A DNA stretch of 42,119 bases from a virus. Under the pieces are notes generated by a model. That model worked only from the letters and a program-made list of their open reading frames with translations, did not search any database and had not been told where the DNA came from. The position numbers and the translations under genes were made by a program. The stretch is taken from positions 1 through 42,119 of the IMG/VR virus record IMGVR_UViG_3300042444_000089; one strand, given 5' to 3'. Below, piece after piece: positions 1 to 42,119 of the stretch (positions are counted from its first letter, which is position 1; each line of letters opens with the position of its first letter).

Positions 1-2
1 TT

Positions 3-773
3 CGGGAAGGAACCGCAAATTCAGGGCTATTATTTGACTTAGTGAATTTAACCAGCCATGCGTTTCCTTCTGCAAATCCAGTAGCAAGTTCAAGTATTGT
101 TGACGTTGGAAACGGTTGGGTTCGGGTAAGTATTACTATCAATTTTGCTTCATCAATCGGAAGGTTTTTCGAGGTTTTTATCGCTCAAAACACTACAACC
201 GTCTCTTACACCGGCGATGGCTCAAGCGGGTTATTTATCTGGGGTGGACAGCTTGAACTAGCAGCATCGGCCACCGACTACCAGCGAGTCGGCACCGACA
301 AGATGACCGTGATGGCGGGGGTGAGGAAGAATACGGATGCAACGGCAGTAGTTGCCGAACTTACAGCAAGCCTTACGGTAAACGCAGGCTCGTTCTATTT
401 AGTCTCAGGCCAAAACGCTACTGATGGCTGGTGGTCCGGTTCACGCGGAACTGCCGTGTCCTCAGTTAATCAAGTAACAAATATTGCCACGTCTGCTATT
501 GATACGGGCGTTATATCGTCAACGCATGACATCGCCGGAGATTTAACAACAATCAGGCGAAATAGCGTAGCAGGCTCTAACGCAACGGGCGATAAAGGCT
601 CTGGGAATTTTTCGAGTTCAATTATTTACTTACTGAGCCGCAACAACGGTGCAAGCCTTCGCCTCTCCGGCATCCTTTACACCCTGATTATCCGAGGGGC
701 CGCAACACCGGAAGGAACCATCCGAGATTTTGAACGCAACTTACTGGCCCGACGCTGCGGAGTATCCTTCTAA
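3..773 (+). CDS. Tail-fibre-like protein, C-terminal part (5' partial)
   Basis: The frame is open from the left edge with no in-frame stop, so this is the 3' end of a longer gene that starts outside the window; the GTG at 42 is not needed as a start. The first ~95 residues resemble one beta-sandwich, carbohydrate-binding-like module (GNGWVRV, then GGQLE..A.ATDYQRV). The remainder, from DKMTVMAGVRKN onward, is a LamG/concanavalin-like C-terminal module ending in a conserved ILYTLIIRGAATP block. Both modules are clearly paralogous to the C-terminal end of the 780-residue protein at 39639-41981. By inference it is a host-binding fibre or appendage tip. Its stop overlaps the next start (TAATG). 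Confidence 0.75.
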   Translation, partial: REGTANSGLLFDLVNLTSHAFPSANPVASSSIVDVGNGWVRVSITINFASSIGRFFEVFIAQNTTTVSYTGDGSSGLFIWGGQLELAASATDYQRVGTDKMTVMAGVRKNTDATAVVAELTASLTVNAGSFYLVSGQNATDGWWSGSRGTAVSSVNQVTNIATSAIDTGVISSTHDIAGDLTTIRRNSVAGSNATGDKGSGNFSSSIIYLLSRNNGASLRLSGILYTLIIRGAATPEGTIRDFERNLLARRCGVSF

Positions 774-1141
774 TGAGTCAAACAGAGTGGATTTATAGCA
801 TCGTGATGATTGCTCCTGCCGCAACCAAGGACGCAGCAAACGCCATCGCGGAAGCACTTGGGCCTGGGCCCAACAATTTCAAGGCTACCCTCTCAGCAGA
901 CGGTCAATCAGTCACGCACTACGGTTGCCGCACGCAGGCTCAACAATCATTCGTTGACCTGCTGGCCGGAATGGGGCAAGGACAACTGCCGCCCATCGAG
1001 GGAGCCGACCCGCAAATCATTGGGGCGATTCTCGCCAGCCTGATTATCGACATATCGGAAAATGAGGATGGGTTCAGTCATTTCAACCGGGTCATCGAGG
1101 CCAACGGGCTGACACGGTTTGAAGTGGAACCCATTCAGTAA
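773..1141 (+). CDS. Small fibre-associated protein, copy 1
   Basis: A 122-residue protein whose ATG overlaps the TAA of the fibre gene, so translation is probably coupled. I do not recognise a named family. The N-terminal half is nearly identical to the partial gene at 41981-42119, which also directly follows a fibre gene: 39 of the 46 residues visible there match. The fixed linkage suggests a fibre chaperone, tip or assembly protein, by analogy with the tail-fibre assembly genes that follow fibres in many phages. There is no signal peptide or membrane segment. The function is inference; the paralogy is directly visible. Confidence 0.75.
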   Translation: MSQTEWIYSIVMIAPAATKDAANAIAEALGPGPNNFKATLSADGQSVTHYGCRTQAQQSFVDLLAGMGQGQLPPIEGADPQIIGAILASLIIDISENEDGFSHFNRVIEANGLTRFEVEPIQ

Positions 1142-1171
1142 CAAACCACGATAGATGGAAAGGTTTAGGAC

Positions 1172-1549
1172 ATGCCATTTCTCAATGACCGAGTTTTTGA
1201 CAACGGCCTGACGGTACTCGACACCGAAGGCAACCGACTAGACATCTGCTCCAGCGAGCCGACGACCTACACGCAGGCGACAAGCACGCTAACTCTCGGC
1301 AATAAAACGCTGGGTGCTGGCGACGTTGGAGCACCCGCTGCCGGTTCGCCCAACGGTCGGCAGGTGACGGTTCAGGCCCTGACCAGCGGCAGCGTCACGG
1401 CCACGGGCACGGCGACCCACTACGCCATTACCGACACGGGCAACAGCCGACTATTGGCGACTGGTGCTCTGTCCTCGTCGCAATCCGTGACCAACGGCAA
1501 TACGTTTTCCACCAGTTCATTCACCATTCGCATCCCGCAGGCGAGCTAA
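1172..1549 (+). CDS. Small structural/appendage protein
   Basis: A 125-residue protein, rich in Thr, Ser, Gly and Ala and low in charge, with alternating polar and small residues typical of beta-rich phage structural proteins. It starts at ATG 1172 behind a purine-rich GGAAAGG/AGGA ribosome site. It lies between the fibre pair and a larger structural protein in the same orientation, so a tail-appendage or decoration role is likely. I cannot assign a family with certainty. The gap to the next gene is 3 bases, consistent with one operon. Confidence 0.65.
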   Translation: MPFLNDRVFDNGLTVLDTEGNRLDICSSEPTTYTQATSTLTLGNKTLGAGDVGAPAAGSPNGRQVTVQALTSGSVTATGTATHYAITDTGNSRLLATGALSSSQSVTNGNTFSTSSFTIRIPQAS

Positions 1550-1552
1550 CAA

Positions 1553-3067
1553 ATGGCTGATAACGTAGCAATCACACCGGGCAGCGGGGCGACCGCAGCA
1601 TCCGACGACATCGGCGGCGTCCAGTTCCAGCGAATCAAGCTGGTGCATGGTGCAGATGGCGTCAACGATGGCGACGTATCGTCAGTCAATGGCCTTCCAA
1701 CTTACATTGTCGATTCGTCAACGGCTACATCATTCGGGCCGATTACCACGGCGAACACGGCACTGTTTGCGGCAGTTGATACGGCCAACGAACGAGCTGT
1801 GGTGCTGCAGCTTACAAGCGGACACGCGGGCACGATTAACCTCGAAGCGTCCAACGACGGCACAAACTACTGGCCGATTCAAGGTTTCGATTTTGACTGC
1901 GACCAGTTCCTGAAAAACAGTTTCACCGGTCCCGGCCTGTTTCAGGTCTCCGTCTCTGCCCGATGGTTTCGGGCTGTCACCAGCAGCGACTTTGCTGGTT
2001 CGGTCAGCGGCAGCTATTCGCTTAGGTCCGGCAACCACGAGCAGCCATTCTCAAGCGTCAACCTCACCAACGTCGACCCGTCTGTTGTTATGCAGATGGG
2101 AGGGATTGACCAAAACAATCAGCGCGTTCCGGTTCGCTTAAATTCTCTGGGCCACGTCGTGCCTGCCGATGGCCAGCAATTTAGAGGCTCGGTCAGTCGG
2201 CTCGGTTCAATCGTGCAAGTGGACACGACGGGTTACAACTCAATCGTTCTTCAGCTGGTCAACACCTGGGCTGGTACTGTTTCATTTGAGGCCAGCAACG
2301 ACGGGTCAACGTGGGTCGCAGTGGTTGGCTGGCCGAGTGCCGGTGCTGCTGCTCCGGTGACAAGCTCGACAGCCAACGGGCAATGGATTCTCCCGGCTTC
2401 CGGTCGATTCTTCCGAGCCCGGTGCAGTGCTTACACCAGCGGCTTTCCCTCTGCCGTTTTGCTGCTGCGAAACTCACCAGCATTTGCAACGGCAACCAGC
2501 CCGAGCATTGCGACAAACCAAACCGTCAACGTTGCGCAAATCGGCGGAACTACGCCGGTAACGGCTGGTGTCGCTGGCATGCTAGCGGTCGGCGGCAACA
2601 TCGCAGAAGACACGGCTGCAACGTCGAACCCGCTTATTTCTGGCGGCGTTGTTCGGACTGCACTCCCGGCCAGTACCGTTATCGCTGGTGATGCGATTCG
2701 TGCGACTTATTCGCAGTCGGGTCAGATGATTACCAAGCAAAACGCTCCGGGCGATTTAGACTTTTACGTCTCGACGACCGTGACGACCAACTCGCAAACG
2801 GCGATTCGTGCTGCTCAAGCGTCTCCAATTCGTCAAAACGTAACCAGCGTTACATTCCAAAACACAAACGCAACGGCAACGACGCTGACGATTCAGGACG
2901 GTTCGACAACGCTCGTGACGTTTAGCGTTCCGGCGAGCATGACGCTGCCGGTGCAGTTGATTTTCCCGACTCCACTTCGCGGCACTGCCGCAACCGCTCT
3001 GAACTATACGGCTGGAACAACTGGAGCAAGCGTGCTGCTGACTGTCACCGGCTTTAACTCTTACTAA
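1553..3067 (+). CDS. Structural protein, probable tail appendage
   Basis: A 504-residue protein. The N-terminus has a block (NVAITPGSGAT..., DDIGGVQFQRIKL) that I associate with phage appendage proteins. Two internal segments, around residues 60-150 and 225-305, are related to each other: both contain VVLQL or IVLQL followed by GT(I/V)..EASNDG(T/S), so this is an internal duplication of a beta-sandwich domain. The C-terminal third is Thr/Ala/Val-rich. There are no catalytic motifs. Its position in the fibre-to-terminase run suggests a virion component. The exact role is not determinable from sequence alone. Confidence 0.65.
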   Translation: MADNVAITPGSGATAASDDIGGVQFQRIKLVHGADGVNDGDVSSVNGLPTYIVDSSTATSFGPITTANTALFAAVDTANERAVVLQLTSGHAGTINLEASNDGTNYWPIQGFDFDCDQFLKNSFTGPGLFQVSVSARWFRAVTSSDFAGSVSGSYSLRSGNHEQPFSSVNLTNVDPSVVMQMGGIDQNNQRVPVRLNSLGHVVPADGQQFRGSVSRLGSIVQVDTTGYNSIVLQLVNTWAGTVSFEASNDGSTWVAVVGWPSAGAAAPVTSSTANGQWILPASGRFFRARCSAYTSGFPSAVLLLRNSPAFATATSPSIATNQTVNVAQIGGTTPVTAGVAGMLAVGGNIAEDTAATSNPLISGGVVRTALPASTVIAGDAIRATYSQSGQMITKQNAPGDLDFYVSTTVTTNSQTAIRAAQASPIRQNVTSVTFQNTNATATTLTIQDGSTTLVTFSVPASMTLPVQLIFPTPLRGTAATALNYTAGTTGASVLLTVTGFNSY

Positions 3068-3078
3068 GAGGAAATTTT

Positions 3079-3720
3079 ATGCCTGTTAATCAAAATATCG
3101 TGGGCCAACCGGCCGCATCCGGAAGTAACGCAGTGGTAAACACGCGGGCCGGGCAGCTTGGTGACGTGATTGTCTCGGAGTTACACGGCCGTTATTACGA
3201 GACCACCTATCGAGGTAACTCGTTTCTTTTGTCGGTCTCGACTGCCGCAGCGGTGACTGCCTTTTCCGGTGGTGCTGCTGGCACTCCGATGTTGGCGATT
3301 TTCAACCCGATTGGGTCAGGCCGAAACGCGGCGCTGACCAAAATTAGCGTCGGCAGCGTGGTCGCGGCATCGGGTGCTGGGACCGTATCTTTCAGCCTGT
3401 GGTTTGGCAACACCGCAACGATCACGCAGGCGACGACCGTAACGCCGTGGTCGATGTCAACTCAACTGCAGTCTGGCTCGGTAATGACCGGTTTCCGAAA
3501 CGTCGCTTTGACTTCGGGCAGTGCGGCATCGAACGTGATACCGTTCGCCTCGTACTACTGGGCGACCGCTGCCGGTGCGGCACTTGTGACGGGTGGCCCG
3601 ATTGACCTTGAAGGGGCGATCATCATTCCACCGGGAGCCTATGCGGCAATCGGCGGAAGCTCGGCGCTGACATCAGCAACTTGGATCGGTTCGATGCAGT
3701 GGGAAGAAGTGCCTGTTTAG
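3079..3720 (+). CDS. Structural protein, probable virion component
   Basis: A 213-residue protein starting at ATG 3079 behind an AGAGGAAA ribosome site. It is rich in Ala, Ser, Gly and Thr and has no charged clusters, signal peptide or catalytic motif. The segment around residues 40-80 (ELHGRYYETTYRGNSFLLS, then TPMLAIFNP) resembles small phage structural proteins of unassigned function. It sits in a continuous run of appendage genes. Function is inferred from context only. Confidence 0.6.
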   Translation: MPVNQNIVGQPAASGSNAVVNTRAGQLGDVIVSELHGRYYETTYRGNSFLLSVSTAAAVTAFSGGAAGTPMLAIFNPIGSGRNAALTKISVGSVVAASGAGTVSFSLWFGNTATITQATTVTPWSMSTQLQSGSVMTGFRNVALTSGSAASNVIPFASYYWATAAGAALVTGGPIDLEGAIIIPPGAYAAIGGSSALTSATWIGSMQWEEVPV

Positions 3721-3750
3721 TCTTTGGCTTTTTTTGCTTGAAAGTGGCCA

Positions 3751-4422
3751 ATGGCTGAGCTGCAAGGCTTCACGTTTTTATTCGGCGGTCTGCTTGGGGC
3801 TGGAGGCGTCGGCAATGACGCCCTGACTCTAAGCGGAATCGCTGCCGGTGCGCCAGCCTGCGGCCAGCCAAGCCTTTCGCAGAATCACAGCCTGACCGCA
3901 AGCGTGGTCGCATCCGGTTCGCCGGTCTGCGGCACGGCAACGCTGACGCAGAACCACGACCTTGCAGCAAACAGCCTAGCCACCGGTTCGCCAGTGGTCG
4001 GGTCAACAACGCTCTCGCAGAATCACGACCTTGCAGCGACGGGACTCGTTGCCGGTTCGCCGGTCCTGCAAGGTGCCGCACTCAGCCAGGACCACGCATT
4101 TGCGCCAAGCGGATTATCGACCGGTTCGCCGGTTTGCGGCCAGCCTGTGCTGAGCGTGCAGAGCGGAGCGGTCGAGCTGTCGCTGGCGTCGATTACGGGC
4201 GGCGTTGCGGTGCTAGGTCAGCCGGAACTGTATGACATTTTTGCGGCGGAGACGGTGCAGCTGCGCGGCACTTATCCGGCCCTGTCGGTGCGGGCCACGT
4301 GGCCGCAGCTGGTGGCCGCAGCCATCTATCAGGCAAACAGCGTGCGAGCAAGCGAGTTCAAACTGACGGCCGCAGCCAGATTTCAAACAAACACCCTTAG
4401 AGCGGAGATGGTCCAGCCATGA
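3751..4422 (+). CDS. Repeat-containing appendage protein
   Basis: A 223-residue protein built largely from a 23-residue repeat with the core pattern SQNHDL....L..GSPV.G...L. Four clear units cover residues 43-134, with a half unit before (about 23-42) and a diverged one after (about 135-160). The C-terminal ~60 residues are different (VRATWPQL, NSVRAS, NTLRAE). Such short repeats are known in phage fibre-like proteins and probably stack as a fibrous rod; that is inference. It overlaps the next gene by 4 bases (ATGA). Confidence 0.65.
   Translation: MAELQGFTFLFGGLLGAGGVGNDALTLSGIAAGAPACGQPSLSQNHSLTASVVASGSPVCGTATLTQNHDLAANSLATGSPVVGSTTLSQNHDLAATGLVAGSPVLQGAALSQDHAFAPSGLSTGSPVCGQPVLSVQSGAVELSLASITGGVAVLGQPELYDIFAAETVQLRGTYPALSVRATWPQLVAAAIYQANSVRASEFKLTAAARFQTNTLRAEMVQP
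3877..4152 (+). repeat. Four 69-bp tandem coding repeats
   Basis: Four consecutive 23-codon units encode variants of SQNHDL....L..GSPV.G...L. The DNA copies have drifted (cagaaccacgac versus cagaatcacgac), but the GSPV and QNH codons are well conserved. Because the unit is a multiple of three, copy-number change would lengthen or shorten the protein without shifting the frame. Confidence 0.8.
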
Positions 4423-4739
4423 TCGAAATTGCCAGACTGAGCGATGTGACCATTGATGTAACGCTGGTTGGCATTCCTGGCGGCGTGACCGTTACGAAGT
4501 GCTATTTGGCGATCAAGACTACTGACGCCGTGACCGACGCAGCTGGGCTGGTGGTGTCGACCATTCCGGTTGGCGGCGTGGCGACGTTCAGCCTGACCGA
4601 TGCGCAAACCGCGACGCTGGAATCAACGCGGCATGTAATGAGCGTCAAGGCAATCCTGAGCGACGGGCGTGCGGTGCGGCTGGTGCTGGACGAACGGTTT
4701 GCGGAAGTTCTAGAACCCGGTGTCGAGGCGATTGCGTAA
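4419..4739 (+). CDS. Small structural protein
   Basis: A 106-residue protein whose ATG overlaps the previous stop (ATGA). The sequence alternates hydrophobic and polar residues (VTIDVTLVGIPGGVTVTK, VVSTIPVGGVATFSL), which suggests a compact beta-sandwich like those of baseplate or fibre-support proteins. There are no catalytic residues and no signal peptide. It is the last gene of the appendage run before the terminase. The family is unrecognised. Confidence 0.6.
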   Translation: MIEIARLSDVTIDVTLVGIPGGVTVTKCYLAIKTTDAVTDAAGLVVSTIPVGGVATFSLTDAQTATLESTRHVMSVKAILSDGRAVRLVLDERFAEVLEPGVEAIA

Positions 4740-4772
4740 CAAAAACCAAGGCACGGACCAAGGCGAGGGTCA

Positions 4773-6899
4773 GTGATAAACACGGCGATGAAATTCAGCG
4801 GCGACCAGCAGTCCAAGCAGGCACGCTATGCTGAGCGCAAGCAACTGGAGCGGAATGCAATCGTCATTCCGCCCCCGGTCGACTTGGCGCGCCGGCAGCA
4901 GTTGCTGGCGGACCCGATGGCGTTTCTGAAGCACTACTTCCCAGATCGGTTCTGGTCACCGTTTGCGGATTACCAGCGGGAAATGGTGCAGCTAATTGTC
5001 GATGTGGCGGAGTTTGGCGGCGACCAAGCGATTGCGGCACCCCGCGGCGACGGCAAGACAGAGATCACCAAGGCCATGATCGTCTACTTGATTCTGCGGG
5101 GGCTGGTTCGTTTCCCGCTGATCATCGCTGCCAGTGGCACGTTTGCCAGCCGCATCTTTGACGATGTGCGGCGGCACTTCGACAGCAACGAACGCCTAAT
5201 TGAAGACTTCCCCGAAATCTGTGTCCCGTGTGCTGCGCTTGAGGGCACGCCGCAGCGGGCAGCCAAGCAGTCGCACAATGGCAAGCTAACGGAAATCAAG
5301 TGGTCGAACGTCGAGGTGATGTTCGGAAAAATTGACGGACTGCCAGCCACGGTCAAGGGCCAGCCTTGGCACGAAGGTGGCGTCAGTCCTTACAGCGGCG
5401 TCTGCATGGCGTGGGCGGGAATGGACAGCGCGATCCGTGGCATTAACATCCGTGGCAACCGGCCGGACTTCGTGCTGGTCGATGACCCTGAAACACGGGA
5501 GTCTGCCTTCCATGAAAACCAAGTGGAGACGCGCGACATCATCTTGAACCGTGACGTGGCCGGGCTGGCGGACGGGCGCAAGCGGCTGTCCCGTGTCGTG
5601 CTTTGCACCATCCAGAACAATCGATGCCTGGCGGAGAAACTAACCAACCAAGCCAAGGCACCGAGCTGGAACGGCCGGCGGTATAGCGGTGTGGTCAAAT
5701 GGCCGGAACGGGTGGACCTGTGGCAGCAGTACATGGACCTGCGGCAGGAAGCACAGCGGGCGGGCGACGGGTGTGGCGTGCAGGCTACAGCGTTCTATAT
5801 CGCCAACCGGGCGGACATGGACGCTGGAGCGGACGTGCTGAACCCTGAACGCTACAGCCGCGCCATGACCCGTGAGGGCCAGTCAATCGAACTGTCGGCC
5901 CTGCAGGCGGTCTATAACCTGATCGCCGATAACGGCCTGAACTACGTGCTGACGGAAATCCAGAATGCACCACCGGACGAGGAACAAGCGGAGACGCTGG
6001 GCCTTACGGCGCACAAAGTCGCCAGCCGGCTAAGCGGGCTGGAGCGGAACGAGCTGCCGAAGGTCGAAGGCGTGCGGATTACCTGCGGGCTGGACATCGG
6101 AAAATATTACAGCCACTGGACCAAGATCGCTTGGTTTGGAAACGCCACGGGTGTCGTGATCGATTATGGCGTGATGGAAACGCCAGGCATGCAGGCGGCC
6201 ACCGATTCGCAAGCGGTCGAAGTTGCACTGCTGAACAGTCTGCTGGGCTGGCGCAGCGACATCATGGCCAGCAACCCGCCGGAATTCTGCCTTGTCGATT
6301 CGGGCGACTATTCGCCGGCAGTGTATGAGTTCATCCGGCGGGCAGGCGGGACACCGTTTGCGGCGTCCAAAGGTTACGCTTCCAGCAAGTTCCACATGGG
6401 CACCGAGTCGGGCACCCGCCGGCTATTTGATCGCTGCTATGCCAACCACCAGCCGCAGGAGCGGGTGTGGTTGTACGTGGTCGACACCGAACACTGGAAG
6501 GGCTGGCTTCAAGAACGCTTTGTCACGGCGACGTTTAACGAGGCCCACCAGTTCAACGACGGCAGCCTAAGCCTGTACGTCAGCGACGACAAGAAAAAGC
6601 ACGTCAGCTTCAGCCATCACATTGTGGCCGAAATGCGGGAGGAACTATTCGTGCCAGGCAAAGGCATGACCCGCAAGTGGCGCGAAGTCAGCAAAAACAA
6701 CCACTGGCTGGACGCGACCGCGCTGGCCTGTGCAGCTGCCGGGTGTCTGGGCATCCGGCTGATCCCACGGGTGACCAGTCAGCAACTGGTCGCAGCGGCC
6801 AACAAGAAACAGGCGGCAGGGCAGACTGTGCGGAATCGGGCGGGCATCGTGTCCAGCACGCCGCACGGTCAGGCTTTCGTCGCAACTCAACGGAAGTGA
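4773..6899 (+). CDS. terL: Terminase large subunit (GpA-like ATPase-nuclease)
   Basis: A 708-residue packaging motor that would translocate and cut concatemeric DNA at the portal. The N-terminal ATPase has a Walker A (AAPRGDGKT, about residues 88-96) and a Walker B (FVLVDDPE, 233-240). The C-terminal nuclease has the acidic residues expected for the RNase H-like fold: D441 in CGLDIGKYY, D509 in CLVDSGDYS, and D647 in the NHWLD block typical of the GpA family. It starts at GTG 4773, nine bases after AAGG; the in-frame ATG at 4788 is further from that site. No separate small terminase is obvious; the next gene is a candidate. Confidence 0.93.
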   Translation: MINTAMKFSGDQQSKQARYAERKQLERNAIVIPPPVDLARRQQLLADPMAFLKHYFPDRFWSPFADYQREMVQLIVDVAEFGGDQAIAAPRGDGKTEITKAMIVYLILRGLVRFPLIIAASGTFASRIFDDVRRHFDSNERLIEDFPEICVPCAALEGTPQRAAKQSHNGKLTEIKWSNVEVMFGKIDGLPATVKGQPWHEGGVSPYSGVCMAWAGMDSAIRGINIRGNRPDFVLVDDPETRESAFHENQVETRDIILNRDVAGLADGRKRLSRVVLCTIQNNRCLAEKLTNQAKAPSWNGRRYSGVVKWPERVDLWQQYMDLRQEAQRAGDGCGVQATAFYIANRADMDAGADVLNPERYSRAMTREGQSIELSALQAVYNLIADNGLNYVLTEIQNAPPDEEQAETLGLTAHKVASRLSGLERNELPKVEGVRITCGLDIGKYYSHWTKIAWFGNATGVVIDYGVMETPGMQAATDSQAVEVALLNSLLGWRSDIMASNPPEFCLVDSGDYSPAVYEFIRRAGGTPFAASKGYASSKFHMGTESGTRRLFDRCYANHQPQERVWLYVVDTEHWKGWLQERFVTATFNEAHQFNDGSLSLYVSDDKKKHVSFSHHIVAEMREELFVPGKGMTRKWREVSKNNHWLDATALACAAAGCLGIRLIPRVTSQQLVAAANKKQAAGQTVRNRAGIVSSTPHGQAFVATQRK

Positions 6900-6903
6900 G
6901 CGA

Positions 6904-7248
6904 ATGGCGAAAAACAAGGCAAAGACGGACCTGCCGACAATTGACGAAGTCGAAGTCGGCGGCGTGGAACAGGTGCGAGGTTACGACATGGCAGCGGAGG
7001 CTATGCAGTCGGTGGCGGTCGAGGCTCCCCCGGTCACCAGCCGCACGGTCAGCGTGCCACTGGCGCAAATCCCGTTTGGCTACCTGCCACGGGTGTGCGA
7101 TGTGCGGAAACTGACCGGTCGCCAGTCGCAGGCCCTGCGGCAATTGCAGGAGGCCCTGAGCAGCCAAGGGGCAAAGCTCGCCAATGGCAGTCGCATCAAC
7201 AACCCATCAAACGCCATTAAGTGGCTGCTGGAATCCATTGCCGGCTAA
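6904..7248 (+). CDS. Small head/packaging-region protein
   Basis: A 114-residue protein, four bases after the terminase stop. The N-terminus is acidic and probably disordered. The C-terminal half is helical (CDVRKLTGRQSQALRQLQEAL, then NPSNAIKWLLESI), a pattern seen in small DNA-binding or packaging accessory proteins. Position suggests a packaging or head role. It could be a shuffled small terminase or a morphogenesis factor; neither is proven. Confidence 0.65.
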   Translation: MAKNKAKTDLPTIDEVEVGGVEQVRGYDMAAEAMQSVAVEAPPVTSRTVSVPLAQIPFGYLPRVCDVRKLTGRQSQALRQLQEALSSQGAKLANGSRINNPSNAIKWLLESIAG

Positions 7249-7249
7249 G

Positions 7250-7268
7250 CCTACGGAAATTCCGTAGG
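7250..7268 (+). terminator. Hairpin, possible terminator
   Basis: CCTACGG, loop AAATT, CCGTAGG, followed by TTT, directly after the stop of the preceding gene. The stem is perfect but the T-tract is short (GTTTCCC), so it is a weak or leaky intrinsic terminator at best. It separates the terminase unit from the portal unit. Confidence 0.4.
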
Positions 7269-7311
7269 TTTCCCGTGCTGGTTTTCTGGCAGTAAAACGC
7301 AGGTCTGCGGC

Positions 7312-7317
7312 TAATAT
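7312..7317 (+). promoter_or_regulatory. Possible -10 box of a leaderless promoter
   Basis: TAATAT lies 6 bases before ATG 7324, and no purine-rich ribosome site precedes that ATG. A start site about seven bases downstream of the hexamer would fall on the ATG, giving a leaderless transcript. There is no good -35 box at the usual spacing, so this is tentative. The hairpin just upstream supports a transcription boundary here. Confidence 0.3.
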
Positions 7318-7323
7318 TTCGGC

Positions 7324-7605
7324 ATGTCATACGACCTCACCACTGTCGAAGACGACTTGCTGGAATACTCCGACTTCGAGGAGACGGACAGCGTTAGCCG
7401 CGCCAAAAGTTTCATCACTGCGGCCAAACGCTGGATCATCCTTGCGGCCGCGAGTGCGTCCAACCAAGGCAGCAGCCTGACCCGCAGCAAGCCGGAAGTC
7501 ATGCAGATGCTGGCGCGCGCCCAGTCGTTTGTCGCTGCCAAGGATACGGCAGCAGCCAGCCAGTCCCGTGTTCGGTTTCTAGGCATCAGCCAAGGATTCA
7601 GATGA
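7324..7605 (+). CDS. Small connector protein before portal (gpW-position)
   Basis: A 93-residue, mostly helical protein (VSRAKSFITAAKRWIILAA, MQMLARAQSFVAA). It is immediately upstream of, and overlaps, the portal gene by 4 bases (ATGA). In lambda-like phages this position holds the head-completion protein gpW, which has a similar size. The sequence similarity is not strong enough for me to claim that family. The start has no visible ribosome site; see the possible leaderless promoter at 7312. Confidence 0.65.
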   Translation: MSYDLTTVEDDLLEYSDFEETDSVSRAKSFITAAKRWIILAAASASNQGSSLTRSKPEVMQMLARAQSFVAAKDTAAASQSRVRFLGISQGFR

Positions 7606-9428
7606 CGGCAACGCCACGCCGGCAAAAGAAAACCATTGCGAACACGTTTGACACGATTCGCGCTGATTACGACATGAGCCGGGAAAGCCGGTTCATCCGT
7701 CGCCGTGTTGGCCTTGCCCCGCGCGGGGGCAGTGCTGATTTCCATTACCGCACGGAAGAATTCTATTATCGCGACATCGAAAAAGCCCGCGACATGGACC
7801 GCAACGACGCCATCGTCGGGCAGACCATCGACCGGGCAGTTGCCAATATTGTGCAGGACGGGTTTTCCTTGGACGTTCGCACGGGCGACCCGTCGCTGGA
7901 CCTTGAACTGTGGAATCGCTGGCAGGCGTGGACTGCATCGCCTGACGACTGCGACATGGCCGGCGAGTTCACTTGGCAGGACGTGGAACGGCACGTCATG
8001 CGGTCGGTTCTGCTGGACGGCGATATGGTCGTCCTTGGCACAGCCGGCGGGCAGATACAGCTAATTGAAGCGCACAGCATCCAAACCATCACGCCGCAAG
8101 AAAACACGTTTTTGGGCGTCACCCGTGACGATTACGGCCGGCGGACCCGTTACTGGTACTCGGCCGACAAGCGGGACGGTGGCGTCTTGGCTGTCGTGGG
8201 CAACCAAAAGGAAACCGCAGTCCCTATCGACGTGCGAGACGAGAACGGCGACCGAGTGCTATTTCACGTTTACAACCCTCGCCGGGTAAACCAGACCCGC
8301 GGCGTCACGGCACTGGCACCCATCTTTTCTGTCGCCGGGATGTTCGAGGACATTAACTTCGCGAAGTTGGTCCAGCAGCAGGTGGTTTCCTGCTTTGCCA
8401 TTTTCCGCAAACGCAACCCGATTGCCGGTGGCGGCCCGCTTCCGTCTACCGATGGCTACGGCCTGCCGGAAACGGAGCAGACGGGAGCCGGCACCCGCTA
8501 CATCGAAAACATCGGTCCCGGCATGGAAATCATCGGGGGCGAAGGCGAGGAACTGCAAGGGTTCAGCCCGAACGTGCCGAACGCTGAATTCTTCGACCAC
8601 GTCAAGCTGATGCTTCAAATCATCGGCGTAAACCTTGGGCTGCCGCTGTGCCTGGTGCTGATGGATGGCAGCGAGACCAACTTTAGCGGCTGGCGTGGCG
8701 CGGTGGACGAGGCCCGCAAGGGTTTCAGGGCCAACCAGACCAACCTGCTGAACCGGCTGCACAAGCCAGTTTATGAGTTCAAACTGCGGCAGTGGATTGC
8801 GGAAGACCGGGCACTGGCTGCAGCTGCCAAGGTCGAAGGCATCAACATTTTCGGCCATCGCTGGAACCCGCCGACGTGGCAATACATCGACCCGGTGGCA
8901 GATGCACAGGGCGACGCGCTGCGAATCCAGAACGCACTGACCAGCCCACGCCGGCTACATGCCGAAGGCGGACGGGACTGGGAGGAAGTGGCGGACGAAA
9001 TTGTCGAAGACATGAGTTACGCCATTATCCGCGCCAAGCAGCAGGCCAAGGCTATTAACGGCCAATTTCAAGACAATGCACCCGTGCATTGGCGTGAACT
9101 AATCAGCCTGCCGATGCCAAGCGGCATCCAGATGACCATGCAGGACAGTCAGGCAATGGTGCAGCAGGCCGAGGCACAAGCGGAAGCGACGGCTGCCGAG
9201 CAGGCACCGACCGCCGAAATGGTCGGCGTGGGCCGGAAGAACTGGCAGAACGCACGCAAGGCCATCAACGACATCCTGAAAGAATTGACTGGCGGGCAAA
9301 TCAGCGAGCGGCGGGCACGGCTCGAACTGGACAGTCTCGGCGTTCCGGCCAGCAAGATTGACGTCTACATCGAAGACGCCAGTGACGGCACGATTGACAC
9401 GCCAGAGGAGCAGTTGACCGATGAATGA
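7602..9428 (+). CDS. Portal protein (lambda gpB-like)
   Basis: A 608-residue protein that would form the dodecameric ring at the capsid vertex through which DNA passes and to which the tail attaches. Typical lambda-portal features are present: an N-terminal segment with RNDAIVGQTIDRAVANIV, a PGMEIIGGEGEELQGFSPNV block near residue 310, then a LGLPLCLVLMDGSETNFSGWR motif and a VDEARKGF...Q..LLNRLHKPVYE helix. The C-terminal ~100 residues are Gln/Ala-rich followed by a charged tail (QISERRARLELDSLG). It overlaps the protease gene by 8 bases, as in lambda-type morphogenesis operons. Confidence 0.93.
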   Translation: MTATPRRQKKTIANTFDTIRADYDMSRESRFIRRRVGLAPRGGSADFHYRTEEFYYRDIEKARDMDRNDAIVGQTIDRAVANIVQDGFSLDVRTGDPSLDLELWNRWQAWTASPDDCDMAGEFTWQDVERHVMRSVLLDGDMVVLGTAGGQIQLIEAHSIQTITPQENTFLGVTRDDYGRRTRYWYSADKRDGGVLAVVGNQKETAVPIDVRDENGDRVLFHVYNPRRVNQTRGVTALAPIFSVAGMFEDINFAKLVQQQVVSCFAIFRKRNPIAGGGPLPSTDGYGLPETEQTGAGTRYIENIGPGMEIIGGEGEELQGFSPNVPNAEFFDHVKLMLQIIGVNLGLPLCLVLMDGSETNFSGWRGAVDEARKGFRANQTNLLNRLHKPVYEFKLRQWIAEDRALAAAAKVEGINIFGHRWNPPTWQYIDPVADAQGDALRIQNALTSPRRLHAEGGRDWEEVADEIVEDMSYAIIRAKQQAKAINGQFQDNAPVHWRELISLPMPSGIQMTMQDSQAMVQQAEAQAEATAAEQAPTAEMVGVGRKNWQNARKAINDILKELTGGQISERRARLELDSLGVPASKIDVYIEDASDGTIDTPEEQLTDE

Positions 9429-10506
9429 AATCAAACTCTACGGCAGCATCGGCTACCCCGGCATCACCAGTGCGACGTTCAAGTCGCTGCTGGCTGATTG
9501 TGACCCGTCGCAGGAGCTGGTGATTCGCATCGACAGCGAAGGCGGCAGCGTGTTTGACGGCCTGGGCATCCATGACGCAATCACCGCATGGCCGGGACCA
9601 GTGCGGGCCATCGTTGAGTCCAGTGCGTTCAGCATCGCCAGCTTCATCGCAATGGCGGCAGGCAAGGTAGAGATTACCGAGAACGGCTACCTGATGCTGC
9701 ACAACCCGTACACCGTGACCGAAGGCGACAGCGAAGAGCTGCAGAAGCAAGCCGACCTGCTAGGCAAGCTGCGGGACAGCATGGTGAGCGCCTACGCAAC
9801 CAAGACAGGAAAGAGCCGCGAAGAAGTCGAGGCCGCGATGCGTGCCGAGACTTGGCTGGATGCCCGCGAGGCACAGGCCAGCGGCTACGTCGATTCAATT
9901 CTGCCGACTGCCCGCAAGAGCGTGGCCGTTGCCAGATTTACAGGAAACATGCCGGAGCGGGTCAATCAGTCGCTGAACGTCAGCGGCGACTCGTGCGGCG
10001 AAACTGCTGACCAAACGGAGACAAATCCCATGAGCAGCAATCCCAAGCCCGTCGCGACCGTGAAATTCATTCAGGCTCGCTTCGGCAAGGCGTCGTCGGA
10101 CTTCATCGTCAAGGCAGTCGCTGCCGAGATGACCGAAGACCAAGTCGCCGAAATGTATTACAGCGAGATGATGACCGAGAACGAACAGCTCAAGGCCAAG
10201 CTCGCAGCGATGGAAGAGGAGATGGTTGCACTCAAGGCTAAGGCCCAAGAGACGACCGTCGCCGAAGTCGAAGAAGACGACAAGGAACAGATGGTCACGA
10301 TGCCAGCCGCCAAGGCTCGTCTTGGCGTGGCTCCGGTGGCGTCTGTCACCGCCTCAAAGCCGGTCGCCAGTGCCAAGGCCCAGTGGCAAGGCGTTGTCGC
10401 AACCTACACGGCGCAAGGCATGAAGAAGGCAGACGCTGCTCGCAAGGCGGCACGCGAACACGCTGGCCTGCGTGATGCGGTCATCGCCGAAGCAAACAAC
10501 AAGTAA
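9421..10506 (+). CDS. ClpP-like prohead protease fused to scaffold
   Basis: A 361-residue protein. Residues 1-165 are a ClpP/S49-like serine protease: IDSEGGSVFDG near 38, the likely nucleophile S71 in AFSIASFIAMAAG, the likely catalytic H94 in LMLHNP, and a TWLDAREAQASGYVD block near 144. Residues from about 204 form a separate charged helical region (TENEQLKAKLAAMEEEM), typical of a scaffold. As in lambda gpC/Nu3, the protease would mature the prohead and degrade the scaffold. An internal start with its own ribosome site lies at 10030. The catalytic assignments are by alignment from memory. Confidence 0.9.
   Translation: MNEIKLYGSIGYPGITSATFKSLLADCDPSQELVIRIDSEGGSVFDGLGIHDAITAWPGPVRAIVESSAFSIASFIAMAAGKVEITENGYLMLHNPYTVTEGDSEELQKQADLLGKLRDSMVSAYATKTGKSREEVEAAMRAETWLDAREAQASGYVDSILPTARKSVAVARFTGNMPERVNQSLNVSGDSCGETADQTETNPMSSNPKPVATVKFIQARFGKASSDFIVKAVAAEMTEDQVAEMYYSEMMTENEQLKAKLAAMEEEMVALKAKAQETTVAEVEEDDKEQMVTMPAAKARLGVAPVASVTASKPVASAKAQWQGVVATYTAQGMKKADAARKAAREHAGLRDAVIAEANNK
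10030..10506 (+). CDS. Nested scaffold protein (internal start)
   Basis: An in-frame ATG at 10030 is preceded by GGAG at 10017-10020 with a 9-base spacer, the best-placed internal ribosome site in the gene. It would yield a 158-residue protein containing the Lys/Glu-rich coiled-coil region and the Ala/Lys-rich tail but lacking the protease. This is the arrangement of lambda C/Nu3, where the scaffold is made from an internal start. Seen in the sequence: start, ribosome site, domain boundary. Inferred: use of the start in vivo. Confidence 0.6.
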   Translation: MSSNPKPVATVKFIQARFGKASSDFIVKAVAAEMTEDQVAEMYYSEMMTENEQLKAKLAAMEEEMVALKAKAQETTVAEVEEDDKEQMVTMPAAKARLGVAPVASVTASKPVASAKAQWQGVVATYTAQGMKKADAARKAAREHAGLRDAVIAEANNK

Positions 10507-10527
10507 ACAAACACAAGGAGCGAAAAC

Positions 10528-11268
10528 ATGAGTCAATATGCAGAAGCATCAGTCCGAGGCTTTACCGCCGGGGCTGCAATCGGTCAGTTCTTGCGAGTCT
10601 ACCTCACATCCAGCAACACGCTGGCACTTGCAGGAGCAAACGACTACGGCATCGGAACGATGGAAGACCCGGCAACGGCTGCCAATGAGCAGGTCGGTGT
10701 TCGGCTGAACAGCGCGATGGGCACCCGCAAGTGCGTGGCCAACGCCGCGATCACTGTCGGCGACCCGGTTTATCTGGCCGCATCGGGCAAGGTCGGCGCA
10801 AGCGGATCCGTTCGCTACGGCACGGCACTCGAAGCCGCCACTGCCGACAATGACGTGATCGAAGTCTTGGTCGACGGCAACACTGGCGGCGTGCAGCACC
10901 TGCGGGCGCGAGTAACCACGGCCAACGTCAACGCTGGCTCGACCCTGCTGCCAGCGATTCCCGGCCGCAGTTACCGGCTCGTCGATGCGACGATGATTTC
11001 CATCGGCGGCAATGCGGCTGGCGCAACTGCCGTACGTATCTCTGCCACCCAAGCCGCCTCTGGCGTGCAGCTGGTCAGCAACACCGTAGGCGCTTTGACC
11101 CAAAGCACCCGCGTATTGGCTGGCGTTACCGCCAACTCCAGCATCCTCGCAGACGGTGCATCGTTCGCGCCATGCGATGCCAACACTGCGATCACCTTGA
11201 CCGCATCGGGCACACTGACCACGTCCACCAACATCGACGTACTTCTCAGCTACGTCGTCGACGCCTAA
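10528..11268 (+). CDS. Head decoration protein (DUF2190-like) with extra domain
   Basis: A 246-residue protein. The first ~120 residues match the capsid-decoration/DUF2190 pattern: small polar N-terminus, AITVGDPVYLAASGKVGA, then YGTALEAATADNDVIEVLVDG. It would stabilise the capsid at three-fold sites, like lambda gpD. Residues ~120-246 are an additional Ser/Thr/Ala-rich beta domain that might be displayed on the capsid surface; that is inference. It starts at ATG 10528 behind AAGGAG and directly precedes the capsid gene, as expected. Confidence 0.75.
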   Translation: MSQYAEASVRGFTAGAAIGQFLRVYLTSSNTLALAGANDYGIGTMEDPATAANEQVGVRLNSAMGTRKCVANAAITVGDPVYLAASGKVGASGSVRYGTALEAATADNDVIEVLVDGNTGGVQHLRARVTTANVNAGSTLLPAIPGRSYRLVDATMISIGGNAAGATAVRISATQAASGVQLVSNTVGALTQSTRVLAGVTANSSILADGASFAPCDANTAITLTASGTLTTSTNIDVLLSYVVDA

Positions 11269-11296
11269 TAACCAAAACTGAAAAAGGAGCTTTCAC

Positions 11297-12274
11297 ATGC
11301 CATCACCTACCAGTGCATTAACCACACTGCGGCCAGACTTGGCCAGCTTTTTGGAGTTCGACCTTGAAAGCGACCGCCTCGGCTACGTCGCCACCAAGGT
11401 CTTTCCCGTTGTCGATGTCGCCAGCCAAGCCGGCGTCTTCGGCATCATTCCGGTAGAGCAACTGCTACAGCAGCGGACCACCAACCGCGCACCCGGCAGC
11501 GGTTACAGCCGCGGCAACTTCACCTTCACCACCGGAAGCTTCGCCTGCGAAGAACACGGTGCAGAAGAGCCGGTCGATGATCGCCAGGCGAAGATGTACC
11601 GCGAGTATTTCGACGCTGAGCAAGTTTCGACCATGCGGGCATTTTCTGCCGTTCTGCGGAACGCCGAGCAGCGTGTCGCTGACGCAGTGTTCAACGCAAC
11701 CACTTGGAACGGTGCCAGCCTGACCACTGGCATCACCAACGAATGGGATGACGTGGCCAACGCTGTGCCGATCACCGACGTTGATGCGGCAGTCAAGAAG
11801 GTTTACGACGGCAGCGGCCTGTGGGCCAATGCCCTGATCGTGAACCAGAAGGTTTTCCGCAACCTGCGACGCTGTGCCCAAGTCATCGACGCCATCGAGT
11901 CGGGTGGCGCGGGTGACGCTGCCAAGCAGTCCGACATCACCGCCGAGCAATTGGCGCGGGTGTTCGGGCTGGAAATGGTGATCGTTGCTGGTGCTTCCAA
12001 GAACAGCGCAAAGGAAGGTCAAACCGTTTCGCCTGGCCAAATCTGGTCGGACGAATACGCCATGATCTGCCGCGTTGCCACCAGCAGCGACATGGCTGAA
12101 CCGTGCGTCGGTCGCATCTTCCACTGGTCGGAAGACGGCAGCAGCATGGGCGGCACCGTGGAAAGCTACCGGGACGAAATCGTCCGCGCCAACATCATCC
12201 GCGTCCGGCACGACGTGGACGAAGTTGTGCTTTACCCGCAAGCCGGGCACCTGCTGTCCAACATCACCACCTAG
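11297..12274 (+). CDS. Major capsid protein
   Basis: A 325-residue protein behind a strong AAAAAGGAG site. Features of the HK97-fold/gpE-like shell protein include an N-arm (FLEFDLESDRLGYVATKVFPVVDV), a central region with a long helix (DRQAKMYREYFDAEQVSTMRA), WANALIVNQKVFRNLRR, and a C-terminal beta region (ANIIRVRHDVDEVVLYPQAG). Its position after the protease, scaffold and decoration genes is canonical. There is no sign of an N-terminal delta domain, in keeping with a separate scaffold. Confidence 0.85.
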   Translation: MPSPTSALTTLRPDLASFLEFDLESDRLGYVATKVFPVVDVASQAGVFGIIPVEQLLQQRTTNRAPGSGYSRGNFTFTTGSFACEEHGAEEPVDDRQAKMYREYFDAEQVSTMRAFSAVLRNAEQRVADAVFNATTWNGASLTTGITNEWDDVANAVPITDVDAAVKKVYDGSGLWANALIVNQKVFRNLRRCAQVIDAIESGGAGDAAKQSDITAEQLARVFGLEMVIVAGASKNSAKEGQTVSPGQIWSDEYAMICRVATSSDMAEPCVGRIFHWSEDGSSMGGTVESYRDEIVRANIIRVRHDVDEVVLYPQAGHLLSNITT

Positions 12275-12292
12275 TGACGAAGGACGGCAACC

Positions 12293-12652
12293 GTGGCGAG
12301 TCGGTTTGATCAGGTATTTCAGGCGGCCGCGTTCCCCCAACTACTCGCCGAGTTCGGGGAGCCGGTCACCTATTACTTTGCCGGCGGGGGTAGCCGTTCG
12401 ATTGACGCCATTATCGAACGGAACCCGCCGGCGATTTTCGACCAAGCCGGAAACCCGATGCAAATTGACATCGTGATCCGGCTGAAGCGGCATGCCACCA
12501 GCGGCGTGCTAAGCAACGAAGTTAATCGCGGCAGCGACAGCGTCGAGGTCAAAAAGCGTGTTGATGATGCGGCTGTGAGTCGGTTCACGGTCGTCCGCAA
12601 GCTGTCCGACGATAGCGGCGTTCTGGTTCTTGCACTTAGCGGAAGTCCTTAA
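12293..12652 (+). CDS. Head-tail joining protein (FII-like)
   Basis: A 119-residue protein starting at GTG 12293 behind AAGGACGG. It sits between the capsid and tail genes, and its size and pattern (FGEPVTYYFAGGGSRSIDAIIERNPP, then V.KRVDDAAVSRFTV) fit the small head-tail attachment proteins of lambda-like phages. It would bind under the portal and connect the tail. The family call is moderate; position is the stronger evidence. Its last base is the first base of the next ATG. Confidence 0.65.
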   Translation: MASRFDQVFQAAAFPQLLAEFGEPVTYYFAGGGSRSIDAIIERNPPAIFDQAGNPMQIDIVIRLKRHATSGVLSNEVNRGSDSVEVKKRVDDAAVSRFTVVRKLSDDSGVLVLALSGSP

Positions 12653-13137
12653 TGGCGACAGCAGTGGCGGAGCAAATCGTCGACAAGGTGCGGACCCGGC
12701 TGGCTACTATCAAGACCAGCGGTGGGTTTGAGGTCACCGTGTCCGAAGTTGTCCGGCCAACCCGTTACGGCGGTTTCCGGCCGCAAGACCTGCAGTTGGT
12801 CGTCACGCAAGGCACGCTTGAGCGCAATGCGGACCTGTCGCACCCCGGTAACCCGCCTGCGACTGCGTGGGACTTGGAGGTTATCGTCGCCGGCCTGCTG
12901 ATGCCGAGCGAGTCCAGCACCAGCAAAATCGACACGCTGCGCAACCAGTTTGCCGCAGACTGCATCAAGGCCATCTGCACGCCGCAGGCCAGTTGGCACA
13001 ACTGGGACACGCTGGCGATTCTGACGGAGATCAGCACCGTCGAAGATGTGACGACCGAGGAGTCCAGTGGGTTCAAGTTGACGATGACCGTAACATTCCG
13101 CACCGACGAAAACAGCCCGTACACGGTGAGGAGTTAG
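12652..13137 (+). CDS. Tail terminator/minor tail protein
   Basis: A 161-residue protein whose ATG overlaps the previous stop (TAATG). It starts with a helix (VAEQIVDKVRTRLATI) followed by a beta-rich domain ending in FKLTMTVTFRTDENSPYTV, the organisation of tail-terminator proteins such as lambda gpU. It would cap the tail tube and set its final length. Assigned from position and general pattern rather than clear homology. Confidence 0.6.
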   Translation: MATAVAEQIVDKVRTRLATIKTSGGFEVTVSEVVRPTRYGGFRPQDLQLVVTQGTLERNADLSHPGNPPATAWDLEVIVAGLLMPSESSTSKIDTLRNQFAADCIKAICTPQASWHNWDTLAILTEISTVEDVTTEESSGFKLTMTVTFRTDENSPYTVRS

Positions 13138-13140
13138 CAG

Positions 13141-13821
13141 ATGGCAGACCTGAGCAAAGCACCCCCGCTGAGTTTCAGCATCGACACCTCGCAGATGGAA
13201 TCGTTTGCGGAACAGCTCAAGGCGTATCCAAAAGCCTTACGGGCTGCTGTGGCACGCGCGGTCAACACGTCACTGAAGCAAGGCAAGCGCGAGTCGGCAC
13301 GCCTGATTTCTGAAAAATACAACATTAAGCAGGCCGATGTCATCGACGGGATTGTCATGCACCGCGCCAAGCCTGCAGACACGACTGGCAAACTAACTAT
13401 TCATCCAGAACGCCGGCCTGGCCTTGCCAAGTTCGGGGCAAAGCAAGTGCAGAAAAAAGGCGGGGGCGTCACCTATAAAACGCTGCGAGGCAAAGGCAAA
13501 GCGTTCATCCCCGGCGCGTTTGCCTACCCGAAGAACAAGCCAATCTGGGTCGCCATCCAGAACGTGTCGCACATCAACAAAGGCGGCAACAAAGACGAGA
13601 AGACAGCAAAGCGACGGACCCGCCTGAAGTTCCTGCAAGGCATCACGGTCTGGGGCATGTTTGCCAGTGTCAATAACCAAAAGCGTGTCGTGGATGTCAT
13701 GCAAACGCGCTTCAGCGAAAACATGCGGCAATCGGTCAACTTTGAATACTTAGTTCGCACTGGCCAAATCCCGCGACGGGTTGGCCTTGACGGTTTTATC
13801 AAACGCGGGAAACCAGCATAG
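13141..13821 (+). CDS. Minor tail protein Z (gpZ-like)
   Basis: A 226-residue basic protein with the hallmarks of the minor tail protein Z family: an N-terminal AYPKALRAAVARAVNTSLKQ helix, RESARLISEKYNIKQADV, and a C-terminal segment describing FSENMRQSVNFEYL. In lambda, gpZ is needed for correct positioning of the genome end in the connector. GAGGAG precedes the start by about six bases. Gene order (gpU-like, gpZ-like, tube) is consistent although lambda has Z before U. Confidence 0.8.
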   Translation: MADLSKAPPLSFSIDTSQMESFAEQLKAYPKALRAAVARAVNTSLKQGKRESARLISEKYNIKQADVIDGIVMHRAKPADTTGKLTIHPERRPGLAKFGAKQVQKKGGGVTYKTLRGKGKAFIPGAFAYPKNKPIWVAIQNVSHINKGGNKDEKTAKRRTRLKFLQGITVWGMFASVNNQKRVVDVMQTRFSENMRQSVNFEYLVRTGQIPRRVGLDGFIKRGKPA

Positions 13822-13834
13822 GAGCCAAACCCAC

Positions 13835-14770
13835 ATGCCACTACTTAAAAAGAAGCACGTCCTTGCAGCCAAGATCGAAACGACCAGCGGCACCGCTGAG
13901 TCACTAACAGCTGCCGAAGCTGCGTTCAACGTGTTTGACCTGAACATGCAGCCCACGATTGCATTCACCGAACGGCAGGGCAACGGCAGTTTCAGCCAAA
14001 TGCCTGCGGTGCGTGAACTGATGGGCGGAACTTGCACATTCCGCACGGAAGTCTATGGCAGCGGAAGCGGAACTGTCCCTGGCTGGGCATCGACTTTTCT
14101 GCCGGCCTGTGGCTGGACAAACTCCGCTGGCACGTTCAGCCCGAAGTCAGAACTGCCGGGCAGTAACGTCAAGACACTGACGCTGGGCACCTACATCGAC
14201 GGCGTGCGGCACTTAATGCGAGGCTGCAGCGGCACGTTCACGATGAACTTTGAGACTGGCAAGCTGGCAACCATCGACTGGACGTTCACCGGCGTTTGGG
14301 TGTCATCGACCGACGTAGCGATTCTGGCCCCGACCTACCCGACAGCCCTGCCGCTGAGGGTGGCAAATGCCACGTTCACCATCGGCAGTTGGTCGCCGTG
14401 CTTCCAAAACCTGTCCATCGATGCCGGCAATGAGGTCTTCCTGCGGGAGTGTGCGGTCAACACCGACGGCAGCGGCTACGCCACGGCAGTCATCACTGGC
14501 CGCAAGGTCACCGGCAGCATTAACCCCGAAGCGGAACTGCTGGCCACCCGGCCGAATTACGACGACTGGATCGCTTCGACCGAGCGGGCGTTCAGCCTGG
14601 CGATTCAAAACGCCACCGACAAAGTTACCGTGGCAATGCCGAAGTTTCAGATCACCAACCTGCAGGACGGCGACCGCAATGGCGTGGTCACGCATGAAAT
14701 CAATTTTCAAGCCAACAAGTCTGCGGCGGCCGGAAACGACGAAATGACGATTGCCTTTGCGGCACCGTAA
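13835..14770 (+). CDS. Major tail tube protein
   Basis: A 311-residue protein. I place the start at ATG 13835, behind AGGAG, rather than the longer upstream extension, which would overlap the previous gene. Beta-rich, with repeated TFTMNFETGKLATIDWTFTG-type strands and a C-terminal ITNLQDGDRNGVVTHEINFQA segment that is common in tail-tube proteins. It would polymerise into hexameric rings around the tape measure. It is followed, as usual, by the frameshifting chaperone pair. Confidence 0.8.
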   Translation: MPLLKKKHVLAAKIETTSGTAESLTAAEAAFNVFDLNMQPTIAFTERQGNGSFSQMPAVRELMGGTCTFRTEVYGSGSGTVPGWASTFLPACGWTNSAGTFSPKSELPGSNVKTLTLGTYIDGVRHLMRGCSGTFTMNFETGKLATIDWTFTGVWVSSTDVAILAPTYPTALPLRVANATFTIGSWSPCFQNLSIDAGNEVFLRECAVNTDGSGYATAVITGRKVTGSINPEAELLATRPNYDDWIASTERAFSLAIQNATDKVTVAMPKFQITNLQDGDRNGVVTHEINFQANKSAAAGNDEMTIAFAAP

Positions 14771-14799
14771 CGATTAACCACTAACCAACGGAGGAACCA

Positions 14800-15180
14800 A
14801 TGGGGCGAGCATTGGAACCGGGCGAGAAGTTTCCCATAGTCTTGGACTGGGATGCGGACAAACCGGAAGACCAGCGGCCAACTATTTACACGGTCGCGCT
14901 GTCGATGCGTCGACAGGAGCGGCTGGGCCAGTTGCTGGACGAGGCACCAAACGCCAAGAACAGCACCGAGTTCTTTAACGCTGTCGAGCAGGGGCTATCT
15001 GAAGTCATCACCGGCTGGCGAAACTTTCGCGACCCGGCGAGCGGCGCGGAAATCCCCTACAGCCGTGACGCGCTGAAGGATGTCTTTACGACTTCCGAAG
15101 CATACGAGGTTTTCCGCAAGGTTCTGGCAGGCGGCAACGTCAGCAAGGCCGACGAAAAAAACTCCGCATTGCAGCCTTAA
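14800..15180 (+). CDS. Tail assembly chaperone, short form (gpG-like)
   Basis: A 126-residue protein behind CGGAGGA. It has an acidic N-terminus and a helical body (MRRQERLGQLLDEAPN, EFFNAVEQGLSEVI). Located between tail tube and tape measure, the fixed position of the gpG-type chaperone that coats the tape measure before tube assembly. An A-AAA-AAC heptamer lies close to its 3' end, at codons 119-121, and the -1 frame continues open into the next reading frame; see the extension entry. Confidence 0.8.
   Translation: MGRALEPGEKFPIVLDWDADKPEDQRPTIYTVALSMRRQERLGQLLDEAPNAKNSTEFFNAVEQGLSEVITGWRNFRDPASGAEIPYSRDALKDVFTTSEAYEVFRKVLAGGNVSKADEKNSALQP
15156..15162 (+). promoter_or_regulatory. -1 programmed frameshift site (A AAA AAC)
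   Basis: Within GAC GAA AAA AAC the heptamer has the exact X XXY YYZ phase for simultaneous slippage of two tRNAs into the -1 frame. It is six codons before the zero-frame stop, and the -1 frame is open through it to 15512. Function is inferred by analogy with lambda G/GT; the sequence arrangement itself is clear. Confidence 0.8.
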
Positions 15181-15512
15181 TCCGGCAGGGGCTGCTGTGC
15201 AAGAACTGCGTGCCGGGCAAGTGCCACGAAATGCCGACGGAATTGTCCAGCGTTTCGATTGCCTGCCCGACGTGCAATGAGGCCGGATGTGATGATTGCG
15301 GCGAGACGGGTTACGTGGAAATCACGGACTGCCCGAAACGCTGTATTGATGCGGGATTGCTGCGGGCGATTCGGATGGCGGACCTGATGAAACAGGGCCT
15401 GCCGCCGGTGGCCGGTGGTGTGCTGGACCAGTCGTCGTGGTTTGTCAGTTTTTACGAACGCTTTCGGTCTGAAGAAAATCGGGCCGAGGCGGAAGTTTAT
15501 AGGCGGATGTGA
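15162..15512 (+). CDS. Frameshift extension of tail chaperone (T part of G-T)
   Basis: The -1 frame gives 116 further residues, making a 237-residue fusion of the 14800 gene. A free-standing start (GTG 15210) lacks an obvious ribosome site. The extension is Cys-rich: C134, C137, C142, then CPTC..AGC.DC at 156-167 and DCP..C at 178-182, resembling a DnaJ-type zinc-binding module. In lambda, the T part contacts tail-tube protein. A zinc-binding T part is unusual in my experience. The C-terminal end is charged (RSEENRAEAEVYRRM) and its stop overlaps the tape-measure start. Confidence 0.75.
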   Translation, partial: LRIAALIRQGLLCKNCVPGKCHEMPTELSSVSIACPTCNEAGCDDCGETGYVEITDCPKRCIDAGLLRAIRMADLMKQGLPPVAGGVLDQSSWFVSFYERFRSEENRAEAEVYRRM

Positions 15513-17059
15513 TGGCAGTCGAACCAGTTGAAATCGTGTTGCAGGGCGTGGACAACGCCAGCGGCACCATCGACAAAGTCACTCAGAAACTGGTCAGCAA
15601 CGAGGAGAAGTATATCTCCAAGTTGAAGGAGCAGTTGATTGCGCAGACCGAGGGCGCGGTTGCTGCAGAGCGGTTTAAGTTGGCGCAGATGGGTTTCAGT
15701 GAAGCAACCATTGAAGCCGCGGCGGCTTTAAAGCAGGAGATTGAAGCTGCGAAAGAGGCTGAAAAGGCTCAGGAAGAACTGGAAAAAAAGAAAAAAGAAC
15801 AACTAGACACAGCCAAAAAAAAGTTTAACGACATCAAGGGGTTGTACAGCGAGGCGGCTGGCCTAGGCGTTCAAATTGGCGAAGGCATCAACGAATGGAT
15901 TCTTGGGGCCAGTGCGTTCCGGATGCAGATGGAACGCATCAACGCTGAGAACAAAAAGATGGCCGAAGGGGTCATGGGCATGCAGCAAAAGCGGCTGGCC
16001 CAAGACTTGGAGAAAATCAGCCTGATGCCACAGGCCGAACAGGCGGACTTGTACGCTCAGAAACTGGACCAGATTAACGAACTGATTGTTGCCCAGCAGG
16101 ACGAGTTGGCAGCGGCCCAGCAGCGGGCGCAGGAAATCAACGAGCAGTACATTGTCCGCATTGGGTTCGACAAGGAAAGCCTGCCGAACGCGCTGGCGAT
16201 CGTGGACCAGCGGCAGGCCGAGCTGGACATCCTGCGGGAGCAGGCTCAGCAAATTCAAGACATCAACGGCGAGCATGCCAAGGAAATCGAACAGCTACGA
16301 AAAAAGCAGCAAATCGAACTTGAGCGGCAGCAGGCCGGCAAGGCTGCAGAAGAACAGCTAAAACGCCTGCGGGCGGAAATTCGGGAACTGAACAACCCAG
16401 GCGAAAATGCTCGCCGCGAGATGGCGGAGATGTTCAGCGCTGACGGTGTGACCGAATCGCAGCGAAACGAACTTGAGAACCTGATGGCTGTGCGTGCCGA
16501 GGCGGAAGAAAACTTCCGCATCGAACAGGAAGGCCGCGACGAGATGCAAGCGGCCATCGAGGAGACAAAGAAGACCCAGCTTGACGCTTACGCCGAAATG
16601 CGGAAATCCATCGAAGACACGCAGAAGGCGATGGAGCAGCAGGCCCAGAAAGAGAAGAACTATCTTGACGCCTTGAAGCAGCGGAACATCGAACTGACCC
16701 AAGGCAAGCGGGCAGCCGAAGAATACAAGGCAGTGCAGGACGGCATCAGCCAGCAGACCATCGACCAAGGCCGGCAACTGTCCATCCAGAACGAACTGCT
16801 GGAAGCACAGAAGCAACTGGCGGACGAGGAGAAGAAGAAGCAGGAAGACCTACAGAAAAAGCTAGGCCAGCCATCGGCACAGCTGCAGGCCCAGCAGTCC
16901 CGCCTGTTGACCCGCAGCGGCAACAACCCCAACGACCGCGCCATCAAGGCCAACGAAAAGGTCGCCGAACTGACGGAGAAAATTGAACGCCTGCAGCAGG
17001 AGCAGCTGGCCGAACTGCGGAAAAACAAGGGAGGCGAGATCATCGTCTTGGGAAGCTAA
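15512..17059 (+). CDS. Tape measure protein
   Basis: A 515-residue protein from ATG 15512 (TGATG overlap with the previous stop; GTG 15509 is an alternative giving one more residue). It opens with VEIVLQGVDNASGTIDKV, the kind of N-terminus seen in tape measures, and is then almost entirely Gln/Glu/Lys/Ala coiled coil, about residues 25-505. At ~1.5 angstrom per helical residue a tail of roughly 75-80 nm would be expected. It is short for a tape measure and lacks clear hydrophobic segments. Neighbours (frameshift chaperone before, distal tail after) support the call. Confidence 0.8.
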   Translation: MAVEPVEIVLQGVDNASGTIDKVTQKLVSNEEKYISKLKEQLIAQTEGAVAAERFKLAQMGFSEATIEAAAALKQEIEAAKEAEKAQEELEKKKKEQLDTAKKKFNDIKGLYSEAAGLGVQIGEGINEWILGASAFRMQMERINAENKKMAEGVMGMQQKRLAQDLEKISLMPQAEQADLYAQKLDQINELIVAQQDELAAAQQRAQEINEQYIVRIGFDKESLPNALAIVDQRQAELDILREQAQQIQDINGEHAKEIEQLRKKQQIELERQQAGKAAEEQLKRLRAEIRELNNPGENARREMAEMFSADGVTESQRNELENLMAVRAEAEENFRIEQEGRDEMQAAIEETKKTQLDAYAEMRKSIEDTQKAMEQQAQKEKNYLDALKQRNIELTQGKRAAEEYKAVQDGISQQTIDQGRQLSIQNELLEAQKQLADEEKKKQEDLQKKLGQPSAQLQAQQSRLLTRSGNNPNDRAIKANEKVAELTEKIERLQQEQLAELRKNKGGEIIVLGS

Positions 17060-17062
17060 CGC

Positions 17063-17935
17063 ATGGCAGTAACCTATTTTGACCGAACATTCAGCAGCGG
17101 CATCAAAACCAGCGTCGACGACAAAGGCTGGACCACGGCAACCGCACAAATCAAGTGGAATGCCTTCGTCGCCACGCCGGACGATAACGAGCTGATCGTT
17201 AAGGCAGACGCACGGGCACCACGGGAAAAGTCCCGGCATCCACTGTTTGCCGGCCTGTTTTGTAATGGCGTGGGCGTGGACCGGCGCGGCCCGCTGCATT
17301 TCGAGGTGGTCGCTGATTACGCCTCGCCACCATACAAGGAAGAGTCAGGCCAGCAGCAGGGGCCACTTTCGCAGCCGGTGCAGGTCAGCTATTTCAGCAT
17401 CACCAGCGAAGAGGAAATCGACGAGGACTTTAACGGCTATCCCATCGTGACAGCGTGCGGCGAGCCGGTGATGGGTATTACCCGGCCGATCAGCGACTTG
17501 GGCATCCGCCTGCAAAAGAACTTTGCCAGCTTTGACCCGGCCAGCTTTTACACGTTCATCGACTGCGTGAACAGCGACACGTTTATCGGGTTTCCACCGG
17601 GCACGCTGCGGATTGCCAGCATCGGCGCAGATGAGCAGTTTTTCACCGACGAAAACGGGAACAGTGTTCCGTTCTGGTCGGTGCAGGTGGAAATCCACGC
17701 ACGCAAACCATACCGGACAACACCGGACAAAGCATGGTGGAAACGCTACCGGCACGAAGGGTTCTACGTCAAAAGCGGCAGCCAGATCGTGCGGGCTGTG
17801 GATGGCAACAAAGAACCAGTTAGCCAGCCGGTTCAGTTGGACGAAGACGGAAACAAACTGGCCGATCAAACACAGTCCACCTGGGTACAGCGGCAGGTCT
17901 TTGCGCCTGTCAGTTTCGCAAGCATGGGATTCTAA
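17063..17935 (+). CDS. Distal tail-region protein
   Basis: A 290-residue protein, three bases after the tape measure. It has mixed beta structure with many aromatic residues (FWSVQVEIHARKPYRTTPDKAWWKRY). The position corresponds to distal-tail or baseplate-hub proteins of siphoviruses, but I see no specific signature, so the role is inferred from order only. No signal peptide, membrane segment or catalytic motif is visible. Confidence 0.6.
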   Translation: MAVTYFDRTFSSGIKTSVDDKGWTTATAQIKWNAFVATPDDNELIVKADARAPREKSRHPLFAGLFCNGVGVDRRGPLHFEVVADYASPPYKEESGQQQGPLSQPVQVSYFSITSEEEIDEDFNGYPIVTACGEPVMGITRPISDLGIRLQKNFASFDPASFYTFIDCVNSDTFIGFPPGTLRIASIGADEQFFTDENGNSVPFWSVQVEIHARKPYRTTPDKAWWKRYRHEGFYVKSGSQIVRAVDGNKEPVSQPVQLDEDGNKLADQTQSTWVQRQVFAPVSFASMGF

Positions 17936-17950
17936 ACTAAGGAGCAGTAG

Positions 17951-18568
17951 ATGCCGATCACCGCATTCATCCCGTCAGGGGAAATCGTCAACAGTCAAAT
18001 TAACACCTTGGCCGCCATCGAACGGACCAAACTGGCCAGCGAGTCCCGCAAGGCCAACATCCCGCTGGAACTGCTGCGGGTGCATGATGCTTTCCAGACC
18101 GACCTGCCAACGACCGCAGCAAGCGACGACCTTGGCCTGATCATCGGCACGTTCGGCACCGATGCCATCACGGTGCAAACCAGCGACAGCAAGAACACCA
18201 GCGTGACGCAGCGGGCACGGTTTACCTATCGCCTGCCGGTCGAGTACGTGGACGGGCAAGCCATCAGTGTGGCAGCGTGGGCTGGCATGCGGACGACTGT
18301 GGCCAGCAGCATCGCCACCATCGACTTCGAGGTTTACAAGAAGAACGACGCCACTGGGCTGGTCGGCAGCGACTTGGTCAGCACGGCAGCCACGACCATT
18401 AACAGTCTGACCGCTGCGGCCAAGGAGTTCGTCATCGACCCGACTGGCCTGACGCACGGCGACGAACTGGACATCCGTGTCACCATTGCAATCACTGATT
18501 CGGCCACCCCCACCGCAGTCATCGGCCGAATTTACAAGCTGTACATGCTGCCAACCGTAAAAGGCTAA
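17951..18568 (+). CDS. Tail-region structural protein
   Basis: A 205-residue protein with a good AAGGAG site before ATG 17951. Its C-terminal two thirds alternate hydrophobic and polar residues (DAITVQTSDSKNTSVTQRARFTYRLPVEYVDG, shortened here, followed by ISVAAWAG), a single beta-sandwich domain. This kind of small beta protein is common at the tail tip and may be a baseplate or fibre-support subunit. Family unrecognised. Confidence 0.55.
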   Translation: MPITAFIPSGEIVNSQINTLAAIERTKLASESRKANIPLELLRVHDAFQTDLPTTAASDDLGLIIGTFGTDAITVQTSDSKNTSVTQRARFTYRLPVEYVDGQAISVAAWAGMRTTVASSIATIDFEVYKKNDATGLVGSDLVSTAATTINSLTAAAKEFVIDPTGLTHGDELDIRVTIAITDSATPTAVIGRIYKLYMLPTVKG

Positions 18569-18570
18569 AC

Positions 18571-19257
18571 GTGGCAAAAGCCTACGCACTAACGGAAAAC
18601 GTGGCACGCTGGGCGGTCGAACAGGCCGGCATGCGGCAGGGTACAACCGCGCCGCCTGACCTTGGCACGTTTCGGGACACGCCTGACGGGCGGTTTATTT
18701 TCCGCAACGCCAGCAGCGAAACGGTCCCGGCATTCGGCTGCATCAAGGTGACCGGCGTTACCTTCGCAGGTGAACGCTACTGCTTGACCGGCGACAAGCC
18801 GGACGGAAACGCCGGCGTCTTCGTGTTTAACAGCATCGAACCAGTGCCGGCTGGGGAAAATGGCGTTTGCTTTGTCGGGCCAATCTGCCGCGCCGCAGTC
18901 GCCAGCGATTCTGCCAACGTGCTTTATAACGGCGAGTGTATCGGCCCCGATGGATGGGAACTGGTCAGCACGCCAGGCGGACCCCAGCGTTTCCTTGGCC
19001 GGCTGGATGATTACAGCGTCGATAACGTGGCCTTTGTGCTGAACCGGCCAGCCAGCGACTGCGACGATTCCAGCAGCGGCAGCGACAGCGTTTGCCAAGG
19101 CATTCCAGGCGTGGACTTGGACGCGCTGCCAACCGTGGCAGCGGCTAACGTCGACTTCGTGCTGGCCATTAAGGACGGGTGCTTGGTTAAGGTCGCCCTG
19201 AGCGAGTGCGTCACAGACAGCAGCAGCGGAAGCGGTGGCGGGCCTGTCCCTGAGTAA
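18571..19257 (+). CDS. Tail-region protein with Ser/Gly linkers
   Basis: A 228-residue protein starting at GTG 18571, two bases after the previous stop. It has an N-terminal helix (ENVARWAVEQAGMRQG), a central domain with ETVPAFGCIKVTGV and NAGVFVFNSIEPVPAGENGVC patterns, then an acidic Ser linker (DCDDSSSGSDS) and a short C-terminal part ending in SSSGSGGGPVPE. The next gene has a closely similar Ser/Gly tract, so both may belong to the same appendage. Function unknown. Confidence 0.6.
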   Translation: MAKAYALTENVARWAVEQAGMRQGTTAPPDLGTFRDTPDGRFIFRNASSETVPAFGCIKVTGVTFAGERYCLTGDKPDGNAGVFVFNSIEPVPAGENGVCFVGPICRAAVASDSANVLYNGECIGPDGWELVSTPGGPQRFLGRLDDYSVDNVAFVLNRPASDCDDSSSGSDSVCQGIPGVDLDALPTVAAANVDFVLAIKDGCLVKVALSECVTDSSSGSGGGPVPE

Positions 19258-19262
19258 AAGCA

Positions 19263-20138
19263 ATGCAGCAACTTTGGTTCAACCAAAACGGAATCCTACA
19301 CGACGGCATCGGTCTGCTGCTGTGTTCGTATTGCCCCTGCGATGTGCCGCCAAGCGGAAGCAGTAGCAGTAGCAGTAGCGGTAGCGGTTCGGGAAGTGGC
19401 AGCAGTGGACCTTGTGGCTGCTGCTACACGTTTAACATTCAATCAAGCCTCGACGGTGGCGGGTTATGCGGCGAGCCAGCGGGCGGCAATGTCTGCGGCT
19501 GTGTGGAGTTTACGGACTACCCGACGCAGGTTTGCAGCGGTGGCGCGTGGTCGGTGACTTTCCAGCTAAACATCAGCACTGACTGCGAGGGTGACTTGAC
19601 TGGGGCTGTCTTAGAGTTTCCTGCTGGCTGGACGATTACAAACAACGGCGGCGGAAGTGTTAGCGGGCAGGTGGTCACGTTTACGACGACCGACCCAAAC
19701 GCCACGTTTACGGTGTCGGGCACTATCGACGAATTTTATTCTTGCGACGATGCGCAGGTTTCTATTCTTGGATACGTCACGCCTTTGCAGATCGAACGTG
19801 GTGTTCAATTAGTGTACGACTGCCAATGCTTTGAACCTTGCACTGTTAATACCTCTTGCTGCCCAGACAACCCGGTCCCAATGAGTTTGACCGTCACATT
19901 TACCGGCGGAAGTTGTGCGGGCACTTACACAATGAACTGGTTTTCGGATACCAGCGAGTGGATTTCTGAGGATGCACCAATCACGCTGCGCATGACCTGC
20001 GAGGAATTTGGGTGGTACTTATCTAGCGACGGGTTCGCTGAGTCGCCGGTGTCAGTGACCTGTAGTCCGTTTGAGTTGGTGTTCAGCATTTTCAGCGATC
20101 CGTTCTGCGGCGACTTTACTATCACAATCACCGGCTAA
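19263..20138 (+). CDS. Cys-rich structural protein with poly-Ser/Gly tract
   Basis: A 291-residue protein. The N-terminal 35 residues include CSYCPC, followed by a Ser/Gly tract (about residues 36-55) encoded by AGCAGT-type hexamers, then GPCGCC and a Cys-rich region. From about residue 85 there is a bacterial Ig-like beta-domain (SVTFQLNISTDCEG, GWTITNNGGGSVSG) and a second beta region to the end. More than 20 cysteines suggests disulphide bonding in the virion or metal binding. There is no signal peptide. Probably an appendage or tail-tip protein, inferred from position. Confidence 0.6.
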   Translation: MQQLWFNQNGILHDGIGLLLCSYCPCDVPPSGSSSSSSSGSGSGSGSSGPCGCCYTFNIQSSLDGGGLCGEPAGGNVCGCVEFTDYPTQVCSGGAWSVTFQLNISTDCEGDLTGAVLEFPAGWTITNNGGGSVSGQVVTFTTTDPNATFTVSGTIDEFYSCDDAQVSILGYVTPLQIERGVQLVYDCQCFEPCTVNTSCCPDNPVPMSLTVTFTGGSCAGTYTMNWFSDTSEWISEDAPITLRMTCEEFGWYLSSDGFAESPVSVTCSPFELVFSIFSDPFCGDFTITITG

Positions 20139-20212
20139 CACTGGGGAAATAATGGCGATAACCCACCAGACTGACCGAATACACCATCGCAATCTTTCAA
20201 CGGAGGACTGCG

Positions 20213-20404
20213 ATGAAACTGGACTGGATTGGCAACTGCCTGACTTGGTTCGTGCTGCTGTCGGTGGCAATTCTTGGTGTCCTGCTGGTGAGCTGGATAC
20301 TGATGCCGCCGGTGTCTGGTCTATCCCTTTGGCAAGAAGTTCAAGGGGGTAACGATTGGGAGGGCATGACAAAAACGCTGCAGGACATGGCGCGGGGCAA
20401 GTAG
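20213..20404 (+). CDS. Small single-pass membrane protein
   Basis: A 63-residue protein behind a strong CGGAGG site at 20201. One hydrophobic segment (FVLLSVAILGVLLVSWILM, residues 13-31) followed by a short polar tail. Downstream of structural genes and overlapping the glycosyltransferase start, so expression is probably coupled. It could be a small holin-like or superinfection-related protein; neither is supported beyond topology. Confidence 0.55.
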   Translation: MKLDWIGNCLTWFVLLSVAILGVLLVSWILMPPVSGLSLWQEVQGGNDWEGMTKTLQDMARGK

Positions 20405-22053
20405 CTTTCGTTTGGCCTTTCTGGCAGCGGCCGGCAAAATACGACGAACTTCGCTGGTCGGTTCGCAGCGTGTTCCAAAACTTTCAAGCGGAAGGGCGCG
20501 AAGTCCAGACCGTCATCGTGGGCGACCAGCCGGTTATCCGCAGGCAGTCGCAAAGTTGGTACACCGGGCGAGTGATCCCGGTCCCTCGCACCGTTCAAGG
20601 AACTGGCCGCGTTGGCGTCAAGGATGCCGTGGGCAAGTGGATGGCGGCACTGGCGGACGATTCACTGCCGGACACGCTCGTCTGGATGATGGACGATGTC
20701 TATTTTCTCAAGCCGGTCACGCTGGCCGAGCTGTCGCTGCCCCGTTCTTTTGGGCTGGTGTCCCGTCCAAGACTGGACCAACAAACTGGCGGCAGTTGGT
20801 GGCAGCGTGCCAAGCGCGAAACGCTGCTTGCCTTGTCGGATGCCGGCCTGCCCACGTTCGACTTTTCGACGCACCTGCCGCACGTTGTCGACCGTCGCCG
20901 CTGCCTTGAAATTTTGACCCGTTTCGATGCCGCTAACCGCATGTTGCTGTGGGAGCTGCTTTATGAAAACAGCGTTCTGGCCGAGTCTCCGCAACCTGCA
21001 ACGCCTTTTCTGCGAATCATCAGCGACGCCAAATGCCTTGCCGGGACACGCAACGCAGCAGCGAAGGCAACGGTGCTGGTGTCTGCCGGCAACGCATGGA
21101 ACGAGGCCCACCGCACCTTCCTTTACCAGACATTCCCCAGCCGGTCACCAGTCGAAGCGGACGACCCCATACCGCCAAGGCCAATTAAACCAGCGGCACC
21201 CGCAGCACAACCCGCGCCAGCACCAACTGCCGCCCCAGCGATTCACGCCAGCCGGCCGCGGGTGACCTGCGTCATGAATGCGTGGGGCAGGCCGCAGGCG
21301 TATCCGTGCCAATTCAATGCACTGAAAAAGCAGACCGTTGAGAACGACGTGCTGGTGTGGCAGAACGCACACGACGCCAGCCGCAAGGACTGGAAGCGGG
21401 ACTGGTTCGACGAAGCGCAGGTCACGCACGCCGGCTGCAATCGCAACCTCGGCGTCTGGTCCCGGTTTGCCTACGCGCTGAACGCCAGCACGGAATTCGT
21501 GTGCGTGTTTGACGACGACATTGTCCCCGGTCCCAAGTGGCTGGAGCATTGCCTAGAAACGTTCCAGAAACACCCCGGCCTGCTGGGCGGCAATGGCGTG
21601 ATCTTCCACAGCCTGACTAATTACAACAACCGCACTAACTACGGCTGGGCGTTTCCGAACCGCTACTGCACGCACGTTGACATTGTCGGGCACGCTTGGT
21701 TCTGCCGGCGCGAATGGCTGGGCCTGTTCTGGTCGGAGATGCCTGACCCGACGCAGCCGGTTATTGCGGGCGAAGATTTCCACTTCAGCTATATGCTGCA
21801 GAAGCACGGCATCCGCACGCTGGTCCCGCAGCACCGCACGAACCAGCCGGAAAAGTGGAGCTGCCGCAACCCGAAGCAGGGCAAGCAGTTTGGCCGGTCG
21901 CCGGTCGCGCTGAGCAAACACCCGCAGCACAGCCGCACAATTCAGCAGGGCCTTGCCCTGTACGTCAAAAAAGGTTTTAGGCTAATTGAACACGACAGGC
22001 TAACACAGGAGGCGACTGATGAAGCCCAAGACACCGCATCGGGTACTGGCTGA
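20356..22053 (+). CDS. Two-domain glycosyltransferase
   Basis: A 565-residue protein, probably starting at TTG 20356 seven bases after GGGGG; no in-frame ATG lies near. Domain 1 (residues ~15-260) contains a WMMDDVYFL acidic motif at 110-118, like Stealth-type or similar sugar transferases. A Pro/Ala linker (about 271-300) leads to domain 2, a GT-A fold with FDDDIVPGPKW (385-395) as the metal-binding DXD and GEDFHFSYMLQKHG (472-485). It would transfer sugar from a nucleotide sugar. The target could be virion proteins, DNA or host surface; not determinable here. The 3' end overlaps the next gene by 35 bases. Confidence 0.8.
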   Translation: MGGHDKNAAGHGAGQVAFVWPFWQRPAKYDELRWSVRSVFQNFQAEGREVQTVIVGDQPVIRRQSQSWYTGRVIPVPRTVQGTGRVGVKDAVGKWMAALADDSLPDTLVWMMDDVYFLKPVTLAELSLPRSFGLVSRPRLDQQTGGSWWQRAKRETLLALSDAGLPTFDFSTHLPHVVDRRRCLEILTRFDAANRMLLWELLYENSVLAESPQPATPFLRIISDAKCLAGTRNAAAKATVLVSAGNAWNEAHRTFLYQTFPSRSPVEADDPIPPRPIKPAAPAAQPAPAPTAAPAIHASRPRVTCVMNAWGRPQAYPCQFNALKKQTVENDVLVWQNAHDASRKDWKRDWFDEAQVTHAGCNRNLGVWSRFAYALNASTEFVCVFDDDIVPGPKWLEHCLETFQKHPGLLGGNGVIFHSLTNYNNRTNYGWAFPNRYCTHVDIVGHAWFCRREWLGLFWSEMPDPTQPVIAGEDFHFSYMLQKHGIRTLVPQHRTNQPEKWSCRNPKQGKQFGRSPVALSKHPQHSRTIQQGLALYVKKGFRLIEHDRLTQEATDEAQDTASGTG

Positions 22054-23020
22054 AAAGCTGTGCAAGAAGTTTCCAGACACACCGAGCCGCACACTGGCCA
22101 AGCGTGTTGCCGCAGAGTGCAAGGTAAACATGGAAATAGCACGGACTGCGGTTCGGACTGTGCGTGGGTGCAACGGCAAATTTCGCCGAGAGCAAACGCT
22201 GGACAAGTCGCTGTTCAAGCCGCCAGGCAAAGCAGGGGCTAAGCCGAAACTGCCGCCGAGTTTGGCCAAGAAGTGGGAGCCGTTTGAACTGGGCGGAGGA
22301 ATAACCGTCGGCGTTATCAGCGACCTGCATATTCCGTATCACGACGAACAAGCCATCCAAGCGGCGGTCGCCTATCTTCGCAGACGCAGGCCGGACGTGC
22401 TGCTAATCAACGGCGACTATGGCGACTGGTACAGCGTCAGCAGGTACATGAAAGACCCGAAGAAGCGGAGGCTGAAGCGGGAGATCAGAATGCAGCGAGA
22501 TGGGCTGAAGTGGCTCCGGTCACAATTTCCCAAGGCTCGCATCGTCGCCAAGGAAGGTAATCACGAACTTCGATGGAGTCACTTCCTTTTTAACTCGGCC
22601 CCTGAGGTGAGTGAGTTTCCGCAGGTCAGTCTGCCCCGCATTCTGGGAATGAAGACGCTGGGGATTGAGTACGTTGACAACCAGCGGCCAATCATGGCAG
22701 GCAAGCTGCCAGTCTTCCACGGCCACGAGCTTGGGAAGGGCATCAGCAGCCCGGTCAACGCATCGCGCGGCGTGTTTACTCGCATGATTTCCACGGCACT
22801 GGTCGGGCACCACCACAGAACCAGCAGCCACACGGAACCGAACTGGAAGCATGAGGAGATTGTATGCTGGTCGACTGGGTGCCTGTGCAATCTCAACGCC
22901 GAGTATGCCGTCATTAACAAATGGAATGCCGGGTTTGCTGTGGTCGAGGTGGACGGCAGCGGCCAATTCCAAGTGGATAACCTGCGTCTCAATACCGACT
23001 ACGCTGTCCGCAGCGGCTGA
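22019..23020 (+). CDS. Metallophosphoesterase (calcineurin-like)
   Basis: A 333-residue protein. The first ~95 residues are basic and helical and may bind nucleic acid. The catalytic domain has the complete metal-ligand series: SDLHIPYH (about 100-107), INGDYGDWY (129-137), KEGNHELRW (178-186), HGHELG (238-243) and GHHHRTSSH (262-270). It would hydrolyse phosphoesters of an unknown substrate. Such enzymes occur in phages as putative nucleases or phosphatases. The overlap with the glycosyltransferase suggests coupled expression. Confidence 0.85.
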   Translation: MKPKTPHRVLAEKLCKKFPDTPSRTLAKRVAAECKVNMEIARTAVRTVRGCNGKFRREQTLDKSLFKPPGKAGAKPKLPPSLAKKWEPFELGGGITVGVISDLHIPYHDEQAIQAAVAYLRRRRPDVLLINGDYGDWYSVSRYMKDPKKRRLKREIRMQRDGLKWLRSQFPKARIVAKEGNHELRWSHFLFNSAPEVSEFPQVSLPRILGMKTLGIEYVDNQRPIMAGKLPVFHGHELGKGISSPVNASRGVFTRMISTALVGHHHRTSSHTEPNWKHEEIVCWSTGCLCNLNAEYAVINKWNAGFAVVEVDGSGQFQVDNLRLNTDYAVRSG

Positions 23021-23194
23021 GCCGAGCATACGCCCAGATAATCGTATCGTCGAAGTCGTCGCTGCCATCGTCGAAATCGAACATTGCCCCGCCTCCATGC
23101 CTGACCTGCTCGCCAGTGTCATTTTACGGGGCCGGGCTGGGCCTGTTCGGTTAATTTTCCTGCACGGGAAAACGGCGGGAATTTGTGGGGTTTT

Positions 23195-23269
23195 GTTACC
23201 GTGCGGGGTTACGACACTTGGCAAAATATTTTTAGATTGTCGGCTTGCGTTAGTGGTAACTGCCGTTAC
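23195..23269 (+). promoter_or_regulatory. GTAAC/GTTAC operator-like repeats
   Basis: Four copies of GTTAC or its complement: 23195-23199, 23208-23212, and a converging pair GTAAC tgcc GTTAC at 23256-23269. The last pair is a perfect inverted repeat and covers the start of the -10 box of the next gene, so binding there would block transcription. The preceding region (23021-23194) holds no gene I accept. Operator function is inference; five-base motifs occur by chance, but the last pair is well placed. Confidence 0.4.
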
Positions 23270-23272
23270 AAT
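23267..23272 (+). promoter_or_regulatory. -10 box, likely leaderless promoter of HTH gene
   Basis: TACAAT, one mismatch from TATAAT, with a weak TTGCGT 16 bases upstream. The ATG begins eight bases after it, and no ribosome site lies between, so the transcript would start at or next to the start codon. Confidence 0.45.
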
Positions 23273-23280
23273 CGCCGGGC

Positions 23281-23472
23281 ATGGACAAGTTTGCAAAACA
23301 AATCGAGAAACGCATTCGGCAAAAGGGCTGGAGTTTACGCCGTGCCGCTGCCGAAATAGGTTGTACGCATTCGATGCTGAGTTACGTTGTGCGAGGTAAA
23401 CGCGGCGTCAGTCTCAAACTGGCAGTTAGAGCGGCCAAGGTGCTTGGTATTTCAATCAGCGAATGCACTTAG
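23281..23472 (+). CDS. Cro/C1-type HTH regulator
   Basis: A 63-residue protein that consists of one helix-turn-helix domain: a basic first helix, SLRRAAAEIGCTHSMLSYVVRGKRGVS as the HTH (residues ~18-44), then a third helix ending LGISISEC. It probably regulates its own promoter, since the inverted repeat at 23256-23269 overlaps the -10 box. No dimerisation or cleavage domain is present, so it is Cro-like rather than a CI-like repressor. It opens the early gene region. Confidence 0.8.
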   Translation: MDKFAKQIEKRIRQKGWSLRRAAAEIGCTHSMLSYVVRGKRGVSLKLAVRAAKVLGISISECT

Positions 23473-23513
23473 TTTTTTTGCGATACTGGAAACTATAGCG
23501 AACAGGTGAACGG

Positions 23514-23609
23514 ATGGAATCGTACACGTTGCCGAGGATTCGACTGCTGCAATACGTGGCGGCGAATGTAAACTATCGAGTAGGGTTATTGCTTGAGGTG
23601 CTGGCATGA
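23514..23609 (+). CDS. Very small protein (31 residues)
   Basis: ATG 23514 follows AGGTG with suitable spacing and the frame stays open for 31 codons (MESYTLPRIRLLQYV...). Its TGA overlaps the next ATG (ATGA), as with most gene pairs here, which is the main reason to accept it. The peptide looks like a single helix with hydrophobic faces. No function can be given. Confidence 0.45.
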   Translation: MESYTLPRIRLLQYVAANVNYRVGLLLEVLA

Positions 23610-23812
23610 TTCTGGACTTGGAATTGACATGCGAGGAAATGGAACGGCTACAGCAGATCCGCAGCGGCTGGAGTGATGATGAGATGGCAAGGCGTGCGGA
23701 AGGTTACCGGGTGAGCGAGATGGTCCAGATGTTTGCTGGACATCAGCGGCAGCTGGAACTGAAACGCCAGCGAGATTTGCGGCGAGTCCGCAGACTGCGA
23801 GGGATTGTTTGA
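23606..23812 (+). CDS. Small helical early protein
   Basis: A 68-residue charged helical protein. The N-terminus is acidic (ELTCEEMERLQQI), the C-terminus strongly basic (LELKRQRDLRRVRRLRG), which could bind nucleic acid or a protein partner. A motif-like WSDDEMARRAEGY lies in the middle. It overlaps the next gene by four bases. Family unrecognised. Confidence 0.6.
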   Translation: MILDLELTCEEMERLQQIRSGWSDDEMARRAEGYRVSEMVQMFAGHQRQLELKRQRDLRRVRRLRGIV

Positions 23813-24249
23813 CCAAGCAACCATTCGCCGACGACTTCGCGCAAGCAGACACCCTGCACCGTGAAGCACTGGCACGAATCGTTTTCGACATGGCCGCGTA
23901 TCTTCGCAACAAACGCACCAGCTTGAAGCGTGAGTCGGCCCGGCTGCGACTCGCTGGCCGCATCGCCGAGGCAAAGGAAAAGGCCGAAGCCGCTGACGTG
24001 TTCGAGCAATGCTTTGACTACTTCAAGGGCCTGCGGAAAGCCAACAACGAAGCATCAGCCCGGCAATCGGTATCGCACTATCGCCAAGAGGAAACGGGCG
24101 AGGGTCAGATATTTACCGACCCGACACCGGAAGAGATTGCCGAACAGTGCCGCAAGTTTCAAGAGGGCTGGTCGGATGCAGTTAGGGAGCTGCGGTCTTC
24201 GGTTAAGACCGTGGGAGCGGAGACGAGGATCGTCAAGGTGATGGATTAG
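23809..24249 (+). CDS. Early protein of unknown function
   Basis: A 146-residue protein starting at TTG 23809 that overlaps the preceding stop. Mostly helical; the central part is Ala/Lys/Glu/Arg-rich (LRLAGRIAEAKEKAEAADVFEQCF), likely coiled coil, and the C-terminal part contains TDPTPEEIAEQCRKFQEGWSD. No catalytic motif is visible. It is followed by an intrinsic terminator, so it closes the first early operon. Confidence 0.6.
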   Translation: MTKQPFADDFAQADTLHREALARIVFDMAAYLRNKRTSLKRESARLRLAGRIAEAKEKAEAADVFEQCFDYFKGLRKANNEASARQSVSHYRQEETGEGQIFTDPTPEEIAEQCRKFQEGWSDAVRELRSSVKTVGAETRIVKVMD

Positions 24250-24263
24250 CAGGATTCAAGGTT

Positions 24264-24284
24264 GGCCACGGATGGCCTTTTTTT
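24264..24284 (+). terminator. Intrinsic terminator
   Basis: GGCCA, loop CGGA, TGGCC, followed directly by seven T. A compact, GC-rich stem with a full T-tract, 15 bases after the stop at 24249. One of the two clearest terminators in the window. Confidence 0.8.
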
Positions 24285-24299
24285 CTGGGAGCAAATGCG

Positions 24300-24623
24300 A
24301 TGCAGACAATTGCAAGAACATGGGAGGCCGTCCGCAGCAATGGCCTGATTCTGGTATCGGTGCCGTGCTGCAACTGGACACGAACCTGCCATGAGTGGAG
24401 CTGCGGCACCATGCGGGCCTACTTACGAAACGCCAGGCAGATACCCGCTGACATCCGGCTGGAGATTTATCGCTGGCTGGAACAACAGGAAGCCAGTGTT
24501 GAGGACGAGATCGCCGAGGCTGATAAGCGGCACGGCGACCGAGCTGAGTTTGTTTTCTGGTGCGTGTTTGCACTGGCGGCGTTGGTGGTGGTCGGTTCGA
24601 TGGTCGTGGCGATGGGAGGGTGA
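24300..24623 (+). CDS. Small membrane-anchored protein
   Basis: A 107-residue protein with an N-terminal soluble part containing several cysteines (VPCCNWTRTCHEWSCG) and a C-terminal transmembrane segment (FVFWCVFALAALVVVGSMVV, about residues 84-103), so it is tail-anchored. Located right after a terminator and ahead of a run of coupled small genes. The family is not recognised. Confidence 0.55.
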   Translation: MQTIARTWEAVRSNGLILVSVPCCNWTRTCHEWSCGTMRAYLRNARQIPADIRLEIYRWLEQQEASVEDEIAEADKRHGDRAEFVFWCVFALAALVVVGSMVVAMGG

Positions 24624-24624
24624 G

Positions 24625-24990
24625 ATGGTTTGCGAAACAAAGACGCTTGGCGTGGGCAGATACACGACACGGGACGGGCGGGAAGCGGTGGTTGATGCGG
24701 TGGTCGATGGCATGCTGGTCGGGCGAGTGATGATTGGAAGCACGCCATTCGGGCAGGTTTGGGAACCGGATGGCAAAGCGAATAGCATTGGCCGGTCTGC
24801 GTTCGACATCAGCGGCGAGTTGCGGATTCTGGTTAAGCGTTTGTATTGGCTGAACGAGTACGACAACGGCCCCGGCCTGCTGCGGAAGACGTGGGAAGAA
24901 TCGCTGATTGAAGCGAGCCGCGAAGAGAAGCAACCTCTCTGCCGGGTAGAGCTGAAATTCGTGGCTTTCGTAGGAGACGGACTGCGATGA
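24625..24990 (+). CDS. Early protein of unknown function
   Basis: A 121-residue protein; I take ATG 24625, behind GGGAGGG, as the start, since the longer frame would fully overlap the previous gene. It contains a beta-like N-terminal part (GVGRYTTRDGREAVVDAVVDGMLVGRV) and a helical C-terminal part. Overlaps the next gene by four bases. No motif for a known activity is visible. Confidence 0.6.
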   Translation: MVCETKTLGVGRYTTRDGREAVVDAVVDGMLVGRVMIGSTPFGQVWEPDGKANSIGRSAFDISGELRILVKRLYWLNEYDNGPGLLRKTWEESLIEASREEKQPLCRVELKFVAFVGDGLR

Positions 24991-25316
24991 CACCAGTGCA
25001 ATTCTTGGAAATGCTGCGATTCGGAATCCCCGGCTATCAGATTCAGGCGTTCAGCCCTGAGTGTTTATCGGCCAAGGTGAAGTGGTGCGGCGAGATGATG
25101 GAAGTAACCGCCATCGATGTCGATGCCTACCCGGTGCTGATGGTGACAACGCCTGACCTGCGACTGACTGAGCGAACGACCGCCGTGCTGGGCCTGCTGG
25201 ACAGCGTGCTGCCTGAAGTGATGCAGCGGCCAAGTCCGTGGCCTGACTGCCAGTCGCTGGTCGAACGTATCAGGGAGTTGGCTGAGGAGGATGAAGACGA
25301 TGTCGACCCAGCCTGA
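24987..25316 (+). CDS. Early protein of unknown function
   Basis: A 109-residue protein. The central part is probably beta (CLSAKVKWCGEMMEVTAIDV) and the C-terminus is helical and highly acidic (LAEEDEDDVDPA), possibly a DNA-mimic-like tail, though too short to argue this strongly. It overlaps the following DUF3310-like gene, whose ribosome site lies inside its coding region. Confidence 0.6.
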   Translation: MTPVQFLEMLRFGIPGYQIQAFSPECLSAKVKWCGEMMEVTAIDVDAYPVLMVTTPDLRLTERTTAVLGLLDSVLPEVMQRPSPWPDCQSLVERIRELAEEDEDDVDPA

Positions 25317-25533
25317 CAGTATCAACCCGCAGCACTATCGCCAGCATCCCAGCGGCGTGGAGTGCATCGAGGTAACGCAGCATTTTAATTACTGCCTTGG
25401 CAACGTCATCAAGTACGTATGGCGAGCCGGCTTGAAACAAGACGCAGTGGAAGACCTGCGGAAAGCGGCGTGGTACATCGACAGGGAAATTAGACGGCGG
25501 GAGGCGAGCGATGAATCAGCTAAGTCTGTTTGA
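25300..25533 (+). CDS. DUF3310-like early protein
   Basis: A 77-residue protein. The body matches the phage DUF3310 (SaV-like) pattern: HPSGVECIEVTQHFNYCLGN, then VIKYVWRAGLKQ and DLRKAAWYIDREI. I choose ATG 25300 because GAGGAGG (25284-25290) is nine bases upstream; the ATG at 25291 abuts it with no spacing. Members are common in phage genomes near replication genes but lack a firmly established role. The 3' end overlaps the next gene. Confidence 0.75.
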   Translation: MSTQPDSINPQHYRQHPSGVECIEVTQHFNYCLGNVIKYVWRAGLKQDAVEDLRKAAWYIDREIRRREASDESAKSV

Positions 25534-25834
25534 CGTTGAACCAGCACTGGCACGGGCAGGTGATCCGATGACGAGCCGGACAGCGGCCGAGGAAATCAAG
25601 CCGAAGATTGGCCAGTTGCAAGCGGCATTTTTGGCGGCACTGACAGCCATCGGCAAACCGGCAACGGCAAACGAAGTCGGTGCCAAGGCAGTGGCGATGG
25701 GACTGGCAGTCAATGCGGAGTCGGTGAGGAAACGAGCGGCGGAAGTTGAGCGGGCGCGGATGATCAAAGTTGTCGGAATTCAGCGGTGTGGTGTGACGGG
25801 GAAATTGGCGGAAGCGTGGAGGGTGAGCGAGTGA
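25511..25834 (+). CDS. Winged-helix-like protein with clamp-binding motif
   Basis: A 107-residue protein. Residues 3-7 are QLSLF, the canonical bacterial beta-clamp-binding pentapeptide. The rest resembles a winged helix: DPMTSRTAAEEIKPKIGQLQ, then GKPATANEVGAKAV and ESVRKRAAEVERARMI, and a terminal wing. The second part is a pattern often found in phage proteins that carry HTH-like domains. It may attach to the host sliding clamp and so link regulation or repair to replication. The clamp interaction is an inference from the motif. Confidence 0.65.
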   Translation: MNQLSLFDVEPALARAGDPMTSRTAAEEIKPKIGQLQAAFLAALTAIGKPATANEVGAKAVAMGLAVNAESVRKRAAEVERARMIKVVGIQRCGVTGKLAEAWRVSE

Positions 25835-26022
25835 CATCCAAACAACTACACGACAAGCTTGAAACATTTAAGCCGCTGCGAATCCGTAACGCGGTCTACA
25901 TTCCGGCATGGATGACGACCGTTGCCGAAATCTGCGAGGCGGCTGGATTGGACGCCGGAGCGGTCGAGCGATGGAACGCGGACTACTACGTGATCGAATG
26001 TCTCACGGAGCCGGTTCGATGA
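25831..26022 (+). CDS. Small early protein
   Basis: A 63-residue protein that I start at GTG 25831, overlapping the previous stop (GTGA) and preceded by GGAGGG. The sequence is mixed (TFKPLRIRNAVYIPAWMTTVAEICEAAG), with an HTH-like central region of uncertain meaning. The next gene begins four bases before its end (ATGA). Function unknown. Confidence 0.55.
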   Translation: MTSKQLHDKLETFKPLRIRNAVYIPAWMTTVAEICEAAGLDAGAVERWNADYYVIECLTEPVR

Positions 26023-26291
26023 TGTGGCTACTGGCATCGGCATCACTGCTGGCAACGGTGCTGAATATTAAACACCGAAAAGAGTGCTTTGCAATCTGGA
26101 CGGTAACCAATGCGGCTTGGTGCGTGGTCGACATTATGCACGGCATCTACGCACAGGCGGCATTGCAGGCGGTTTACTGTGGGCTGGCTATATGGGGACT
26201 GGTGGAATGGTCACGGATTACGAAGCGTTTATCAAGCGGAAGCAGCGGCGAGTCGAGGCATACGGATTCGACATCGGGACCGACAAGCTAA
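26019..26291 (+). CDS. PnuC-like small membrane protein
   Basis: A 90-residue membrane protein from ATG 26019, overlapping the previous stop. It has three hydrophobic stretches: residues 1-14, ~25-40 (FAIWTVTNAAWCVVDI) and ~45-65 (QAALQAVYCGLAIWGLVEW). The spacing of W, N and D residues resembles the core of PnuC, the NMN/nicotinamide riboside transporter, of which phages carry short forms. It may help NAD metabolism of the infected cell. Its tail overlaps the helicase start by 85 bases, an unusually long overlap. Confidence 0.65.
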   Translation: MMWLLASASLLATVLNIKHRKECFAIWTVTNAAWCVVDIMHGIYAQAALQAVYCGLAIWGLVEWSRITKRLSSGSSGESRHTDSTSGPTS

Positions 26292-27610
26292 ATCAGAACC
26301 TGTTTGATTGGCAGAAGCGGGCGGTTCAGTGGGCAATCAAGCGAGGACGCGCGGCACTGTTCGAGGAATGCGGGCTGGGTAAGACGCTACAGCAGCTTGA
26401 ATGGGCACGGCTGGTTCATCAGCACTGCGGTCTGCCGGTCGTGGTCCATTGCCCAGTCGGAGTCCGCAGCCAGACCAAACGCGAGGCGGAGAAGTTCGGC
26501 ATTGATTCGCCGGTGACCGTGGCCGACAGCCAGGACGAAGTCATCAACGGCATCAACCTGATTAACTACGAGAAGCTACACAAGTTCGACCCGGCTACGT
26601 TCTGCGGCGTCGTGCTTGATGAATCGTCAATTCTCAAGGGCATGAACAGCGTCACGCGGAAACTGCTGAAAGAGAGCTACGGCCAGACGCGGTTCCGGCT
26701 GGCCTGCACGGCGACACCCGCACCGAATGACCATATGGAACTTGGCAACCACGCCGAGTTCCTTGGTATCTGTGAGCCGGTGGACATGCTGAATCGGTAC
26801 TTCGTCCACGACAGCGGCGATACCAGCAAGTGGCGTTTGCGTGGCCATGCCGAGCGAGACTTCTGGTCGTGGGTCAGCCAGTGGGCGGTTTGCATCAGCA
26901 AGCCATCGGACATTGGCGGCGAGGATGCTGGATACCAACTTCCGCAAATGATTATTGAGCGGCACCAAGTCACGCCGGAAATCGACAACGCACCAAGCGG
27001 AATGCTATTTAACACAGCTGGCATCAGTGCCACGACGATTCACGAAGAAAAGCGGCTGACGAATGAATCCAGGTGCAAGCGGGCTGCGGAACTGGCCAAG
27101 GCAACCAGCGGCCCGGTTCTGATTTGGTGTGATACCAATTACGAGGCGGACGAACTACGGAAACATCTGCCGGATGCGGTCGAGGTTCGCGGTGACGACA
27201 AGGATAAAGAGGGCAAGCTACTGGGATTCGCAGATGGACAATTCCGCGTCCTGATTAGCAAGCCATCCATCGCTGGCTTCGGAATGAACTACCAGCACTG
27301 CGACACGCAGATATTCGCCGGTCTGAGCTATTCATTCGAGGCGTACTACCAAGCAGTCCGCCGTTCGTGGCGGTTCGGCCAGAAAAAGCCGGTCAAGATT
27401 CATATCGTGATCGCAGACAGCGACAGTGCGATTGAGTCGGCAGTGGCCCGCAAGGAAAGCGACCACGCCGTTATGCAATCAGGGATGGCTCAGGCGATGG
27501 CCAGCAGCAACGGCATCGAATGGAACGGTGACATGCTGAAGCAGCGTTATCGGCCAAGCGTATCGATTCAGGTTCCGAGTTTTATTGATGGAGCAGTGAC
27601 ATGCAAGTGA
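26207..27610 (+). CDS. SNF2-like DNA helicase/ATPase
   Basis: A 467-residue superfamily 2 ATPase; I use ATG 26207. Motifs in order: a Q-like NLFDWQKRAVQWAI (31-44), Walker A CGLGKT (55-60), DESS in VVLDESSILKG (134-144), CTATPAPND (167-175), and a C-terminal arginine-finger motif QAVRRSWRFGQKKPV. It would use ATP to unwind or remodel DNA during replication or recombination. The family is common in phages next to methyltransferases and recombinases, as here. It overlaps the following gene by ten bases. Confidence 0.88.
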   Translation: MVTDYEAFIKRKQRRVEAYGFDIGTDKLNQNLFDWQKRAVQWAIKRGRAALFEECGLGKTLQQLEWARLVHQHCGLPVVVHCPVGVRSQTKREAEKFGIDSPVTVADSQDEVINGINLINYEKLHKFDPATFCGVVLDESSILKGMNSVTRKLLKESYGQTRFRLACTATPAPNDHMELGNHAEFLGICEPVDMLNRYFVHDSGDTSKWRLRGHAERDFWSWVSQWAVCISKPSDIGGEDAGYQLPQMIIERHQVTPEIDNAPSGMLFNTAGISATTIHEEKRLTNESRCKRAAELAKATSGPVLIWCDTNYEADELRKHLPDAVEVRGDDKDKEGKLLGFADGQFRVLISKPSIAGFGMNYQHCDTQIFAGLSYSFEAYYQAVRRSWRFGQKKPVKIHIVIADSDSAIESAVARKESDHAVMQSGMAQAMASSNGIEWNGDMLKQRYRPSVSIQVPSFIDGAVTCK

Positions 27611-28515
27611 TAGACCAGGCTAAAGGCGAGAGTTGGCATCTGTTTCGAGGCGACTGCTGCGAGGTGCTGCAAGGACTGCCCGACGAATCGATTGATTATT
27701 CCGTGTTCAGTCCGCCGTTTGCGTCGCTCTACGTTTACAGCGACAGCGAGCGAGACATGGGCAACTGCGAAACAGATGAGGAGTTTTTCACGCACTACCG
27801 CTTTCTGTCGGACCAGCTTTATCGACTGATTAAACCGGGCAGGCTGGTCAGCGTCCATTGCTGCAATTTTCCAGCGATCAAGCAGCGGGACGGATACATC
27901 GGCATTAAGCCGTTTCGCAATGGCATCGAACAAACAATGATCGACGCTGGTTTTATTCTTCATTCTGAAGTAGTGATTTGGAAAGACCCCGTTTTGGAAA
28001 TGCAGCGAAGTAAGGCTCTTGGCCTGTTGCACAAGCAAGTCACGAAAGACAGTTGCCGTTCACGCCAAGGCATCCCCGATTACGTTTGCACATTCCGCAA
28101 AAGCGGCGACAACGAAAGCCCAGTCAGCGGTCGGTTCGAGCGGTTCATCGGCGACCAGTCCACGTTTGACAACAATGGCGATCTGAGCATCGATGTCTGG
28201 CAGCGGTACGCCAGCCCGGTCTGGATGGACATTAACCAGAGCAGGACGCTTAACGGACGCATGGCCCGCGAGGAAGCAGACGACCGGCACATCTGCCCGC
28301 TGCAACTGGATGTTATCGAGCGGTGTCTGGAGCTGTGGACGAACGAGGGCGATGTCGTGCTGAGTCCGTTTGCTGGCATTGGCAGCGAGGGCGTGGTCAG
28401 CGTGCAGACTGGCCGCAAGTTTATCGGCGTCGAACTGAAGCAGTCCTATTTTGAATGGGCCAGCAAGTTCCTCGCGGACGAAGAAGCGAAGTTGAATCAA
28501 CCGTCACTTTTTTAG
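27601..28515 (+). CDS. DNA N4/N6 methyltransferase (beta class)
   Basis: A 304-residue enzyme that would add a methyl group from S-adenosylmethionine to DNA. The motif IV SPPF (37-40) comes first and the SAM-binding motif I FAGIGSEG (257-264) last, the beta-class order. SPPF does not on its own decide between cytosine-N4 and adenine-N6. The intervening region (about 90-230) is the target recognition part. No partner restriction gene is visible, so it likely protects phage DNA. The protein ends in QPSLF, matching the beta-clamp-binding consensus. Confidence 0.88.
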   Translation: MQVIDQAKGESWHLFRGDCCEVLQGLPDESIDYSVFSPPFASLYVYSDSERDMGNCETDEEFFTHYRFLSDQLYRLIKPGRLVSVHCCNFPAIKQRDGYIGIKPFRNGIEQTMIDAGFILHSEVVIWKDPVLEMQRSKALGLLHKQVTKDSCRSRQGIPDYVCTFRKSGDNESPVSGRFERFIGDQSTFDNNGDLSIDVWQRYASPVWMDINQSRTLNGRMAREEADDRHICPLQLDVIERCLELWTNEGDVVLSPFAGIGSEGVVSVQTGRKFIGVELKQSYFEWASKFLADEEAKLNQPSLF

Positions 28516-28524
28516 GACAAGCCC

Positions 28525-29316
28525 ATGACCGACTACCATTCCCGCCCCGAACTATCCAGCAGCCAGCTGGCCCAGTTCCTAAGATGCCCGATCACCTTCC
28601 ACCACGTCCACGCAGTGCAGGACTGGCCCAAGGACGAACCCACGCCGGCGATGCAGTTCGGAACTCTGGTTCACACGATGATCGAACTGGGTGGCCCTGA
28701 CAGGCTGGACCTAGTGCGGCGACCTGCTGGGCTCGACATGCGGACCAAGGAAGGCAAAGCGTGGAAGGACGCTAACGCAGGCCGCACGATTGTCACGGAT
28801 GACGACTGGACCCGGCTGGAGCGTATCTGGGCACACCTGAATGCATGCAAGCAGGTGGCCAAGTTCCTTGGCACCGGGCACACGGAAAAGGAAATCTTCT
28901 GGACGCATAAAAGCAGCGGCGTGGAGTGCCGCGCCAAGGTTGACATGCTGACCAGCGGCGTGCTGATTGACTGGAAGACGACATCAGCGGCCAGCGAGGA
29001 CGAGTTCATCAGCCAAGCGGCCAACATGTTCTACGACGTTCGCCTGGCGTTCTACCGCAACGGCATCGAAACGCTGACCGGCGAGCGTCCGCATGTGATG
29101 GTGGTCGGCATTCAGTCGCAGCCGGGGCACGAGGTTTTCCCTTTGGATTTCACACAGCTAATGGACGAGCTGGACAGCGAGGCACGGATGCACCAGGCAG
29201 TTGAAGACTTGGTCGACTTCGACATCGACCAATATCTGGACCGCCCTATAAAGGTAGCGACCGCGCCGCTGTGGCTCGTTCGCAAGATTTCAGCAGCAAG
29301 CGAGGTAAGCGTATGA
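28525..29316 (+). CDS. RecE-like PD-(D/E)XK exonuclease
   Basis: A 263-residue nuclease of the RecE C-terminal type. Visible: LSSSQLAQFLRCPITFH (10-26), GTLVH with H50, then RAKVDML (D140), LIDWKTT (D149, K151), and SQAANMFYDVRLAFY (163-177). It would resect 5' ends of double-stranded DNA to give 3' overhangs for RecT. It lacks the long N-terminal part of E. coli RecE, as phage forms usually do. It overlaps the recT gene by four bases (ATGA), so they are made together. Confidence 0.88.
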   Translation: MTDYHSRPELSSSQLAQFLRCPITFHHVHAVQDWPKDEPTPAMQFGTLVHTMIELGGPDRLDLVRRPAGLDMRTKEGKAWKDANAGRTIVTDDDWTRLERIWAHLNACKQVAKFLGTGHTEKEIFWTHKSSGVECRAKVDMLTSGVLIDWKTTSAASEDEFISQAANMFYDVRLAFYRNGIETLTGERPHVMVVGIQSQPGHEVFPLDFTQLMDELDSEARMHQAVEDLVDFDIDQYLDRPIKVATAPLWLVRKISAASEVSV

Positions 29317-30104
29317 CAACGACAGCAACGACGGTGGCGACAACAAAGGCAGGCGGCAAGATGGCGATTCGGGACCATCTGAACAGCGAGGCATTCAAGA
29401 ACGAAGTGGCGCGGGTGCTGCCGAAGCACTGCACGCCGGAACGGATGGTGCGAACGGGACTGACAGCCCTGATGAAAACGCCAAAGCTGGCCAGTTGCAC
29501 GCCGGAAAGTTTCCTGAACTGCATGCTACAGCTCAGCCAGTGGGGGCTGGAACCGGACGGCAGGCATGCCCATCTGATCCCATACGGCGACCAGTGCACG
29601 CTGATCCTTGATTACAAGGGCATCGTGGACTTGGTGCTGCGGTCAGGCACGGTTCGCAGCATCCACGCCGATGTGGTTCACGAAGGCGACCTGTTCGTTT
29701 ACGACCTTGGCGAGGTGACAAAGCACACGCCGCACTATCTGCGGACGGATGCGGACAAGCCGGAAAAGGCTGGCAAGATCATCGCTGTCTATTGCCGGGT
29801 GGTGTTCAACGATGGCGGCACAAAGTCCGAGGTGATGAGCGTCGAAGAGGTGGAAAAGGTGCGGGCATCCAGCCGTGCCGGTGGCAGCGGACCTTGGAAG
29901 GACTGGTGGTCGGAGATGGCCAAGAAGACCGTTTTCCGCCGTGCGTCCAAGTGGCTGAAACTGTCGGCGGAAGTGGCCGATGCCTTCGAGCGTGATGACC
30001 AGCAGTTTCAGTATCCGCAGGCTCGCAGCGTGCAGCTGTCGAAACTCAACGAATGGCAACCGCTGCCAGTGATCGAAGCGGAAGGCGAGGTGGTTGAATC
30101 GTAG
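29313..30104 (+). CDS. recT: RecT-like single-strand annealing protein
   Basis: A 263-residue protein from ATG 29313, directly coupled to the RecE-like gene. Recognisable RecT-family core: ALMKTPKLASCTPESFLNCM, then LQLSQWGLEPDGRHAHLIPYG and QCTLILDYKGIVDLVLRSG. A Thr/Ala-rich N-terminal tail (1-16) is probably disordered. It binds single-stranded DNA and anneals complementary strands, making a RecET-type recombination pair with the upstream nuclease. Followed by an intrinsic terminator at 30197. Confidence 0.92.
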   Translation: MTTTATTVATTKAGGKMAIRDHLNSEAFKNEVARVLPKHCTPERMVRTGLTALMKTPKLASCTPESFLNCMLQLSQWGLEPDGRHAHLIPYGDQCTLILDYKGIVDLVLRSGTVRSIHADVVHEGDLFVYDLGEVTKHTPHYLRTDADKPEKAGKIIAVYCRVVFNDGGTKSEVMSVEEVEKVRASSRAGGSGPWKDWWSEMAKKTVFRRASKWLKLSAEVADAFERDDQQFQYPQARSVQLSKLNEWQPLPVIEAEGEVVES

Positions 30105-30196
30105 TTCCCTGGCTGCAACCGATTGAATTGCGGCCACGCAAGGAGTCACAGACTTGCGGCATCCAGTTCCTACACGGTTGTAGTTGAACCAGCCGG

Positions 30197-30227
30197 TGCG
30201 ACAGCGGTGGGAGCCTGTCGCATTTTT
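30197..30227 (+). terminator. Intrinsic terminator
   Basis: TGCGACAG, a ten-base loop, CTGTCGCA, then five T. A perfect eight-base-pair stem, 93 bases after recT. It should end the operon that includes the helicase, methyltransferase and RecET genes. The stretch 30105-30196 before it contains nothing I can name. Confidence 0.85.
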
Positions 30228-30244
30228 AACCAACGGAGAAAGTT

Positions 30245-30526
30245 ATGAGCGAAAACGAAGTGATGGAGTTTCAGGTCAGGGTGCCGGTTTGCGTGACGCT
30301 GTATCTCAAGCGTGACGACGCCGGTTGGATGACCAAGGAAGATTTGGCCAGCGTGGTCAGTGCCGTGCTGGAGGCTGAAGCGACGCCTGATGACAAGAAG
30401 CTGTCGGCGATTACGGACAGCGGCACGGTGTCGTTTGAGTATCAGGTTAACCCCAGCTGGGACAACCTGCCGCCGGATGAGTGTGAACTGGTTTTCGAAG
30501 ACGAGGAGGGGTTCTTTCCTGGCTGA
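30245..30526 (+). CDS. Small acidic early protein
   Basis: A 93-residue protein behind CGGAGAA. Beta-rich N-terminal part (VMEFQVRVPVCVTLYLKRDD), central helix, acidic C-terminus (ECELVFEDEEGFFPG). It sits alone between a terminator and the tRNA-like element, so it may have its own promoter, which I cannot identify. Function unknown; the high acidity makes an inhibitor of a DNA-binding protein conceivable, but this is speculation. Confidence 0.6.
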   Translation: MSENEVMEFQVRVPVCVTLYLKRDDAGWMTKEDLASVVSAVLEAEATPDDKKLSAITDSGTVSFEYQVNPSWDNLPPDECELVFEDEEGFFPG

Positions 30527-30590
30527 TTGGTAAACCGCAGGGCCGCAATAGGAACGGCCTTGGTGCCGCAGTCGGTGAATCTGTGGTGTT

Positions 30591-30644
30591 GATGCAGCGA
30601 GGCGGGCTACGTACGGGCTGCCGGTTCGATTCCGGCCTGCATCA
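30591..30644 (+). other. Truncated tRNA-like element
   Basis: GATGCAG (30591-30597) pairs perfectly with CTGCATC (30637-30643), and between them is a perfect T-arm: GCCGG, loop TTCGATT, CCGGC (30620-30636), including the invariant GGTTCRANNCC. Only 22 bases separate the 5' acceptor strand from the T-arm, too few for both a D-arm and an anticodon arm. It may be a tRNA remnant, an attachment-site core copied from a tRNA 3' end, or a functional minihelix. Confidence 0.5.
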
Positions 30645-30688
30645 TTAACCCATCCTCGCACCTGTGTGGGTCGGCGGCGTAATCTTTG

Positions 30689-30730
30689 CCGCTGCCGGTT
30701 GCTTAGCAGCGTCGGGCGAGGGTGGGGGTT
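30689..30730 (+). repeat. G-rich stem-loop element, copy 1
   Basis: CCGCTGCCG, fifteen variable bases, then CGGGCGAGGGTGGGGGTT. A CGCTGC/GCAGCG stem forms inside the variable part. It lies 29 bases before the start at 30760. The whole unit has the same 42-base length as copy 2. Confidence 0.6.
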
Positions 30731-30759
30731 TTAACTATCAACAAAGGAGACTTGAGAAC

Positions 30760-31152
30760 ATGACGACCAAAGAAGCAGCTAATCGTTACGCGGCACAGCA
30801 CGTTTCACAGTGGGGCGAACGCGGCTGGGCCGTCTACAACCCGCACGGCAAGGCGGTTGATGAACTGCCGGTGATTTACGGATTTAACAACGGCGGTCGC
30901 TCCGGCTGGATGTCTGCAAAACTGATTACTGAGGATGGAACGTCATTAGGCGGGCATTGCTGCACCGCAGAATGTTATATGCCGCACGACCTTGGAGTTG
31001 TTGACGGGTCACGACCGGACCGTCACGAGGACTTTCGAAAGCATTACCCGGACGGATACCGCATGGAGTTTGTAGGTTACGACGCTGTTAGAGGCCACGA
31101 AAAGCTGATGGCTGCTATTGAGCTTGCGAACGCAAAAGACACGCAATCATAG
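30760..31152 (+). CDS. Early protein of unknown function
   Basis: A 130-residue protein from ATG 30760, behind AAAGGAG. N-terminal helix (KEAANRYAAQHVSQWGERG) followed by a mixed domain with a Cys cluster (GGHCCTAECYM). No known motif. It lies between two copies of the G-rich stem-loop element, which may control it and its neighbour in the same way. Confidence 0.6.
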   Translation: MTTKEAANRYAAQHVSQWGERGWAVYNPHGKAVDELPVIYGFNNGGRSGWMSAKLITEDGTSLGGHCCTAECYMPHDLGVVDGSRPDRHEDFRKHYPDGYRMEFVGYDAVRGHEKLMAAIELANAKDTQS

Positions 31153-31153
31153 T

Positions 31154-31195
31154 CCGCTGCCGTGTGGTTAAGACCAGCGGGCGAGGGTGGGGGTT
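31154..31195 (+). repeat. G-rich stem-loop element, copy 2
   Basis: CCGCTGCCG, fifteen variable bases, CGGGCGAGGGTGGGGGTT; the ends CCGCTG and CAGCGG pair. The stem bases differ from copy 1 while the right-hand 18 bases are identical. It lies 13 bases before ATG 31209, close enough to affect ribosome access. Confidence 0.6.
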
Positions 31196-31208
31196 GAAAA
31201 GGATGCAA

Positions 31209-32054
31209 ATGAGAATCTTAAACCTTGGGGCTGGCGTTCAGTCCACGACGCTTTTTCTGATGCTGATTGACGGCGACTTACCGCCAGTTGACTACGCCAT
31301 TTTTGCGGACACGTGCGACGAACCGCAGGACGTTTACCAGCACCTTGAATTTTTGCGGACGCTGGGCGGGCCGGAGATTGTCGTCTGCCGGGCGAGCGAA
31401 ACGAGTTTGGGCGACAATCTTAAAAACGGCATGAACGCTACTGGGCAATGGTTCGTTTCGATTCCGGCTTATACGGCTGACGAAGTTGGCAAGCCTAACG
31501 GCATTGGTCGGCGTCTTTGCACCGCTGAATTTAAGATTAAGCCAATCGAACGAGCGATTCGGGAACTGGCCGGGCTGGAAAAGGGCCAGCGTAAACCGAA
31601 GGAGTTGGAAATCACGCAGCTATTCGGCCTGTCGTTTGATGAGCCTCGGCGGGTGGAGCGAGTGCGGACCCGGTTTATCGGTCGGGCTGGATGGCAGGCT
31701 GAGTTCCCGCTGTTCGACGACTTCATGACCCGTATGGACTGCGTGGCATGGCTGCGGAAGCGACTACCCGGCTACACGGTCCCGCGTTCGGCCTGCGTGT
31801 TCTGCCCATACCGAAGCGACGACGAATGGCTACGGCTTAAGGAAACGGACCCGCAAGGTTGGGAGCGGGCGGTCGAGATTGACGAGGCTATTAGGGACGA
31901 ATCTAGCCGCTGCACAAAAGGCATGGAGTCAAAGCAATACCTGCACCGTAGTTGCCAGCCGTTGGCATTGGTGCAGTTACAGCCCAAGCCAGCGGACGGG
32001 CAAATGAAGTTTCAGTTTTCGCAGATGGACTGCGAAGGCATGTGCGGGAATTAA
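31209..32054 (+). CDS. PP-loop (PAPS-reductase-like) protein
   Basis: A 281-residue protein. It opens with RILNLGAGVQSTTL, the PP-loop that binds ATP pyrophosphate, followed by YAIFADTCDEPQDVY. Two Cys motifs are visible: CVFCPYR about residue 195 and a C-terminal CEGMC, which might bind a metal or sulphur. The family is alpha-hydrolase/PAPS-reductase-like and includes sulphur-transfer and nucleotide-modifying enzymes; the phage substrate is unknown. I take ATG 31209, six bases after AAGG; ATG 31203 is the alternative. Confidence 0.75.
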   Translation: MRILNLGAGVQSTTLFLMLIDGDLPPVDYAIFADTCDEPQDVYQHLEFLRTLGGPEIVVCRASETSLGDNLKNGMNATGQWFVSIPAYTADEVGKPNGIGRRLCTAEFKIKPIERAIRELAGLEKGQRKPKELEITQLFGLSFDEPRRVERVRTRFIGRAGWQAEFPLFDDFMTRMDCVAWLRKRLPGYTVPRSACVFCPYRSDDEWLRLKETDPQGWERAVEIDEAIRDESSRCTKGMESKQYLHRSCQPLALVQLQPKPADGQMKFQFSQMDCEGMCGN

Positions 32055-32066
32055 CTAGCGACAAGT

Positions 32067-32098
32067 CCCGGCCTGCAACACGAAGCGGGCGGGGGTTT
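32067..32098 (+). repeat. G-rich stem-loop element, shortened copy 3
   Basis: CCCG, 15 bases, CGGG, then CGGGGGTTT. It shares AGCGGGCG and GGGGTT with copy 2 but lacks the middle AGGGT. It lies upstream of the RusA gene, again between two early genes. It is the weakest of the three copies. Confidence 0.4.
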
Positions 32099-32118
32099 GT
32101 ACAAACACGGAGGCGACG

Positions 32119-32550
32119 ATGCTTTTACGTTTTACTATCCCCGGCATTCCCGTCGCCCAGCCACGGCAGCGGCATCGGGTAATGCACATGCACGGGCGGG
32201 CTATGGCTATGAACTACACGCCAACCCGCGACCCGGTCAATGCGTTCAAGGCTGCGGCCAGATTCGCAGCTGCCGAGGCCTACCAAGGCGAGCCGCTGGA
32301 CGTGCCGGTGACGGTGCTGGTGCGGTTCGTGTTTCCGAGGCCGGCCAAGGTGCCGAAGAAGGCGGGTGCGGAGCGGATGCCGCATCTGGGCAGGCCGGAC
32401 GTGGACAACCTGTTCAAGTCGCTGGCGGATGCCTTGAACGGGCAGCTGTGGGTGGATGATTCGCGCGTGTACCAGGCGAGTTTGAACAAGTTCAAGGCGG
32501 CACAGGGCGAGCAACCGCACACGGAAGTCGTAGTGAAGTGGGGTGAGTGA
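32119..32550 (+). CDS. rusA: RusA-like Holliday junction resolvase
   Basis: A 143-residue protein with the RusA signature: a beta-strand start (LLRFTIPGIPVAQPRQRHR), then GRPDVDNLFKSLADALNG (91-108) and WVDDSRV (111-117). The aspartates D94, D96, D104 and D113/114 correspond to the catalytic cluster. It would cut four-way junctions made by recombination or replication. It follows GGAGG at 32110 and its stop overlaps the next start (TGATG). Confidence 0.9.
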   Translation: MLLRFTIPGIPVAQPRQRHRVMHMHGRAMAMNYTPTRDPVNAFKAAARFAAAEAYQGEPLDVPVTVLVRFVFPRPAKVPKKAGAERMPHLGRPDVDNLFKSLADALNGQLWVDDSRVYQASLNKFKAAQGEQPHTEVVVKWGE

Positions 32551-33494
32551 TGGCAGGTGACTGGATAAAGATGCGGTCGGCATTGCTGTCGAACCCAAAA
32601 GTTCACACTATCGCAAGGCTGGTCGGCGAGTGCCGAGACGCTTCGCGGGTGCTTACCACAGGTGCCAACTGTCCGCCTTGCGAAGTGCTTTCGCGTAACG
32701 CGTTACGTAACGTTACCGTAACGGCGTTGCTGTTGGTGTGGAGTAGCGCGAACGAACATACAAGCGACGGTGTGATGCGTTGTTGTGACCTAATCGACAT
32801 CGACGAGATAGCTGGCATCCCCGGCTTTGGCGAGGCAATGCAGTACGTTGGTTGGGCACTGCATGATGACGAAAAAGACGCGATAATCCTGCCAAATTTC
32901 ACAGAATGGAACACGCCAGCCAAGGACCGAACAGCAGCAGAAAGGCAGCGGCGATTCCGAGAAAAGCGTAACGGTAACGTAACGCGTGACAGTAACGGTA
33001 GAGTTAGAGGTAGAGAAGAGGTAGAAGAAGAAGAAGAAGATCCCCCCTTACCCCCCAAGGGGGAAAGTGCTGAAGAACAGACCGCTGTTGGTGAGCCGCC
33101 AAAAGAACCGCCACCTGCTGACGTTCCACCTGAACCGCCACCCCAGTTCCCCGAATGCGTGCGGGACATCTGCGAGGAGTGGCTTGAATACAAGCGGCAG
33201 CGAAATCACAAATACAAACCGATGGGGCTGAAGAAGCTCGTAACGCAGGTTGAAAAGGCTTTGGCCAAGTACGGGCCGGAAGTCGTGCGGGACGGTATCG
33301 AAAAGGCGATTGCCAACAACTATCAGGGCTGGACGTTCTGCGTTACGAAACAGCAGCCAGCCAGCAAGCCAGTCACCTTCGCCCAGCAGGCCCAAGCAAA
33401 CATGGCTGCAATCATTTCCAAGGCGGCGGCAGCTGATGCGGCAGCGGGGCGGATTACGGGGCAGCAGGCACTTTTAGAGGGATACAGCGAATGA
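32550..33494 (+). CDS. Replication initiation protein (lambda O-like)
   Basis: A 314-residue protein from ATG 32550. N-terminal winged-helix-like domain beginning AGDWIKMRSALLSNPKVHTIA, an RQRRFREKRNGN basic stretch near 130, a long acidic and Pro-rich linker (about residues 150-205), and a C-terminal helical domain (ICEEWLEYKRQRN..YKPMGLKK) suited to binding a partner. This matches the O-protein layout: origin binding at one end, helicase loader at the other. GTAAC repeats lie within the gene. Overlaps the next gene by four bases. Confidence 0.7.
   Translation: MAGDWIKMRSALLSNPKVHTIARLVGECRDASRVLTTGANCPPCEVLSRNALRNVTVTALLLVWSSANEHTSDGVMRCCDLIDIDEIAGIPGFGEAMQYVGWALHDDEKDAIILPNFTEWNTPAKDRTAAERQRRFREKRNGNVTRDSNGRVRGREEVEEEEEDPPLPPKGESAEEQTAVGEPPKEPPPADVPPEPPPQFPECVRDICEEWLEYKRQRNHKYKPMGLKKLVTQVEKALAKYGPEVVRDGIEKAIANNYQGWTFCVTKQQPASKPVTFAQQAQANMAAIISKAAAADAAAGRITGQQALLEGYSE
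32695..32722 (+). promoter_or_regulatory. GTAAC repeat cluster 1 (candidate iterons)
   Basis: Five GTAAC/GTTAC motifs in alternating orientation at 32695, 32702, 32707, 32712 and 32718. Together they form overlapping palindromes, for example GTAACGCGTTAC at 32695-32706. This lies in the DNA for the N-terminal domain of the O-like protein. The codon choice for Arg-Asn and Val-Thr departs from the GC-rich codons used elsewhere, suggesting selection on DNA. Confidence 0.55.
32968..33043 (+). other. Candidate replication origin: iteron cluster 2 and purine tract
   Basis: GTAAC at 32968, 32974, 32979 and 32992 plus GTGAC at 32986, all in one orientation, followed from 32997 by about 45 bases of nearly pure purine (GGTAGAGTTAGAGG...AAGAAGAAGAAGA). 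In lambda the origin lies inside the O gene and has iterons followed by a purine-rich AT-rich stretch that melts. The arrangement is the same here. Function is inference. Confidence 0.5.
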
Positions 33495-33847
33495 CAACGA
33501 AAACGGAAGTGGCGGCAGCGGTGGCGTTCATCTTTGCGGCGTTCAATCGGGAGGCCAACGAAATGCACGTTGAAGCCTGGTGGATTGCCCTGCGGCGGTA
33601 CGAGACGGCGGAGATAACCAAGGCTTGCATGCACTTGGTCGACACGGCTGAAGCGATGCCGCCAGTCGGTGCGGTGATTCGGTACATCAAGGCCCAGCGA
33701 GCGGAGGAGGCCCGCAAGCGGTCGACGCTGTGGCGTAACCAGCGGATTGCCTTGGAGGCGGATAAGTACCGCAGCGAGAACCCCAAGGCCACGGCGGTGC
33801 AGGTGTCGGAGTTTATCACGCAGATTGAAAAGCGGCTGGCCAGATGA
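33491..33847 (+). CDS. Candidate helicase loader (G39P-like)
   Basis: A 118-residue helical protein, coupled to the O-like gene by an ATGA overlap. The pattern F..FNREA.E..VEAWWIALRRYETAEITKACMHLV followed by MPPVGAVIRYIK is like the loader/inhibitor proteins of the G39P type that bring the replicative helicase to the initiator. Gene order (initiator, then loader) is the lambda O-P order. The family assignment is from memory of the fold pattern and is moderate. Confidence 0.6.
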   Translation: MTTKTEVAAAVAFIFAAFNREANEMHVEAWWIALRRYETAEITKACMHLVDTAEAMPPVGAVIRYIKAQRAEEARKRSTLWRNQRIALEADKYRSENPKATAVQVSEFITQIEKRLAR

Positions 33848-34053
33848 CCGAAGCCGAACTGGTCGCACTGTGGGAGGAACGGGCGGCGATTGTGCTGGAA
33901 GGCTGCAGCAGCCAAGTGGACTGGAAGCACAGGTCACAGGCGTGGCGCGAGCGCGAGGCTGAACGATTGGCCTACTTTGAAATTAAGCGGCTGGCCGGCG
34001 TGGCTAAGATGCCGGAAGCGACAATGGGATGGCGAAAGGCGAGTGTTGAATAA
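33844..34053 (+). CDS. Small helical early protein
   Basis: A 69-residue charged, helical protein that overlaps the preceding gene by four bases. Features are an LVALWEERAAIVLEG helix and a basic centre (WKHRSQAWREREAERLAYFEIKRLAG). Probably an accessory to the replication genes by position. Unrecognised. Confidence 0.6.
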   Translation: MTEAELVALWEERAAIVLEGCSSQVDWKHRSQAWREREAERLAYFEIKRLAGVAKMPEATMGWRKASVE

Positions 34054-34081
34054 GCGGCGGAAGTGTGTATAAAAACCGAAA

Positions 34082-34108
34082 GCGGCAGGTGCTGTAACAC
34101 GCTGCCGC
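34082..34108 (+). terminator. Strong hairpin, possible terminator
   Basis: GCGGCAG and CTGCCGC form a 7-pair stem, extended by GTG/CAC around a CTGTAA loop, with one bulged G. There is no T-tract, so it might be a Rho-independent-like pause, a processing site or an RNA stability element. It lies 28 bases after the stop at 34053. Confidence 0.35.
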
Positions 34109-34139
34109 CTTCTGAGCAATCTGGCAAAAGGGTGCCGTC

Positions 34140-35054
34140 GTGCCTGAGCGTAAAGATACCAATTCATTCATCGCCGAGGCAAGGCGAGTCCACGGTGACA
34201 AGTACGACTATAGCCGCGTGGTGTACCTAAACCAGCACGTCCACGTCGCCATAATCTGCCGGCAGCACGGAGAGTTTCGGCAGCGACCGCATTCGCATCG
34301 CAGAGGGATGGGGTGTAGGAGTTGTGCCGCATTACGAAGGACAGCAAAGAACGCGACGTTTTGCCGGTTTTGTGGGAAAAGATGCACGTTAGGAAATGTG
34401 TCTAAGCGTTGTTGTGATTCACAAGAATGCGTGCGCCTTCACCAAATTGAAAAGCACCGAAGCACAGGGGACTCACGGGTTGATTTTGTCCGCAGCGCTT
34501 GGTCGCGAGAAAAAAAGCGGCAAAAGAGTTTGGCAAAAAGCGAAATAGAAAAGAGATGCCAACGTGCTTATCGAAGCGTGTGGATGGCTAAGCGGTACAG
34601 GAAGCAATTAGTTGAAAAGGAAGAGGAGGAGCGGAAGGAGATTACAGAACAAGTAATCAAGGAGCGGCTGAGAAACAGAAAGCGGTGGGCAGGACTGACG
34701 CCGATGGAAAAGAAGATTAAGGTTTTTGTCCGTGAAACTAACAGCGGACGCAGGCACATGGCAAACAGAAAAGGAGGCGTGCGAATGAAGGAACTTATTG
34801 AAAAGCTGAAGCAGCAGGGCAACCGATGTGCGTTGTCTGGTGAAGCTATAGACTCGACTAACGCGGACGTAGACCACATTGTCCCAGTTAGCCGCGGTGG
34901 GAGCAGTGAAATAGACAACCTTCAATTCCTCAGCAGGCGAATCAACAGGATGAAGGGAACGATGACAAATGAAGAGTTTATCGAGTCCTGTTTAATGGTG
35001 GTTAAATACACATTACGTCAGGCACCCCCCACCCCCCGTTTGGGTCCCTCTTAG
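34140..35054 (+). CDS. HNH endonuclease with zinc-binding N-terminus
   Basis: A 304-residue protein, GTG start 34140. The N-terminal part (KYDYSRVVYLNQHVHVAIICRQHGEF) is a domain seen in homing-type nucleases, followed by Cys pairs (CRSC; CRFCGKRC) that may bind zinc. A long Lys/Glu/Arg helix occupies about 150-215. The HNH domain is C-terminal: VDHIVPVSRGG with D245-H246, N260 in IDNLQF, and N269. It is more AT-rich with many AGA/GAA codons, unlike its neighbours, suggesting recent acquisition as a selfish nuclease. Confidence 0.85.
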   Translation: MPERKDTNSFIAEARRVHGDKYDYSRVVYLNQHVHVAIICRQHGEFRQRPHSHRRGMGCRSCAALRRTAKNATFCRFCGKRCTLGNVSKRCCDSQECVRLHQIEKHRSTGDSRVDFVRSAWSREKKRQKSLAKSEIEKRCQRAYRSVWMAKRYRKQLVEKEEEERKEITEQVIKERLRNRKRWAGLTPMEKKIKVFVRETNSGRRHMANRKGGVRMKELIEKLKQQGNRCALSGEAIDSTNADVDHIVPVSRGGSSEIDNLQFLSRRINRMKGTMTNEEFIESCLMVVKYTLRQAPPTPRLGPS

Positions 35055-35149
35055 CAGGGGCAAAAGCTTGACGTCGGGAAAAAGTTCAAAAAACTTGCAG
35101 TTATTTTACGTACCGCGGGGGGTGGTTTGCCGCCGGGTGAAAAACGGGC

Positions 35150-35169
35150 AATTCGCTAGGGTGCGAATT
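35150..35169 (+). promoter_or_regulatory. Inverted repeat upstream of small zinc protein
   Basis: AATTCGC, loop TAGGGT, GCGAATT: a perfect 7-base-pair inverted repeat in the 154-base gap after the HNH gene. No T-tract follows. It may be an operator or an RNA hairpin. The rest of this gap is AT-rich with runs of A and T near 35085-35107, a plausible promoter region without a clear hexamer pair. Confidence 0.3.
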
Positions 35170-35208
35170 AGCGGGAAAACAAACGCCACAGGCAAAAACA
35201 GGTGACAA

Positions 35209-35412
35209 ATGGAAGGCACGGAAAGCACGTCGCAGCAGGACGCAAGAACACAGTGGGTGACCAGTCCGCACGGTCGGCCGCGGTGCCCGGTGCATGGGGT
35301 GCGGTTGTACGTTCGCAGCAGCTGCGGGCGGGTGGCGTACCTGCGTTGCCCGGTCGATGGCTGCGGGCACGTTGACAAGATGGCGCGCGAAGTCCTGCGG
35401 GATGAGTCCTGA
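35209..35412 (+). CDS. Small zinc-ribbon-like protein
   Basis: A 67-residue protein behind AGGTG. Cysteines at CPVHG and, later, RCPVDGCG suggest a four-ligand zinc ribbon (C26, C39, C47, C52 approximately). The body resembles a small DNA-binding or transcription-factor-like protein. It is the last gene before the exit region, so it could regulate late genes; that is an inference from position. Confidence 0.55.
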   Translation: MEGTESTSQQDARTQWVTSPHGRPRCPVHGVRLYVRSSCGRVAYLRCPVDGCGHVDKMAREVLRDES

Positions 35413-35431
35413 CTTTATTGCGTTATACAAA

Positions 35432-35443
35432 AGTTGGCCAACT
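35432..35443 (+). promoter_or_regulatory. 12-bp palindrome AGTTGGCCAACT
   Basis: A perfect 12-base palindrome in the 99-base gap before the exported protease gene, with TATACA just upstream (35424-35429). It is a possible operator or promoter region for the exit operon. Palindromes of this length are expected occasionally by chance in a window this long, so it rests mainly on location. Confidence 0.3.
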
Positions 35444-35511
35444 GATCTTAGGTCCAGCTTGCTAACATTCTGGGGATGGCGTGTTGTCCAACCCAGAAAG
35501 GCAGGTGATCC

Positions 35512-36183
35512 TTGAGTCTCCCCCGACTGTCTGCATCAGTTCTGTGGGTCTTTTTCTTGCTGGCCCAGCACGCTGCTGGGCAAGTCGGCGTTGGCACTGA
35601 CCTTTGGGAGTTCACCGACTGCGAGCCGGAAGTGGCCAAGGCCCTCGTGGTCGTGCGTGGTAACAGTAACGGCGGCACCGGCACCGGCTGCATCGTCCAG
35701 GCGGCAGATAACCGGCCTGCGATTCTGACCGCTGCACACGTTACCGACGGCAATGAATCTTTTACCGTCTCTTTCCACGACGGCAGCACCAATAAGGCCA
35801 CGCTGCGAGGCACTGACCGCGAGGCGGATGTGGCCGTCTTGAACTGCAACACGCCGGACGGCTGCAGCGTCTTGGAAGTGGGCGACGCCAAGGAGGGCGA
35901 GTCTGTGCGGGTCTGCGGGTTTGGCGGCGGGCAGGGCCTGCGATGTTTCAAAAGCACCGTAGCGGCCATCGGCGATAAGTCGCTGGTTCTGTTTGCGTTT
36001 GCGATACCGGGTGACAGCGGTGGTCCAGTGGTCAACGCTGCTGGCAAGGTTGTTGGCGTGGTGAGTGGCGGCAGCGTCTGGGCCAAACGCAAGGTGAAAA
36101 CCGTGGCAGGCACCGTCCACAGCATCACAGCCCCGGTTCGGTCGGGACTTGCCAACAAGGCCCGACAACTTTTAGGTCGGTAG
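35512..36183 (+). CDS. Exported trypsin-like serine protease
   Basis: A 223-residue protein starting at TTG 35512, behind AAAGG/AGGTGA. An N-terminal signal peptide (SVLWVFFLLAQHAAG, cleavage near residue 23) is followed by a chymotrypsin-fold catalytic domain: H76 in ILTAAHVT, D106 in READVAVL, S169 in PGDSGGPV. It should be secreted to the periplasm or cell surface. Exported trypsin-like proteases are unusual in phages. It begins the exit region, and could degrade surface proteins of the host. The triad is complete, so activity is likely. Confidence 0.88.
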   Translation: MSLPRLSASVLWVFFLLAQHAAGQVGVGTDLWEFTDCEPEVAKALVVVRGNSNGGTGTGCIVQAADNRPAILTAAHVTDGNESFTVSFHDGSTNKATLRGTDREADVAVLNCNTPDGCSVLEVGDAKEGESVRVCGFGGGQGLRCFKSTVAAIGDKSLVLFAFAIPGDSGGPVVNAAGKVVGVVSGGSVWAKRKVKTVAGTVHSITAPVRSGLANKARQLLGR

Positions 36184-36209
36184 TTTCTCCGGGAGCGGGA
36201 GGCTGAAGG

Positions 36210-36419
36210 ATGGCCACAAAAGTCATGGAAGGCAGCCCGCTTTTGACTTACGAAGCGGACGAAAACGAGGGGCGAAAGGCATTTTACGCAGGTGTATCAG
36301 CGGTCGATTGTCCGCACCCATCTGACGGGCACAACATCCGGCGAACTGCGTGGATGCGCGGCTACTACGCTGCGAAATATTGGGACCGGCACAAATTCAG
36401 GAGCGTTTGGGATGAATGA
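36210..36419 (+). CDS. RMF-like small protein
   Basis: A 69-residue protein behind GGGAGG. The pattern GRKAFYAGVSAVDCPH, then RRTAWMRGYYAAKYWD, matches ribosome-modulation-factor-like domains found in phages: an aromatic residue, CP, and a WxxGY segment. RMF dimerises ribosomes in resting enterobacteria; whether phage versions act on ribosomes is not known to me. It overlaps the following gene by eight bases. Confidence 0.65.
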   Translation: MATKVMEGSPLLTYEADENEGRKAFYAGVSAVDCPHPSDGHNIRRTAWMRGYYAAKYWDRHKFRSVWDE

Positions 36420-36663
36420 CTTGGTGACCCGTTTCGTGCGTGTGGCTGCTTCGTCCGTCTGGGCGTGGCTGGCGGCGTTCCTTTTGCGATACCTCGGCGT
36501 TGGGTTCAGCCCTGACCAGTCGCTGGCAGTCGAGGCAGCGTTCATTATCCTGCTAACCGGGCTGGCCAATGCACTGATCGGGCTGGCGGCAAAACGCTGG
36601 CCACTGCTGGAGACGTTGCTACTGGTCAAGACATCGCCCAAGTATCTGGAGCCGAAACAGTGA
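36412..36663 (+). CDS. Holin candidate (two membrane segments)
   Basis: An 83-residue protein from ATG 36412 with two hydrophobic segments: about residues 13-32 (SSVWAWLAAFLLRYLGVGF) and 40-60 (VEAAFIILLTGLANALIGLA), then a basic and polar tail. This is the topology of class II holins, which open the inner membrane. It begins a chain of coupled genes (36412, 36660, 36749, 36979, 37761) that holds the exit functions. Holin activity is inferred from topology and context. Confidence 0.6.
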   Translation: MNDLVTRFVRVAASSVWAWLAAFLLRYLGVGFSPDQSLAVEAAFIILLTGLANALIGLAAKRWPLLETLLLVKTSPKYLEPKQ

Positions 36664-36752
36664 CATCGGAGTGCATGGGGTTGGTTCTGCTGGCGGTGAT
36701 GCTGACCAGCTGCTTGTCGGTTCTGGCGGAAATCCACGGGGGCGAAAAATGA
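36660..36752 (+). CDS. Tiny lipobox-like membrane protein
   Basis: A 30-residue frame from GTG 36660 that overlaps the previous stop (GTGA) and ends in the next start (ATGA). It has a hydrophobic stretch GLVLLAVMLTSCLSVL with LTSC matching the lipoprotein lipobox. Its N-terminus lacks the usual positive charge, so lipidation is uncertain. By position it could be an outer-membrane spanin-like subunit (Rz1-like) but is very short for that. Confidence 0.4.
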   Translation: MTSECMGLVLLAVMLTSCLSVLAEIHGGEK

Positions 36753-36979
36753 CACTTGCACAGGTAATCGACGCAAACATCGGGCGGCACAACCTGCGGG
36801 AACGGGTGGCCCTGCGTTGGCTGAAGCTGCGATGTCGCCGTGATGCCGACTTCGCCGCTGCCTTCGAAGAGGAACTGGCGGACAAGCTCGGCGTGAGTGC
36901 TATCGACTGGTCGCAAATCGACTGGGAACAGGTGGTCAAGATCGTGCTGATGATTCTGGCTGCGTTTGGGGTGCTGTAA
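36749..36979 (+). CDS. Small protein with C-terminal membrane segment
   Basis: A 76-residue protein from ATG 36749, overlapped by both neighbours, with GGGGG as ribosome site. The N-terminal 55 residues are charged and helical (RERVALRWLKLRCRRD), and the C-terminus is a hydrophobic segment (VVKIVLMILAAFGVL). Possibly an antiholin or spanin partner in the same exit chain. No family recognised. Confidence 0.55.
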   Translation: MTLAQVIDANIGRHNLRERVALRWLKLRCRRDADFAAAFEEELADKLGVSAIDWSQIDWEQVVKIVLMILAAFGVL

Positions 36980-37764
36980 TGCGTAACAAATCCGCTGCCT
37001 TTTTCGTTACGGCGTTTCTGCTGCTGTGCCTGGCGTCGTCTGCGTTTGGGCAGGTCGAGACGACCGTAACACGCAAGAAGGCCTTGCTGGGCGTGACTAA
37101 CCCGCAGGTGCAGGGCAACCGCATTCTGGTGGGCGACGATTCAAACGTCAGCGTTTCGGACGTCGTGCTGCTGGAAGTCAAAAGCGATTACAAGTTCCAG
37201 CGGGTGAAGGCTCGCCAGAACGGCAATCGTGTTGAGCCGGAAAAGCTGGCCGATAACGTTTACCTGTTTGCGGGTGCGGGTGCCTACGTGGTCGAGGTGA
37301 CGGTCTTCGACCCAGACAAGGGCATCGACGACGCTGAAATTAAATTCGACATCGGCGGCAAGCCTAAACCGCCGACACCTGACCCGACACCGGACCCTGA
37401 GCCGGAGCCGGAACCGAAGCCAGACATCGTGCCGAACGATTACGGCGTCGGCCTTTTGACTTACCAACTGGCCCCGGCTGATGCGCCGAATGCCGTCAAG
37501 TTCGCCAAGGCGTATCGGGACGGTGCAGGCAAGCTGTTCGGCGTCAACGGACTAGCAACTATCGACAAGATTCTGGCGGACATTGGCGCGACGGTCGCCG
37601 GCCGCCAGTGTAGCGACTTAACCAAGTGCGAGGCGTGGGGAACATGGAAGGTCAAGCTGGATGAGGCGATGAAGGCCCAGCAGGCCAAGCGTGGCAGTTT
37701 CAGCCGCGAGGACTGGTTCAAGGCACTGACGGAAGTAGCGACAGCCTTGGAGGCCCGCAAGTGA
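36979..37764 (+). CDS. Exported two-domain protein with Pro/Glu linker
   Basis: A 261-residue protein whose ATG overlaps the previous TAA. Signal peptide: residues 1-24 (KSAAFFVTAFLLLCLASSAFG). Then an Ig-like beta domain (about 30-125), a Pro/Asp/Glu linker (TPDPTPDPEPEPEPKPD, about 135-155), and a C-terminal helical domain (LLTYQLAP...RKAYRDG-type helices) with a Cys pair. No catalytic motif. It may bind the cell surface or act as an adaptor; it lies between the membrane proteins and the papain-like peptidase, with which it shares a four-base overlap. Confidence 0.7.
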   Translation: MRNKSAAFFVTAFLLLCLASSAFGQVETTVTRKKALLGVTNPQVQGNRILVGDDSNVSVSDVVLLEVKSDYKFQRVKARQNGNRVEPEKLADNVYLFAGAGAYVVEVTVFDPDKGIDDAEIKFDIGGKPKPPTPDPTPDPEPEPEPKPDIVPNDYGVGLLTYQLAPADAPNAVKFAKAYRDGAGKLFGVNGLATIDKILADIGATVAGRQCSDLTKCEAWGTWKVKLDEAMKAQQAKRGSFSREDWFKALTEVATALEARK

Positions 37765-38564
37765 GCAAAAGCAAACCGACCAAAGACTTGACACCTGGCC
37801 GGCTGGGTTACGCCTTCGACTGGGAACGCTTGGACGAACTGGAAGAACGTGGCAGCGATGCCGAACTGGTGCTGAAGCAGTACCGTGACACGTTCCCGAA
37901 GTTCGACACGACAGCGGACCCGCTGGGCGTGCTTAAGGTGTTTGACCAAGGCCAGCAGGGCAGTTGCCAAGGCAATGCGCTGGCGCAGGTCTTCAGCATC
38001 TGCTACTTCCTTGCCACTGGGCGGCACGAAACGTTCAGCCGGTCGGCCGGCTATTACTTGGCCCAGAAGCGCGACGGCATCAGCGGCGACAAAGGCAGCA
38101 CGCTCAGCGGCGGGCAATGGGTGGCAACCCAGCACGGCATGTGCTTGGAGTCTGATTGGCCTTATCCGTCACGATACAACCCGGCGATGCCGCCCAGTGC
38201 CGAGGGCAAGTTTAACTTCAAACTCAAGGCCACCAAGCCGCTAAAAGACATCGACAGCGTCTTGGCGTGGTTGGACTCTTCGTTGCCAATTCAGATCGGC
38301 CTGACATGGAATGGCACATGCGACCAAGAAGTCGTTAGCAATTATTCATCCCGCTCCGGTGGCGGACATTCGACGGTGTTCTGGCAACGGCGAGCCAGTG
38401 GCAACATCGTCAACATCAATTCGTGGGGAACGCGGTGGAATGGCGACGGCGTTCACGAATGGACGGTGGACAGCGTCAAGGAGGCCCTGCGTGGTCGCTG
38501 GACGGTGTTTATCGGTTACGCACCGGACGGGATGAGTTTTCCAGCCCCGAAAGCCATTTCCTAA
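37761..38564 (+). CDS. Papain-like cysteine peptidase
   Basis: A 267-residue protein with the full C1 set: oxyanion Q63 and nucleophile C69 in DQGQQGSCQGNALA, H203 in GGGHSTVFW, and N220 in NINSWGTRWNGDG. The spacing Q-to-C of six residues equals that in papain. No signal peptide or long propeptide is visible, so it would reach its target through a holin, as classical endolysins do. The likely job is exit from the cell by cutting protein or peptide crosslinks in the envelope; that is inference from position. Confidence 0.88.
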   Translation: MSKSKPTKDLTPGRLGYAFDWERLDELEERGSDAELVLKQYRDTFPKFDTTADPLGVLKVFDQGQQGSCQGNALAQVFSICYFLATGRHETFSRSAGYYLAQKRDGISGDKGSTLSGGQWVATQHGMCLESDWPYPSRYNPAMPPSAEGKFNFKLKATKPLKDIDSVLAWLDSSLPIQIGLTWNGTCDQEVVSNYSSRSGGGHSTVFWQRRASGNIVNINSWGTRWNGDGVHEWTVDSVKEALRGRWTVFIGYAPDGMSFPAPKAIS

Positions 38565-38576
38565 GAGGTCATCGCC

Positions 38577-38771
38577 GTGACTGATTTAAGTTTGATCGGA
38601 GCATTAACTGCAGCAGTCGGCACGCTGGCCGGCGTTGTTGCTTGGATGGGCCGTTGGTTCGTCAAGCAGTTTGACGAACTGAAGGCGGAAGTCATCGAAT
38701 GCCGCCGCGACCGTGAGAACCTTTGGGAACGCATTACACAAATCAACGACCGCCTGGACGAGAAGGAGTAA
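38577..38771 (+). CDS. Membrane protein with coiled-coil tail
   Basis: A 64-residue protein, GTG start 38577, behind AGAGGT. N-terminal membrane segment (SLIGALTAAVGTLAGVVAWMG, 5-25) followed by a charged helix (FDELKAEVIECRRDRENLWERITQIND). This is the layout of XhlA-like or holin-type accessory proteins and of inner-membrane spanin subunits. It is next to the papain-like peptidase, supporting an exit function. Specific type unresolved. Confidence 0.6.
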   Translation: MTDLSLIGALTAAVGTLAGVVAWMGRWFVKQFDELKAEVIECRRDRENLWERITQINDRLDEKE

Positions 38772-38774
38772 CTT

Positions 38775-39125
38775 GTGGCCTTTTACGACAAGACCGTGAC
38801 GATTGCCAACGGACAGACGACCAGCCCAGCCGTTGACACCGGCATGCTGACAACGCACAGCAAGACGCAACTGGTGGGGATTACGTTCCCGGCGTCGATG
38901 ACAAGCACCAGCATGACGTTTGAACGGGCCACGACGGAGGCTGGAACCTACACGCCACTTCGGGAAGTTGGCGGGGCGGCACGTTATCCGGTGACAGTGA
39001 CATCAGGCGAGACGGTTGCGCTTGATCCGCGGGTGTTCATCTGTGCGCCGTACATCAAGCTGGTCGGCGGCAGTTCGGAGACAGGTGCCAAGGTGATCAC
39101 GCTGCACTTCCACGAGGTGGTTTAG
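38775..39125 (+). CDS. Small beta-rich protein
   Basis: A 116-residue protein, GTG start 38775. Beta-rich and Thr-rich (TSTSMTFERATTEAGTYTPL, then YIKLVGGSSETGAKVITLHFHEVV), with no signal peptide or catalytic residues. It resembles small structural or decoration proteins of phages. It lies between the lysis-like genes and the metalloprotease and is one base away from it. Function not assignable. Confidence 0.6.
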   Translation: MAFYDKTVTIANGQTTSPAVDTGMLTTHSKTQLVGITFPASMTSTSMTFERATTEAGTYTPLREVGGAARYPVTVTSGETVALDPRVFICAPYIKLVGGSSETGAKVITLHFHEVV

Positions 39126-39638
39126 GTGCCTGCTTTTTGCGGTTGCGACATCGAAACCAGCGACGAACCGCAGTTGATGGCAGCGGCAAAAGCCAAGCCG
39201 CGTCAATTCAAGTTTCAGCTGGTCTACGGGCACTATCCAGGCTTTGCGTTCAAGGGCATGAACAATGCTCAGACGGTCGGCATCATTCGCAAGGCAATGG
39301 CGGACTTGTCGAAGGTATCTGGGGCAAAGTTCGTGGAGTCGAGCAGCAAGCCTCACTTGCGGTTCTACTTCATGAAGCAGGTCACCTATAACGCTATCGG
39401 CGTCTACATGGGAAACGGCAAAGTCTACTTATCGCAGACCAGGCCAATCACCGCACCCGTGGCAGGCATCTGCATCCAGCATGAAGTCGGGCACTTCCTT
39501 GGCATCAAGGCCAGCCCAGCCGCTGACAAGTGGGGGCACTGTCCAGATAAAGGATGCATCATGAACATCAACGGAACTGGGCCTGCGTGGTGCAGCCGCT
39601 GCCGTGGTCAGTTGGTCGCCAAATACGGAGCGAAGTAG
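39126..39638 (+). CDS. Archaemetzincin-like zinc metalloprotease
   Basis: A 170-residue protein, GTG start 39126. Zinc site HEVGHFLG (H119, E120, H123, G126), followed by HCPDKGC (H138, C139, C144), the Met-turn M146 in CIMN, and CSRC (156-159). This is close to the archaemetzincin pattern, where the third His directly precedes a C-x4-C, but the third His is displaced about nine residues. No signal peptide or propeptide is visible. It likely acts on virion or envelope proteins. Directly precedes the fibre gene. Confidence 0.75.
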   Translation: MPAFCGCDIETSDEPQLMAAAKAKPRQFKFQLVYGHYPGFAFKGMNNAQTVGIIRKAMADLSKVSGAKFVESSSKPHLRFYFMKQVTYNAIGVYMGNGKVYLSQTRPITAPVAGICIQHEVGHFLGIKASPAADKWGHCPDKGCIMNINGTGPAWCSRCRGQLVAKYGAK

Positions 39639-41981
39639 ATGGGACTGTTGCTGTTGATGGGTGGCGTATCTGACCCGAACCCGCAATCACTGTTTGTCAA
39701 CAACGAACTGGGCCTCGCCATCGACATTGGGGACCGCAACGGTGCGAGCGAAGCCAAGCGGACTTGGCGGCGGAATCTCTGGACGTATTCAGACGAATTC
39801 TCTAACGCAGTCTGGACCAAAACTCGATGCTCAATTAACCCAAACGTCGGCAATAGTCCAGTCGGCACAGGAACCGCAGACGAGTTAATCGAGAACACTG
39901 ACAACAACACGCATATTCTTTCGCGGGTTGCCAGTTGCGACGTTGCTACCTACACGCTTTCGGTCTATGCAAAGTCGGATGGGCGAAACTGGTTTTCGCT
40001 GATGAACGGAACGCTTGTTGGAATTGTTGGTCACTTTGACTTAAACACCGGAACCGTTGGAACCGTTGGCGTTAGTTGCACAGCGGATATGGAAGATGCT
40101 GGTGATGGGTGGTGGCGTTGCTGGATTACGTTCACCGCATCAAGCGGCAGCAACGAAATGAGAATTAGGCTCGGAAATGCTGACAACTCTCCGACTTATC
40201 TTGGTGACGGTGCGAGCGGGATTTTGATTGACGGTTTCCAACTCGAACAATCCGCCACCCCCTCCACCTACCAGCCCATCACCGACTTCAATACCGAGTT
40301 CAAAGCAGCCTACCCAACGCACAGCCTCTACGTCGATAGCAACGGCGTGGCCCCTGCGGTGTATCCCGGCGACCAAGTTGGCCTTGTGATTGATTCGAGC
40401 CGGGGCGGGCTGGAGAATCTCGGAGCGGAGTTGGTGACAAACGGCGGGTTTGATAGTGATACGTGGTGGACGAAATCAACCAACGTGACTATCTCAGGAG
40501 GGCTTGCCAACTATAACACCGTGGCACTGAATAACGGTGTTTTCCGGTCTGGTGTTGTTACGGCTGGAAAGTTCTACGTTGTTACCTTTACGGTAGCTAG
40601 TTTTTCGTCCGGTGGCGTTCGGGTTTACACAGGCGGAAACCGAACGTCAACCTACGCAGCAACAGGAACGTATCGGGTTTTTTGTCTCGCCGGAAGTTCT
40701 GACACCCAACTGATTTTTGAGGCAACGTCAGCGGGAACGGTCCTCACTCTCGACGACATCTCCGTCAAGGAAATCCCCGGCGTTCACCCCTACCAGACGA
40801 CCAGCGGAAGTCGCCCGGCCTTGTGCCGTACTCCGGATGGTGGCAGGCGGAATCTGCTGACGTACAGCGAGCAGTTTGACGTAACGAGTGGCGGGTGGAC
40901 AAAAGGTTTTATTGGAATCACCGCAAACGGAGATATCGCCCCAGACGGAACATTAACTGCCGACAAGTTTACTGAGACCGCAGTCACAAACCAGTTTTTT
41001 GTTAATAGCGGGAGCTTCGGTGCTGCCGTTGGTGCAGGAGAATCACGAACAGTCTCTTGTTATGTAAAACCGGCGGAGCGAACGTGGGTTCGTCTATCAA
41101 TTGGCGGAACAGCTTTTCCTAGTACAAATGTATGGTTTAACCTTGGCACTGGTGCGGTTGGCACTCAAGCTGGCGGCACTGGAACAATTCAGAATGTTGG
41201 AGGTGGCTGGTATCGTTGTTCAGTAACCGCAACGAGTAGCGGTGCCGGAACCGTTTTAATGTATGCGTTTTTATCAAGTGCCGATAATACGTTTTCTTAC
41301 ACAGGCGTACTGGGTAACGGTGCTTGGTTTTGGGGTGCCCAACTCGAAACCGGCTCCTCCGCAACCACCTACCAGCGAGTCACCACCACCCACGACGTAA
41401 CCGAGGCATCAAAGCGAGATTGCTGGGGCCTGTTGGCAGACGGTAGTGACGACAGCCTGATAACAACGAGCATAGATTTTTCAAGCACCGACAAGATGAC
41501 CGTGATGGCGGGGGTGCGGAAGAATAGCGACTCAGCGGATGCAATAGTTTGTGAATTAACAGCAAGTTATTCTACAAACGCTGGTTCGTTCTATTTGTGT
41601 GCTCCAGAAGCGTCAGCCCCTCTTTCCTATTCGTCTGCTTCTCGTGGTACAGCGTCGAGTAATTCGTCTTTTCGTGCAGGGTTTGCCGCAGCAACCGGAG
41701 CAGCACCCGATTTGGCGATTTTATCAACGACCCATGACCTTTCTGGCGACCTAACAACGCTTCGCCGTAATGGTGTTGCCGCCTCAAACGCAACCGGCGA
41801 CAAGGGTTCTGGTAACTTCGCCAATTCAGCCATTTATACTTTTCGCCGTGGAGGTTCCACGTTGTATTTCCCCGGCATCCTCTACACCCTAATTATCCGA
41901 GGAGCCGCAACACCCACCGGGACGATTGCCGACTTCGAGAAAAACCTACTTCGCATCCGAGCAGGACTGGGGCCGTTCTAA
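39639..41981 (+). CDS. Tail fibre/appendage protein with repeated beta-sandwiches
   Basis: A 780-residue protein. After a short N-terminus (DPNPQSLFVNNELGLAIDIGDRNG) come three carbohydrate-binding-like beta-sandwich modules: about 45-215, 255-390 and 405-590, two of which share YSE.F...W and GWWRC/GWYRC motifs and end in E.(S/G)S(A/S)(T)..YQ. The C-terminal module (about 605-780) is LamG-like and paralogous to that at 3-773. It would bind host glycans. The 32 bases from 41485 match those at 292-323 exactly. It overlaps the next gene by one base (TAATG). Confidence 0.8.
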   Translation: MGLLLLMGGVSDPNPQSLFVNNELGLAIDIGDRNGASEAKRTWRRNLWTYSDEFSNAVWTKTRCSINPNVGNSPVGTGTADELIENTDNNTHILSRVASCDVATYTLSVYAKSDGRNWFSLMNGTLVGIVGHFDLNTGTVGTVGVSCTADMEDAGDGWWRCWITFTASSGSNEMRIRLGNADNSPTYLGDGASGILIDGFQLEQSATPSTYQPITDFNTEFKAAYPTHSLYVDSNGVAPAVYPGDQVGLVIDSSRGGLENLGAELVTNGGFDSDTWWTKSTNVTISGGLANYNTVALNNGVFRSGVVTAGKFYVVTFTVASFSSGGVRVYTGGNRTSTYAATGTYRVFCLAGSSDTQLIFEATSAGTVLTLDDISVKEIPGVHPYQTTSGSRPALCRTPDGGRRNLLTYSEQFDVTSGGWTKGFIGITANGDIAPDGTLTADKFTETAVTNQFFVNSGSFGAAVGAGESRTVSCYVKPAERTWVRLSIGGTAFPSTNVWFNLGTGAVGTQAGGTGTIQNVGGGWYRCSVTATSSGAGTVLMYAFLSSADNTFSYTGVLGNGAWFWGAQLETGSSATTYQRVTTTHDVTEASKRDCWGLLADGSDDSLITTSIDFSSTDKMTVMAGVRKNSDSADAIVCELTASYSTNAGSFYLCAPEASAPLSYSSASRGTASSNSSFRAGFAAATGAAPDLAILSTTHDLSGDLTTLRRNGVAASNATGDKGSGNFANSAIYTFRRGGSTLYFPGILYTLIIRGAATPTGTIADFEKNLLRIRAGLGPF

Positions 41982-42119
41982 TGAGCCAAACACTTTGGAC
42001 TTATTCAATCGTGATGATTGCACCAGCCGCCACCAAGGACGGAGCCAACGCGATTGCGGAAGCCTTGGGACATGGGCCGAATAACTTCTCTGCGACGTTA
42101 TCCTCCGATGGGAAGTCAA
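41981..42119 (+). CDS. Small fibre-associated protein, copy 2 (3' partial)
   Basis: The first 46 codons of a second copy of the 122-residue protein at 773-1141, cut by the right edge. 39 of 46 residues match; changes are at positions such as E5L and I7T. It follows the fibre gene with the same TAATG overlap. It confirms that fibre and partner form one duplicated cassette. Confidence 0.85.
   Translation, partial: MSQTLWTYSIVMIAPAATKDGANAIAEALGHGPNNFSATLSSDGKS

Follow-up and report, generated by a model that had tools for sequence, protein, structure and literature searches.

The window analysed here is the whole IMG/VR virus contig IMGVR_UViG_3300042444_000089, at its full length of 42,119 bases. 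Profile scans of the called genes reveal a tailed phage with every called gene on the plus strand, including a lambda-type large terminase, a portal, a ClpP-type head maturation protease (9421-10506), a major head protein and tail genes, together with a helicase, a methylase, RecT, RusA and a replication initiator; the protease region described below forms the right end. The record is not closed. It opens inside a second fibre gene, of which it contains the 3' portion, its last bases are the start of a copy of gene 773-1141, and tandem copies of the fibre/next-gene unit stand at both ends, which points to a short unsequenced gap there. The same interval in the relative G001 is occupied by a single uninterrupted fibre gene.

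The three proteases that an earlier, sequence-only reading of this DNA placed in 35512-39638 are real, and their catalytic residues are conserved in 8-10 aligned sequences. The first is an exported trypsin-like serine protease of 223 aa with a TTG start (35512-36183), which scores well above the cut-off of PF13365 (71.3 bits versus 27.6; E=1.8e-19) and carries a signal peptide as judged by eye. Its residues H76, D106 and S169 are invariant in 10 aligned relatives. When the protein was tested as a member of the HtrA/DegP group, every HtrA-type NCBIfam model fell far below its cut-off and no PDZ match was found. The gene occurs in about 15 contigs (the close clade, L063, L007 and L119) and is missing from the other distant contigs; it is an accessory gene upstream of the gene cluster at 36412-38771, hereafter the cassette. 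Between the two lies a small Rmf/CrpP-like gene (36210-36419; NF041886 above cut-off, E=4.7e-10) that is syntenic in close relatives.

The cassette comprises, in order, the genes at 36412-36663, 36660-36752 and 36749-36979, an exported partner protein, the papain-like enzyme and the gene at 38577-38771. The first encodes a conserved holin-like protein of 83 aa, with its real start at 36412 and a hydropathy profile of two hydrophobic segments, basic ends and an acidic loop, of which only the second segment passes the hydropathy threshold; its sole match is phrog_10742 (E=1.8e-5), a PHROG without assigned function. The second is a one-helix micro-gene of 30 residues, overlapping each neighbour by 4 bases. 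Nine distinct variants of it have the pattern ...LLxxxLxxxLSVLAE(I/L)HG in common, and changes among them are fewest at codon position 2. We note that this micro-gene was overlooked in the first reading of the sequence. The third encodes a protein of 76 aa with a C-terminal hydrophobic/amphipathic tail (IDWEQVVKIVLMILAAFGVL), recognised by its tail pattern and by profile hits in relatives, while the last encodes a 64-aa protein with an N-terminal helix, seen by hydropathy, and a coiled coil; its size is that of a holin or spanin, and it has weak PHROG matches (among them an Rz-like spanin, E=0.21) and similar proteins in L019, L071, L119 and L143. The holin- and spanin-sized membrane proteins proposed in the sequence-only reading are thus present, as the two-helix protein at 36412-36663 and the helix/coiled-coil protein at 38577-38771, with the micro-gene product in addition.

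The papain-like (C1) cysteine peptidase at 37761-38564 is our candidate endolysin. It matches PF00112 (Peptidase_C1) above the cut-off (22.8 bits versus 20.7) and xylellain (3OIS, E=3.6e-6), and its distant homolog in L143 falls slightly below the same Pfam cut-off with 20.5 bits. The catalytic C69, H203 and N220 and the oxyanion Q63 are invariant in 10 aligned sequences, and neither CHAP nor NlpC/P60 profiles gave a match above cut-off. Structure prediction, which the sequence-only reading had put forward as a check, was informative in part: the top structural matches are C1 enzymes (xylellain, cathepsins and papain), but the AlphaFold model is poor (pLDDT 57.5), and the fold match is therefore taken only as supporting evidence. 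Judged from its sequence, 37761-38564 is a true C1 papain-family enzyme and neither a CHAP nor an NlpC/P60 enzyme; with proteolysis itself predicted, it looks like a protein-cutting C1 member and not like a wall-cutting member of the papain fold.

A second, diverged papain-like lineage is found in L007 and L119. When the profiles of both lineages are compared, the match is weak overall (E=0.013), though the catalytic Cys, the His and the NSWG-type Asn align; we therefore link the lineages through these motifs and through their common partner family, to which the L007/L119 partner belongs (profile match E=6.8e-13). Inteins interrupt the papain-like gene of L063 (385 residues) and L007 (351 residues), and in both the catalytic Cys occupies the +1 position of the intein. 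Inteins usually lie in the active sites of needed proteins, and their position here would fit an active site that is important to the phage.

In the partner protein encoded directly upstream (36979-37764), a signal peptide is followed by an Ig-like domain at about 27-125, and a Pro-rich linker leads on to a helical domain at about 158-260. Its AlphaFold model (pLDDT 81.8) has no confident match in the PDB, the nearest being CopC-like and FN3-like domains. We compared this virus with 26 related environmental viruses, that is, 27 contigs with a readable stretch, any of which may be incomplete, as the window itself is in its fibre region. The partner gene lies upstream of the papain-like gene in 27/27 of these contigs and adjoins it directly in all but L071, in which a small exported gene is interposed; in most cases the papain-like start overlaps the partner stop by 4 bases. 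The surroundings of the pair differ widely, with tail-tube genes in L071, TerL in L072, the portal gene in L143, recombination genes in L021 and L023, and fibres in the window and in L019. The pair therefore moves as a unit. A replacement test through TerL relatives returned only close kin, among which no swapped module was seen.

Chagasin-type inhibitors are Ig-fold proteins, and the Ig-like fold of the partner, taken with the strict pairing, could mean that the partner inhibits the papain-like enzyme, in a toxin/antidote-like control of lysis timing. We regard this as very unlikely: no chagasin structure appears among the 50 best fold matches of the partner, the partner is predicted to reside in another compartment than the enzyme, and it has a large conserved helical domain in addition to the Ig-like one.

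Downstream of the cassette, a beta-rich protein (38775-39125), identified by its position in relatives, precedes the fibre module, which consists of the archaemetzincin-like zinc protease (39126-39638) and a fibre/spike protein (39639-41981; NF048003, E=4.5e-71; phrog_5939 tail protein, E=9.8e-50). The zinc protease has no signal peptide, and its motif HEVGH...HC-x4-C-x-M...C-x2-C is invariant in 8 relatives. It aligns weakly and partially to the archaemetzincin 2X7M (E=0.92) and stays below the curated cut-offs of PF07998 (Pfam M54; 12.1 versus 24.4) and NF033823 (17.7 versus 145). It shares the HExxH...HC-x4-C-x-M...C-x2-C elements with archaemetzincins (M54), but measured against their consensus, HExxHxxGxxHC-x4-C-x-M-x17-C-x2-C, it has 11 residues instead of 2 between the Gly and the third His, and 9 instead of 17 between the Met and the last Cys pair. 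Because of these two spacings and the scores under the curated cut-offs, we name it archaemetzincin-like. A literature search returned no description of an archaemetzincin in phages.

In relatives, the archaemetzincin-like gene is flanked by the 38775-type gene on one side and by the fibre gene on the other; at least five relatives lack it (L016/L056, L058, L063, L014/L054 and L055), and there the 38775-type gene directly precedes the fibre gene. Its position beside the fibre gene and this pattern of presence and absence indicate that it travels with the fibre module, and the protease fits a fibre or virion role better than a role in lysis. Since the three proteases differ in their distribution across contigs, with the trypsin-like gene accessory and the archaemetzincin-like gene tied to the fibre gene, we rejected the notion that they form one system.

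The close linkage of the archaemetzincin-like gene to the fibre gene also bears on the papain-like enzyme, which, like the other two proteases, could be a virion or fibre component used for entry, or could process virion proteins. In the window the cassette is a neighbour of the fibre gene, and in L071 it lies near tail genes, yet in other relatives the pair is far from the fibre genes. Moreover, the suggestion made in the sequence-only reading that one of the proteases matures virions finds little room here, since the genome encodes its own ClpP-type head maturation protease and head maturation is thus unlikely to need them. On balance, a virion function of the peptidase seems distinctly unlikely to us.

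The small membrane genes also accompany the pair beyond the close clade, and tail-type, two-helix and coiled-coil proteins lie near it in distant relatives. The hydrophobic-tail pattern of 36749-36979 recurs near the pair in L021, L022, L023, L065, L068 and L072. In L143, the gene that precedes the pair matches four holin PHROGs and no other families (best E=1.5e-4), and scores slightly below the cut-off of Phage_holin_1 (20 bits versus 22); L143 is the only contig with a recognisable holin beside the pair. Downstream proteins of L007, L119 and L071 begin with a signal, continue with a coiled coil and end in a helix; judged by eye, this is how a one-piece spanin would be built. One of these three has a weak 'holin' hit as its sole PHROG match, and no PHROG spanin match was better than E=0.21.

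A standard lysin was sought with nine peptidoglycan-hydrolase families, for every one of which control genomes gave matches. None was found among the called genes of the window in PHROGs and Pfam scans, which agrees with the sequence-only reading both for the protease region and for the rest of the genome, where the profile search it had suggested found no standard endolysin. Amidase_2, phage lysozyme, SLT, M15_4, NlpC/P60 and M23 gave no match above cut-off in 16 contigs (681 kb), nor did Amidase_3 and M15_3 in 19 contigs, and CHAP gave nothing but sub-threshold fragments. We rejected this CHAP signal, seen in G005/G006, since the protein concerned is encoded between TerL and portal and lacks the catalytic Cys. 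Many environmental phages have no recognisable lysin. The lack of a hydrolase in the tested contigs, which are possibly incomplete and belong to related viruses only, is thus supportive of a papain-like lysin, not proof of one.

The papain-like peptidase has no signal peptide and hence would act in the cytoplasm unless released. This is compatible with a pair for host takeover, counter-defence or superinfection blocking, in which the protease would cut host factors, the partner would work in the envelope, and lysis would be left to an unrecognised enzyme elsewhere. A fold of the protein-cutting C1 type, as opposed to wall-cutting CHAP or NlpC/P60, would suit such a pair, as would accessory neighbours of the cassette such as the Rmf/CrpP-like gene. 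We nonetheless consider a takeover pair doubtful, because the peptidase never occurs apart from its exported partner and is mostly clustered with membrane genes, because a recognised holin adjoins the pair in L143, and because neither the window nor the tested contigs yielded an alternative lysis enzyme.

In sum, we favour, with a probability of about one half, the reading of 36412-38771 as a lysis cassette in which a C1 (papain-family) peptidase stands where a peptidoglycan-cutting endolysin would normally be, and regard this as the most economical explanation. Release by proteolysis, which the sequence-only reading had put forward for all three proteases, is supported for the papain-like enzyme, through its coupling to an exported partner, the cassette of small membrane genes, the L143 holin and the lack of a standard lysin in the tested contigs, but not for the three together. 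From these observations we infer a role in lysis with the following order of events. The holin-like protein and the one-helix peptide (36660-36752) would open the inner membrane, perhaps with the help of the hydrophobic-tailed protein. The cytoplasmic papain-like enzyme would then gain access to the periplasm, where the exported partner may dock, position or control it, and would cut peptide bonds of the envelope, either in structural proteins or in peptidoglycan stem peptides. The protein-cutting C1 look of the enzyme favours an envelope protein as the predicted substrate, although the stem peptides of the wall are also possible. In some relatives, the trypsin-like protease may assist from outside the membrane, whereas the archaemetzincin-like enzyme, as part of the fibre module, would act, if at all, at entry.

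Several points weigh against the lysis-cassette reading. Small helical membrane genes are frequent in phages, endolysins are not usually preceded by an exported partner in the way that this cytoplasmic enzyme is, and an undescribed lysin could be hidden among the unassigned structural genes.

Tailed phages are expected to encode a peptidoglycan-cutting enzyme. If the lysis-cassette reading is correct, a C1 protease alone in the lysin slot would represent either a new family that cuts wall peptides or a lysis route that runs through proteins of the envelope. It would also suggest that the hosts have unusual envelopes. The exported partner and the papain-like gene would also provide a genetic marker for such phages in metagenomes, and the cassette may account for some of the genomes described as 'without endolysin'. 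A broader proposal, that a widely distributed group of tailed phages ends infection by proteolysis, with a holin-delivered papain-family enzyme, guided by an exported Ig-like partner, taking apart a protein-dependent envelope and with no peptidoglycan hydrolase, is speculative and in our view rather improbable. The search for hosts and kin returned no host genome in which the papain-like gene and its partner occur together, the genome scan giving only distant proteobacterial C1 peptidases and the plasmid scan only rhizobial ones, and in cultured phages neither the partner nor any of the three proteases had a close relative. The Planctomycetota-like host suggested in the sequence-only reading is therefore a guess.

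Comparison with known systems places the papain-like enzyme nearest to the peptidase C1 family, whose closest solved relative is xylellain and whose Gln-Cys-His-Asn tetrad and NSWG motif are also present in 37761-38564; it differs in being phage-encoded, coupled to an exported Ig-like partner and devoid of a signal peptide. With the CHAP and NlpC/P60 endolysins it has the broad fold class and Cys-His catalysis in common, but it lacks their profile match and its top structural matches are C1 enzymes. A literature search gave no description of a C1 enzyme as the sole lysin of a phage. In the Xanthomonas jumbo phage XacN1 (PMC5852040), a C1 family peptidase is listed among the potential lytic enzymes, as are cell wall hydrolases and M23 peptidases; the C1 peptidase of that phage therefore has other lytic candidates beside it, in contrast to the one described here. 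The likeness to holin-endolysin-spanin cassettes lies in the tight, overlapping arrangement of the genes, in the small membrane proteins, in a single hydrolase that is soluble and cytoplasmic, and in the upstream holin match of L143. The difference is that a C1 protease would here replace the glycosidase, amidase or wall endopeptidase of those cassettes, and that an exported partner is added.

The catalytic cysteine of the papain-like peptidase is the exact site of intein insertion in two related environmental virus contigs, L063 (8558-10669) and L007 (1580-3553), whose intein-bearing peptidases represent two diverged phage enzymes. The L007-type enzyme is also present, without an intein, in contig L119. 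Directly 3' of this second-type papain-like gene lies a thioredoxin-like gene (L007:3547-3906; L119:3585-3929).

In other related contigs, the gene found downstream of the papain-like gene encodes a small exported protein with a short Cys-containing motif, such as QCENGVC, ECQNGRC or QCVNC (L019:8471-8839, L022:2865-3170, L072:11356-12207 and L143:8602-9105), and several of these proteins are strongly basic. In L022, the pair formed by the exported Ig-like partner and the papain-like peptidase is also adjoined by a gene (3247-3855) whose product, judged by eye, is PAS-like and has a possible membrane helix.

Within the window's putative lysis cassette, we note a conserved 30-residue membrane micro-gene (36660-36752) that is overlooked by ordinary gene calling. 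A conserved small Rmf/CrpP-like protein (36210-36419) adjoins the cassette. Between them, the ends of the record (1-773 and 39639-42119) carry two diverged copies of a unit comprising a fibre gene and the gene after it, reflecting either fibre modules arranged in tandem or a variable region left unresolved. Elsewhere, one of several small genes in 23020-26300, probably 25908-26291 (the scan itself does not assign the gene), gives a hit at E=4.1e-9 to PF04973, the family of NMN transporters (PnuC).
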